DNA of 64,000 nt from Ceratodon purpureus (taxonomy: Eukaryota > Streptophyta > Bryopsida > Pseudoditrichales > Ditrichaceae): contig CM026421.1 of NCBI GenBank assembly GCA_014871385.1, positions 10,925,128 to 10,989,127 on the forward strand. The letters are read 5' to 3'. This document shows positions 1 through 64,000 of the stretch, one piece after another. The translations under genes were made by a program, and so were the position numbers. The stretch's first letter is position 1, and each line of letters opens with the position of its first letter. Under the pieces are notes generated by a model that had not been told where the DNA came from, did not search any database, and saw only the letters and a program-made list of their open reading frames with translations.

Positions 1-18
1 CCGAATTCTCCTTCAACC

Positions 19-3000
19 TCACAACATGCTACAGTCGCTACTTTCACTCTCAGAACTAGATGACTCCGTATCTCCTTCTACCGCCTCGTCATCGACGAAT
101 TGAAGGGCCCTGGGATCAAAAGTAGTTGGCCGACTAGGAACATATGTAAGGGCTCCAGATTGAAACGCCTGTGCTAAGCCCTCTGCGTAGTCCGGAAGTA
201 TGAAAGGCTGAATCGGGCTGGAATGAAGACGCCACGATGGAGTGGACACTGCTCTTGGCCCACGTGGCGGTGTTGCGGAAACTACTCTGCAATAGAGAAC
301 CGACTGTGGTTAGACAGAGTCCGTAGAGCTAGAAAGAGCAGTAATGATTGGATAATATAAACAAAGAATAGAAGACTTACACCACTTGTCAGGTCTTGCT
401 CTCTTTGGAGGCGCTTCGCCTGCTGCTGCCGGCCTTGGATGTTTAGGAGGACCCATGGCGGATGGTTTGAGAAGGGCGTTGAATATGGCTTCGTCCTCCT
501 CAAAAGCGAGAATGTGGCGACCAATAGCCTGGGCAGCCTTGATGGAGGCTCCTGAAACTCGGAGAGATACAAAGAAATGAGAAACTGTGGTAAAAACGAG
601 AAGAATAATTCAGAAAAGATATGCATGAATAGTTACCTGTCCCAGCATTCCAATCAACAACTATGTCGCCGGGCTTGGACAGCTCCTCAATGATGCCCTG
701 CATCATCTCGATGGATTTCTCCCTTGGGCCTCTCCACGGCACCTCCTCATTCATGAGCTGCGAATCCACATCGGTCAAGTTGAAAATGGCATCACTCTCG
801 GTAATGTTGAGGAGCCCATGTATTAGGTCTTCCTTCTTCGTCTGGAAGGAGAAAGTACTGCCACTACGAACGTAGACGCGAATCCAGAATCGCATAGTCT
901 GCAGTCAAGCAAAAGTAGTGAGTAAAATGAAGCGGAAGGGTTATCAGTAAGCGAAGAGAAGGGCATGTTCAGGAAAAGTACCAAGTTCTCGGGGTTCGTA
1001 GGAGAAGTCAGGCCGAGTACATTGACACCCCACCAGTCCTTGAACAGCACGTATCGACCAGCAGCAGCTTCTACCTCGATATCCTTAGCCAGCTTCTGAT
1101 CAGTGTTGTAGATGAGGCAGATGGCACCATCTTTCTGCAGGAATTCATCTGCAAAATGGAAGATGTCGTACAAATAATCCTTGTAGCGAGAGTTCCAAGG
1201 CGGAATACTCGTGGGGGGAACGGAAACGGAAGGGACGGGAAGATTCTCAGGGATGTCGGCAATGATCAAGTCGACTCCCAGATGGTCCTCTTGTTTGCAC
1301 CGGTCCGGAACTTCGTTTTCGCGGCCTGCTCCAAACTGGAGGAAACAAGAAAGGAGAGTTAGTAACTACAAAGCGAGTAGAGGTGACTGAATCCATGAAA
1401 TGTCAAAATATAAGAACATACCTTGCGAATGAAGTCTTGAATCTTGATCCAATCCGGGTCGCCACCTTTTCTCTCCTGTCTCCTATTTCGCCGCAACAGG
1501 GAATCCATAGATGAGTTGAAGACGGAAACATGTGTGGAAATCGAAGCTCCAGCGGAAGAAGTTGTTTGAGGATATAGTTTGGCCTTCCTCTGCTGAAGGA
1601 GACCTCTGGTGATCTCCGAAGCACTGATCGATGAAGGAGCCGGCGAAGAAGCTGGAGAAGGGTTGGTAACGATCATACCCGGAGAGGGCTCTGGTGCCTT
1701 CTCAGCTGGCGCGGAAGAGTCTGCACCAGTTTGCTGTGATGCCTCAGACTGAGAACGCAGAGATTTCAGTCGCCTTCCTCTCCCTCTCTTTGGTGGTGGA
1801 GCAGAAGACTGATCCTGTTCTCCTTCACGACCTTCTGCATCATCCACGGAGTCCTCCGCCACAACCTCACCTCCATCGTGTAGAGTCTTGACGTCCGCCT
1901 CTGAGTCAATCGTGAAACCACGAGAGCAATCAAGATACCAGCATCCCTCAAGCAAGTGAGGAGCTTTGTACCTTTTCAACTGTTGGGGAGAATAGATACA
2001 CTGGTCCGAGGTTTTCGACGTCCAAGAGAGGAAGTAGCTTGGGAACTGCTGAACCTTGATTACCCCCTTCAGAACAAGCTCTCGCTTGAAGTACCTATGT
2101 AAACCAATATGTAGAAGGTTAGTATCAAAGAGATAAAGAGACCTCGTTCTGGAATTTGAATCTGATTAAGAGGAATGTATCGTACCGGTAAGTAACCCGC
2201 TTGACAACTTGGGCGGTTCCAGGAAATTTAGAAAAAATGGACTTCTTGTCGAAGGGCTTATCTGCTGATTTTCCAATGAACGTAGGGAAGGCCTTGTCCC
2301 ACAAGAGAATACGTGAACTCTCCACATAATCGCCCGGCTGTTGGACATCAGGAAATGCCATCCAATTTATATCGAGGTTCTCCGTCTTGAATATGTCCTC
2401 GACTTCGTGGATGACGGCTTCCTCCAACTGTAATACAAAATTGATATAATTAGCAACGAAGAAGGAATACGGTAAAAAAATAAAGGAACAAGGAATTGGA
2501 ATGGATTTCTTATAAAAATTACCCCAGCCCAGAATGAAGCTTTGTTCAACCATGGGTCGAAGTCGGTGTCTTTGAATTCAGATGGCAGAAATCTGTAAGA
2601 CGTTCGAGCACTCGGGGATGAGTTCCACCACTTCAACCAACGAGCCTTGTATTTGGGCTCAACGGCCGCAGGAACAATCTTCTGAAGCTTATCCACTGAC
2701 ATCTCAGGCTTATTGTTGAGACTGAAATGGCGATTAATCTGCAAGAATAACCGAAGTTTGAGAAAGATAAATACAGAAATTATTGAAGTCATGCGAAACA
2801 GCGAATTGAACAATGATCAGTGAGTCACCTCATTGAGGAAGTCGTCACCATTCTTGGGATTTGCAATAGCCAAGTACTTGGTGAAGTCCTTCTTCTTGAT
2901 GGCTTCGACCATTCTCTCTGATGCCTCATTCATAACATCCCAAACTGCACTTGCAGACTGCTCATCCTTAGGTGTCTTCATGCGGTAGGCATTGGCTGCT

Positions 3001-6000
3001 TCATCGGAGGCCGCTGCGAGTTCCCGCTGTAGAAAGAGAATTCAGACTTAGGAAATTCCATGAGTATTGAATAATAAGAAGCAAATAGAGAGAGGAAGTA
3101 GGACTTACTCGGTACAAAAATGCGATGAAAACTTTAGTTGTCAAGGGAAACCAGGAGGGATTAGGTGGCTTGTTCTTCAAACAGACGTCATACTCTTGAG
3201 GACTGAGGAGGTCTTTGAATTCCTCCAGCTTCATCATTCCGAAAGAGCGGATTCGAAATAGTTTTGCAGGGAGATTACTCTTGACGTGGTCATTCTCAGT
3301 CGACCTGAAAATAAACCAAAAAAACTTATGATGAATAAAAGAGATGAGATAAAGTAACAAATGAAAAACAGGAGAAAAGAAACAAGTACTTACCAGTTGA
3401 TGTCGTGCATTGCGTGAAGAAGATTGCCAACGTGGCCACGGGGGTCGAGTACTATGCAGTGCACAGAGATGTGCCAAGACGGGTCGTCTGCATGATGCTT
3501 GTTGATATGACGAAGCCATGCTGAGAGGCGATGGTTACCTTCCCAGACAAAGAACATCTTCCCCGAGAATTGAGAGTAGTCCTCGTCACTTTGAAGCTCA
3601 AATTCGAAGACATCATTCGCGTCCCTCCATAATGGGCTCCATCTAGCCATGACCTCATCCGTAACATCTCGCGTCTGCTCTTCGTTGTTGTACATGGAGA
3701 TGTACATGACGCGGTCGCCATCTCTATACCCCTTGACGAACTCCCGCTCCAAATGCTGCACACCCACTTCGCCCACTGGTCTGACCTTTGCCATTGGGAT
3801 CATCCGACACAGGGGCACCAACATTCGGGACTTCTGCGATGGCTTGATCCTGAGCTTGTTGATGACGGCGTTGGAGTCCACCTTGTATAAGGTCTGATGT
3901 TCTAATTCCCCTTCTGTAGCAGTCTTCAAGTTTATCGGACAAGATGGTTTCACCAAAACATCTTGTGTTTGCGTAACCTGCGAGGGGGTGCGCAAATTAG
4001 GAAAACAAGCACAATCGAAGAAAGTCATGCAATGTAGACAAGTATGTAAAAGAAAGTAACAATATATCTTCATACTGTCATCTCTCTTTTAACAACTCAA
4101 TCATCATCTGTGATTGATAGAACTATCTCCGTGAGGATCGACTATAGTACTCCTTAGACTGTCTACAGTTCCAGTGACGGCGCCTCCTCCAAAATCGCCT
4201 GGTCTGTTGGACTGGGCACGGTAGAATAGCCGGCAGAGCAAAGACGACATGGGCTGGCCTCCTGACTCGAATCGGCGAGGAAGGAGAGGGTGGAGACATC
4301 GGCGGGGAGCCCTGTGGAGGAGAAGTGGGCATATAGCCCGGGGAGGTAGGCTCATACACCGGGGATGTAGGCATGTACACTGGAGAGGTAGGCATGTACA
4401 CTGGAGAGGTAGGCATGTACTGTGGAGAGTGGACCTGGAGAGGTCCACTTTCCACACCTACAGGGTTGGCTACATCACAGGTACAGTGGTACTGATCAAA
4501 TGAATCCGAAAGATCGGAAACATTGATGACAGAAATGGGGGAAGTAGCGGACATCTCAGGAGCATCGGATGATACCTACATTAGGAGAAATGAAGAGATG
4601 ATCAACTGCCCTAATTAAAAGAGTAGGAAACAAAGAAGGAAAGAGGGCGAATAGAACTGAACATCATAAACATAAAAAAGGAATATAAATTGTAGATTGA
4701 ATGAAATACCTCAGTTTCTGCTGGCGTAGGGTCTTGACGTTCGCTCCCCATTTGATCCCCATCAAAGTCCTTAATTGTAAACAATGTTGTAAGTAACAAA
4801 AAGAACAGGAACTTTTAAGATACAAACCAGAACCTCGAGAAGGCTCCCTAGAAAACCTTTAAAACTCATAAAGACTTATAAGATTTTTTTTAAGACTTCA
4901 TAAATTAAAACCCTTTCAATCAACACAAAAAATCAAAGAGGAAAAAAATGGAACAACTATCAGAAATCCCATATTGTCCCCCAACCTTAACATTGAAATA
5001 CGAATTCCATCATCAACCAATAACGTATACTTATCAAATCTTTAATATTTAATTCGTTATTAATTAACAAATAACTCAAATAACAAAAAAAAAATTAAAA
5101 AAATTACAAAGAACCGAAATGGAGCAGCACCCTCCCGGCCTACTGTCGTTGACGACAGTAGGTGGGCGGGTTTTTTATTTTCTCAAAATTTAAAAAAAAA
5201 CATTGAAATACGAATTCCATCATCAACCAATAACGTATACTTATCAAATCTTTAATATTTAATTCGTTATTAATTAACAAATAACTCAAATAACAAAAAA
5301 AAAATTAAAAAAATCACAAAGAACCGAAATGGAGCAGCACCCTCCCGGCCTACTGTCGTTGACGACAGTAGGTGGGCGGGTTTTTTATTTTCTCAAAATT
5401 AAAAAAAAAAACATTGAAAAAACGAATTCCATCATCAACCAATAACGTATACTTATCAAATCTTTAATATTTAATTCGTTATTAATTAACAAATAACTCA
5501 AATAACAAAAAAAAAATTAAAAAAATCACAAAGAACCGAAATGGAGCAGCACCCTCCCGGCCTACTGTCGTTGACGACAGTAGGTGGGCGGGTTTTTTAT
5601 TTTCTCAAAATTAAAAAAAAAAACATTGAAAAACGAATTCCATCATCAACCAATAACGTATACTTATCAAATCTTTAATATTTAATTCGTTATTAATTAA
5701 CAAATAACTCAAATAACAAAAAAAAAATTAAAAAAATTACAAAGAACCGAAATGGAGCAGCACCCTCCCGGCCTACTGTCGTTGACGACAGTAGGTGGGC
5801 GGGTTTTTTATTTTCTCAAAATTTAAAAAAAAAACATTGAAATACGAATTCCATCATCAACCAATAACGTATACTTATCAAATCTTTAATATTTAATTCG
5901 TTATTAATTAACAAATAACTCAAATAACAAAAAAAAAATTAAAAAAATCACAAAGAACCGAAATGGAGCAGCACCCTCCCGGCCTACTGTCGTTGACGAC

Positions 6001-8800
6001 AGTAGGTGGGCGGGTTTTTTATTTTCTCAAAATTAAAAAAAAAAACATTGAAAAACGAATTCCATCATCAACCAATAACGTATACTTATCAAATCTTTAA
6101 TATTTAATTCGTTATTAATTAACAAATAACTCAAATAACAAAAAAAAAATTAAAAAAATCACAAAGAACCGAAATGGAGCAGCACCCTCCCGGCCTACTG
6201 TCGTTGACGACAGTAGGTGGGCGGGTTTTTTATTTTCTCAAAATTAAAAAAAAAAACATTGAAAAACGAATTCCATCATCAACCAATAACGTATACTTAT
6301 CAAATCTTTAATATTTAATTCGTTATTAATTAACAAATAACTCAAATAACAAAAAAAAAATTAAAAAAATCACAAAGAACCGAAATGGAGCAGCACCCTC
6401 CCGGCCTACTGTCGTTGATGATAGTAGGTGGGCGGGTTTTTTATTTTCTCAAAATTAAAAAAAAAAACATTGAAAAACGAATTCCATCATCAACCAATAA
6501 CGTATACTTATCAAATCTTTAATATTTAATTCGTTATTAATTAACAAATAACTCAAATAACAAAAAAAAAATTAAAAAAATCACAAAGAACCGAAATGGA
6601 GCAGCACCCTCCCGGCCTACTGTCGTTGACGACAGTAGGTGGGCGGGTTTTTTATTTTCTCAAAATTAAAAAAAAAAACATTGAAAAACGAATTCCATCA
6701 TCAACCAATAACGTATACTTATCAAATCTTTAATATTTAATTCGTTATTAATTAACAAATAACTCAAATAACAAAAAAAAAATTAAAAAAATTACAAAGA
6801 ACCGAAATGGAGCAGCACCCTCCCGGCCTACTGTCGTTGACGACAGTAGGTGGGCGGGTTTTTTATTTTCTCAAAATTAAAAAAAAAAACATTGAAAAAC
6901 GAATTCCATCATCAACAAATAACGTATACTTATCAAATCTTTAATATTTAATTCGTTATTAATTAACAAATAACTCAAATAACAAAAAAAAAATTAAAAA
7001 AAATACAAAGAACCGAAATGGAGCAGCACCCTCCCGGCCTACTGTCGTTGATGATAGTAGGTGGGCGGGTTTTTTATTTTCTCAAAATTAAAAAAAAAAA
7101 CATTGAAAAACGAATTCCATCATCAACCAATAATGATACTTATCAAATCTTTAATATTTAATTCGTTATTAATTAACAAATAACTCAAATAACACCAAAA
7201 ATCCCCACGGCCCAAAGTGCTGGCCCTGAACAAATCCGCAAGTGCTGAGCTCGGAACTGATGAGCCCCTTCCTCGGCAATGACAATGCCTTCGAAGGGGG
7301 GGGGTTTTAATTTGAATAATAAAAAATAAAAACACTTCGAAACTGAAGGCAGCAGCAACTAGGCAGGGAAGCATCACACACCGCACTCACAAAACAAAAT
7401 AAAAAAGTGCTGGACAAGGAATCAAAACCCAAGCTTCATCAAAGGCATAAGCCTCCTCGGCCTCCAACTGCTCATGCCCTTGTGCTAATCCTCCCATTCG
7501 GCAATCCAAGAACCGCAACCCAAGAGGCCGCAACCCAACAACTCTCGCATTCCAACCCAACACAAGAAACTCCCAATACCCAACAACAATCTGAGAACCC
7601 GAATCCGCATTAGATCCATTCTCACAGAACCCAACCACAATAATGCTCGAATCCAAGTACATTGTACGAAATCATAATCACAAACCTTGCCGTACGATCT
7701 CATGATGGTTCTCAAGTCCGTACGATAGAATCAACCCAAGATTCAAAAATCCCACCAACCCAAGATTCAAAAATCCCACCATTCAAACAACCGGAAGAGA
7801 CTCTAGGAACAGGTGGTGAGCGTTACCTGGTCTTCCTCTTCCTCGTTGTCGACAGCATTCTCCTCTTCCTCTTCCTCGCTGCCCTCGCTCCCGTCGCTCC
7901 CGCCTGGAGCTCCTACCCCGAGCTCAGGCTGCGGCTCGGGCTCAGCAGCCATTTCAGCCGCGCCTCCTCCACCAGCAAGCTCTCCCTCTTCCACTCGTTC
8001 CTCGACCTCATCTGCCACTCGTGCCGCCATCGCTAAGCCACCCTCACCCGCGTGGAGAATCCCTTCCCTCGCCCGCCTCGCAACAAGTCGAAGCTGCTCA
8101 GTTTCGCAACTCTCTCCTCCTTGTGAGAGTAATCTCGATCCACCCACCTCCCTTATCCATTTCTTACCCTATAAAAAATTAGACCAAAAATTAAACAGGC
8201 GAGTTAGTGGCATTCATAAGTCTTAAACCATTTCATTCATAAAACTCAATTAAACTATTTAGAGAATAACGTTTAAAAAGTATAGTAATTATTACATAGA
8301 ATTCACAACAGCGTGGTTGTAGACGGTTTGCAATTACTTACCAAATCGGAGTTTAAATACAGATCTGATTGAGAATCAGGCTCCCCTGTCGAAAATTCAT
8401 TGAAAGTAAACGAAGGTTGTGGTGACTCTACTCTTTGACTACAATTAAAGACTAATTCCTCCGTCATGGCCTCACGTGCAACTCCACTTACGAGTACCTC
8501 CAGTTCGTGCTCTTGACTCTCAACAACGGTGTTCTCTAATATCTCTTCCTTCTCCTCCACTATAGACTCGAGAATGAGTTTGCGAATGCTACAAAACTTC
8601 AATGCTACAGGCAGGCCGACTCCTCTCCTTTTTACAGGAGCACTCAAATTGTCACCTTTAAAAACTACCTTCTTACGTAATGCTCTCCTCTTTCTAGCTC
8701 TCCTATCCGTGAAATCTGTACCACCTGGTTTTCTTCTAGGTTTAGGAGTGACATAAGTGGAGGGAGATGGCCCTCCACTCTGCTTCATGTGTCTAACCAC
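19..8800 (-). CDS. T1 ParB-like / N4-N6 DNA-methyltransferase-like fusion protein, 14 exons
   Basis: Exons in order: 8342-8800, 7827-8168, 4710-4769, about 4250-4575 (donor unresolved), 3394-3977, 3109-3304, 2829-3026, 2523-2738, 2186-2427, 1422-2094, 982-1335, 637-898, 381-551, 19-284. All have GT/AG borders and, apart from the unresolved donor, phases agree. The protein is about 1,450 residues: a basic N-terminus, an acidic Glu-rich stretch, five YxPTSPx heptads, then a ParB/sulfiredoxin-like core (EFVKGYRDG ... FVWEGNHRLSAW, about 3,515-3,740). A long middle region follows, then a beta-class methyltransferase order: motif IV position DIPENLPVP (about 1,240-1,260), then PGDIVVDWNAGTG (637-675) and IGRHILAFE. 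DPPY is replaced by DIPE, so catalysis is doubtful, while the SAM loop AGTG is kept. ParB-methylase fusions are known in bacteria and phages. The ATG at 8800 is the first of a divergent pair with the transposase. Confidence 0.75.
4316..4420 (-). repeat. Five RNA polymerase II CTD-like heptads encoded in T1 methyltransferase gene
   Basis: In the minus-strand frame of exon 4 the codons give YMPTSPV three times, then YEPTSPG and YMPTSPP. This matches the Rpb1 C-terminal consensus YSPTSPS with the first Ser replaced by Met or Glu. More SP/PSP motifs follow (PPMSPPSPSSP). The frame is fixed by joining to the previous exon (ETE-VSSDAPEM). The T2 copy has an acidic segment instead, so the heptads are specific to this copy. 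The role is unknown; mimicry of CTD phosphorylation sites is only a suggestion. Confidence 0.7.
4987..7193. repeat. ~211-bp satellite, about 10 copies plus a partial one, each with a strong hairpin
   Basis: A unit starting CATTGAAAWACGAATTCC repeats about every 211 bp with very high identity. Each full unit has the perfect palindrome CCTACTGTCGT-TG-ACGACAGTAGG flanked by C-rich and G-rich arms and followed on the plus strand by a T-run. Palindromes begin near 5139, 5350, 5561, 5772, 5983, 6194, 6405, 6616, 6828 and 7038. Two of them (6405 and 7038) carry GATGATAG in the right arm, C-to-T changes. The array lies in the long third intron-exon gap (7826 to 4770) of the methyltransferase-like gene. 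It ends in a partial unit at about 7193. Near-identity of the copies suggests recent amplification. Confidence 0.9.
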
Positions 8801-9378
8801 AGGAAGGACTCTCTTACAAAAAGACTCTCATGAGAGTTACCTCCCAGCTTAAATACCTATGACGTACCTCTATTTTAACTAAACCTTAAGCTCAAATACT
8901 TTCTAAACCACTGACACATTATATACCCACTTTATATTAAGAGTACCAATGATAATTCTATATTAAAGTATAGTTTAAAATTTCAGCCCTAAAATAAAAG
9001 GTAGAAATCCGAGCTCTTCACTGCTTGCCGCTTTTAAAAATCATTGTTTTAAATGTAGAATTTTAATGACGGCTCATTCTAATCCTATAATAAATCATAA
9101 CAAATAGAATGTGCTCCTGAATTCAAATTATCAATGTGGAGTTCTAAAAATCTTACCTGATATTCTTAGACCTGCAAAAAGTGGCATTATAATTAGTTAG
9201 CGCCGTCTCTAATAAATCTTACATTCGTTACCTAACAGAATGAATCATTCTCCAACTGTTCACAAGGACATTCCAACTTGAATAAAATGATCAACAACGA
9301 TGCATCATTCCTCTCACTTTGTTCTCGCGTTACGCCATTGCTAATACACTCTCTCTTCTACTCTCTCCGTCTGTAAAC
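8801..9378. promoter_or_regulatory. Divergent promoter region between methyltransferase-like and transposase genes of T1
   Basis: These 578 bases separate the ATG of the minus-strand gene (8800) from the probable ATG of the plus-strand transposase (9379). No ORF of note is present. The sequence is AT-rich and could drive both genes. I see no unambiguous TATA pair. In T2 the same interval also holds a small ORF. Confidence 0.4.
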
Positions 9379-12300
9379 ATGGGAATGGTGTGCCTGTACG
9401 CCCAAGGCATGGGCATCCCTCTTAGGTTTCGCGTAGATGACGATGGTCTTGCTACAGTATCCTCTCTTCGCTTGAGTCTCAGATTCCATTTCCGTGAGGA
9501 TTCTATCAGTATAGAGGAGGAGATGTTCGATGACGTTACTGCCGAGGTTACCCACACCCTCGGGCAACCTTCAGTGAGAGATGAGAACAACATGTTGCAG
9601 TGGAGACTCCTCCCTGGATCCTATAGAGTCTACGGTCTTACTGATTTTCTTATGGCTGCATCCACTGAGATCCTCACCCCCCGTCGCTCTTCTACTTGCA
9701 CAATTCAGACTCCCTTACCTCGTGATGTCAAAGTCAAAGTCGAGCCTGGTACCGAGACTTCAGATGTAGAGAAACCTCCTCCGACGGTCATATCTCTCTC
9801 TTCTGATGACGAAGTCAGTCCCGTCAAGTTGGTGCCTAAGGTCCACGCAGATGCTCCTCCTTCCAATGTCTCTCCTCCATTGTCCCAGGTCACAGTTAGC
9901 ATTGTTCCGCTCCTTAAAGAGATTGCTAAGACGCGTGGGTCCAAAAACATTTTGAAGAAGATAGACTATTCCACTATTAGACACGAGAGAGTAGAGTACT
10001 TGCCTGCGAAGTTTGATGGTCCGGTTCTTTTTGAGTTGCCCCCAGCTGCTGCAGGTTCCTCTAAACTCGCCGCCAAGTCTATGCAGGGAATGGACAAACG
10101 ATACGACGGACACTTGTGGACCAAGACCATCACAACAAACATCAAAAACGACTTCGGACTCTCTTTTCGAAGTTCCACCTGCGTCGGATGGCTGCGTTGC
10201 ACGAACGTGGAGTCTGACTTCCTCAAGCGTGTTCCCAAGATCTTCGAGGTTAACGAGACTGAGTTCGAAGGCTGTACCCTGCAAGCTTTTCTCATGGATC
10301 AGCCTCCTCCATCTGACTCCACGCTAGTGTGCAAGGTATGTAAAGAACCTCCATCATGTGTAGCTACATGCGAGGCTAAGATTTATTACGTTGTGGGCAA
10401 ACCGAATCAGACTAGAGCGTGTATTCACATAGGAACACATGATCATCCAGTGAAAGTAGGAGACTACAGAGACTCTAAAGCAGAGATTAGTAGCTTAATA
10501 GAAGAGCAGGTAGAGATGAACAACAAAGCAACAAAGAGCGCCGTTGTCCTGGAGGCGAGCAAACTCCTCATCGGGAGCTACCTTCTACAACCCGAGGATG
10601 CACCTCCGAGGAAGCTGACGATGGAGGAGCTGGTTCCTGTTTTGGATCGTTGCAAAGACATGGCGTCACCAAACATCCGCAACAAAGTCGCCACCTTCAA
10701 GAAATTCAATAGGTACGGAATCATGGACGGTATCACCAAGCTCCGTGGTAACAGTCTCTGGGCGTATGTCCAGGAGAATAGGTTTCCTGGTCAGGGATCT
10801 ATGCGTGACAAAGTCTTCGTCTTCAAGATGTCGGAGGTCGGGCCGGGAAGTGGTGTCGACTTGGTCAGCCGAATGCAAGCTGGTGGCGACTTGGAGAACG
10901 CATGGATCATGTTCGACCATGTAAAACGCGTCAAAGACTGGTCGACCATGGCGTGCCATGTGTACGACGCCACCTACTGCCGCGTGATGACAATCGCCAC
11001 TTGCGACATGCAGTCCGAGGACACGGACGCCCAGCTCGTCTTCTGGAAAAACCTGAACCTGGTCATGGAGATCAATGGCGTTGCAGCGCCGAACTTCAAG
11101 GGGTTCATGGCGGATAACGCACAGGCGAATTGGAATGCAGTGCGAATCCTTTACGGCAATGGCAACAAAGAAGACCCAATGGAGGACCGGGAGAGGTCGT
11201 GCTTGTTCCACTGGACTCAGAACATGGTGGCGTATACGCAGAAGCACTTCCCCGAAGAACTCTGGGAACAGCACAAGAAGATGTGCACTCAATACAAGAA
11301 TGCGACCAGCATGGCAGAGGCGGAAACTCTGTACCACGCCTTGCGAGCATGGCGGGCATCCACCGGGGTCGTTGGCGAGAGCGGGCTCATCAAACTCGAT
11401 CAGTGGCTGTCATTCTGGCACCACCGCTTCCGCCAGTGGGGGGGATTCATGACCGAGGTATTATCTCTGCTCTCTGTTTTCATGTTTTTGATACTGGTTT
11501 CCTAGCCCTAACCTACAAAACTGTAATCGCTGAATCTAACGGCACCTACTGCCAAATCTGCAGAAATTCACGAAAGAAGAACTCACAGAAATGCCCACCT
11601 GTAACCTCGCCGAAACAGTTCACAACAAATGGCTCCAAGCTTCAGGAAACAATGGGAGCGACCTCTACGTTGCTACCGTGGACGATTTCGTTCGGGCTTT
11701 TCTACAGGTTGTCAACTACTACCAGTTCCTCAAAGGTGACGTCGGCGGAACAGGACCATCCAAAAAGGAACTCAGGCTTCAGATGGCGGAACGCAACGCG
11801 AAGAAATGGGGAAATCCTACACTGCTCGACAAGCCCATGCTCGATATGCCAGGCGCGGATGAGTTCTGCACCCGTCAGCCTATCATGCCAGGAGCGGAAG
11901 TCTTCGGTTCACAGAAGCGAAAAGCCGACGTCCTTATCGGAGCTGACGAAGAGTCTCATCGCCCGGATAAGACCAACTTCTCACGCCCAAGAGGCCCAAG
12001 ACGTGCCGTCAGGGCTCGCCCTATGCAGATGCCCGTCATTGTGGAAGACGACTCCGAACACGACACCGACGTCCAATGTACCCAACCTCCTGCCCAGGAA
12101 GTTGATTCCCCTTTACCTTCACCTGTGAACAAGGGCGGCATTCGCCATGTCAACGCGGTTGAAGAAACCAAGGTGGACGTGAAGGAGTGGCACATTTCGA
12201 GACTTCACAAACTTTCTGCGAAGTGCTGCTGGGCCCAAAGAGCTGAAACGAAGAAGAAGTGCACTGAGAGAATCGTCAGGGGGCCCCATTGCACAGCTGC

Positions 12301-13057
12301 ACCGACCTACACTGGGCTCTGGACTAACTATCGCAGGAACCTAGTGGAGAAGACTGAGTTCTTCTTCTGCTCCGACGATATCGAGCGTTGCGTGAAAGGC
12401 TCTAAGCGCAAGTGGGTAGCACACTACTCAAAGGACCAGGAATTCCCCTCCATTCCCGAGGTGTGGCCAGTGAAACTAGGTACTAACCTAAAACTTACTG
12501 AGATTCTTGCCCACGAAGCAGCGGGCTTTCAACTTCCGCAGAAGAAACCTGTCTCCCCAAGACGCCTCTTCTCCTCTGCCCCGCCCCCTGCAAATCTCAG
12601 CTCGCTGCCAGTCCCTGCAGACGCTGACCGCTACCCAGGCAAGAGAGACGGCAAGATGGTGAAGCGCACTGCCACTCGTCCCAATCAAGCGCAGCGACTT
12701 TCCATGGGCTCCTCTGAGTCCCTTAAAGCGCGCCTCCGTTCCGTCACCATGATACCAGAGCCGGGCCACGGTTGCATCATTGGGCTGGATTCGGGCGTCG
12801 CTCCACACATCACACGGTACCAGATTACCATCAGTTCTTACCCTGGTTGCACTTGCCCAGCATTCAAGAAGACGATGACCACGTTCCGTGGCAAGACTCT
12901 GTTCACGTATTGTAAGCACCTATACTACATACTCTTGAAGGTCTGCAACCGTGATCCCGAAGCGGAGCTTTTCATCCATGCGCCTACCTTTAGCTTCAAC
13001 GAGGTCAAGCTTCTCCTAGAGAGTGGAATCTTGCGTCACCCCTTGGCGAAGAAGTAG
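9379..13057 (+). CDS. T1 transposase, MULE-type DDE with SWIM finger, intact
   Basis: Two exons, 9379-11457 and 11564-13057, joined GAG|AAA in phase 0, give about 1,190 residues without stops. The start ATG at 9379 is chosen because it aligns with the T2 start; an in-frame ATG at 9319 exists. Order: N-terminal domain; a sumoylation-type site VKVEPG and an acidic SIM-like ISLSSDDE; a zinc cluster CKVC...C...C...HIGTHDHP (about residues 317-360) of the WRKY/GCM type; a DDE core with YDATY (Asp 530), FMADNAQANW (Asp 579) and NLAETVHNKW (Glu 710); and a SWIM finger CTCP...YCKH (about 1122-1146). This is the architecture of Mutator-like transposases. It would cut and join the GTGAGCG-bearing ends of the T family. 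The copy in T2 is about 50-60% similar by eye and is broken. Confidence 0.85.
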
Positions 13058-13311
13058 GTAGCCCTCCTACTTTAGAACTGCCATTTCCACAATGGCCATT
13101 TGTCACGTAGTGAATGATTTTAGTAATATCCCATGTACTAAGTCAGCAATATAGAAGCTGTATTGACTTTTTCATTATATTAAGGGCTTTGTCGTTCACA
13201 TTAATTGCATTCTATTTCAATACAATCTATCTTGAACAAGTGCACTATATACTTCGTATCCCCTGACATGTATCTTTTATTACAGCAAACATATACTTGT
13301 TATTAGATGTC

Positions 13312-13764
13312 TCAATCTTCGAACCTAACACGTTTAGGGTTGCCCACTACACTATCAGCAGGACTGCCAGCCGCTGACTGTACTACAGGAGAAACTACAT
13401 TCGCATTCACTTTCGTTCCCACACTTGAAAAATGTCCTTGGTATGATCGTTTCAGCAATGGCCCACCTCCCCGCCTCCGATTAACTGATTCCCTGGAATA
13501 GGTTCCCCTTGGGATCTTTCCAACCTTCGAGTATGCATGTGGTTGCAAAGGCACATCTGCGTCCTTCTCTAGCACTCTGATATCATCCGAATTTTCTGAA
13601 CGTGGAGGGTCAGCTCTTACATCCGGTTGTACCGCAACATCTGATGTCGACGGACGGCCTTGGCTGTTGGCCATCACCTCTTCTTCGTCCTCCACCTCAA
13701 CATATGGTTGAAATGGACAAACATCGTCAGCGAGTGAAACAACAATATCTCTGACGTCTTCCAT
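13312..13764 (-). CDS. T1 accessory ORF with HAYS-PGTY motif
   Basis: A 150-residue ORF convergent with the transposase. It has an acidic N-terminal half and a basic C-terminal half. I do not recognise the family. Its core HAYSKVGKIPRGTYS matches HAYSNVGVIKPGTYT in the T2 ORF at 43,731-44,192, so the motif is conserved although the ORF has a different place and orientation in T2. Arg/Lys-rich segments after the motif suggest a nucleic-acid-binding or nuclear protein. No introns are evident. It could be a regulator carried by the transposon, or a peptide processed from one. Confidence 0.55.
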   Translation of the reverse strand: MEDVRDIVVSLADDVCPFQPYVEVEDEEEVMANSQGRPSTSDVAVQPDVRADPPRSENSDDIRVLEKDADVPLQPHAYSKVGKIPRGTYSRESVNRRRGGGPLLKRSYQGHFSSVGTKVNANVVSPVVQSAAGSPADSVVGNPKRVRFED

Positions 13765-14534
13765 AGCTGCTGTCCCGTACTACGGAAAAGAGCTTCACAT
13801 AACACCAATACAAAAGAGGAAGAGACATTCCTTACTCTTATCTTAAATATCCCTAGAGAAGATGCTTGGCGCCCTTGAAAATCGGCTATTCATTCATTGA
13901 GAAGTTGTCATCCTCCTAAACCGAATGGAAAAAGATGAAGGTTTAGCAGAGGTCATTTAGCATTTAAATTTTTTTTTTTAAATTAAAGAATGAAAAAAAA
14001 AAAAAAAAAAAAAAAAAAAAACATTTATATAAATTGAAATTAAAAAGATTAAAGAAAAGAATAGCAATATTTAAAATGAAGGTTGAAAATAATATGAAGA
14101 AGATTAACAAATTGAATGTGAAAATAAAATGATTGTGAAAATAAAATGAAGGAGAGAATCAAATGAAAGGAGGCTTTTGACCCCTCTAACAAGATAGATA
14201 GAATAAAGAAAATTTTATAAAAAATACAAGACAAATTTCAAAAAAATTAAAAGAAAATAAAAAAAAGGAAAAAGGCGTGTAGACTATGGTGGATGAATTC
14301 TAGCAATGTTAAGAAAATGTTACGAAATTAAATGTTACTTGATCCCTGTTCAGAGGTTCAATACCAATACATTTTAAGTAGTAATTTGCATATAAATTTA
14401 AGGAGATAAGGGGAATTACTGTATGCCTGAACTAGTAAGAAGGAGCTGGAGCATAGTAATTGGTGCACGTTAAAAAATTAATCACCAAGAAAAGAGAAAA
14501 TGAACTACAAATTCAATGAAAATACTGTAATTAG
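13765..14534. other. Non-coding right arm of T1
   Basis: AT-rich sequence with a run of about 30 adenines near 13,990-14,020. I see no gene; ORFs here are short and low-complexity. Confidence 0.6.
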
Positions 14535-14744
14535 TCCACGGTTATAGGGTCAATTAAATTACTAAAATTAGTAAATTTCCAAAAATAAATTAAGAATATT
14601 CGAATCTTCTAATTTTATGATTTATTTTTAGTAAAAAAAGTGCTATTTTTAGGTTCTGTCCCCCATTCTGTGCTCTCCGCTCTCCAAATCTGCGCTCACC
14701 GCTCTCCGCTCTGCGCTCTGCGCTCACGTACAAGCTACCCTCCC
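14535..14744. repeat. Right terminal inverted repeat of T1
   Basis: Inner motif TCCACGGTTATAGG (14,535-14,548), then an AT-rich spacer, then a degenerate array of GCTCACC/GCTCTCC/GCTCTGC units (about 14,680-14,728) and CGTACAAGCTACCCTCCC at the edge. Read from the outside this is AGCTTGTACGTGAGCG..., matching the T2 left end AGCTATTTAGTGAGCG and the T2 right end AGCTATTTTGCGAGCG. Confidence 0.7.
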
Positions 14745-17700
14745 AGCGAGTATGTAACTTACCCGGAAAATTCTTGTATCGGCTGTCATAGACTAGAACC
14801 AATCCCCCTTCTTCGATTTCTTTATCCATCGTGATTCGCTTGTCATACACTTCCTTCCTTTTGGCTTGGACCTCCTTTGTCCTTTCCAATGCCTCCATCC
14901 GGTCTTCCTCCATCCGGTCGATGACCTGTAGACGGTGGTCGAGGGTATCCGTTTTATCTCCGTGGTTGGCTGCGAGCACCCTTAAAGTCTCTACTTCCGT
15001 CTCGATGGACTGAAGTACCTTCTGTCCGTATACCAGATAATACGGAGTCCGTCCGGTCGTACTCTTGTGTGCCGTGTTATACGCATAGACGGCTGAAGTC
15101 AGTTTCCGGTCCCAGTCCGTCTTATGTGAGGTAACTACCTTGGTCAGAATCTTACAAATTATTCCGTTGGCACGTTCCGTCAATCCGTTTGCCTTGGGAT
15201 TGTACGGGGTGGTCTTCCGGTGTTTGACTTCGTACTGGTTGGTCAGACCGGCCACCACTTCGTTCAGGAAATGTGTTCCCCGGTCGCTCACTATCTCCAA
15301 CGGATGGCCAAACCGCATCATTATCCTTTCAAATATGAACCGGGCGGATGTCTCGGCGTCATTTTTCCGGGTGGCCCTGGCTTCTACCCACTTTGTGGCG
15401 TAGTCCGTCGCCAAAATGATGTACCGGTGCCTCTGAGTGCCTAAAGGTTGAATAGGTCCAATAAAATCCACTCCCCATTTTTCAAACGGTGCTAGGGGGA
15501 CAATGGGAGTTAGCGGCCAGTGATGCCGGACGGCAGGAGCGCCTATCCGTTGGCAGGGGTCGCATTCTTTTATGAATTGATGAACATCACGGTGAAGGTG
15601 TGGCCACCAGTATCCGGCCTCGCGGATCTTCTGTACGGTGATGACGGATGCATAGTGTCCTCCGGCCGGTCCATCATGTAGAGCCCGGATGACCTTTCGG
15701 CAATAGATGGGTTCTAGGCAGCGTCGGAGTTTTTCATCCGCCCCTAGTTTGAAAAGCAATTCTCCGACTAGAAAATACGGTGCTGAAACACACTTTTCTC
15801 CTCTCTACTCAGTCCTTCCGGATACCTCTGAGTCTGGAGATAGTTCTTAATCCGCTGAAGGTCCTGGTCCTCCCTTTCGTCCTCCTGAATATGGTAGACG
15901 GAAGATGTCCCTCCTACGACCGGAAGGTCGCGGGGGTCCGGTATATCCTGTATACTGGTACCAACCGGGTATTCTTCCGGAAATTCATCCGGAAACTCTG
16001 AAGATATCTCCTCCTTGCTCTCTTTTCCTCGTTGTCGTGACAAGTAATCTGCATTGAGGTTAGATTTCCCGGATTTGACAATAACTTCGTAGTTGAACTC
16101 TTGAAGAAGTAATATCCACCTGGCCAACCTTCCGGACAGGTCCGGTTTGTTGACTAAATACTTCAGCGAGTCATGATCCGTATGGAAGATGACTTTGTAC
16201 CCCAATAGGTAATGACGAAACTTTTTGCACGCATAAATGACGGCTAGGGCCTCCCTTTCGGTTGTCGTGTAATTCTTCTCGGCCGGATTCATCTGCCGAC
16301 TGGCATAATAGATGGGTCTTTCCCAGCCCTCGTCATCCAATTGCCATAGAATAGCTCCCACACACCAACGGGAGGCATCCAAGGTGACATGGAAAGGTTT
16401 TGACCAATCCGGCGGTGCTAGTATAGGGGCTGTGACCAACCGTCTCTTCAATTCTTCAAAGGCTTGTTGACGGATTTCCGTCTAGAGGTACTCCTCTTCC
16501 TTCTTGAGCAGCTCCGTCAGTGGCATTGCCAACCGGGCATAGTTCTCAATGAACCTCCGGTAGTATCCCACACACCCCAGAAATCCTCTGAGTTCCCGGA
16601 GGTTGGTGGGAGCAAGAAGAGCCAACATGACTATCACTTTTGCTACGTCTACTGCTATTCCCTTCCGGCTGACTATGTGTCCGAGCAATAGTCCGGCTAA
16701 CATACCAAAAAAACACTTACCCGGATGGAGCTTGAGCTTAGTCTCTCGGCATCGCTGGAACGTCTTCCGGAGATAGTCCAGGTGTTCCACCCATCGGCTA
16801 AACACCGCAAAGTCGTCAATGAAAACTTCCAAGAAATGCTTTAAGAAGTCCTGAAATATGTCCATCATCAACCGTTGAAAAGTTCCGGGAGCATTGCACA
16901 ACCCGAAAGGCATCCGGTTGAAAGCGTAGGTGCCCCAATCGGTGGTAAAAGTAGTTTTCAGTTGGTCCTCTTTCCGGATGGACACCTGATTGTATCCGGA
17001 AAACCCATCTAGAAAACTGAAGCATTCCTGACCGGCCACGTGATCGAGCACCATGTCGATGAAGGGTAAAGGAAAATGATCCTTTTTCGTGGCCGCATTC
17101 AGCTTCCGGAAGTCCTGACATACCCGGATTTTGACCTTACCATCCGGGCCTGATTTTTTCGGTACCACCACAATAGGTGACACCCACTCGGAGTTATTCA
17201 CTAGATAGATGAAACCGGCTTCCAGCAGTTTATCTAGTTCCTCTTTCACCATCATGGAGTATTTTGGGTTGAGCCGGTACTGCCTTTGGCGAACCGGAAC
17301 CGCTCCCTCCATTAGGTCGATGTGGTGTTCGCCCAGTTCCGGCGGTATACCCACCAGATCCGATGGGAGCCAGGCAAAGACGTCATTGTATTCCGTGAGC
17401 AGTTCCAAATACTGCGCCCTCTCCCGGTCCGTCAATCCCTTTCCCAAATAGAAAGTCCTACCGGCTTCCGTCTTCACTGCTTCGTAATCCTCCGGTGCTA
17501 CAACATTCTTAACCGGTTCGGTAGCATCTGTTCCTACGGACCCCGGTAGGGCTAACCATGGTAGGTCAGTGGTCCTTGACCCGGATGTCCCTGTTTTGAT
17601 TACCCCGGCTGCGAACTGTTCTCTAATCCATTTGGAGGTCAATGGAACGCTTGATTCCCCTAAGGCCCTGTCATCGTCCTTCCTGACTTCCGGTGGTCGG

Positions 17701-19121
17701 TTCGGTTTTTCGGTCCCATCCGGCTTCTGTTCCGGTACCGGGTTGTGGAAACCCAGATCTTCTTCTGATACCTCTTGAAACTCTTGAACATGATAGGACT
17801 GTAGGGAATCCGAGTTTTCCGACCCTGTCCAGTCGGAAGTGTAACCATCCGTTTCACTTGTTTCCCCCAGGTGGAGCTCCGGTTTCCATGATAGCAAAAC
17901 AGCCGGGTCTCCGAAAGTAAAAGCCTTCTTTGCCCAATTTACCTTGACTCCGGCTAGATATAGCCATGGCCGCCTTAGTAACAGTGGAAACGGATTTCCT
18001 TCCTCCACCCGGATAACCAAATAATTGAGCGGGTAAGTGAGTCCGGAAATCTTTGTAGGTACTGCCGATAGTTTTCCTACTGGTACTACTCGAGACTGGT
18101 CTGCCATCCGTAGGGTCTGATCGGTAGGCTCAAAGACAGTGTACCCTAAATCATTGGCCGTACTCTCCAGTAGTAGATTTACTCCGGATCCTCCATCTAC
18201 CGGTACCTTTGGGATAATACATCCGTCGATCTCCACAGCTATTTCCGGCGCCCCGAAATCCTCCATCTCGGCAAAATTGACTGCGACGGAAGGCAGCTTA
18301 ATCTTCCGTTTCCGATTCCGGATTAAGCCTGACTTAACCCGCTTCTGATAATTAGGATTATCATGTAACAGTTGTCCGATGGTGACATTGGCTGGCAGGG
18401 CTTGAATATCTTGGAGGATGTCGTACCTGTCGGCTTTCGCCCGGACTTCCGGTTGGATAATTTCCGGAATCTCGCTAAATGTCACCTTCCGGCTTTCCTG
18501 TACTTGAGGTAACCCAGCAATTACTTCCGGTCCAATGTCCGGCATAGTTGGTAGGATCTTGACCCCTTTTTCAACCGGGACTGTCTCCGGGGGCACTTCT
18601 TTCTCTGATTCCCCGGATGTCTCTGAAGATTCCGTTCGGCTACTCTCTTTCCTCTGTGACCTGGTCCGAACACCGGACTTCCTCTTCTTCTTTTCTGAGT
18701 CCTGTTTCCGGGTGGAACTACGCGAACTGACTTGATGGATACCCACGCCGGTCTCTCCTCGTGGTTCCACCGGTAACCGTCAACTTGTCGGATTCTCGAC
18801 CCCATCCTTGTGTCCGTAATTGAGCCCGGTACGCTCACGGGGAGGTTCTTCCACCTGTTTATAGATAGCCCTAGGTCTAACCTGTTGTTGGCATTGGGGT
18901 GACTTGTGGCCGTACTGACCACAGTTTTGACACGGAAGTTCCAACGGTGCGCCTTGACCTCCTCGGTGTGGACAATTGTTAGCATAATGACCGGCTTCTC
19001 CACAAATATAACAACATCCAAACTGACGTTCTACGGAGACAGGTGGAAGTGCCGGCTGGGGCGGATGCCCACCGGATGGATAACCCATTCCGGGTCGAGG
19101 TCTGATAACCGGCTGCATCAT
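14745..19121 (-). pseudogene. pol: Ty3 element 1 polyprotein: zinc knuckles, protease, RT, RNase H, integrase (broken)
   Basis: The frame opens at 19,121, overlapping the gag stop by ATGA. Two CCHC knuckles (CYICGEAGHYANNC, CQNCGQYGHKSPQC) come first. A TGA stop at about 18,780 follows, then a retropepsin-like VDGGSGVNLL. The reverse transcriptase has RMPFGLCNAP and FIDDF in place of YxDD. An in-frame TAG (16,482) replaces the Trp normally before the connection domain. RNase H starts LDASRWCVGA. A one-base frameshift near 15,775 precedes the integrase, which has an HHCC finger (HDGPAGGH...CDPCQR) and the DDE residues (VDFIGPI, VSDRGTHF, KANGLTERANG). The integrase ends after LHTRWEG, where T1 begins. 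With two stops and one frameshift this copy is dead. Confidence 0.85.
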
Positions 19122-20356
19122 CCGTCCACGGCCATAGGTAGCATTTCCACTTCCTCCTCTTCATAAACCGGTAGCATTTCCACTTCCTCCTCTTCATAAG
19201 CAGGTTCCGCAAAGAATACTGACCCCTCTTCATCCATAAACTGCACTCTCTTGGGTGCTCCATGTGGGCATTCCCGGTTGTAATGTCCCGGCTTTCCGCA
19301 GTTGGTGCACCATACGTTGTTTCGGACGGTGGGTAGCGCCTTCCATGCCTTCTTCTCTTCCGCCATCTGGACTTTAAGTTCTTCAATGCTGTTCACCAGA
19401 TCTTTGATCATCCGTTTCTCCGATGGGTATTCCTCCTTTATTCGGACTATCGTCCGTTCTTTCTCCTTCCGGTAGCCCTTGCTACTTGACGCCTTCCGGC
19501 GTGAGCGATCCTCTTCACTGCTGCTACTTCCGGTTTCCGAGCTATCTTTGAAGCTGGATCCACTGGATTCTGAACTAAAATCCCGGTTTCTCCGGATCTT
19601 TCGAAGACGTTTAGAGGTCTTCCCTGCCTTACGGTACTGCCGTATGGACTGCTTGGAGTTCTCATAGTTCTGGGCGGCCTCCATAGCCTCCGGCAAAGTC
19701 TGTGGCCGGGTCTGCCTTACTTGGAACCCCATCCGGTCGGGTAACCCAGCGACGTACCATTCTACCTGGATACTATTTGCGATTCCGGGACTTAATTTAT
19801 GAATTAAACTTCTAACCCTCTGTCCGTACCGGCGGACTGACTCTTCCGGCTCCATCCGGATTTTACTAAGTTTTCCCAATGTGCGGGCTTCTCCTCCTAC
19901 CTCCCGGAATGCCCTCCGGAAGGCATCAGATAGCAAACCCCAATTTCTTCGCACGTTGTCCGGTTCCTCTTGGTACCACTGGAGTGCCTCCTTCTTGAGT
20001 AGTCCCTGGAAAAACCGTAACTTGATTGCCTCTTCCTCTTGGTTGGCGGCAGCCGTGACGTTGAACTCGCTTAGCCATTCGTCCACGTCCTCCCGGCCAT
20101 CGCCCCTGAACTTCCGATACTTCAGTCTAGAGAACTTCCGGGCCATAGGAAGACCCGCTACCGGCCCTCCGGCCACCGGCCCAGGTGGTACTGTCTCACC
20201 CTGACCTCCGGATCCGGAAGTCCCGGCTATCTCTTGATCTGCGTCTTCAACAAGTTCTGCCCGAGTGGTGACGAATGGTCTGGCTTCCGGCTCCTGATCA
20301 CCCTTCTTCTTTCTACTAGACCTCTGTACTCCTTCCGGCTCAGAATTCGGATTCAT
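19118..20356 (-). CDS. gag: Ty3 element 1 gag
   Basis: An open frame of 412 residues. The central part (KFRGDGREDVDEWL ... ALQWYQEE ... RRYGQRVRSLIHKL) fits the retrotransposon Gag capsid domain. A Ser/Lys-rich linker follows, and one CCHC knuckle (CTNCGKPGHYNREC) lies near residue 355. The stop overlaps the next ORF's ATGATG, so pol sits in a shifted frame. It would package element RNA in virus-like particles. The frame itself is intact. Confidence 0.85.
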   Translation of the reverse strand: MNPNSEPEGVQRSSRKKKGDQEPEARPFVTTRAELVEDADQEIAGTSGSGGQGETVPPGPVAGGPVAGLPMARKFSRLKYRKFRGDGREDVDEWLSEFNVTAAANQEEEAIKLRFFQGLLKKEALQWYQEEPDNVRRNWGLLSDAFRRAFREVGGEARTLGKLSKIRMEPEESVRRYGQRVRSLIHKLSPGIANSIQVEWYVAGLPDRMGFQVRQTRPQTLPEAMEAAQNYENSKQSIRQYRKAGKTSKRLRKIRRNRDFSSESSGSSFKDSSETGSSSSEEDRSRRKASSSKGYRKEKERTIVRIKEEYPSEKRMIKDLVNSIEELKVQMAEEKKAWKALPTVRNNVWCTNCGKPGHYNRECPHGAPKRVQFMDEEGSVFFAEPAYEEEEVEMLPVYEEEEVEMLPMAVDG

Positions 20357-20422
20357 GCGTTTTCTACAACCTGACTTGGATTAGTGACAACCGTAGAAAT
20401 CCGGAGGAAGAAAATCATATAG

Positions 20423-20441
20423 ATCCCCGGCAGCGGCGCCA
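20423..20441 (-). promoter_or_regulatory. Primer binding site of Ty3 element 1
   Basis: On the minus strand the 19 bases TGGCGCCGCTGCCGGGGAT lie just after the LTR end and before gag. This is the tRNA-Asp-type primer site common in plant Ty3 elements (usual form TGGCGCCGTTGCCGGGGA). Confidence 0.8.
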
Positions 20442-20450
20442 AAAATCACA

Positions 20451-21450
20451 TGTAGCACGACGTGGTATCCGTATTCCTCCGGAAGGCACTTAATTCACAC
20501 TAAATACCCTCCAAAGTGAACCACTCCGTGTTCGTTCCCACAAAGACCTGTAGTTTTCTTCCTTTTAGATCCTAACGGAAATCACCACCAGTGTCCGACC
20601 GTATTCCGTCTTACAACCGGTTGGCCGAACCCGGTAGTTTTTGCCTCGTTCCTATTTTCCGGCTTTTTAGACTAGTGGCCGGTTCCCACTGATCCGTCTA
20701 TCCTTTCAAGTGGCTGGATTTTCCACCGTCCCGTGACTTAAAGTGGCTGGACTCCCCACTGTTCCTATTTACCACTCAAGAAGTGGTGTAATAATCCTTC
20801 CGTACGGCTAGGTACCGGTCCGGATAGCTACTCAGTGCCGGTTATGAATACGGAAATCATACTACAATGACATCACCTTACGGCTGCACAGTATTCGACT
20901 ATACTATCTCCCTTCCGGATTGGTTCGCAGTTGGACATTCGGCTTTTATCCCATCTACAGGAAGCGACTGGTCCGTTTCCGGATCCCGGTGTACACACGG
21001 TTCGCCGTGTCCTTGAGACTACCAGCCCTGCTGCAGTACGTCTCCCCTTCCCTACGGACTCCTTCCGGGACTGGAAACCGTCAACACTCGACGCTCGACA
21101 CCTCCCTAGTCTCTCCGGGCGCTCTCCGGATTATTCCACTGTTCAACACTCCTCCGGAACACTACTGAAGACAATAATACCAGCAAACCATACGGCAACG
21201 GACCCGTCAGCAGCCGGTTGACACAACAAATTCAAAAGTATATTCCCAACTGCAATCAACAAAACGGCGTACAAAAACAAGGCCCCGGCCTTGGAAAAAC
21301 GTCCAGCTTAAATACTAAACCTATCGATTCCTAAGGCGACCAAGTGGCCCATCGAGATCCAGAAATTCCGGATCTTGGATCCGGGAATCCCGGACCGGTG
21401 GCCGCCTTCTATTCCTAGTTACTGCCGCTATCTATCCGGATCGGTAGCCG
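20451..21450 (-). repeat. Long terminal repeat of Ty3 element 1
   Basis: The 3' edge (20,451, TGTAGC on the plus strand = GCTACA at the LTR end) is fixed by the primer site. The far edge is approximate. A TATA-like GTATTTAAGC sits on the minus strand at about 21,306-21,316. It lies directly after the extra ORF and before gag, so it may have served as the 3' LTR of one copy and the 5' LTR of the next. No coding sequence is seen. Confidence 0.6.
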
Positions 21451-21508
21451 GGTGCACTGGAGCCCCATCGTTAGTCGCTGCCATTTTATCCGGTCCTTAT
21501 CCTAACTT

Positions 21509-23374
21509 CTACTCCTTGTGCTTATCGAACCGGGGACTGTGCCGGGTTCCATCCATCCGTTCCTTCTTCTGTACCCTCTTCAGCTTCTTCAACGAGGGGC
21601 CTTCTTCCGGAGCATCAGAGGCCGACGGTTCGCTGGACTTCCGGGATCGTTCTGCTTGAACCGCCGGGGATGGAGATCGTGCCGCCACCGGAACCACGCT
21701 GAGATCCACCTGGAGCTTTTCCGGAGATCCCTGTACCGGCATAAAGCCTTCCGGTGGTGGTCCTTGGTCCGGTTCCAAAGGGATGTTTCCGGGGTTAACA
21801 GTCTCGATTCCAGCCAAATTGGGCAGAGTGTGCAGACTGCTCAAGGTATCCGGGATAGGCTCCTCCAGCGGATGTCCTACCTCCTGTTGGGCTGACCGGA
21901 TGGTCGACCGTATCGGAGAGGCTGGAGGTGGCACCGGCGCCGGTTCCCTGGGTGGGGACGGTGGTCTGGGCCCCTCCCGATCTGCCGGTGGCTCTGATGA
22001 CGGACCGGCCTTTGCGGAACTGATGATCTCCACCATGTTCTTCATCTGCACCCAAATGTCCCTCATCACCTGCGTCCGGTCGTGCATGAACTTTATAATC
22101 TTTTTGACAGTCGGATCCGGCTGACGGGTCAAGAAGGCTTAGTAAACAGCGCACTGATTGGCCACATCCACCGGAAGGGCTAAAGTGGCATTGATCTCGA
22201 CGACCGACCGGATGGCCTCGGCTGCCCGGTCACGGGCGTCACTGTAATCCTTCTCGGCATCACGCACTTCCTCCTCGAGCTTCAGAATCCTCTCCCGGTA
22301 CTTCTGTAGCCGGTCCATGTGCTTGTTCTGGAGACCGGCCAAGTCCCGGTTCTTGCGAAGAATATTCAGGCATTCCTCCAACCGGTCCGAACCCGTAAGG
22401 GCAATTACCTCCGTAGCCAACTGGCCCTCCGTCTGCCTAGTCGACTGTAGGAACCGAGCATACGTCGTCATCTGCTCCGAAAGGTTAACTAAGTCCTGGC
22501 ACGGGTCCCCGGTGTGCTCCGGTGGTCCGGTGGGCTGTTGGGCTTCCGTGTTCAAGGTTCGCTTGGCCGGGGTGGGAGTCCGAGGTGATCCGGATGGCTG
22601 TCCCTTCTCCGGGCTGGGACGGGGTCTCTTAGCCGGCGTGGGGGAGACCTCGATAACATCATCATCATCGTCCTGATCGGACACCTCTTCCGGTTCGGCG
22701 CACTGCTGTATGCTTTTGATTTCATCGTACTCCCGGATCTCCTTAGGACTCAACAGCCCCTTGTGACGGTAGAGGTGAATGAGGAAAGACGGAAGGCAGG
22801 TGGCCTACTTCTTGGTCTTCCGGAGATTGGCTACCTGCCGGTCGACTATCGTCTTCATCATGACGCCCCAGTCTACCGTGAATTCACCGATCATGGCCCC
22901 AATGAAAACGGACGCCCACTTGATGGTTATCCGTTTGGGCTTTTCCGGATGGAAAATAGGGTTCATAAACCCTACGACTCTCCGGGCCTCCGGATTCGTG
23001 ATGTCCTCCAGCTCCCATCCTTCTCTTGGGTCTCCGGACCCCTTGATATACCCCCATACAAAGTCCCGGGTCTCCGGTGTCGAGATCTCTCCAGAGTTCT
23101 TGAAACCATACGTCTCCCTCGAGAGTTGTGCCGTCCACTTATCCGGCTCTCCCCGGATGGTTCCTCGATTCTCGGGATTCTTGACGAGGATCTCCTGGGC
23201 CGGAAGGGCATGTTTCCAACCCCATGCCTTGTCCAGTAGGACCTCACAGCCCATGGTTTCTAAGGCGGTCCGGAGGAGCTCCTGCTCCCCCTCGTCTGCT
23301 GGCATCAACGGCATGACCCGTTGTACCCTAACCAACTGTCCTTCCTCCGCCGGTTCCTTCCCCTTTCTACCCAT
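21509..23374 (-). pseudogene. Ty3 element 1 extra ORF, plant-transposon-type domain plus coiled coil (broken)
   Basis: One frame of 622 codons with a TAG (about 22,805) and a TAA (about 22,139). The N-terminal third has the pattern IFHPEKPKRITIKWASVFIG...CLPSFLIHLYRHKG, which resembles the 'putative plant transposon protein' domain of plant Ty3 elements. The same pattern occurs in element 2. A Pro/acidic linker with a basic KRPRPSP signal, a Glu/Arg coiled coil (RDLAGLQNKHMDRLQKY...) and a Pro-rich tail follow. The function is unknown; a Gag-like or chaperone role is possible. Restoring Gln at both stops is consistent with C-to-T change. Confidence 0.6.
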
Positions 23375-23933
23375 TCTGCTAAGTCCTCTTCACCGTCACT
23401 CCGGTAACACCTGTACGCACGATCCTCACCACAATCCCTCACCTAACGGAAACACTTCCGTCTCACCGTCTCTCTCCTACCGTCCAACCCTAACTGCGCC
23501 CTTCGCCGTGGAACACAAGGACCCAGCGTGCCACAAAATGACAAAAAGAAAGGAGGAGCACGGCTGTTCTTCCTCCTTTTATACCTGCCCTCACGCCCAC
23601 CCGTTCGTAGCTCATCATGACGGACGGTCGTAGCCTTTCATCATTGGACGGTCGCGACCGGCGGCGTTTTAATGGTTGCAGCCTTCTCCCCTCGTGCGTT
23701 GTACCTTTTGGTGGTTATCCTTAAGTCTGCAGTGTCAGGGTTCTGTCATACGGACGGTGCTCCCACTCCTCCCCCGCAGACAACCGGATCGCACCCGGCT
23801 GTCCTTCCGGTTCTCTTATTTATTCGGCCAACCGTCTTAACCGGTTGTTTCACTTATCGACTTAGTACTTCCGTATTTCTAACATAAAATTTTTAAATTT
23901 TTATCATTTTCCTACCGGAATTAGTATTCCGGT
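23375..23933. other. Junction between Ty3 elements 1 and 2, no gene
   Basis: CCGG-rich sequence of element 1 runs to CCGGTGTGTCAACCGTGG at about 23,945 and then changes abruptly to element 2 pol. No convincing ORF, LTR copy or RNA gene is seen. Confidence 0.5.
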
Positions 23934-26700
23934 GTGTCAACCGTGGAAATCACTTTCCACACAGCAGACATCAAGAAGGCCGCCATTGAGCTTTTCCATG
24001 TGTACCGCGACATCTTCGCGTGGGGACACGAAGACTTAAAAGGGATCCCTCGAACACTCGCAGAACACACTATAGATTTAGTACCGGATGCACATCCTGT
24101 ACAACAACGGCGCTATCGCATGAACCCAAATTATGCCACTCGATTAAAAGCCGAGTTGGATAAGTTGCTAAAAGCCAAATTCATTTCTCCGGTCGATTCC
24201 GCCCCCTGGCTGTCCCCGATGGTCAGCATTCCGAAGAAAAACGGCACCCTACGGATATGCGTCGATTTTAGAAAACTCAACGCCGCCACGAGGAAAGACC
24301 ACTACCCGTTGCCATACATGGAGGAAATAATCGACGAGGTAGCAGGACATGAAATGTATTCATTCCTAGATTGCTTCTCAGGATACTACCAGGTCGCCAT
24401 GGCTGACCAAGACAAAAATAAAACGGCCTTCTCTACAGAATGGGGTCCCTATTAGTTCGAAAGGATGCCCTTTGGCGCCAAGAATGCCCCCATGACTTTT
24501 CAGCGGGTTATGGAGCTAATCTTTCGACCATACCTAAAACGATTTTTTCGCATATACTTGGACGACGGCACTGTCTACGGCTCCCAACAAGATCATGTCT
24601 CACACCTACGACAGATTTTCGATGCCTGCAGGGCCAACGGTGTTAGCTTAAATGCTGACAAATGTATGTTTTTATTTTTTGCCGGCATAATTCTGGGGTA
24701 TATTGTGTGTAAATATGGGAAACTACCGGATCCCAAAAAAATACAGGACATACTCAACATGACGCCTCCGGTTAACCAAAAGGGCGTCCAACGACTTCTT
24801 GGTTTGTCTCAGTTCAACAGGATCTATATCGAGAAGTTAGCCCATATTACGGCACCAATCACCGCCCTTAATCATGCTCGTTACTCTTACCCGCAGGACT
24901 GGACCCCTGCCGCCCAAGAAGCCCTCGACAAAATAAAAAAGGCCTACTCCAATGCGCCAATTCTGATCGCACCTGACTGGACTAAGCCGTTTCATGTTCA
25001 CACAGATGCCTCGAACATCGCGGTCGGCGTAATGCTGGCACAACGAATCAACGGAAAACATGATCAACCTGTTGCTTATGCTAGCCGATTGTTAAATCAG
25101 GCAGAAAGAAATTACTCAACAACCGAACGAGAGGCCCTGGCAATGATTTACGCAGTGAAAAAATTCAGACACTATCTTCCAGGCAATAGGTTTCGGTTCA
25201 TTGTCGATCATCACAGTTTATCATATTTAGTCAATCAGCCTTTAGTCACGGGACGAGTAGCACGATGGATCATGATTTTACTCGAATATGACTTTGAGGT
25301 AGTTTACATACCTGGTCGCAGACACATTGTCGCGGACTACCTTTCCAGGGACACCACGGCTACCCAGGACGGCATAGACGACTCCTTCAATGACCCGTAT
25401 ATACAGTCGGCAGCACTCACCAGCGAGGACACCAGGGATTGGAGACAGCCGTACATCCAATACCTAACCACGGGCACGTTACCTACAGACGTCAGTGGCA
25501 CCAGGAGAATCAGCTTCGTCCGAAGCACCCTGCCATACACCGTGGTACGAGGACAGCTCTACCGACAAGGTCCGGATGGTGAAACCCGCATCTGCGTAGC
25601 CAAAGACCGGCAGGATGAGATCATGGCTCATCTACACGATGGCCCAGCTGGAGGTCACCAAGGGCCGGATACAACCATCAAAAAGATTTTAATGGCTAAA
25701 TACTGGTGGCCTACATTGTATCGGGATGTTCATCAATACATCAAAAAATGTCATGCGTGCCAAGTCTCGACGACCAATTTCCAGTATCAAGGAAAAGTAC
25801 CTTTAAAATCGATCCCACCCTTAGGTCCGTTTTTACGTTGGGGGTTAGATTTCATAGGTCCCATCAAGCCCGTTACTAAGCATGGCTTCCGGTACATTTT
25901 AGCTGCCACGGATTACACCACTAAATGGGTAGAAGCCAAGCCCCTACGCACTAACACCGCCATGGTAACAGCTAGCTTCATATATGAGCACATCATCACT
26001 CGGTTTGGCTGTCCCTTGGAGATCATGTCGGATCAGGGCAGCCATTTCGTCAATGCCGTCATTGACGAACTTATGGACAACCATGTCATAAAACATCGCA
26101 CGAGTACCGTGTATTATCCCCAAGGGAATGGGCAGGCCGAGTCAACTAACAAGACACTGATCAACATGATGCGGCGATTTATTCAAGCCAACAAAATGGA
26201 TTGGGATACATACCTCCCCGCTGCCCTATGGGCTTACCGAGTGGCGACCAAGACTGCCACCAAGGCCAGCCCCTTTGAGTTAGTATATGGTACCCAACCC
26301 TTACTCCCCACCGAATATATCGCCCCCACGTTTCAAACGATATCACCCCGAGATTATACACCGCACAGGGTCCTGGCCGCCAGATTACAAGACATTCATC
26401 ACTTGGAGGAGCTACGAGAATTAGCTCTGCAAAACATCGCCAAAAAACAACAGCTAAGTGCCCAACATTTCTAGGCGTCCAAACCTCCTAGACTGTTCTA
26501 GAAAGGAGATTATGTCCTATGGTGTCCCCGAGATCCAAAACAACGCAAAACAAAATTTGAAATCATATGGCACGGACCTTACCGTGTCCAGTTGGTGCTC
26601 CCGAATAATACCGTACTCCTCGTACACAATGAGAATTTCGATTCCCAAGCTACCATTGTCAACGCCACGAAGCTGAAACACTACCATACTCCAATGGAGC
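23934..26700 (+). pseudogene. pol: Ty3 element 2 pol: RT, RNase H, integrase (5' truncated, three stops)
   Basis: The frame starts inside pol just before the RT fingers (IFAWGHEDLKGIP). RT motifs RICVDFRKLNAAT, RMPFGAKNAP and YLDDG are clear. RNase H begins TDASNIAVGV. The integrase has the HHCC finger (HDGPAGGH...CHACQ), Asp in GLDFIGPI, Asp in MSDQGSHF and Glu in GNGQAESTNK. TAG codons occur at about 24,453 (Y*FERMPFG), 26,472 and near 26,500 (LF*KGDYVLW). The frame runs on through the GPYRVQLVL chromodomain-side region. Gag and protease are absent, so this copy is a remnant. Each TAG fits a former CAG. Confidence 0.85.
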
Positions 26701-27260
26701 AACCAGCACCAACAATGAGTCTGGGGGAAATCAATAAAACATTGGACACCGAGGACATCCAAGATGGTGAAGACTCTGATCCGCCCCACCATACTAACAC
26801 CTTGGACACCACGCACAGCAATCATGGCGAACCAGACGTCCCATCTGCCACAGAAACCCAGACCAACTGCCCTGAAGTAAGTGTGAATCTCATCCAAGTT
26901 TCCCAATTCCCCCTTCACACGAGGAAAATTCAAAAATCTCAAAGTCATCATGGTGACAAGACTGCATCACCTCACATCTCGCGCCGCCTTGCTCGGATGC
27001 CGCCGCCACCATCCTCGCCAGCCCTCCCATCACATCCTGGTCGGCTACAGCCGCCAATGTCTCCCCTCCAGCCATCCTCCAAGACACCTTGTCACATCCA
27101 GGCCGCCTCTCTGCCCAGCCCATCACCTCAGCCCCCATCCAAGCCCATTGCTCAGGCCTTCTTCTCCAAGGCCCAAGCCCAGTGCTCATTCTGCGCTACA
27201 CCATCACCATTTTCCCCTCCCTGCCTTCCGCTCTCGCGCTTGCTGCTCACCAGGGACGCC

Positions 27261-29425
27261 ATGGCTCCGAAACCACGCAAACCCGCTCCGCCATACTCCG
27301 TCCCACAGCAGATCCTCGACTGGAAGCGCCGGGCCGACATGGTCTGGACAACGAAGACCGGGTTAGTGAAGTATTGGACACTTATGGCAGGGAAGACAGA
27401 TTTGGCACTGTGTCGAGAGTTTGTGCAGTCCATGAGGGAGAGAAGTGAGGACGAGCCTTACCCTTCCCGCTATGTAGATGGCATCCTCGTGCAGTACTCC
27501 AGTCGTTACCTACATGCGTTCTTCGGCTGGGACGGCACGGGCGTCACCGAATGGAGCCCCGCGTGTCTGCATCCGCGGCCTGACCTCCCAACTCTGGTAC
27601 AAAACACCCCTCTCCGACCTGATAATTGCTATGACGTCTTTGTTTTAGGCAAGGTCCTCCCGGAACCCTGGTTCTCGCGGATCCGGGGCATACTGAGCGA
27701 GGTGTTCTTCAAAAACAATTGCAACGTGATCACCGCGGACCAACTCACGCTGCTGTTCATGGCGGACATTGGGGAGAAGATTAATTGGCGGCTGCTCGTG
27801 GACGAGAACTTCAGAGTTCAGCTGCGTGGACACCGCCGAGCGCAGGATTACGAGAGTCCGATTGGTCCATTCCTCACGGCCTACATCCAGCATTATCTTT
27901 CCTACCATCGACGTCAGAATCGCGCACCTGCTCTGGGCACGTTCTTGGACATCCAGCGGGAGATGGCAGCTCCCGCCGTCCCTGCCCTTGCACTCGCAGC
28001 ACCCAGCCACAGCCACAAGCGCCCACGCGTAGCGGAGCAGGAACCTGAGGGGGCCGTGACACGGGAGACAGCATGGGGACCTCGCACCAAAGCATTAGCA
28101 GCCATCGTGGACGAACTAATACAGTTCACACATACAACGGAGCAGGAGAAAGAGAAGCTAAACACGGCACACAAGGACCAAGAGGAACGCACCAGGAAGA
28201 AGACGGCTCAGGCGCTCCAAAACAAGCTGACAGAGTCTTGGAGTCCACAAAGGCAGAGTATCGCCAGCAATTGGAGGAAGCCCAAGCCACACTCACCAAT
28301 CTCCGAAATCGCGTTGTCAACCTGGAACTAGAGGTAGGAAACACGCAGGAACAGATGGATTTACTAGCCAGAGAGAAGACATACGCAGAAGAGAAGGCGC
28401 AGCGATTGGAGCAGCTCAACAAGGAGTACTTGGCACGATGCAAGGCGCTGGCCACGGAGCAGGCCCCAACCATGAAACAACCAACACAGGCGGAGCATGA
28501 AAAACTGCGCTTAGAGCAGCTGGCAATTGATCAAGCTCGCGAGAACTTCGAAGTCAACAAGGTTGGCTGGACGCACACCGCCACCCACGCCATAGCTTCC
28601 ATTGCATATCGGATCTTACGAGCTCAGCCACCTACAGAAGTAAATCCTCCTACCGATTTCATCAACGCCTGCATCGACGACGCCATGGCTGTCCTCGAAT
28701 TGGAGCACTCGGACAACGATTGGGAAGCCATGGAGCCAGGGAGTTACGAAGATCCGATACCAGCAACCAATACAGACAAGGGCAAGGGAGTATATCAGTC
28801 ACCACCACGAAGGGAATTGCCACCATCATCAGAGTTGGGGCAGGGATCAGGATCATCACACCACGCAACGCCAGCAGCAGTCCTCCACGATCCTTCCGAG
28901 CATGTGGACATCCCCGAGCACCTCACAGACATCGAGGAGACGTCCCAGATATCACCACGCCCCCACGCATCCCCCTTGGGACAGCCAACCCTGCACTCAA
29001 ACCCGGTAAATTCCCGACCTCAGTCCATTAAATTCCACAAGGATGCATTGAAACGCATAGAAGAGGAATATGACCTAGAGGAGCAGGCTAGCGATGATAG
29101 CAAGGCTGAGGGAGAGTTAGCCACAGCAGTAGCTCAAGTCACCAAATATTTCCAGGAAAATTCCGACTTAGCATCTCGATATACAGACCCCGAAGCTGAC
29201 CACGTACAATGCCCGGCTTGCAACAAGGTTTTAGGAAAAACTGTGTTCGATGTGTATCAACACTCCGTGACTTCCCGAGCGAAGCACAGTCTAATTCATA
29301 GAGGTGTGGCTGCAGCTATAGCTAACATGTACGGGGGTCAAGCTCCTCCTCGGCGCCAGGCACAGCTTCCTCGAGAAACAACACGCCCCGACAGGAGACC
29401 CGCGCATCGCAAATCCAAGGCTTGA
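27261..29425 (+). pseudogene. Ty3 element 2 extra ORF: plant-transposon-type domain, coiled coil, C2H2-like finger
   Basis: It starts at MAPKPRKPAPPY, downstream of pol in the same frame. Residues VFFKNNCNVITADQLTLLFM ... GPFLTAYIQHYLSYH match the domain seen in element 1. A basic signal (HKRPRVAEQ) and a long coiled coil follow. The frame shifts near 28,230 and continues in the 28,073-29,425 frame (ESTKAEYRQQLEEA...). Near the end CPACNKVLGK...YQH...KHSLIHRG looks like a zinc finger. Position after pol and sense orientation fit the extra ORFs of plant Ty3 lineages. Function unknown. Confidence 0.6.
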
Positions 29426-29475
29426 AGACCGCCGGCAATCTAGGGACAGATTGCAATCTCACAAAGATGGCAAAA

Positions 29476-30060
29476 TGTTACGACACAAGTGGCGGCCCGA
29501 ACTGAAGTCGAGGACGGCATCAACGGGCCACGACTCCCAGTCTCTACGGTCTCCAGGGACGGCAACCATAGTATAGAAGTCTAGGTTTTAGTCGCCAAAG
29601 CTCTCTCTCTGATTTCATCTCTGAACTAGGAGCTAGGTTTCAGACTCTCTCTAGGCCACGGCCGTGAGCAAGAGTCTATTTTGTATTCCTGAAACTCTGT
29701 TTCTTTGGACGACCTTTAATGGAAAAGACTCTGCCTTGCTAAAAATCTACTGTATCCAGAATCCCCTGCTTACTGCTCTTGCTTTCTCTTGCATCCTTCC
29801 TTCGCTGTCTTCTCTTCCGCTCTTTCTTGCATTCAACCCCTCATCTTTTCCCTGAACCACGAAGTGCCTCCTCTCTATACGCTGACCCCGCTGAATCCTG
29901 AAACACCAAGGACTTTCTACACTGTCTCTAGCTCCGAGGACCCCAAGGGACCAAGGACCCCTCGTCTCCTCGCTGAACTAACCCTAACGGTTGGAAGTCC
30001 GGCTCCCCTGATATCCGGTAAGGTGATCCGGGTATACCCGTGCCCTGCCGGTTTTCACAT
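29476..30060 (+). repeat. Possible 3' LTR of Ty3 element 2
   Basis: It begins TGTTACGACAC after a purine-rich stretch (AAAGATGGCAAAA) and could end GGTTTTCACA, followed by TATCA. No second copy is in the window to confirm it. It follows the extra ORF directly. Confidence 0.35.
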
Positions 30061-31135
30061 ATCAACCCACTTGTCCAAACTCGACCCCCGTACACTTAGA
30101 CTCTCCCCTGATCATTGCCTCCATAGGACCTCCACGGCTAACAATGACATTGCAGCAGATCATGGTCCCCCAGAACTAAATTCCAATTCATTCCCTGCTG
30201 CGGAGAATACTAAAGGCGCGCGTCCTGAAAGTGGATCCGTATCTCCCATTCCTGGAGACAGTGAAGATAAATGCGAAGTGGAAGGGGCCGAGGATAATAT
30301 AAAGACTGACGTTACAATGGAGCCGGAGAACGTGGAGGCGGATACTGGCTTCAGCGTTGTCAAAGGTGTCAGCAGCGGACTTCCATATGATTGTAAGGAA
30401 TCTTATGCTCCAGTGTTAGCGGTAACATCTCCAGAATCCATCGTCGTCAGCCACCGGGATTGTGAGGCAGTTCCAAATGTGTTCCCAAAGATTACGCGCA
30501 TAATGGACAACCCAGTGACGTCTCCTCGAGGAGCCCCTTTAATCACACTCAGCCAGTTCCATAATACCGCACACGGCGGTGAGGACATGGTTGAGGAACA
30601 CTCATTGGGTTTTTCACATTATCCAAGTTTCGTGCAGTGGATGAAGGCGCCTACAGACGTGGCGGTTCAGACTCCTTATAAAGGAGTATCCATTGTGACT
30701 GGTCAAGTTGGTGCGGAAGTGGATGTCTCTGACCGTCTGGGGATTCAGGAGGATGGGCCTCCAAAGGACTCAGCGTGCAGAAATCTACATGCTACATTCG
30801 AAGAAGAGAAACAGTTGGAAGCAACGGCGGAGCAGTTAGTGGATCTCTCTCAGCGTCACGACATGCAATGTAAGCAGCATACTGCAAGAGTACTTTTGAG
30901 TCAAAAAGACCTCGACTATGCAATGGCAGCTGCGGCGTGGCCAGGTGGTGGCATTGTTAGAGTGGAGGATGTGAGTATTATGTCTCTGCCCCAAGCCTAT
31001 AACTACTTACACATAGATGACTTCTTGCAGAGTCTCCCAGGACGGAAAGGACGTAGGGATGGTGCAGAGGAGGTGGTGTTCTACAACGAGAAACAGAAGG
31101 AATTGGAGGTTCGGTTCGCAGCTATCAGATCACTA
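29789..31135 (+). CDS. 5' half of an Ulp1-protease gene, split by T2
   Basis: An open frame that runs in phase into the T2 target duplication (ATC AGA TCA CTA at 31,124-31,135) and continues in the same frame at 49,103. The true start is unresolved: the first 100 codons overlap the possible LTR, and a splice acceptor is possible at about 30,155. The product N-terminus is acidic with a Glu-rich helix (EEEKQLEATAEQLVDL) and ends YNEKQKELEVRFAAIRSL. I recognise no domain in this half. Its membership in the same gene as the protease rests on frame continuity. Confidence 0.6.
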
Positions 31136-31245
31136 CGGGGGAGCTATTTAGTGAGCGGTAAGCGGTGAGCTGTGAGCGGTGAGCGGTAACTTTTCTGTAA
31201 TTTTGGAAATTTGCTGTCTCGTGAAGCATATCCTATGACCGCGGA
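31136..31245. repeat. Left terminal inverted repeat of T2
   Basis: From the edge: CGGGGGAGCTATTTA, then GTGAGCGGTAAGCGGTGAGC-type units, GTAACTTTTCTG, AAATTT and CCTATGACCGCGGA (31,232-31,245). It mirrors 48,902-49,095. Confidence 0.85.
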
Positions 31246-32371
31246 TTTGGTAGTTATTTTGAATATTATTAAAACATTTAGGGCCTAGGGTATATAAATG
31301 AAGAATTTTGGCATGCCTATATCCGTGGTTCAGGCACTTGAGAGAAATAACAGAATGCAAGGATGTAAATATTATAATATATAATAGATAGTGCAAATTA
31401 TTTATTCTTCCAAACTTTATTTCTTAAATTTTTGGAATTCCATTTGAATCCCATTCTATCTTCTTGTTTATTAAACTTCTTCTTTTATGTTTTCATTATT
31501 TTTTTTAGTTAACTAATTTGCTATCTTTTTTCATTTTTTTTTTCTTCCATTTTTCGTCCATCTTTCCTCCATTCATTTTATTTAATCATTTATTTATTTT
31601 TGCTTCTATTCTTCTTCCATTCCATTTTAATATCTATTTATTCTTCCATTCTTAATCACTTTCATATTATTATTTTTATTTTTATTTTTCATTCTCATTC
31701 GATTCTATCTTCTTATTTACTTAAACTTCCATTCTTCTTTTCTTTATTCATTTATTTCATTTCTTCTTCCATCCTTCTTCCATTTCATCTAAATTCAACC
31801 ATTCTTATTCCATTCAATCTTAAAATTTTTAATATTCTTCATTTGTTCTTCCATTCTATCTTTTTTCTTAAGCTTGAGAACCGGTTTAGCGTCTAAAGCC
31901 TTAACTTATGCAATAATAGGGTTTTGGTACAGAACTATAATGGGAATGAAGTGTATGTAAAATGACACATGGCATTCATGTAGTAGATATAGTAATAGAG
32001 TTACTAGAAGAATAATATTTGACAAAGCAAGTTTTCCTAAACCGACATCCTTAAAGATAGAAAGTCTTGTAGCAACAATAGGTGCATCACACATTATGTC
32101 TCAGAAGTTAAATATACATGGACGTTGAAAAGCAAAGACGGTTAGGAATACTTATCATAACAAAGGCCGTGCTCGGGAACTGTAAGGTACCAGATATACA
32201 GCATGCGCCAAATAGATTACTAAAGATTCAACCAACTGTAATCCTTGAAAATCATATAAATCTTGAAAATCTGCCCTACAGTGAAAGACTTCAACTAATG
32301 TAGGAATTTTTCCAAAACATCATCAACAGGTGTATGGTCTCTAGCTAACTGCTCATGTCCTATGGACTAAG
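31246..32371. other. Non-coding left arm of T2
   Basis: AT-rich. Between about 31,400 and 31,870 the plus strand is a pyrimidine-rich stretch with loose repeats of TTCTTCCATTC. No gene is supported; ORFs here encode low-complexity Phe/Ser/Ile strings. The last few hundred bases should be the 3' UTR of the minus-strand gene. Confidence 0.6.
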
Positions 32372-35300
32372 TCAATCTGATGAAGAGAGTGTCTCAGAAT
32401 TAGCGCAATCTGAAATGAAGGAAGATCCAGGTTCTGAAAAACTATCTAGATCAATACTCTCGTCATCACAAGAGGCTACTGCATCCGACTCAACAGCCTC
32501 ATCATCTACATATTCTAACTGCCTAGGGATAGTTCTAGTAGAATGATTAGTACGGTAATGCCCTTGAGCTAATTGAATAGCCATAGCATCAGCATATGAG
32601 GGAAGGTGCCACGATTTTGGAGGGCTCGAATGGAAATGAGGGTTACAAAAAAAAGGACGGTGCACAGGATACTTCAGATTATCATATCTGCAATGGCCAA
32701 AGATATCATGTATATAAAATAACAAAATCAGGAAATCCTTCAAACAAAATAATAGAATGTCCACTCTATGAAACATACTCACAACATAAAACGAGACTTC
32801 TTCATAATCTTCTCAACTGGAGCATCTTCAACACTGATATCATCTAGACTGATGCCAGTTTCTTCAACAAGTGCAACAGTCTCTTTTGCCTGCTGGATCA
32901 AAGGAGCTATGAGGGCGTTGTAGATTTCAGTATCTGGCTCCAAAGCAGCTACATGGCGATTTACATTGCGACAAGCAATGATAGTAGACCCTGCGACAAA
33001 CACATTCCAAATACTTGTCAGAATTAATGACATTAAATTGAGTGAAATGAAATGAAGAAACTAACTTGACTGGAGAATTTCATACCTGTCGAAGCAGTAC
33101 AATCAAGAACGATATCACCAGGCTGAGTTGAAGCCAAAACAAGCGTCTGCATAAACGAAACTGATTTCTCTCGAGGTCCACGCCATGCCACGTCCCCATT
33201 CATGTGTTGTTCCTCTCTTGTGACAATATTTGGCAAAATATCATCAACGGCAACATTCACTCCTTGCCGATCCAGAGCGGGAATGGTCTGGAATTTGAAG
33301 TTGGAAGTTGGTGCCTTGCGTATAGCAAGGCATATCCCAAACCGTTGGGTCTGTTACACACAACATGATGTAGAATATTATTACAACTGCAGGACATACA
33401 CGGCATATATACAACATTTAAATCAATATCAAGAAAATAAAAGTACTTACAGTCAAAAGTGGATTAGTTCCAGAAGTAAGATGGAGGCGGTTCATCCCCC
33501 ACCACTCCTTTTTGATTTCGTAACTCCAAGTCTTCAGATATCCCAGCATGTTGGATCTTGTCGTCACTCGAAAAGGATGAAATAGGATCATAGCACCATC
33601 ATCTGAGAGGTGTTGCTCAGCAAATTCAAATACTGGATTCAGCCACATCTTGGAGTCCTGGTTCCAAGGAGGAATGGAATCACCTGGGTTGGAGATCCCT
33701 GGAACTGGAAGTCCCTCGGGAATGTCCACAAGCATCAAGTCAACACAAGGATGGGGCTTGGAAGAACCCTTGTACAGGCGGCTTCTACCAATACAATGCT
33801 GTAAAAAAAGACAAATAATTAGTATATCAAGGTTGTAAATATTTCTACAGATAAATAACTATAATCTGAAACAATTTTTAGGAATACAAAATCATAATTA
33901 CATCAGTAGTTCCATGGAGAATATTTCCTTATCAAATGTTGCTGCAATAAAATCTCCATGCAAAGAATTTCAAATTAAAAGCTAAGATCTAGTAAACTAT
34001 TCATTGATCTAGTAAGAGGCTAAGAGCACATGATCAAAAATTCAGAAGATTGATATGAATTCAGAACAATGCATGCGAATTCAGAGCAGCCAAAATGAAC
34101 TAATTAATTTCAGCATATACTAAATCTCCTCTGCAAATGGTGAACAAGTGATATGAAGCATTCACATAAGTAGAAGCTGAAAGAGAATCATATTACCTTC
34201 CTTAAAAAACCCACAAGTTCGTAGTAGGCCGGTGTGGGGACATCTGATTTACCCCCAAGAATCAAATCCATTGAAGAGTTCAAAATAAACTCTCCAATAG
34301 AATTGTTGGTTTCCTCTGTGCAATCTAATACCTGCACTTGAGTGAGCTGGAGCTCAAAAGTAGTATCTCTCTTTGTCCCCTTTGTTGAAACACTACCTGA
34401 ATTCACAGTAGTACTTGGGGCATTGGGGCTTTTACCTTGCACTTCCCCTGGAGTACTAACCTTCCTTTTTCCTTTTCTAGATGCCTTCTCAGACGCCTTA
34501 TGCTCCTTCTCCAACTCTTTCTGCTATGCCTTGACCTCCGCTTCTTTCACTTTAAGAGCCTTTTTCCTATCCTCTTCAATTCTCCTCTTGATTGCCTTTG
34601 CCCTCTCTCTCTCATCCTCTATCCCCGCAAGATCCACCATCTCAACTCCTGACTCACCTATAGCTTCCCTGGACTTCCTGAGCTCAATCTCAAAGGAAGG
34701 AGTGAAACTAGGAACGCAGTCGAGGTACCAGGCACCTGCAGTAAGATGCGAAGTTGTCCATGTCCGCTGTTGCAAAGCTGAAAACATGCATGCTGCATTC
34801 GATCGATCGACCCAAGTAGAAAGAAAAATAGGGAGATTTTCCTTGGCAATTGCCTGCTTCGCTAATAGCTCAAACTTGAAATACCTACATCATTTAACCA
34901 AAGATATTAGCAACTATCCATTCTCCAAAACTGAAGAGAAATCAGCAGGAACTCCTAAGAACTCAGTGACAGTTCAATCAAATTTACGGAGTAACTCAAA
35001 GACAGACCATGACACAGCAATTCACATCAGAGAGGTACAATGACACAACAATTCACATCAAAGTGCTAGCGTGTATACTCTAGAGAAGAAACCAAAGTCC
35101 ATTATCCCAAGTTGTAGTTGCCCACAAAACAATGCACGCTGCTCAAAAGAAACCAAACAAAACAAACACCGCTTACAAGTCAAGTCACGCCAATTGCTTA
35201 ACCTGCGAGACAGACAGTAGCATCTAACGTTGTCGGGACAGCATATTACATTCAAACCCAAGTACTATACCAATAAAACGTGCCGTGAACAATTTCTATA

Positions 35301-38300
35301 TGCAACAAAAATGTAACCAGGATCCCAGTCGCAGAACTAGCTCTTCGCCATTCAAGAATGTTAGGATGCCCTGATACTCCAGAATTGTCCGAAACCATCA
35401 ATTGCAATTAAATGGTACCATTTCAATTCTGAAACATGGATAACAAACAAGAAATACAATCTCAACCACTTAACACACATTTCTCGACGCTCAAATCGAA
35501 GCCAGCAAGAAAAAGGCAGAATACGTGATATTCACGAGGCTTTATGCAGCTCAAGCTCAAGTGATTCAGCTCAAGCAGCAGCAGCACCGTACTACAAGTT
35601 TAGCTCATAGACGTTCCTCTCGTTCTTCACTAAAGTGCATACCACGAATTTAGAAACCGCCTAAATTCCTAACCATTACTGCTATCAGCTCCAGACTTTG
35701 CACCTAATGCTAATTTCACTCCCTAAAGTCACGCGTTGCAAACTTTAAGCCGCTGTACAAGAAACGCACACCAACATCTTAGACCACGCTCAGTGGACCT
35801 AGTTTAACTACAGAACTGAACCAAACCAAACAACTGAAGACTAATTCGCACACAACGACCTTTGGAAGAGAACGAATAAAGAGTAGTTACTCAGATCTCA
35901 ATGGCCTTTTCAGTACCACTACTCAAACAGAGTCAAATTCATACACTTTCTCCTTCTCACAGAACTAATCCTAGCTCCAGATCTTCACTTCCCTCTAACA
36001 CAAATCCACACCCAAAGCTCAAGAACTAGACACAAATCAAGGGCAAAATTCAGCAGGTTGAACAAAGTACAGCAGGTAATTCAAAGAGAATGGTAATTCA
36101 AAGCTGTAACAATGAATACATTTTGGAAGTGAATATATGGATATATTATTTATGAATTAAAAGCAATGCATAACAGTTGGGAAAAGATTACCTGAAAATT
36201 ACTCTTCTCACAACAAGGTCAGCTCCTTTATACTTCGAGAATTCATCAGTCTTCTTGAAGAATTCGTGACCACGAAATAGAGAAGAGAAAGCCGTGTCCC
36301 AAAGCTTTATTCTACAATCTTCAATGTACTCTGATAAAGACATCGGCTCCGATGCCACTGTCAGATTGACTACAATCCGGTCTTGCCGGATCATTTCATC
36401 GTACATGCTCTGTGCCTGATCCGAAATCTGAAGATTGAGATACAATTGAATCTAGTTAAAGCAAGCAAGTACACGGCAACTAAAACTCTGAATGCACCCA
36501 TTGACTCAGAATCAGATACTCTTTGCAACTGCACCCCGAGGGCAAGAAATACTATAGCTTCGGAAAAAGAAAATCTGAAACTGAAATCTCAGAGAACACA
36601 TGGGCATATAACAAATGGAGATCAATGGTTATGCATGATCATGTGCCATCAACTGTATCTATGCAACGAGTAATTAGAGTACACATGACAGAGACTACAC
36701 ATGACTGAGTACACATAACGGAGAGTACCAGTAAGTGAGAGTACAACATGAGACAATTCAAAGAGAAACACCATTACGTCCCTGAATGAATTAACTTACC
36801 CCAGCCCACCACGCTGCTTTAGCTAGGAACAAATGTAGCTTCTCTTCTGTGATGGTGGACGGTGGAACTCTCCTTGCCTCACGAGTAGCAGCCGATGAGT
36901 TGAAATACTCTAGCCACTTGATCTTGAAGCTGGTAGAAGCTTTAGCTGTAACAATGATTTGTAGTTTCTCAAGATTGAGCTCTGGAGTTATAGAATTGAG
37001 TGTGTAGTGCCTCTCAATCTACAAAGATTCCAAAATAAAAGTTAGAAGATGGTGTGTACTGGAAATTAGTAATGTAGGATAAATCAATGAGAATATACCT
37101 CCACTAATTTTGGGTTCTTATACAAACCTCTTGCAACCAACCATCCGTGAGATTTGGGTTTGCCACAGCAAGAAGTTTTCCCATCTTCTGATACAAGGCT
37201 TCATGTCTTTTTTCAGCAGCAGCCTTCATTGCCATAGTTCTCTGAAGTGGGGTAGTATCCCCATCCGATTGTTCTATTAGAACTCGAATGCCTTCGTCTG
37301 CGGCCTGGCCAATTTCGTGCTATATATTTAACAAAAGGTAGAAAGTATGAGAGTGAAAATTAGGAAAGTTCGCATCAGTAGATAAACATGAATTATTCAT
37401 AGCTTGAAAAAGGAAGAAACCCATTGTTCTTTCGCATAGCATAGGAAGTGCACTGAATCAACATAAAATGTCTGGTGTTACATTGGATGGGCGTCTATGT
37501 TAAAAAAAACTCTAATGCTACATGGTATGGGCATCGAGCTTACCATTACATGTGAAATTTAAGACTCATAAGAGGCTTGTTTCAGAATGAGACTTGAATG
37601 CAGCATTATCAACCTAACATGAACTATATGAACAACATTTCTGATTTGAACATGCTGATTAAAACATGAACTTATATCTGAACTGCCTTATGCTATCAAT
37701 AAGTCTGTACGAAGAACAGTGTGACTGAACATCAGAAGTACCTGGAATATAAATGATGTGAACACGCTTTGAGTCAACGAATACCACGTATTCTTCTTAG
37801 ATCTCTGGCAACACCTAAAGTCAGACGGTGATAAGACATCCTTGAATTTCTCAAGCTCCATAAGCCCATACTTCCTCACTCTGAAGAGTGTATGAACCAG
37901 GTTTGTCTTCACATGTGAATCCTCTGTGTGTCTGAAGCAAATAAGCAATTAAAATAAATGAACACCACATGATAGGAATGAAATAGTTCACATTCAATCT
38001 AGTAAACTTAATGACGAAGTGAATAATACTTACTTGTTTATGTCATGCATAACTTGCATGACAAGTCCAATTTTTCCCGCGGTGTTTAGCAAAATGGAGT
38101 CTACCATGTAATGCCAATTGGAGTCATCTTTATGAAGACGGTCAATGTGATTTAACCAGGCCTGGAGTCTGTGATTTCCATCACACAAAAAACATCATAT
38201 TAGTAAATCCTGACAATTCTGGAACCGAAGACAAGTACTTGTTGAATTCTTCGTTCTTGGAGTTCCACATAGGGCTCCACTTCTCCTTGTCTTTTGATGA

Positions 38301-41300
38301 AATCTCCTTGCTCTTGCCATCTTCATCAGTGATAGAAACATAAAAGACTGAAGCGCCGTCACGATAGCCATGAACAAATTCTTGTTCAAGCTTGGACAAG
38401 TCACTCTCAAGAGTAGGTCTGACCATGGGCATGGGCAACATCCTGCATAGAGGTATAGGAAACCTTGAGCAAGACAATGGCTGAAATCTCAAGGAAGCAA
38501 TCGTTGCCACTGAGTTCAATTTCTGCCGCGTTCGAATTGCATCTTCATCTAACCCAAAATGCTCATCCTCTGGAGTTTCTTGGTCACCGTCAGCATCGAC
38601 GTCAATCATATCGGTTTCCTGCCCCACTTGTAACAATGGTTCGGCTGATGAAGTTGTAGCATCCTTCTCGACCTCATCCTATTCAAGAAACGTAGTGAAG
38701 GATACCAACATGTTACAATGCTAACATTAAATTGAAATTGCATACCAAAAAATTGCTGCTGCATATCACACCATCTGCCTACTCCCTCATTCCGCCACAG
38801 AACAAATTAATCATGAATAGATTGTCTGTCCCCGTCTGAAAATCCGACACAGCACACAATCTTTACACCAGTATTGTCATTCAACTCTTCTAAACACCGC
38901 ATCATCTTACCAACAGAGTACTCTGCAACACTTTTAAGCCAGAACGGACTATACCATATACTATTGGCTACTTTGAGATCAGAACAGGAGAAGATTTTAA
39001 GAACCGATATAAAAAGATGATGCTGGAATTCCAGGCACGTTCAAAATGAATTCAGTGAAACGCTCTGTTGTGGTGCATATCAGCACGCATATTATATCAA
39101 CATGACCCAATTCACAAGAGCACTCAGACTCGAGCTAAACCACGAGACAAAATCTCGGTTACAAATGCCTTCCTTGATTCTACAACTCAGGCTATACAAA
39201 AAACTGTTAGTAATTCAATTACCAAGAAATCCATAACCGCTCCATCAAAATATAGTAACAACATCTAATGCAGTCTAACTCACAGAGACGAGGTCAGCTG
39301 ACGGCGCTCAAGGGATCAAACTACTGGCCCGAGTTCTTAATCCCTCATTCTTGGACCGGTCTGATATCTCCTAGATGAGCTTTACACCTGCGCTAATCTG
39401 GTTCAGGAGAAACTAGAAGTGACCACCGAGCATGAGCTTCGATGTCAAAGCTGTAGAGCCTCGGTAGTGGCATCGGGTCCGAGTGGAGAGATCTGAGAGT
39501 ATTTTTTGATTGCAAGTCATCACTGTTCCACGACCTTTCGGGTCCTATGAAATGCACTGACCTTCGAGGCCATTCACAACCTATGAAAGCTATATCTATG
39601 AAACCTATACAAGAGAAAGCGTTCGACTGAATGTATGATTCCTGCTATTCATCAAAAACTTATGTGAAACCCTCATGCAAAAAATCCTTCTCGACCTCAT
39701 CAAATTCAAGGAGCCCACACCATATTAGAAATATGATCACATCGAACAGGCATAAATGTGACTTTCAAGAACAGGAATCACAAAGAAACCACCAGAAAAG
39801 CTATAAACCAGAAGCTGAAGCTTTTCTTGCAACAGGGAGACACGGTGATCAGTATCGCTGTGAACAATAGAAGATTACTCAAAGAAGTCCATTTGAACTT
39901 TTGAACTTCTATGTCTATTGTTGAGCAGGGAGTTGAGAAGAATCCTGATTTAGAAACCCAGTTGCATTAATCAGAAAAAGGTCAAAGATGGCATAAACAT
40001 ATCTTGTAACTCACTTCAGTGTAGCTCCTAATGTACACGAAAGGTGAAAACTCAGCCGAAATAGCCCCCTTTCATAAATCTGTACAATTCGTGACTATGA
40101 AAATGATGCTTCAATAATAATAACAGGAATCTCAAGCAGAAAAACACTGGCTGTTGAGCTGGGTGCAATTCAATCAACCTTATCACAAAGCTGTCCGTTA
40201 AGCACTATAAAGTCTATCCAAACGTGAAAATACAAAAAGAAGAGACATTTTCACACTGCAATCATAATGACTTCTAGACAACCGATCTCCCTTACACAGC
40301 TATTTCGACTAAAACCTTTATTGTATTCGCTTCTTCTCAAGAGCCAGAAAATGAACAGGTAGCATGCAAATTGAAAGAGAATCAGCAAAAACAAACCCAC
40401 CCATCAACTTCCCAAAATCCTCTAAGTAATACCTCTGCCCACTGTGTTCAAGTACAGCACGAGACAATGTCTGATCATTCAGCTCGGGCAAAAAAAGCAA
40501 TAGTACGAATTATACCAACTAGTACGTAAAGATAAAACAGAAATGCTAAGCAGAGCATTAGCAACATGGCAACATCTTGAGCACCAGATGACGGTGTATG
40601 AGAAGAAGATGAGATAACTAAAAAAATGAGAATGGTCACTGGAGTGAGACACCGGATTCGCAATACGTTGGAAACATGACTAAATCATTCTCAAAGTTTC
40701 TGAATTGATAACAAACTTATGAGCATCCCAAGTGGTATCGGCTCCGAATGAGTTTTTGACTGTGGTTGGTTCTGAGCAAAAGTCCGTTTGAAAACAATCT
40801 GAGCTGCTAGTTCATGAAACAATCTATTGACATCATCAAATCATGGGATCTATCTTAGGCGTATGGGATCCGAGAGCTCTATTCACGGTGCTCAATTGAT
40901 CCGAAATCATAATGTTGAAACGATCAAGCGATGATGATAATATGGACCAAATATCAAAACTGTATAGCAAAGCAAATGCCATGGGGACCGAGAGTAAGGT
41001 TCATGAGACAAGTTTTGATATGATATGTCATGTTCGAGATATATCGGATCCGATGGAAGGCTTCCTTCTCCGATATCACCCAATTATGCTCCGAGAAAAC
41101 CTAACAGGCTTCAGATAATATAATATTGAGAATATTTCCTAGTAGAGAACCCTTGTTTTGTCAAATATTATATCAAATTACCTCCACACAAGACTACCTA
41201 TCGGACCAGAATGATGTCACTGAAGATATTGTATATTCAATTACATGTCACCAATAGGATATACTTGTTTGAATGCGGAATAGACGTGCATACAAATATC

Positions 41301-43371
41301 AAGAATTCTATACACTAAGCTGAAACATTTTTCACAATGTTAAGGGTCTCGGGTCCGATTGTGTTTTTCAAGTTGCAGATTTTGACATGTCCACTGTGCA
41401 ACATCGACATAGAGAGAAACGTGAGCTGAGGAATTCTGGCCCGAAATGCTAAGAATGCATGACGGAATTGATTCTGGAAAACATTTTTTGATACTAAGAC
41501 AGGTCCTATTCTCTGCGTGACGCGTGATACTGTGTTCGGCACATTGCAGCAATATGAAACTCACGTCTCTGAATGCAATGATTCGGGCCCGACAGTAATC
41601 CTACCATATCAAACTCACATCTCTGAAGTTAACCATTCGGACCCGAGAGGAATCCTGCCCTACACTACACTTGAATGAGGAAACAAAATGAACTTGATTA
41701 AATGGGTTCAAACGGTAGTTTCTGCTCATGAAATTCAAATGGTATAGATTAAAGAGTGAAGGTCTACCTCTTAAACCTTCTCATCACACTCCACTTTAAT
41801 TTAAAATTACCCTAGAACCAGTCTACATCTAATCACATCGAGGATAACAAACATGATTTCTACGAACAACATGGAACCCAAGTAAGCCCAAAAACACTTG
41901 ACCATTGACATGAATCACTTTCAGCACTAAAATCAATCATTCGTTCTAGAAAACTAGAAGTGATCTCATAACCCCTGATTGTACTCTCCGATGAAAACCT
42001 ACATAACTCCTTTCTCTCGTTTGGCAGCTCGGGTCTCCCAAGCCTGGATTGAGTCTCCCTCAAGCCGCAAGCAGCAAATAAAACCCGCAAACGAAAATTC
42101 AGCCCGCAAACCTGGATAAACCTAGGTACCCATAAATCCGCTCATACAATGATTTCGAGGACCACCAACCCTAAACTGTTGCAGAAAAGAACGCAACCCA
42201 GTACTAGTACTTTCAAATCTGAACGGAAGGAGCGAAGTTGAGGAATACTTACATACGCTTGAGTACCCAAAGACACGGCCGTTGAATTGCCCTCCATCCC
42301 TATTTCAGCTCTTTGTCGAACTCGAGTCTGCAAGTAATCCCCACCAAAATCAATATGCGAGGAAGGAAGCTGGTCTCATTCAAAAGTCGGACAATGATAA
42401 AGCATACATGTTGTACAGCAAATCACATTTCGAGTACATGATGTTACCCCTTCCTAGTATAACCGGCCTTACGTTCTCTTCGTTGCCCAGTGACTTCGAT
42501 GAATCACCTGATTCACAGACTGTCAACCCTCGACCACGCTGCAAGACAAGGGAAAGACGACCTACTTAGAATAGCACTTCTGGCTCAAATGTCAATGATG
42601 AGAAAATGGGATCTACATTATGTAATAATTGCGGAACATTCATCTGCTTGTTGTCTTATAGAAATGAAAATAGTAAGCATGGCATTAGACACGATCACGA
42701 TTTACTTAGTCATTAATCCGTCTGCTCTGAACGTGCATCCCATCAGTAAATCCAAAAACTTTCATGACAACGACATATATTCAACAAAGAATAAAACATG
42801 TACTATGACGCTACTCTACATTACTCGACTGTCGATTTATCTTCATAATAAAAATACGGAAACCTTAGTCTAGATTAGCCACTACAATTTCTTATGCACA
42901 CCGAATACTGTCAAATGATGTTTGTCTAGTGAAAGGAGACACTCACATCCCTAAGGTAATGATTGTGACTCACGATTAAAGCTACACTACTAGACGCAAT
43001 ATCGGTGACACGATCTCTCTATAATAATACACGATAAAAATCAGACAGGTTCTCTCTATAGTGAAAGTGTTAGACATCATGAATGATCATACCTTAGCGA
43101 CGGGCATCTTCATAGGAGTTCCGTCTTCGTAACATGTTAATAGGTTCCGTGGTGAAACATCATCCCGTCCATTCAATCCTGTGCCGCGCTTAGGTTGTAC
43201 CGCTGCCCCTCTGCTGGAATTCCCACCCCTCTTCCCCATTGTAGAACGCAAGTTGTACGGGGTTTCAATGTCCTCTCTAAGTGCTAACCTCTGCTTTCTG
43301 TCAATACGCTTCTGTTTCTCTATGGTCCTGCTCAATTCAGTCTGAGCTCTCGCAGCGGACCGAGTGATCAT
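32372..43371 (-). pseudogene. T2 ParB-like / N4-N6 DNA-methyltransferase-like gene, 12 exons, two lesions
   Basis: Exons: 43093-43371, 42253-42327, 38034-38678, 37742-37931, 37128-37319, 36800-37018, 36192-36427, 34197-34884, 33451-33798, 33086-33350, 32783-32990, 32372-32687. Splice sites are GT/AG and phases agree. Eight intron positions match T1 in identical phase. Conserved cores: EFVHGYRDG and DGNHRLQAW (ParB-like), VDIPEGLPVPG (motif IV position), PGDIVLDCTASTG plus NVNRHVAALE (SAM-loop region) and LEYVDDEAVESD near the end. Lesions: a frameshift at a T6 run near 38,190 inside the ParB core, and a TAG at 34,524-34,526. The N-terminus (MITRSAARAQ..., two small exons) differs from T1 and lacks CTD-like heptads. 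The SAM loop has lost its first Gly. The frameshift could be a homopolymer sequencing error. Confidence 0.75.
38679..42252. repeat. 3.57-kb intron of T2 methyltransferase-like gene with TCGGNNCCGA motifs
   Basis: There is no coding sequence that I can support. Six exact TCGGNNCCGA sites occur at 39,473, 40,738, 41,044, 41,349, 41,583 and 41,637, against far less than one expected. The last two lie in a tandem duplication of about 56 bp (AAACTCACRTCTCTGAA...). A further copy is in exon 7 (36,343). A short stretch near 39,690 (TCTCGACCTCATCAAATTCAAG) repeats the start of the downstream exon at about 38,667. Confidence 0.7.
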
Positions 43372-43730
43372 CTCTATGCTCTATAAGCCATTAGGACCAC
43401 TACTTATGTGCTTCAAACAATCACAAGGGACAAATCTATGACCTCTTCATTTGTTCATAATTTTAGATGTTGATAAATGCGGATTTTATTACTAGACTGC
43501 GTGTTATAAATGGCTCTCACATCGTGTGCACTAAATAAAATTAAGAGAATAATTATGCTCTTGGACCTCTTAAAAGCCTAAAGTCGGCGCTTACAGATAC
43601 TCCTTTATCATGTAGGGTAACTACTTTTTAAGGGACACTGATATTTGAAGCTGTTAGTTGATAGTATAAGTATAGAGCCCATTCGAGTCCGTTGTAAGTC
43701 TATTTGGTCAGTACCTATTACGTCTCGAGT

Positions 43731-44192
43731 ATGACAGGTGTTAAAGGCACTAGTACAGTGGACGTAGTTCTGCCAGTTGAGCCGATTTCGATTGATCAGT
43801 TTGAAGGCCCTTTTGAGCACGTTCTTGTAAGTGCTCTCAATAAGAGCATGGGTCATGGTTCAATAGATGACGGTTGTATTGAAGACTTCAACCTTGTACA
43901 ACCTGAATCTACGATCGATATTAAGGTAGTAGAAAATTCCAAGCCTGTGCGGCATGCCTACTCTAATGTTGGAGTCATCAAGCCGGGGACGTACACGAGC
44001 GCTTTACTCAGAGGCCATCCTAAACCTAGAGGAGTCAGACTCAAGACGCCTGGCTGTGTATTATTGTGTACTACTGCTCCATTGCCTCGAAAACGTCAGA
44101 GGCCACCAGACGATGAACCTATTAAAGCACATGATGAGGACAATCACAAAGAAGATGGAGAAGAAGCCGCCAAGCACTGTCGCCTTTACTAA
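43731..44192 (+). CDS. T2 accessory ORF with HAYS-PGTY motif
   Basis: A 153-residue ORF (an in-frame ATG at 43,704 would add 9 residues) between the divergent methyltransferase-like and transposase genes. The core HAYSNVGVIKPGTYT is shared with the T1 ORF at 13,312-13,764. The flanks are acidic before and basic after it (PLPRKRQRPPDDE, a likely nuclear signal). The family is not recognised. In T1 the ORF lies on the other side of the transposase and in opposite orientation, so this module has moved. Confidence 0.5.
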   Translation: MTGVKGTSTVDVVLPVEPISIDQFEGPFEHVLVSALNKSMGHGSIDDGCIEDFNLVQPESTIDIKVVENSKPVRHAYSNVGVIKPGTYTSALLRGHPKPRGVRLKTPGCVLLCTTAPLPRKRQRPPDDEPIKAHDEDNHKEDGEEAAKHCRLY

Positions 44193-44852
44193 ATAACATT
44201 CACTACTGTAGCCTCTAATTAGAGATGATTGACAGATGTTTGCTAGAATAGACTTAATTCTAGTTAGTGTCATATTCGCCGATGACAGCTAAATCGGATC
44301 CTCTCTTCTTCTACATTAAATATGAGATTCATACAAATCTATCCCGCCGTCATTTTTTTCCTTTTGAATAGAAATCTTCTATTCTGGTATTTAAAAATAG
44401 TGTCGTACTAGACAATCTTGATTATAGGTACGCGCAGTTACTTTGTTTCTATCATCTGTCCCCTCACCTTCTTTATGAAATTATGAATTATCTCGTTATA
44501 TATACTTATTTTGTTATCTTTTAAATACCATCTATCATGAACCATGACGCCGTCAACCTCATACCAAAATAATGTTATACAATATAACGACTCAATGTCA
44601 TTCTTATTCAAATGTTATTTTCAAAATTTCATGCAATCCTTTGTTAATTTCGGCTAAATTCAAAGAAATCTCACAAATATCTCCAAGACACGTGTTGCAT
44701 GTGATCAGTTAATTACTTTTGCTTTCGTGAAATTAACTTTCATCTCTTTACCTATTAAGTTATGAGTGTATATATATTCTTCAAAATCTCAAAGAAGTCC
44801 CTTTCGTGATTCAAACTCTGTCCTGCACAAGTGCCTAGTGGGTTTCTCAGCA
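44193..44852. other. Upstream region of T2 transposase
   Basis: AT-rich, no gene supported. TATATATATTC-like sequence near 44,768-44,778 lies about 80 bases before the ATG and could be a TATA element. Confidence 0.35.
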
Positions 44853-47800
44853 ATGGCCCTTGTTCATTCTGATTTCCATTCAGTGCCGGTGTTGTTTCCA
44901 TTAGCAGAAGATGGTCATGCTACTGTTACCAGTACTACATTGAGTCTTTGTTTTCTCTTTTGTGAGAACACAATCTTCGTTGAGGAAGAAGTTTTTGATG
45001 ATCAAACCGGTCTACTTTCCCATGCTTTAGGTCTAACAAGACAAGAGAATGATGTGGGTACATTCTGGTTGCTGAAGCCTGGAAAGTATCGTGTGTACGG
45101 AGTTACAGAGTCTGTGCTAGATGCCTCCACAGAAATTCTAACTCCTAAGGAGTCTTCCACTGTAAGCATTGAGAGACCTGTGCTGTCTAGGGTAAAGATT
45201 GAGCCCGGTCTAGAAACAATTTATGAGTTGAGTGATGATTCCGAGACTGAGGTTGAAGTTCATCGATCAAAGAGTGAAGTACAACTTGAGCAGGTTCCAC
45301 AAGAACATTGCAAGGAAACTCCTCCTCTTGTTGATCCATCTCCGTCTCCTAGTCAGTCCGCAGTTGAGGCAAGTCAAGTTGTGAGTATCATCCATTCGTT
45401 GATGCGTCTTAAAGCTCGTAAACGGTCCAAAAATATCTTGTCTCGCATAAACTTTGAGGCCATCAAGCTCCAGCAGGTGGATTACCTTCCCCCTCGTTAT
45501 GATGGGGATGCTATCTTTGAATTTCCACCATTAGGTGACCATGGCCACAACACAAAGGCCAAGCATCTTCGTGGAATGGATAGAAGGTACGATGGACATG
45601 CTTGGTCTCGTACAATCACATCTAACATTCAGAATGATCTAAATCTTCTATTTCGTACATCGTCATGCTTGGGCCACCTACGTTGTAGCAATAGTAACTG
45701 TGAATATCTTCAGCGAGACGAGAGGACTTCCACTGTCAATGAGACAGAGTGGGAAGGACTATCCAACAAGGTGTTTCTGGTAGGGTCGAAACCTCCCACT
45801 GGTTCGACGGTGGTTTGCAAATCTTGTAACATCCCTCCTACTTGTGTTGCTGTGTGCCCTGCCAAGATTTATTATGTTACTGCGACACCTCACATGACGA
45901 GGGCTTGTGTGCACCTCGGATCTCATGACCATCCGGTCAAGTCCGGTGAACATCGGGACTTCATCGAACTGACAGACAACTTGATTGAGGAACACGTCGA
46001 AAACACTCCATCCGCCACTCGCTCCGCTATTGTGCTTGAAACTGCAAAGGAAGTGTTGGGACCACTCTTGCTTGCTCAAGAAGGACAGCCTCGAAAGATC
46101 TTGCAACTGGACGAGTTGCATGGTATTTTTGATAGATGTAAGCACCTGACTTCCCCCAACATCCGTAACGTAGTCACCACGTTTAAAACCCATCGTCGCT
46201 ATGGGGTCATGGACAGTATTACCAAGTTACGCGGTGCAAGCAATTGGAAGTTTGTGCACCAGAATAAGTTTCCAGGACAAGGGGCGGATTCAGACAAGGT
46301 CTATATCTTCAAGATGTCTAGGTTGGACCGGGAAGCGGAGTCAACCTGGTGAAACGAATGCAAATTGGTGGTGACCTAGAAAACTGTTGGATTATGTTCG
46401 ACCATGTCAGGCGTGTCAGGCCATGGTCAACAATGGCTTGCCATGTGTACGATTCGACATATTGCCGAGTCATGACAATTGCAACATGCGATCTGAAGAC
46501 ACCGCGGCCCAGTCAGTTGTATGGAACAATCTCAACGCCCTCATGGCTGACCATGGAGTGGACAATGTCAATTTCAAAGGCTTCATGGCCGACGGTGCCC
46601 AAGCCAACTGGAATGCTGTTCGAATAATATACGGAAGTGGAGATGCATCTGTTCCGATGAAGGACAAAGAGAGAACGTGTTTTTTCCATTGGACGCAATC
46701 CTTGGAGAAACATACCAAGGCCGATATCCGTCAGGACCTGCAATCTCAGCATCGAAGACTTTGCCAACAATACAGGAATGCAAAATCCATGGCGGAGGCC
46801 GAGGCAAAATATCTAGCGATTCGAGCTTGGTGGATGTCATCTGGTGCAGCAACTGAACAAGCGCTTCCTCGACTGGATCAGTGGCTGGCCTTCTGGCATT
46901 TTCGCTACCGCCAGTGGGGTGGATTTATGGAATTGGTAAGTTTGGAATTCAGTCTAGTTTTCCTCTCGCTTGCATTCTATATAGTTTAACCACTGTAATT
47001 CCTCCATTATTCTAATATGAACATGTTACGTCCTTTGTAGGGTCTCAATGAAGACGAACTAGCGGAAATGCCGTCCTGTAACCTTGCAAAACCATACATA
47101 ACAAGTGGAAGCAGCAATCTGGCGATAGAGGTAGCGACCTCTATGTGGCAACAGTGGATGACTTCGTCCACGCTTTCATGCAGTGCTCAGCATATTATCA
47201 ATTCCTTAAGGGAGCAAACCCTAGTACAGGACCGTCGAAGGAAGAATTGAAGCTGAGGAGTGCTCAGAGATCAGCCGCAAGGACTGGAAATTCCAAACCG
47301 CTTCATGAGGCCATCTTGAAAATGCCTGGAGGTGACGAGTGGTGCACCCGGACTCCACATCTAGAAGGGGAGGAGGTGTGTATTTCTCTGAAGCGGAAAC
47401 CGAATATTGCTTTTGGGGACGAACGTGAATCTCACAGGCCAGACAAGATCAGTATATCCCGACCACGGGTCCAAACCAGATCAGCTCGAATCAACGACTC
47501 TCCACCTCCTTTGACAACTCCTGACTCTCCATCAACTACAGATGATGAGCAACCGCAACTTCCAACGCATGATGCTCCGCAGCACCTCAATAGCTACCAC
47601 GTCACCGCAGTTGAGGAGGCAGCATGCAACCCTGCTCATTGGCACATTGCACGTCTGCCTAAGACTTCCGCAAAGGCTTGCTTTGCTCTGCAAGCAATCA
47701 CCAAGAAGAAGTGCGTTGCTCGGATTGTACAAGACGGGAAGAGCACTGTTGCACCTACCTACACGGGCCTCATGAAGAACTATCGGAAGAATAGGAACGA

Positions 47801-48488
47801 CCCCATGGACTTCTTCTTCTGCAACGACGATATTGAGAGATGCGTGAAGGGCACAAAGAGAAAGTGGGTTTTGTCAGTGCCGACCGTTCCAGAGATATGG
47901 CCAGTTAAGTTGGGGACCAACTTAACTTGTAAAGAGATCCTCTCTTTGGAAAACGCAGGCTTTAGACTGCCCCAGCGGAAGGAGATGGCACCTACAAGAC
48001 TTTTTCAGGACCACCCGTTGCCTGTGGACCTAGCAAGCTATACGACTCCTACATTTCCAGATGAATATCCCACCCGGCGTTCAGGGAAGTTGATTCGGCG
48101 CAACAAGAGCGCTCCGTCAACAAAGCACGCCAATAACTGTGCCTCGGCCCTATCATTGAAGGGCACAGTGCGCAAGTTGTGCATGCTTCCAGCCCCTGCC
48201 TTAGGATGCATTGTCTCATTGGATTCCGGCACGTCCCCAAAGGTACAACAGTATTTCTTGACCATTTCGCAGCTGCCGGCATGCAGTTGTCCTAACTTCA
48301 AAGAGATGGCTACTAAAGCTATTGGAAAACGGGGTCAGTGGGCAAACTGTAAACATCTCTACTTTTTGTTTACTGTAGTATGTGGTTTGGACTCAGAATC
48401 AGACACGTTCATTTATGCTGCAAGTTTTAGCTTCAACGAAGTGAAGCGAGTTTTACAAGGTGGTTTACTGAAGTATCTTGAGTCGTAG
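44853..48488 (+). pseudogene. T2 transposase, MULE-type with SWIM finger, three frameshifts
   Basis: Homologous to the T1 transposase along its length, with an intron at the same place (46,936-47,040). Conserved features: VKIEPG with SIM-like YELSDDSE, zinc cluster CKSC...HLGSHDHP, DDE-type YDSTY and FMADGAQANW, and SWIM CSCP...NCKH. Lesions relative to T1: one base lost near 46,319 (after KMS), about 7 bases lost near 46,492 (after ATCD), and one base lost near 47,085 that destroys the catalytic Glu context (NLA-ETIHNKW). It cannot make an active enzyme. Confidence 0.85.
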
Positions 48489-48901
48489 AGTTTTCTATTT
48501 CTTCACAGGGACATATAGATGGAGGGTTTGTTATAATCATGATGTAGTGAGACTAAAAGGGCCACTACAAGATATTTGACTCATCACATGTATTTCAGTA
48601 TTCCAAAATTGCTTGACCCTTTTGGAGTACTTATAATTATCAATATATTGAAGCTGTTTGTTTTTAACTTGACTCAGTACGTTTTTTAATTACTGATACA
48701 ATAACTCTCAATTTCCTGTAATAGTAATACTCATTCACCGAAACACAAATTTGTATCATATAACTAATACACTTATACATCACCTTAGTGATACAATAAA
48801 TATCATTTAAAAGTATATTTTTTATCATTTTAAATTTACCACATTTACCACTTTTTTCACTGATATATTTTTATTCTTTTCAGTATCAAAGCCCGTACTT
48901 G
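48489..48901. other. Non-coding right arm of T2
   Basis: AT-rich sequence after the transposase stop; no gene seen. GATACAATAA-type short repeats occur near 48,695-48,800. Confidence 0.5.
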
Positions 48902-49095
48902 TCCACGGTCATAGGTCCTAAAATTTACTAAGATTAGAAGACTTTTTTTCATTAATGACGGTTAGTCCAAAAATACCTTAAACTTACTACTTAAAGTTTC
49001 ATTTTCATCAAAAAATCTCTGAAGTTACCGCTCACCGCTCACCGCTCACCGCTCACCGCTCACCGCTCTACGCTCGCAAAATAGCTTCGCTCCAC
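48902..49095. repeat. Right terminal inverted repeat of T2
   Basis: TCCACGGTCATAGG (48,902-48,915), AT-rich spacer, AAGTTACCGCTCACCGCTCAC and four further units, then CGCAAAATAGCTTCGCTCCAC to the edge. It is the inverse of the left end, with more array units. Confidence 0.85.
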
Positions 49096-49102
49096 ATCAC
49101 TA

Positions 49103-49981
49103 AAGCGCACGCGAGATAGACTTGGGAACGACATGGTAGATTTTGTGATGTCGAGGCTCTATTTTCAGTACCCAGCTAGAGATAGACATGAAGTACTGGT
49201 GGTTTTATCCCGCATCAGTTCCGTTTCGAGGCCTTCTGTGTTTACTGACGACGCCTTACAGAAGTGGGCTTCCATTTTTTTAGCACCCCCTCCACCAGTG
49301 AAGGTGCACCAGGTGAAGGAAGTCCTTGTCCCGTGGGTAACTAGAGACCACTGGTCTCTCTTGGTGTTTTTGATTGACCGTGTGTACCACTTGGACTCCC
49401 GTATCGGTAACCACAATCCAAAGGGTAAGGACTCTATGTTTATAAAGTGGATATGTCATGCGTGGCAGCACATGAGAGGGATAGAACCGTATGACGTGCC
49501 TGTAGTGACACTGGATGTCATTCGGCAGAAAGGGAAATACGAATGCGGCCACCATACCCTGCATAATGCAATACTGTATTTGAAGGTAAATTTCACTTCC
49601 TTAACCATGCTATACACTGGTTTTGTTCTTGTGACAGTATGTTTTATTTTTTGAATAATTGTGCATTATTCAGGTACCCATAGGTTTAGGGTGGTGACAC
49701 CGATTACATGGCTGATGGTATGTTCATTGTTTTCGTGCTTGGTTGGATTTGGATTGCAGTTCCGGGCTAGGCGGTCTGGTAGCAAGGAGGAGTTGCTGAA
49801 AATGGCTCTGATGAAGGAGTATAAACCGAAGGATATGAACACAGAAGTGCTTTGCCTCTTATCCCGAGAACTGGACTTTGAACGGCGTGACACTAGGTAT
49901 CGGGCCCCTTTTTCTGTTCCCAAGGACAAGAAGATGGTGCACAGTGATGGAGAAGTGGACGACACACAACTACTCTTGTAG
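49103..49981 (+). CDS. 3' half of the Ulp1 (C48) cysteine protease gene
   Basis: It continues the frame broken by T2. Exon 49,103-49,585 holds the catalytic domain: His in RDHWSLLV, Asp in YHLDSRIG, Gln in IRQKGKYECG and Cys in the same ECGHH motif, spaced as in Ulp1/SENP SUMO proteases. A donor follows LYLK (GTAAAT). A last exon probably starts after TTGGATTGCAG at about 49,760 (FRARRSGSKEELL...) and ends at 49,981; the small exon between is unresolved. ULP1-like genes are carried by some plant Mutator-like transposons, which fits the MULE transposase on the opposite strand. Confidence 0.75.
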
Positions 49982-51122
49982 GGAGTGGTCTGTTTTAGAG
50001 ATAGAGGTCTCCTACATTAATCTTCGTATGTATCTTTAGGTCCTTTTTGACTTCTTCCCTGTACCGCAGTCTGAAATCGGAAACTGAATGGCAGATATTT
50101 CTTTAAGTTACTGTCACTATGACTTTGTAAACATATGTTTCTCTAAATCTGTTCCGTTTCCATACATATTCCTTTATTTGTGAGTGCATGAGCTGCATTT
50201 ATAATAAACCTAAAACTCTCAAGTGACACTTATCCTATACTGGCAACACTCAATGTGAAGTTAGTGACACTATTGATAAGAACTCAAAAGAAAGCCAGAT
50301 TTGCGGTACATTGCAGACACTCACGGGGAGTTTATGACAGTGATGGTGACAACCATATACAGAACCAGGAATGCGTAATACTGGTGACATTAACCGAAAA
50401 TTTCGTGACACTGACGGTGGTAAGGGAACAGTAAGCCGAGACTAAGGAATACTAGAGACACTCACGGGGAAGATAGTGACATTGACGATAACAAGCATAT
50501 AAAGAGTCGTGACTGTGGGAAATTGATGCGACTCACTGGTTAATCTGTCGGGATACACGTGTGGCACTCATTATGCTTAATTCGAATTTAAGCATCTATG
50601 TATAAAAAAAAATTGTTAAAGACCATCTGGACATGTATGTCCCAGAGTGCACGAAAGATTAATTTTATATTGTTACATTTCTGGAGATGTCTTTACTTAT
50701 ATTTAGTACCGTTATTTGATATTTATATCACTGTTGAAATCATTTACAATACAACTCCAAATTATAAATTTATGTGGTTCATTATCGCTAAATTATATGT
50801 TTAATAAATAATAAATTACAATTACATTTCAAGAAAATATAAAAATTAGAAAACCACGAGGGGACACGTTCAATTATATATCCTAATATATCCAAGTGTT
50901 TATTTAAGACTTGTTTGTGTAATTTTATATACAAAACACGTAGTGTTGAAGGACTACATGTTGCTCTAGTCAATGAACATTTTCTCCCAATAATAACATT
51001 AATATCGTCCAGTTCTTATTGCGTGAACATTATATGATTTAGGGTTCAAAGTTATAAAAGTAACAAAGTTCCCGCAGGAGAGGAACGTGGACCGTTCTCA
51101 TATAATGGTTCCCCAAGGTCTG
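49982..51122. other. Non-coding region with GTGACAC copies
   Basis: No gene. Exact GTGACAC copies at about 50,223, 50,264 and 50,405, with near matches (GTGACAT, GTGACAA, GAGACAC) between them. The part after 50,590 is AT-rich. Confidence 0.6.
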
Positions 51123-51130
51123 TATATAAG
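51123..51130 (+). promoter_or_regulatory. TATA box before ORF 51,241
   Basis: TATATAAG, 111 bases before the ATG at 51,241, in otherwise unique sequence. Confidence 0.5.
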
Positions 51131-51240
51131 GGAGAACTTCTTTGCTTAAACCCTCTCTTCCAGTCAGTCCTTGGGACTCTCATTTCTTATGCCGTGGTCC
51201 AAGTGAGGACTATTATACTTTCTCTGAGTCGATTTTTGGT

Positions 51241-51630
51241 ATGGAATCGGTAGAATCAGAAGTGTTGGAGTTTCTAGCAAACATGGCCGACTTTGTGGAT
51301 ATAGCTGTCCCGGGAGTGCGTCCATCCAGTCCGTCTTCCAGTGTCGTAGTTGTTCATGCGCATAATGATCGAGTATATCCTCTGCCTGTGACTATACGAC
51401 CTGCCCAGCTGAAGCGTAAGAGGAACCTTCCTGTGGGAGTTAAATCCAGGGATCTGGATAGGAAGCAGGTCGTTCTCTTCCCCGGCAGAGAACATTTCAA
51501 GGGAGTACAGTGTAACAATACATACGTGTTCCTATTGCAAGGGCAGTCGAAGTGGAAGAAATCGGCATCTGACACAAAGGACATGAAATGTGGTTGTAGC
51601 TCCGTAGTATCTTGTACTCACAGTAGTTGA
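51241..51630 (+). CDS. Small ORF of Mu3, unknown function
   Basis: 129 residues from the ATG at 51,241, chosen because it follows a TATA box at a normal distance; the open frame extends upstream to 51,142. The N-terminus is acidic, the middle basic (LKRKRNLPVGVK) and the tail Cys/Ser-rich (MKCGCSSVVSCTHSS). I recognise no family. It could be the first exon of a longer gene with exons near 53.1-53.5 kb, but I could not link them. Confidence 0.4.
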   Translation: MESVESEVLEFLANMADFVDIAVPGVRPSSPSSSVVVVHAHNDRVYPLPVTIRPAQLKRKRNLPVGVKSRDLDRKQVVLFPGREHFKGVQCNNTYVFLLQGQSKWKKSASDTKDMKCGCSSVVSCTHSS

Positions 51631-53065
51631 TAAGTTTGAATTTTATGAAATTACATATATGTTACTTAGAAGGACATTCGTGTATGTTCTTCAAATAACT
51701 AATATTTGGACGACAATAGCAGCAATATAGTATCAACCTTGATATGATCCTGTTTATTGCAACGCAGTTATATGTCTTAACATCATAGGAGGATACATGT
51801 GCCTCTAATTCAGTGACACTAGTCCAGGTGTGTTACACTGTGACTTTGTGACATTCAGAAGTATGGATTTTACCAGCATGGTTGTCAATGAAATATTGGT
51901 TTCTAATATTGGTATACTCTAAATATTGGTCTTTCAATATGAATTTCGTATATGCACAAAATGGAGGTCGAGTGGTGCTAAATCAGTGTCACCGACTGTT
52001 CTATTCAAGAAGAGATAGTTATTGACACAGAGCTGACAAGTATAAAATAAGTGTTCAGTGTCACATATGTTACAGACCACTCTTCTAGTGTTACGATTTA
52101 TTCGACTAGTGTCACCTACTTTTTTACGTTCAGAAGGCATCAGATTTTATGCATACGTCGACCGTTTCTGTTGCTTATACACGACCCTCAGTATTATTTT
52201 ATAATACTCATTAACCATGTTGTTGTGTCCTTTTCATATCCCTTAAATTATACTGGATTAATAAATATACTTTTTCCCATTATTAATTCCTACTCTTTCA
52301 TAATATATGTGATTGAATATTCATTCACCACGTTGTCGTAACCTTTTGATTTCTCTTAAATTATTTTATGTAACTATCATGTTTAAATTTTTTGTTTAGT
52401 GGTTAACCATTATATTCATTTTACTAAGTTACGCCCGATCACTTCCCATTTTTTATTTTTATTTTTATTTTATTTTTTTCCCATTCATATCTATTTTCAT
52501 ATTCATCTCTTTAATCTTATTTGTTGTTTATTCATTTTTTATTTTTTTTTAATTTTCTCAAAACGCATGTACTCTCTCATTGGTTTATCTTATTCTATAA
52601 ATTTAAAATTTATGACACACCGTTTTTGTCAAGTCTTCATATGTACGTATTATATTTTTATTTTTTTTAACAACCACATTGTTTGCCCTTGTTTGCTGGT
52701 ATTCTGAATATTTGTGCCCTCTTGTTGAGGGTTTTAAGTTTAATTTTAAGATAGTGGACGTAGTCTTCTACTATGGCACACATTTAGATAGTATGTGAAG
52801 ATGGCATTATAATTATCCACTTGCTAATAGTAATGTTTAGTCCACAGTAGGTTGCGCATATTGTGTACTCTCTATGATGTAGATTATATAATTTAAGCTT
52901 GAATTTTGAAGGTGCTAGTGGAAACTCAGTAAGGAAACTACGTCGTCACTATGTGCTCAGTAACATATAGATTACCAGAAAGACAAAAGTATGTCAAAAC
53001 GTATTAATGAATTACCCCAGCGGTAGTATAGTACTCTTGTTGTGCGAACATCGTCGTGACACTGG
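51631..53065. other. Non-coding AT-rich region with GTGTCAC copies
   Basis: No gene supported; ORFs at 52.0-52.7 kb encode low-complexity Phe/Ile/Tyr strings. GTGACAC or GTGTCAC copies lie near 51,823, 51,985, 52,057, 52,109 and 53,055. Confidence 0.6.
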
Positions 53066-53471
53066 ATGCTCAAAATTGACCATTACAAATATGTATGTAT
53101 ACCGACAGATTACGGTAAGCAGAAAATCAATTCCGAACGGAGCGCACCAACTTTCAAACAACCTCGCAGTGCAACCACAGAGAAGCTCAGATTGACAAAC
53201 ATGAAGGCATACACAGATTTACAGAAATGGCGATCCGGGAAAGGACTATCTACTGATGGTGTACATGATAAGGCGTAAGTAGTTGAAAATGAAATATAAG
53301 TTTGTATTCTTCGAAGTGTCCAGTGTCACAAAAATATAACGGATAATAGTGTCACGCTGTCGCTACAGGAACAGAGCACATTCCGTTAAATACTATGCTT
53401 CGGCTTTATCTCGGAAGGAGAAGCTGTCGGACAGCAAAATCTACCGATTCACACCCTACTTCGCACTGTAG
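53066..53471 (+). CDS. Small two-exon gene of Mu3, unknown function
   Basis: Exon to 53,274 (donor AAGGC|GTAAGT) joined to 53,369-53,471 (acceptor CGCTACAG) keeps one frame: ...GVHDKA-NRAHSVKYYASALSRKEKL...TPYFAL stop. The start is uncertain and upstream exons are likely. The product is basic and without recognised domains. It converges with and slightly overlaps the minus-strand ORF at 53,456-53,902. The intron contains two GTGTCAC copies. Confidence 0.4.
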
Positions 53472-53902
53472 TTGCTTACATTGTCCTCTTCCTCGTCGCC
53501 TATACCACTATAATACTGTTCCATAACCCATGCCGAATCGCCAAAGTCCTCTGCGGACGAACTCCGACGCGACTCCATCTCCGCCTCCCTCTTGTGAAAT
53601 TCTTCTCCGTCGCGGAAATGATGTCCGACGATCTCAGCAACACATGCTCCATCCCGATAGCGCACACCGTGCTCGTCACCTTCTCGCGGAACACAAACAG
53701 TATGAGGTGGTTGGGGAAAGTCGCCCAGTGACATCGGGGCAAAATCAGCACGGCCTCCGCAGTCATTGCGGACACACCTCCAGAATACTAAAGCAAACAG
53801 CAATGTACATCCCAGCATCACACATTCCCGAGAACCCATCTCCACAATCAGACCGAAACGAAACATTTTCTGGACACACTCCACTTGAATCGCTAAAAAC
53901 AC
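53456..53902 (-). CDS. Small predicted single-pass membrane protein of Mu3
   Basis: Up to 148 residues; the second Met (53,839) gives a 127-residue protein starting MGSRECVMLGCTLLFALVFW, one hydrophobic segment like a signal anchor. After it come a Cys-containing region (WRCVRNDCGG), PHTVCVPREGDEHG and a charged Glu-rich tail. No family recognised. It lies between the convergent plus-strand exons and the transposase 3' end. It may be a chance ORF, but codon use is balanced and the frame is long. Confidence 0.35.
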   Translation of the reverse strand: MFLAIQVECVQKMFRFGLIVEMGSRECVMLGCTLLFALVFWRCVRNDCGGRADFAPMSLGDFPQPPHTVCVPREGDEHGVRYRDGACVAEIVGHHFRDGEEFHKREAEMESRRSSSAEDFGDSAWVMEQYYSGIGDEEEDNVSNYSAK

Positions 53903-54051
53903 GAGTTATTGAAAGACATTGAACAAAGAAGACCCGGCATTAAGTACCTTCACATACTCGTGATAACAGAATATTCTCCGAAGACTGCGTATGAAGATTT
54001 AGGGTTAGTAGAAAAGATCCGCCACCATAGTGAAGTTATAGTCGTACCTGG

Positions 54052-57000
54052 TCAAAGTCGACGGGCACAGGAGGGACCAGAACGCTCGAGGAAATCCTTC
54101 CTTCGGGCTAGCTTAAATCCCATGCCATCATCTACTGGGAAAAAAACGGGTTCTCCTTGCATAGGATGTAATGTTCCATCCCGCCTCTCTGCCTTAATTC
54201 TTCGTAAGCGCCCCAAAGTCAAATTGAACTCAGCCACCAAATGTTCCATCATTACGGAATCTCCGTTAACCTCCTCCGACAGTAGTAAAATTTGCTGTGA
54301 CAACATGTCCGGCAGGTCCTCTACCGTCCGCCATCTTGGTGTAATATTTGGTGTCACAGGTACGCTTGCAGAGTCACCACACGGTGTGAATGCTCCCACT
54401 GGTTCAGCATTGTTTTGACGACGAGGTGTCAGTAGCTGCTTCAGTCCACCATTGATGTTTCCAGCCATCCTGCCACAATACCTTGCAATTGTTCCTTCTG
54501 CGAGGTCCGGATTCATCATGGTCAAAACCTTCACGTGGTGCTTGCACATGTTACCCTTTTGTGCCCAGACACAGTTACAAACCGCCCACTCTGAATCAGG
54601 GTTGTGAACTGTGTAACGCATATGACGATGCGTTGTCGAGGTGACCAATGCAAATCCGCCGGTTTCCTCTGGTAGAGTGACATCACTGTCTGGAATTTTA
54701 CGTGCCTTCAAAATCGACTCTACGGTGATGTCTTGCAACTTTTTGTTGTCAATGAATCCACTCTCCTTTCTGAGATCCTTGTACCAGTAATGGTCAAGAA
54801 CGTCCTCTGTCAGGGCAGTGATGCACCAATCCACTCGCCTGCCAGTCATTCTACTACGCTCAGACCTTAGTATGGACTTGGCGAATCCATGGTAACCCTC
54901 AATAGCAGCATTAGTATCCTGTCCGCAGTATTTTAAATTTCGGAAGCCTACAACCCACATATGTGCCTTTTCGATCCAATACTCCTTCATGTAGTCCCAG
55001 AACTCCACCTCCTGAGGGTATTTCTTCTCTAATTCTTCAATACGCGATTTTGCCCAGTGTTGCCCCTCTTCTCCCGGGCGTGAACTTCTGTCGTACATCA
55101 TTAGCCCCAGTTCCTTCATAATAGCTGCTCGTCTACCTAAGTCTGATATCTTATAGCACGCATTCTTCTGCCAAGCTCTTCGCACATGCCATAGGCAAAG
55201 GAAAATCGCGGTATCCGGCCACGTGTCACTGCAGACAGTGTCACAGTAGGTTGTCGAAGATCAGTAATCATCCAATACCTGGGATAATGGGATAAAAGTA
55301 GAGTGCACTGAAGAGAGAACGTATTCGCATATTTGTGATAGAGACGCTAGTGTCACAGAATCGTAGTTGACGTCCGTGACACTAAAGTGTGTACCGTGAC
55401 CTTCGTATACATATTGTGACACTGTAATTATAGATCAGAGTACATAGCATCGGTTGTAACATTCCATTTCACGTAGAAACAGTAAGTGGAACGTACTTTA
55501 TCGCATTGATTTCACCTTGTGCACAGTCTACTATAAAAGCAGCCGGTTTCCAATCTGGTTTCTCCTCAATCATCCTTGCGTTCAGTGCCTTCATCCAGGG
55601 ACTTAGGTTAACTTCTGCACATTTAGAGGTAAGAATGAAAGCCACGGGAACCCCATTGTGCCACTCGTCAAACACCATGAGTGTATAGAGTGGAAACTGC
55701 CACACAGAAAGAAGAAAACCACATGGGCGATTAAGTGTAGTCTTTTCGCAGTAATATCTATGTATGAATGAAATATATTTAACTGATTCCTACGATGATT
55801 GTTGCGCATGGTAGGCACGATAATAACAGAACTAGAGTCAAGCTTAACCACAACAAGGAAAGCTAGTTAAGTAAATACATACCTTCTTCTCATTGGTTCC
55901 AAACGTTGCATCCACTGAGATCCCCCCTCGGTGGCCATGTTCTAACATCATTTTACGTTGCCAGTCGGTCTGGATTCCGATTGTGAAAGGCATGTTGGAC
56001 CCTGTCAATTCCCCTGGAACAGGTACAGGTTTCTCTTTGTTCGATTCTGTGTAGTAAAATACCTTCTCGGGATTTCGTTCTACCCACATCCGGACACTCT
56101 GTGCATCGTTTTTATGCAGCATATATGTTTCCTGCGCCAATTTACCAGATATATTGCGAATGTCCTTGGTAGTGAGGAATAAGTCTCTAGTGATGTCTTT
56201 CCCCTCAGCCTTGTACTTCTTAAGTAGCTCAAGATGCTTCTTCATTATCTGATTTGACGAATCCCCGCGGCGTAGACAGGCTTCAACGAATGATCTGATC
56301 TCGGGAGAGAGATGAGCTGAGAAGGCGCTTCGATCCCTGTATTTCATTCCACCGTGAACAACTAAACCGTCACGGTTAATATGTTTCTCCTGTATAATGC
56401 AAATTTCAGAAATGTGGGGTAAATACAGAAGCTTCTTTACAGTGAACTGTGCCTGGCAGCCCCGTTTAATGGAATTCCCCCATTTCTTTTTCGAGTCTCT
56501 CTTGATCTTAGGCCGGGGCAGGGGTTTAGGCACATGTTGAGGGGGATTGTCTTGTACCTCGTCCCGTGTATTGTTGCTGGGGTCGACGACTTCTCCTAAA
56601 TCCTCATTGACAGCCTCCCGTCCATCACGTACCAAGGAGTCCGTCATCTCTTCGCGTAGGGCGTCTGCAGTGTCACAAAGAACAGACAATATAGGAGGGA
56701 GTCCGTAATTGAGAGTACCTTGTGTCTCAACGAAACCGTCCTTTGAGTGGGTCGTACACCCTTGGGAATCCTCTGGAAGTATTGGTGTGTGCACCGTACC
56801 TACCGGATTGATCGTCGTAACAGGTCCTCCCTCGACGTGACACTGGGTGTTAACAGCGTGTGTCACAGGAGACGGCTTCTTCTTCCTTGCACTGGGTTTC
56901 CGTGCCGCCTTTCGAGAGGTTGGTGCGGCGTTCTTCAAAGAACTAGCCAGTGGATCACCGCTTCCATGATTAAGGCAGGGATGGGGAGGGGGATGATCTT

Positions 57001-59005
57001 CAACCATGCCCGCAATGTCACATAATCCGGAAATGGATGGATGTTGCACTGCACCTTCATGATGACATGTGGTCTGCAGAACTTGAACATCAGTTCCCTG
57101 CAGAAGCTCTAGAAAGCGGGGGGAAGCACAATAAAGTGTACCACAAAAGTGCCTAGCTCATTGCCAATTTCAGCCATTGTTGTCAACACTAAGAAAAGTG
57201 ACATATAATTTGATGATATATTGGAAGGGGCTTCGGGTATAAAAAATAGACTCGGTCATCTTGAGTCTACGAAATTTTGGAACCGATGTGTGCCTTTTAC
57301 GAAGCCTTACGAGTCATGGCAAGTGATCCAAAGTGAATGCAATCATTTGAAGAAGTGGACAAAAAAGAGTGCACAAATGTTAGAAATCACTTTTGACTGC
57401 GCTGTACCCTCCGATTGTGAATTGCGGTTTCAAAAATGGGCCTAAGCAATTCCTTTGGAAGTTTGTACAGCCGAAAAGTTTCGTTGGGACGTTTTTGGGG
57501 AGCTGTTTTCGACGAAACTTTTTGTGAGGTTTTTTTTACCGAACATTGTTTTTTAAATTGTAAAAAACATCCTCTAAAGACAATAGAGGGCCCCAAATGA
57601 AGAAATTAAGACTTTGGAAAAGTTCATTTTCATGACTTAGAACTAGCGGTCAAATTAAGTTTCAATTGAAGATGTTCTTTTTATGGAGATGCCTGTAAGA
57701 TACCTTGTGACACCTTAAAAAGTGACTAAAATGCTCAAAAACTACACCAAAATGCTCAAAATCAGCTTTGAGCAATAAAAAACAGCACACTTCATATTCA
57801 CTTTCTAGTGATCACATGTTGCACTTTGTGGTACACTTTATTGTGCTCTCCCCCAAGCCCTTTTTCTTCCTAGGAGCTCTCTTCTTAGGTGGTGCGACGT
57901 CCGTTATGCAACCTGTATCAGACAGAAGTGCACCGTGAACATCCACTTCCGGAGCCATCGGCGGATCTTGCGTGTCGACAGCGACAGCCTTCGCCCTTGA
58001 TACTCGTCTTCTAGGTTTTGAGGTAGTTGTTCCCGGAGCAGTGACACTGGACACTTCGGAAACGGCACCTGCTGCCTTCTTACGGTTTGATCTCTTCTTC
58101 GCCACTGCAGGAGGGGGATCGGAGACATGTACCTCGCGTGGGAGCTCATTGAGGTCCGGAATCCCAGTTGCACACGCATCGGTGGAGGTGGCGTTACATG
58201 GCACTGCAACAGTATTCTGTCCTTTCCCCTTTCTACCACGTCGCTTCTTCGGTGAGGGAATGGGATCCTGAACCATCCAATCCATGGCATCGGTGACAGT
58301 GGCAGCTGTTTTCGCCTTGAATTTCCGAGGAGGTTTTCTTCCTCCATCAGCCTTTGTCCGTTTCGCTCTAGCTTTCCGAGTCGGGGCCAAAATGTTGCCT
58401 TCTGGAACGCTGTCAGGAACCCTAGGTTTTTTCTTAGACTTCGGAAGTAAATCCTCCGATATAGGCTTAACAATATGTGAGAAATCCTTCGGGCCGTACT
58501 CACATCTGAACCTGCGCATGCAACAGTACTCACTAAACACCTTATGTCTACACACGTGAGAAATGGAAGTTCTGGACAATACACTGTGACAGTAAGATAC
58601 AAACCTCGTGAATTCCATGGCAGTCTTGTGCCCATCTCGCCTTTGATTGGGCTTACGATTCTCTTTGTTTGCGCGGAATTTGCACTGTGCACCTTCTCGC
58701 CCGCACTGCATTCCGTCTATGAAGTCCTCAACCCTATCAGATGGAATAAAACATTGCTGTACTACATGAGATTTCTTGTGCTCACCACGTGGAGGACGGT
58801 ATTCCAGCTCCCAACTCAGATCGCGTGGTCCGAAGATACCATCGGGAGGATTCTGCACGCGATCCAGGATTGCCTGTAGTTGTAGTTTATGCCCCTCCAT
58901 AGCATCGAGATCTACATCCGACCAAGTACCGTCGAACTCCATGGACACTGGGAACTCCGCAGTGGCGCCCTCCATGCCGCCCATTGGCCGTTGCTTGCAG
59001 GCCAA
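54052..59005 (-). pseudogene. Mu3 transposase, MULE type with SWIM finger, interrupted by a 737-bp insertion
   Basis: Exons: 58605-59005, 55883-58511 (holding the insertion at 57,118-57,854), 55497-55696, 54052-55228. All junctions are GT/AG and in phase. The start is MACKQRPMGG at 59,005. The N-terminal region is long and basic with many KKRGRKG/RKKK clusters, then a zinc-type segment (RGCQAQFTVKK...). The DDE residues are Asp in ISVDATFGTN, Asp in FIVDCAQGEI and Glu in TNAAIEGYHG; CLWHVRRAW is typical of the family. The SWIM finger CNCVWAQKGNMCKH lies near 54,540-54,580. Without the insertion the frame reads on in phase (KKKG-FLELLQG), so the rest looks intact. It is not closely related to the T1/T2 transposases. 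Confidence 0.8.
57118..57854. mobile_element. 737-bp non-autonomous inverted-repeat element inside the Mu3 transposase exon
   Basis: Ends are GGGGGGAAGCACAATAAAG and, inverted, GGGGGAGAGCACAATAAAG; pairing continues through GTGTACCACAAA(A)GTGC, about 34 bp. AAGC flanks both sides (57,114-57,117 and 57,855-57,858). Removing the element and one AAGC restores the transposase frame through KKKGFLELLQG. The interior has no meaningful ORF. The 4-bp duplication and G-rich ends do not let me assign a superfamily. Confidence 0.8.
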
Positions 59006-59681
59006 ACAACCAGTACCGAAACCTATCTAAGTAGACAGCCCCATAAGGTGAAATTGTCGTGTGACCTAGAAGTGAAACCCTACAGCGATGTCTATGAAAT
59101 CTCAACGGCATTGCAACTTCCGAAACCCATGCACGACATCGACAACAATGCACGTCCACAAGAAAACGCATTCAGAACCCATTACAACGATTAGCAAATA
59201 GTACGATGTCTACATTGAAGATCGCGAAACCCCTCAAACGGTGATCCGCCAGGAGAAGGCAGAATACGAGAACACTGGAACCCTAATCCGTGGAAGCCCT
59301 AACCGGAATGGAGAAGACGATGGGGATTGTGACGTAATTATGACGTCATGTTTTTTTGAGTTCGCCGTCAGGTTTTCGATTCCAGTGTCTCGGAAGTGGG
59401 CAGTGTTCAGTGTCACGGCGTCTCGGTCGACGGGGTGTCTCGGTAGTCCAGTGTTACGTGACATCGCGATTTTACTCCACTCGCGACTTACCGGAACCGT
59501 CGGATCGTGGGAAAACGCGGGGGCCAGCGCGGCATGCCACGTCGGATGGCGCGACGGGGCCCACCTTTCCTACATGCGAAATAGCGTTCTCCATACAAGT
59601 GCTACTTGTCTTCGAATAATAACTTTGCATTCGCCGCCGACGGCTCGATATGAATTCCTCTTCCACTCCCTGGTTCCACAG
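59006..59681. other. Right border of Mu3 and intron of the kinesin gene
   Basis: No gene supported. The last GTGTCAC is near 59,407. A GC-rich patch with GGGAAAACGCGGGGG begins about 59,508 and could belong to an element end, but no partner was found. The stretch before 59,682 ends in a good acceptor (TGGTTCCACAG). Confidence 0.5.
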
Positions 59682-61854
59682 AAAGCTCTATTCGACACGG
59701 TGGGACTACCGATGGTGGAAAATTGCTTGGCCGGCTTCAACAGCTCCATTTTTGCTTACGGCCAGGTATTACGATCTGTTTTACTATTGATTTCCTCCAA
59801 GAACAGGACTGGTAAATCGTGTATATTTCTCAGGACTAGAAGAAAGATGGGTTTCTGTCTAGTTTGAAATGCTGAGTATCATGTTATGATGTCTGGGAAT
59901 AGACTGGAAGTGGCAAAACACATACCATGTGGGGACCAATGCCTGATTCTGGCTCCGAAATATTGGCAACCGAGGAACGTGGTGTAACCCCACGTGTGTT
60001 CGAGCAGCTTTTTTCTCGAATTCAGCAGGTGTTTTTCCTCGACCATGCATACTTCTTTCTCCCAACGTCATTTAGAACTTGCACTGTGATACAGCTTTCT
60101 CGTCACGTGCTGGGATCCCCGTGTAAATTGATTGGCATATGATCACAGGAGGAGCGGAATAACATCGATAAGCAGCTGCGTTACCAATGTCGATGCTCCT
60201 TTCTTGAGGTATTGCTTTTCGTACTCAGGAGATCGTTGCAAAGATAGTGGCTGTAGCACCTGCAACTCTATTGGCGTGTTGGCTGAGATATCATTGAGCT
60301 GATGCCCCTGCTGTGTTTTCCTTCAGATATACAATGAGCAAATTACCGATTTGCTGGAGCCCTCCCAAAAAAATCTACTGGTATGCTTAACAAGCGCCCA
60401 CTCATTTTCACATTATAAGTACAAATATTTGAGTTTGCTCACTTTAATTCAGTCATCTAAGAAGTTATGGCAAGTGGTCAACAGATAAGGGAGGACTTGA
60501 AGACTGGAGTCTATGTGGAAGGTCTCACTGAAGAGTATGTTTCCAATTTGGACGATGTTACGCGCCTCCTTGTTCGTGTACGGTTTCGTATACCCTTCAA
60601 ATTTCTTTCTCGTACTTCAATTATCTCATCATCTTGTGCAACAGTAGAATTTATAAAGATTGTGGATGATGTCTCTGAAAGTTAAAACTACGTGTTGAAT
60701 CTGACATCGTCATCTCATCAACAGGGTCTGGCTAACAGAAGAGTTAGCTCCACAGCTATGAACAGTGAGAGTTCCCGTTCGCACAGCGTCTTCACATTTG
60801 TCATCGAATCTCGGTCAAAGGTTGGTACATTAACCTCATGATCCATCCTTGATGCAGTACTCTTTATAAGCATTTCTTTCGTAATGACATGACAATATTA
60901 TGATATCTGTGCAGAGTGCAGCGGAAGGTGCAAGTAGTGTTCGAACCAGCAGAATGAATCTTGTAGATCTTGCGGGTTCAGAAAGACAAAAACAAACGGG
61001 TGCTGCTGGCGAGCGCCTTAAAGAGGCTGGAAATATAAATAAATCTCTCTCACAGCTCGGGTAAGTTTAACTCTAAGTAAGCTCCCAATGATCTCCGTCC
61101 ACGTTGAAATAAAAAGGTACATGTCAGTTCAGCCGCGTGGCTTCCCGTGTTTCCTAACAGTTTCTGTTTGATTCTCAGAAATGTAATCAACATTCTTGCT
61201 GAAGTCGCTCAAAGCGGAAAACACCGACACATACCATATCGTGATTCTCGCCTGACTTTCTTGTTGCAAGAATCTCTTGGGGGTAATGCTAAATTGGCCA
61301 TGATATGTGCAATCTCTCCAGCTAGCAGGTAAGGTCAACTGAGGACATTAGTGTATGTTGTCTCATCAAAGGGATCTCTGATATTCAGGAGGACTCAGAT
61401 CATCTTCTAACAAGAGTTTGGTTCTATTACAGCTGCAAGACCGAAACACTTAGTACGCTCCGTTTTGCTCAAAGAGCAAAGGCAATGCAGAATAAGGCAG
61501 TTGTCAATGAAGAAACTGCGAACGATGTGAACCTACTCCGCGAACAAATCCGACAATTGAAGGTATTTACAGTTCAGTTATTTACTTTGATGCCTTCTAT
61601 AATTCTGCAATGAATATAATCTTCAAACTACATCCTGCTTGCACTCCTATGCGCCTCTGAAGTTCTAACATCTTGCAATGCAGGATGAATTGTTGAGGAT
61701 GAAGGAAAACAACAACCAGCCTGATGGAGCTGCAGGTGTAGGATCCCATCCAGGATGGAATGCCCGACGCAGTTATAACCTTCTCAAGCTTAGTCTTGGA
61801 CAGCCTATGACAATTCCACCGAATGAGATCGTGAACCAATGCAATGCAATGTAA
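59682..61854 (+). CDS. Kinesin-12 family motor, internal exons (5' exons not in view)
   Basis: Exons 59682-59765, 59903-60028, 60149-60208, 60327-60380, 60485-60577, 60725-60820, 60915-61060, 61179-61328, 61433-61562, 61684-61854 join in phase. They give [15 protein letters not shown], the P-loop [12 protein letters not shown], switch [12 protein letters not shown], switch [12 protein letters not shown], then [36 protein letters not shown] and a neck region [14 protein letters not shown]. Switch I preceded by [13 protein letters not shown] is typical of kinesin-12, which in plants acts at the phragmoplast or preprophase band. The first part of the motor (RVRP region) is missing; it lies upstream, possibly beyond Mu3, or has been lost. 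The last exon may end at a donor near 61,850 rather than at the TAA. Confidence 0.85.
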
Positions 61855-63117
61855 AATAATTCTTGCGAAATCCATTATGCTTAAAGTGGTACCAATATTG
61901 CGGTATTTGCTCATTTATTCTCCAAATTTGCCCAAAATTAATTAGATCACAAAAAATTCATAAATTCACCAAAAATTAAGATTTCATTTTTTTTCCTTTT
62001 TTTCTTTTTTTTACGTGTAAATAAAACCTCAATGCATGATCTCACTTCTCAGATTTCGATCCAATATTTCTCCATATGCCTTGTTTACTATCAAAGATTG
62101 GCCTTTGTATTTGATTTTCAGCATACCTCCATGTGATAAATCAAGCCTTTTTGGTTTTATAGGTCGTATGAGGGTTAAAATTGCATGGACATATTTCTAA
62201 CCCACCTAGGAACAAGTCTTAGAATTTGAAGAGCTTCAAGTCAAATTTACTTTTGCAATTGATTTTTTTGGCTCAAGAAACACTTCAAACCCATATTGCA
62301 ACAAGGGAAAACAACTTATTTTCCAACTTTGAGTATTATGATTTCACAAATGGTAAGGAATTTGAATCTTAGATTTGGGGTACATATACATGTACAAGTA
62401 AGGTACTAGATCCCATGATTACTTCCCCTAAAATACATCAAAACTTGAAAACTTGCACCTTGTATTGAAATAGGGCAATTTTCATGTCAAGTGGAGTCAA
62501 TGGATATACAGTAAAGAAACCACATGCATGAAATGATTAACACTCTTATATCATGGCTGCTCAGTGCTTGCTCCTATTTTAGCATTATTTTTGGGATAAA
62601 TTTACTGGGCAGTGTCATGAATACTAATTATCGATACCAAATGTCAGATGTACAGTATCACCCTCATTAGTCTTTTGCAATCATACTCACTTGGAAACAT
62701 AATAAAAAATGTTAAGAAAATGGCACCAAAAACAAGAGAAACCTAAACCTTTTTTGCACTTTAGATTTGAAGATGACTTTTGGGGTGCATTTTGATTTTG
62801 TTTCAGTTTTCCAAAAAAAATAAAAAATTATAAAATATTTTTATTCGGATTACTATCCCAATCTCACTTTTGGTTTGTTTATTGATTGAGCTACACTGAA
62901 ATTCTATCTAGGGACTCTTTATACTAGGAAACATAAAAATATTACAAATCTATCTACACACCTGAAATAATGACCACTCAAGAACCCCCGCAAACTTGGT
63001 CCCGTTGCACTTCGCTCCCAAGTTGAAGGCTTAGTTTGCATCATCAAAGACTTGGCCAATGGATCCCTACGGTTATAAATGCCGTGTGGATTGCAACCCT
63101 CAGTGATTACAGCGTAG
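61855..63117. other. Probable intron, no gene seen
   Basis: AT-rich unique-looking sequence with oligo-T and oligo-A runs. I see no coding exon, RNA gene or repeat with clear borders. Confidence 0.5.
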
Positions 63118-63420
63118 GAGGCGGTGTTTGATGCGGCAACAGCTGAGAATTCAGCAATGGAGGTACTGCAAGCAGCTCAAAAGAAGAAGGATGACGCGGA
63201 GGCACTGTTAGCAAAGTATCCTCCTGAGGAGGTAAGTAAACTTGAAGAAGAAACTGATGCTGCTTCGTTGGAGCAAAAAAGGCTCCTCCGCATGGGAACA
63301 ATAGCGGAGTGTAGGGCGCAGGTCAAAGTGGTCTCCACAAATTCAGAGAAGCTAGCAAATTTGCACGAAGAGCTAATGGTGGTCCAAATGTCCCTAGTTA
63401 TGATTTGTAATTCAGTGTAA
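63118..63420 (+). CDS. Coiled-coil exon, possibly of the kinesin or a separate remnant
   Basis: After an acceptor-like ACAGCGTAG the frame reads EAVFDAATAENSAMEVLQAAQ...KLEEETDAASLEQKRLLRMG... and stops at 63,420. It is strongly helical and charged, like a kinesin-12 stalk. A consensus donor (GAG|GTAAGT) lies inside at about 63,230, so the exon may be shorter. Linkage to the kinesin 1.3 kb upstream is not shown. Confidence 0.4.
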   Translation, partial: EAVFDAATAENSAMEVLQAAQKKKDDAEALLAKYPPEEVSKLEEETDAASLEQKRLLRMGTIAECRAQVKVVSTNSEKLANLHEELMVVQMSLVMICNSV

Positions 63421-64000
63421 TCTTCATGTGTTCTTAATTTTTTCTTAAATTTTTAAATATAAAAAAAAACACTTATATTTTGTGAAAATATACTTAAACG
63501 AGGTGGAACATATGATATTTAAAAAATACATGAGAATTTACAGTATTCAATGATGACACCCATCTTTGGTGTTATGTTTAAACCCTCAACGTAGAAAAAC
63601 GACATTTTGGATGACAAGCAACAATCTTGAAAAGCCATAACTTCTTCATCCGGATAGAATTACTTAGGTTGGGTTCCAAATCAAGTCTTGTTTTTGTGTT
63701 AAAATTTGCACACCCACGCAATCAATCATGAAATAATGGCTTATATTTTAGTGAAGGCACCTGTTGTTTTTTTGTTTTAAAACATTAGGCATGTTTTACC
63801 ATTGTGAGCCAATCATGTGAAATCCACTTTAATTTGAGTTGTTGGATGTGCAATGATGTTTCTACACTGAAAAAACTGAAAAATTACATGGTTTATGAGG
63901 AGTTGTTTCACTTTCATCCACTGATCGTTGGATTTCAACTTTGTATTGTTGGCTTTTATTCCATGCTAAGTCATGTTTATGTGGTAGAAACCTTAATCCA
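63421..64000. other. No feature seen
   Basis: AT-rich sequence; no ORF, repeat or RNA gene that I can support. Confidence 0.5.

Follow-up and report, generated by a model that had tools for sequence, protein, structure and literature searches.

A large DNA transposon family of the moss Ceratodon purpureus carries a divergent accessory gene with a methyltransferase fold and a putative ParB-like domain

Why would a transposon of a land plant carry a gene of phage or bacterial type, and what could its product do for the element? The question is raised by a 64,000-nucleotide stretch of the Ceratodon purpureus genome (assembly GCA_014871385.1, contig CM026421.1, positions 10,925,128 to 10,989,127; here called the window), in which a first-pass annotation had read an intron-rich gene as a fusion of a ParB-like domain to an N4/N6-methyltransferase-like domain. 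Our analysis leads us to lean towards a large DNA transposon family that encodes a transposase and, divergently, a selected accessory ParB-like/methyltransferase protein that would bind the DNA of its own element. We infer this role of the protein from the layout of the element, its terminal inverted repeats (TIRs), target site duplications (TSDs) and copy number, purifying selection among seven copies, methyltransferase homology and an array of hairpins.

The gene in the first of two elements in the window, element A, was rebuilt from the sequence. Exon reconstruction on the minus strand bore out the 13 introns that had been proposed, with one exon border unsure:

19..8788, minus strand: ParB-like/methyltransferase gene of element A, 14 exons and 13 introns
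8788-8342, 8168-7827 and 4769-4710, minus strand: exons 1 to 3
4575 to about 4170, minus strand: exon 4, read by eye, 3' border unsure
3977-3394, 3304-3109, 3026-2829 and 2738-2523, minus strand: exons 5 to 8
2427-2186, 2094-1422 and 1335-982, minus strand: exons 9 to 11
898-637, 551-381 and 284-19, minus strand: exons 12 to 14
3394..3977, minus strand: exon with the GNHR (ParB-like) core, fold unconfirmed
2186..3304, minus strand: four exons of a conserved middle region, fold unassigned
982..1335, minus strand: methyltransferase exon with motif IV, DIPE
637..898, minus strand: methyltransferase exon with motif I (DWNAGTG) at its end
381..551, minus strand: methyltransferase exon with the acidic residue of motif II

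The last ten exons, from the ParB-like exon onward, read as 1,053 codons and a final stop, and the first three exons encode 283 amino acids; the whole protein is estimated at 1,450 to 1,500 amino acids. The fourth exon contains heptads like those of the RNA polymerase II C-terminal domain (YMPTSPV; 4123-4575, minus strand). YxPTSP words number 4 to 6 per A-type copy and 10 in copy c8, whose stretch also includes part of an older copy.

The claim that the gene is carried by a transposon held up, given TIRs, TSDs, an adjacent divergent transposase and a second, similar element (B) at 31136-49092:

1..14742, no strand: part of element A inside the window, with ends common to other copies and its own left TIR and TSD
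14678..14742, no strand: right TIR of A, imperfect and about 65 bp long (inner border approximate), with GAGCGGA-type heptamers
14743..14752, no strand: TSD of A, CCAGCGAGTA, the same as in the left flank (C1:10910573-10910582)
9379..13057, plus strand: transposase of A, two long exons separated by one short intron whose borders are provisional, with a CxC...CxH motif at the C terminus
13312..13779, minus strand: small conserved open reading frame of A, 155 amino acids, open in 6/6 copies compared
31136..49092, no strand: element B, with a 10-bp TSD at 31126-31135 and 49093-49102
32373..38678, minus strand: ParB-like/methyltransferase gene of B from the ParB-like exon to the stop, broken
44766..48488, plus strand: transposase region of B

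In full, element A begins at C1:10910583, to the left of the window, and ends at window position 14742; an LTR-type insertion of roughly 12.9 kb (known from its last 10 kb and first 300 bases) interrupts it and ends just before window position -28. Truncation of A on the left was rejected, the left end having been found beyond this insertion. The two TSD copies of B are identical at 9 of 10 bases, the best result of a scan near the TIRs. When A was compared with six further copies, imperfect TIRs of about 65 bp were found, and all six A-type copies with both ends have 10-bp TSDs, as read by eye; copy c6a is without a right end. Five copies with both ends measure 15.3 to 19.3 kb, and the size of the array described below accounts for much of the difference. 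Genome-wide, the left TIR pattern occurs 1,288 times at up to 3 mismatches (0 for the reversed control). Full elements (for example, L010) also have, in their leftmost 1.6 kb, which lies outside the window, a reading frame of 123 amino acids that is open and 97.6 to 100% conserved in 6/6 copies.

Mutator-like (MULE) transposons have TSDs of 8 to 11 bp and long TIRs, and the ends here, with a 10-bp TSD and a TIR of about 65 bp, are of that type. The transposase has MULE-like marks and a SWIM-like motif. PF10551 gave no match at E ≤ 1 to the transposase reading frames of A and B, and none of its 150 scored genome matches (of 384 candidates) lies at either element. The TSD does not fit a Sola1 assignment, being 4 bp in Sola1 transposons versus 10 bp here.

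Elements A and B share the divergent layout of gene and transposase (tblastn within the window) and are 41% identical in the methyltransferase region. From the ParB-like exon to the end of the gene, introns agree in position and phase in 8/9 cases and the ninth differs in phase, with one junction of B, that preceding its motif IV exon, placed partly by eye. Introns common to two such diverged copies would fit an old acquisition of the gene. The copy in B has a frameshift near 38190, in the ParB-like exon, and an in-frame TAG near 34525, in the linker.

The 362-Mb genome of C. purpureus holds many relatives of this gene. At least 40 places match 501 bases of the GNHR exon at 95 to 100% DNA identity (40 scored of 776 candidates), a recurrence beyond chance. 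With the ParB-like exon of A as the query, 137 of 150 scored places (1,903 candidates) were free of stops; with that of B, stops were present in 22 of 150 (1,565 candidates). The last ten exons are intact in five of seven A-type copies, the exceptions being c8 (one stop) and c6a (a one-base loss), and an eighth, older copy is broken, with 11 stops in the frame of A. Both transposase exons are stop-free in 3 of 6 copies compared. Pooled over the seven A-type copies, in pairs that are not independent and have few counts each, pN/pS was 0.17 for the ParB-like region, 0.27 for the middle, 0.23 for the linker, 0.32 for the methyltransferase domain, and 0.93 for the C-terminal tail; whole-frame values in six single pairs ranged from 0.29 to 0.95. 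Between A and the older copy, the corresponding values were 0.12, 0.26, 0.59, 0.48 and 0.57. The gene is under purifying selection among the seven copies compared.

The assignment of the C-terminal domain was tested by profile comparison. Once spliced, the methyltransferase domains of A and B scored 35.9 and 35.2 bits against PF01555 (cut-off, 26.7), whereas unspliced, a single exon matched below threshold; all nine aligned family members matched PF01555 at E ≤ 0.01. A profile of these nine sequences matched the solved structures of CcrM (6pbd; positions 1 to 210, E = 3.1e-10) and DpnA (positions 154 to 213, E = 9.6e-11). Against an alignment of phage ParB-methyltransferases (79 sequences from 80 loci; rows with more than 40% gaps dropped), hhalign gave the methyltransferase part a probability of 97.1% (E = 6e-11, 189 columns). 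Because the PF01555 cut-off was passed and both the structure profiles and hhalign agree, homology makes a beta-class amino-methyltransferase fold secure for this domain, as the first-pass annotation had proposed. The beta-class order was likewise borne out: the motif IV exon (1335-982) precedes the motif I exon (898-637), collinear with CcrM.

Motif IV itself is unusual. It reads DIPE in both A and B and departs from the canonical (D/N/S)PP(Y/F/W). Among 16 further loci of the window type, picked from 150 scored places out of 1,727 candidates with the motif IV exon of B as the query, D[ILV]PE occurs in 14, and DMLE and YLPE occur once each. Six other PF01555-positive loci, picked from 54 on the methyltransferase domain with the ParB-like exon not part of the criterion, have D[QT]P[FY] in five cases and DVPE in one; the five (L065-L067, L069 and L070) form a second methyltransferase branch within the same genome. 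Invariant in 9/9 aligned members are the Asp and Pro of motif IV, the TG of motif I, and the Glu of motif II. The aromatic residue of motif IV stacks on the flipped target base. Because it is absent, methylation by the D[ILV]PE branch is doubtful and should not be assumed, and because motif IV is noncanonical, we assign the domain the fold yet do not class it as an active N4/N6 enzyme. More likely, we think, the D[ILV]PE domain binds S-adenosylmethionine (SAM) and DNA but does not methylate bases in the normal way, or its chemistry is altered. The D[QT]P[FY] loci may methylate adenine; the nearest solved structures are DpnA and CcrM.

The N-terminal half of the proposed fusion fared less evenly. 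The ParB-like exon has a GNHR box, and the Arg of Box II (GxxR) is invariant in all nine sequences of the family alignment; among 20 other ParB exons, this Arg is lost in L045 and L046, and L048 stops short of the box. PF02195 (ParB_N) had no match at E ≤ 1 in the entire genome (the control matched in 11 of 14 genomes) and matched none of the nine family members. ParB was not confirmed by a Pfam search of the GNHR exon or by a profile search of the PDB with this exon, and hhalign against phage ParB gave a probability of 0.7 to 1%, equalled by 6 of 60 column shuffles. Two low-confidence AlphaFold models (pLDDT 48 and 58) returned nothing at E ≤ 0.001 in Foldseek, with no ParB among the matches listed. 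The weak predicted model runs helix, strand, helical insert, strand into the GNHR box, helix, strand, strand; the first ParB strand was not predicted in it. Partly because independent authors read the same domain pair in Ectocarpus (below), we consider the exon quite probably ParB-like. Of the fusion first proposed, then, PF01555 scored above its cut-off and ParB_N found no match; the ParB-like part keeps its GNHR box and weak, sub-threshold matches to the ParB-like families DUF1015 and DGQHR; PF02195, hhalign and the low-confidence folds did not confirm it.

If the protein binds its own element, a candidate site lies within the gene:

4989..7201, no strand: array of 10.5 tandem 211-bp units, within intron 2 of the gene of A, upstream of the ParB-like exon

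This array has 10 copies of a 24-bp hairpin, CCTACTGTCG-TTGA-CGACAGTAGG, 8 of them exact and 2 with two changes each. The 211-bp repeat is present in all seven A-type copies examined, in 4.6 to 50.1 units, and the hairpin is identical in the consensus units of all seven, which otherwise differ, that of c9 most. Allowing up to 5 changes, 130 hairpins were found in seven A-type stretches, 117 of them exact; the genome holds 1,706 exact copies and none of the reversed control. The matches listed cover C1 and the beginning of C2; of their 12 hairpin clusters, 11 have an A-type ParB exon no more than 2 kb away and one, at C1:28269636, does not. All 11 arrays that were listed adjoin a ParB-exon match. 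Conversely, an exact hairpin lies near 9 of the 13 A-type ParB exons listed on C1 and is absent near 4. Element B has no comparable array, and because of this and the four exons on C1, the array cannot be required by the whole family. In families L071, L072 and L073, tandem repeats lie no more than about 2.5 kb from the ParB exon, with other units and without the A-type hairpin. Within 8 kb upstream, a divergent transposase was found in L073 alone of these three; that of L071 has the same direction, and L072 has none. The divergent layout of gene and transposase therefore holds in A, B and L073. The hairpin may be a landing site of the ParB-like/methyltransferase protein.

The first-pass annotation had taken a ParB-methyltransferase fusion on a transposon to be new. 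This does not stand, since such genes are already published for algal transposons (PMC12477816, in the part available). That part describes Ectocarpus Sola1-1_Ec32 as a 21.5-kb transposon with ParB-like and N4/N6 methyltransferase domains in one protein of 1,104 amino acids. The moss element is similar in having both domains in one protein, whose gene, in a large DNA transposon, runs opposite to that of the transposase. Compared by description only, it differs from this Sola1 element in its 10-bp TSDs, SWIM-like transposase motif, estimated protein length of 1,450 to 1,500 amino acids, D[ILV]PE motif IV, and conserved hairpin array. The available part of PMC12477816 also refers to Iyer 2011 and Petroll 2025 for ParB-methyltransferase genes on transposons of green and red algae, by its account the same kind of accessory gene. 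The kind of gene is known from algae; new here are the transposon type, the host, the altered motif IV and the hairpin array. No paper naming such a transposon gene in mosses was found among the titles listed in searches of open PMC texts, and our results extend the algal reports to a land plant.

In a survey of ParB-fold fusions, PF01555 is among those more frequent in phages (PMC12704722, in the part available). Like phage ParB-N6_N4 methyltransferase fusions, the moss protein has the ParB-like domain before the methyltransferase, with homology over the 189 columns given above. Unlike phage fusion L079 (401 amino acids in one reading frame, with DPPY), it is several times longer, is interrupted by 13 introns and lacks a detectable ParB profile. 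A search of viral contigs with the ParB-like profile gave 66 pattern-matching stretches and no relative; with the methyltransferase profile, one phage contig matched. Dinoflagellate and Klebsormidium retrotransposons also carry their own DNMT (PMC5890265, in the part available) and thus resemble the moss element as transposons with a DNA methyltransferase of their own; their enzymes, unlike the moss gene, are of the C5-cytosine type and lie inside retrotransposons. With many copies, two branches and a candidate DNA site in one moss genome, it becomes possible to test why transposons carry bacterial-type methyltransferases: hundreds of related copies, in the D[QT]P[FY] and D[ILV]PE enzyme branches, permit statistics.

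Several other explanations bear on what the accessory protein is. That the gene is a passenger, spreading with the element and doing nothing for it, is very unlikely: broken copies exist (B, c8, c6a and the older copy with 11 stops), but the domains have pooled pN/pS values of 0.17 to 0.32 versus 0.93 in the tail, 137 of 150 scored ParB-like exons are open, and the gene is retained in elements merely 41% identical in the methyltransferase domain. The accessory protein could instead be an active N6-adenine (or N4-cytosine) DNA methyltransferase that, despite D[ILV]PE, would methylate the element as a self-mark. The invariant Asp and Pro of motif IV, TG of motif I and Glu of motif II in 9/9 members, the adenine methyltransferases as nearest structures, and D[QT]P[FY] in five of the six other PF01555 loci read are consistent with such activity; we nevertheless think it unlikely, as Glu replaces the motif IV aromatic residue in 18/18 window-type sequences (A, B and the 16 loci). 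The GNHR domain, for its part, could be a nucleotide-binding regulator like DUF1015 or DndB, of the same broad fold as ParB and not a ParB DNA clamp. DUF1015 was matched by four of nine members (best E = 0.041, over the GNHR box where shown) and TIGR04172 (DGQHR_dnd_1) by one of nine (E = 0.12), compared with none for ParB_N, and DndB is described as a ParB-like, ATP-dependent repressor in the available part of PMC12704722. However, every match fell below its curated cut-off, and unrelated families scored similarly (DUF7366, 0.058; UPF0227, 0.068; SatS, 0.06). These matches point weakly to the broad fold shared with ParB, and we hold the regulator possible but somewhat improbable.

The array could instead be an RNA device, or a transcription or terminator device, within the intron and not a protein-binding site, which we judge a plausible alternative a little short of even. 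Compared with 200 shuffles, the hairpin has a much more stable fold (z = -6.5 and -6.3 on the two strands), a conserved T-run follows it on the plus strand, and the TTGA loop is conserved as much as the arms. On the other hand, the outer stem is lost in the c9 consensus, the invariant inner stem leaves no covariation to test, and Rfam gave nothing at E ≤ 0.1 over 4700-8000. The preferred reading, of a transposon with a selected accessory protein that binds its DNA, has its own difficulties: no profile or fold test confirmed the ParB fold, motif IV is noncanonical, one of the three other families sampled has a divergent transposase within 8 kb, the conserved core, with its TTGA loop and T-run, is also compatible with an RNA hairpin, and single close pairs give pN/pS values from 0.29 to 0.95. 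Under this preferred reading, one gene encodes the transposase and the opposite gene an accessory protein of phage or bacterial type, with a GNHR domain, a long middle and a methyltransferase fold, which selection on the element would maintain. The protein would bind the DNA of its own element, with the hairpin array or its vicinity as the probable loading site, and would mark or cover the element, allowing escape from silencing or the timing of transposition. A more specific version, a selfish parS-like system, strikes us as distinctly unlikely; in it, the protein would load on the 24-bp hairpin (about 5 to 50 repeats in its own gene), spread, and protect or mark the element, the D[ILV]PE methyltransferase having been turned from methylation to DNA binding. 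If true, it would be, as far as we know, the first case of a ParB-site pair operating in a nuclear transposon of a eukaryote.

Other mobile sequences surround these elements. At C8:4614172-4640771, an A-type element is nested in an older member of the family, in the stretch that corresponds to the fourth exon of the gene. Two Ty3/gypsy-type retrotransposons were recognized by their reading frames at 14590-20380 (minus strand) and 23925-28331 (plus strand), and the right end of A lies inside the first. Element B sits between two plus-strand reading frames of apparently one gene, 29720-31168 and 49085-49654. The second is weakly similar to Ulp1 proteases (PF02902, below cut-off) and perhaps belongs to another mobile element; its assignment to B was rejected, since the TSD places it in the gene that B entered. 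A further pair of transposase-like reading frames lies at 54052-57157 (minus strand), with a CxC...CxH (SWIM-like) motif and no Pfam match.
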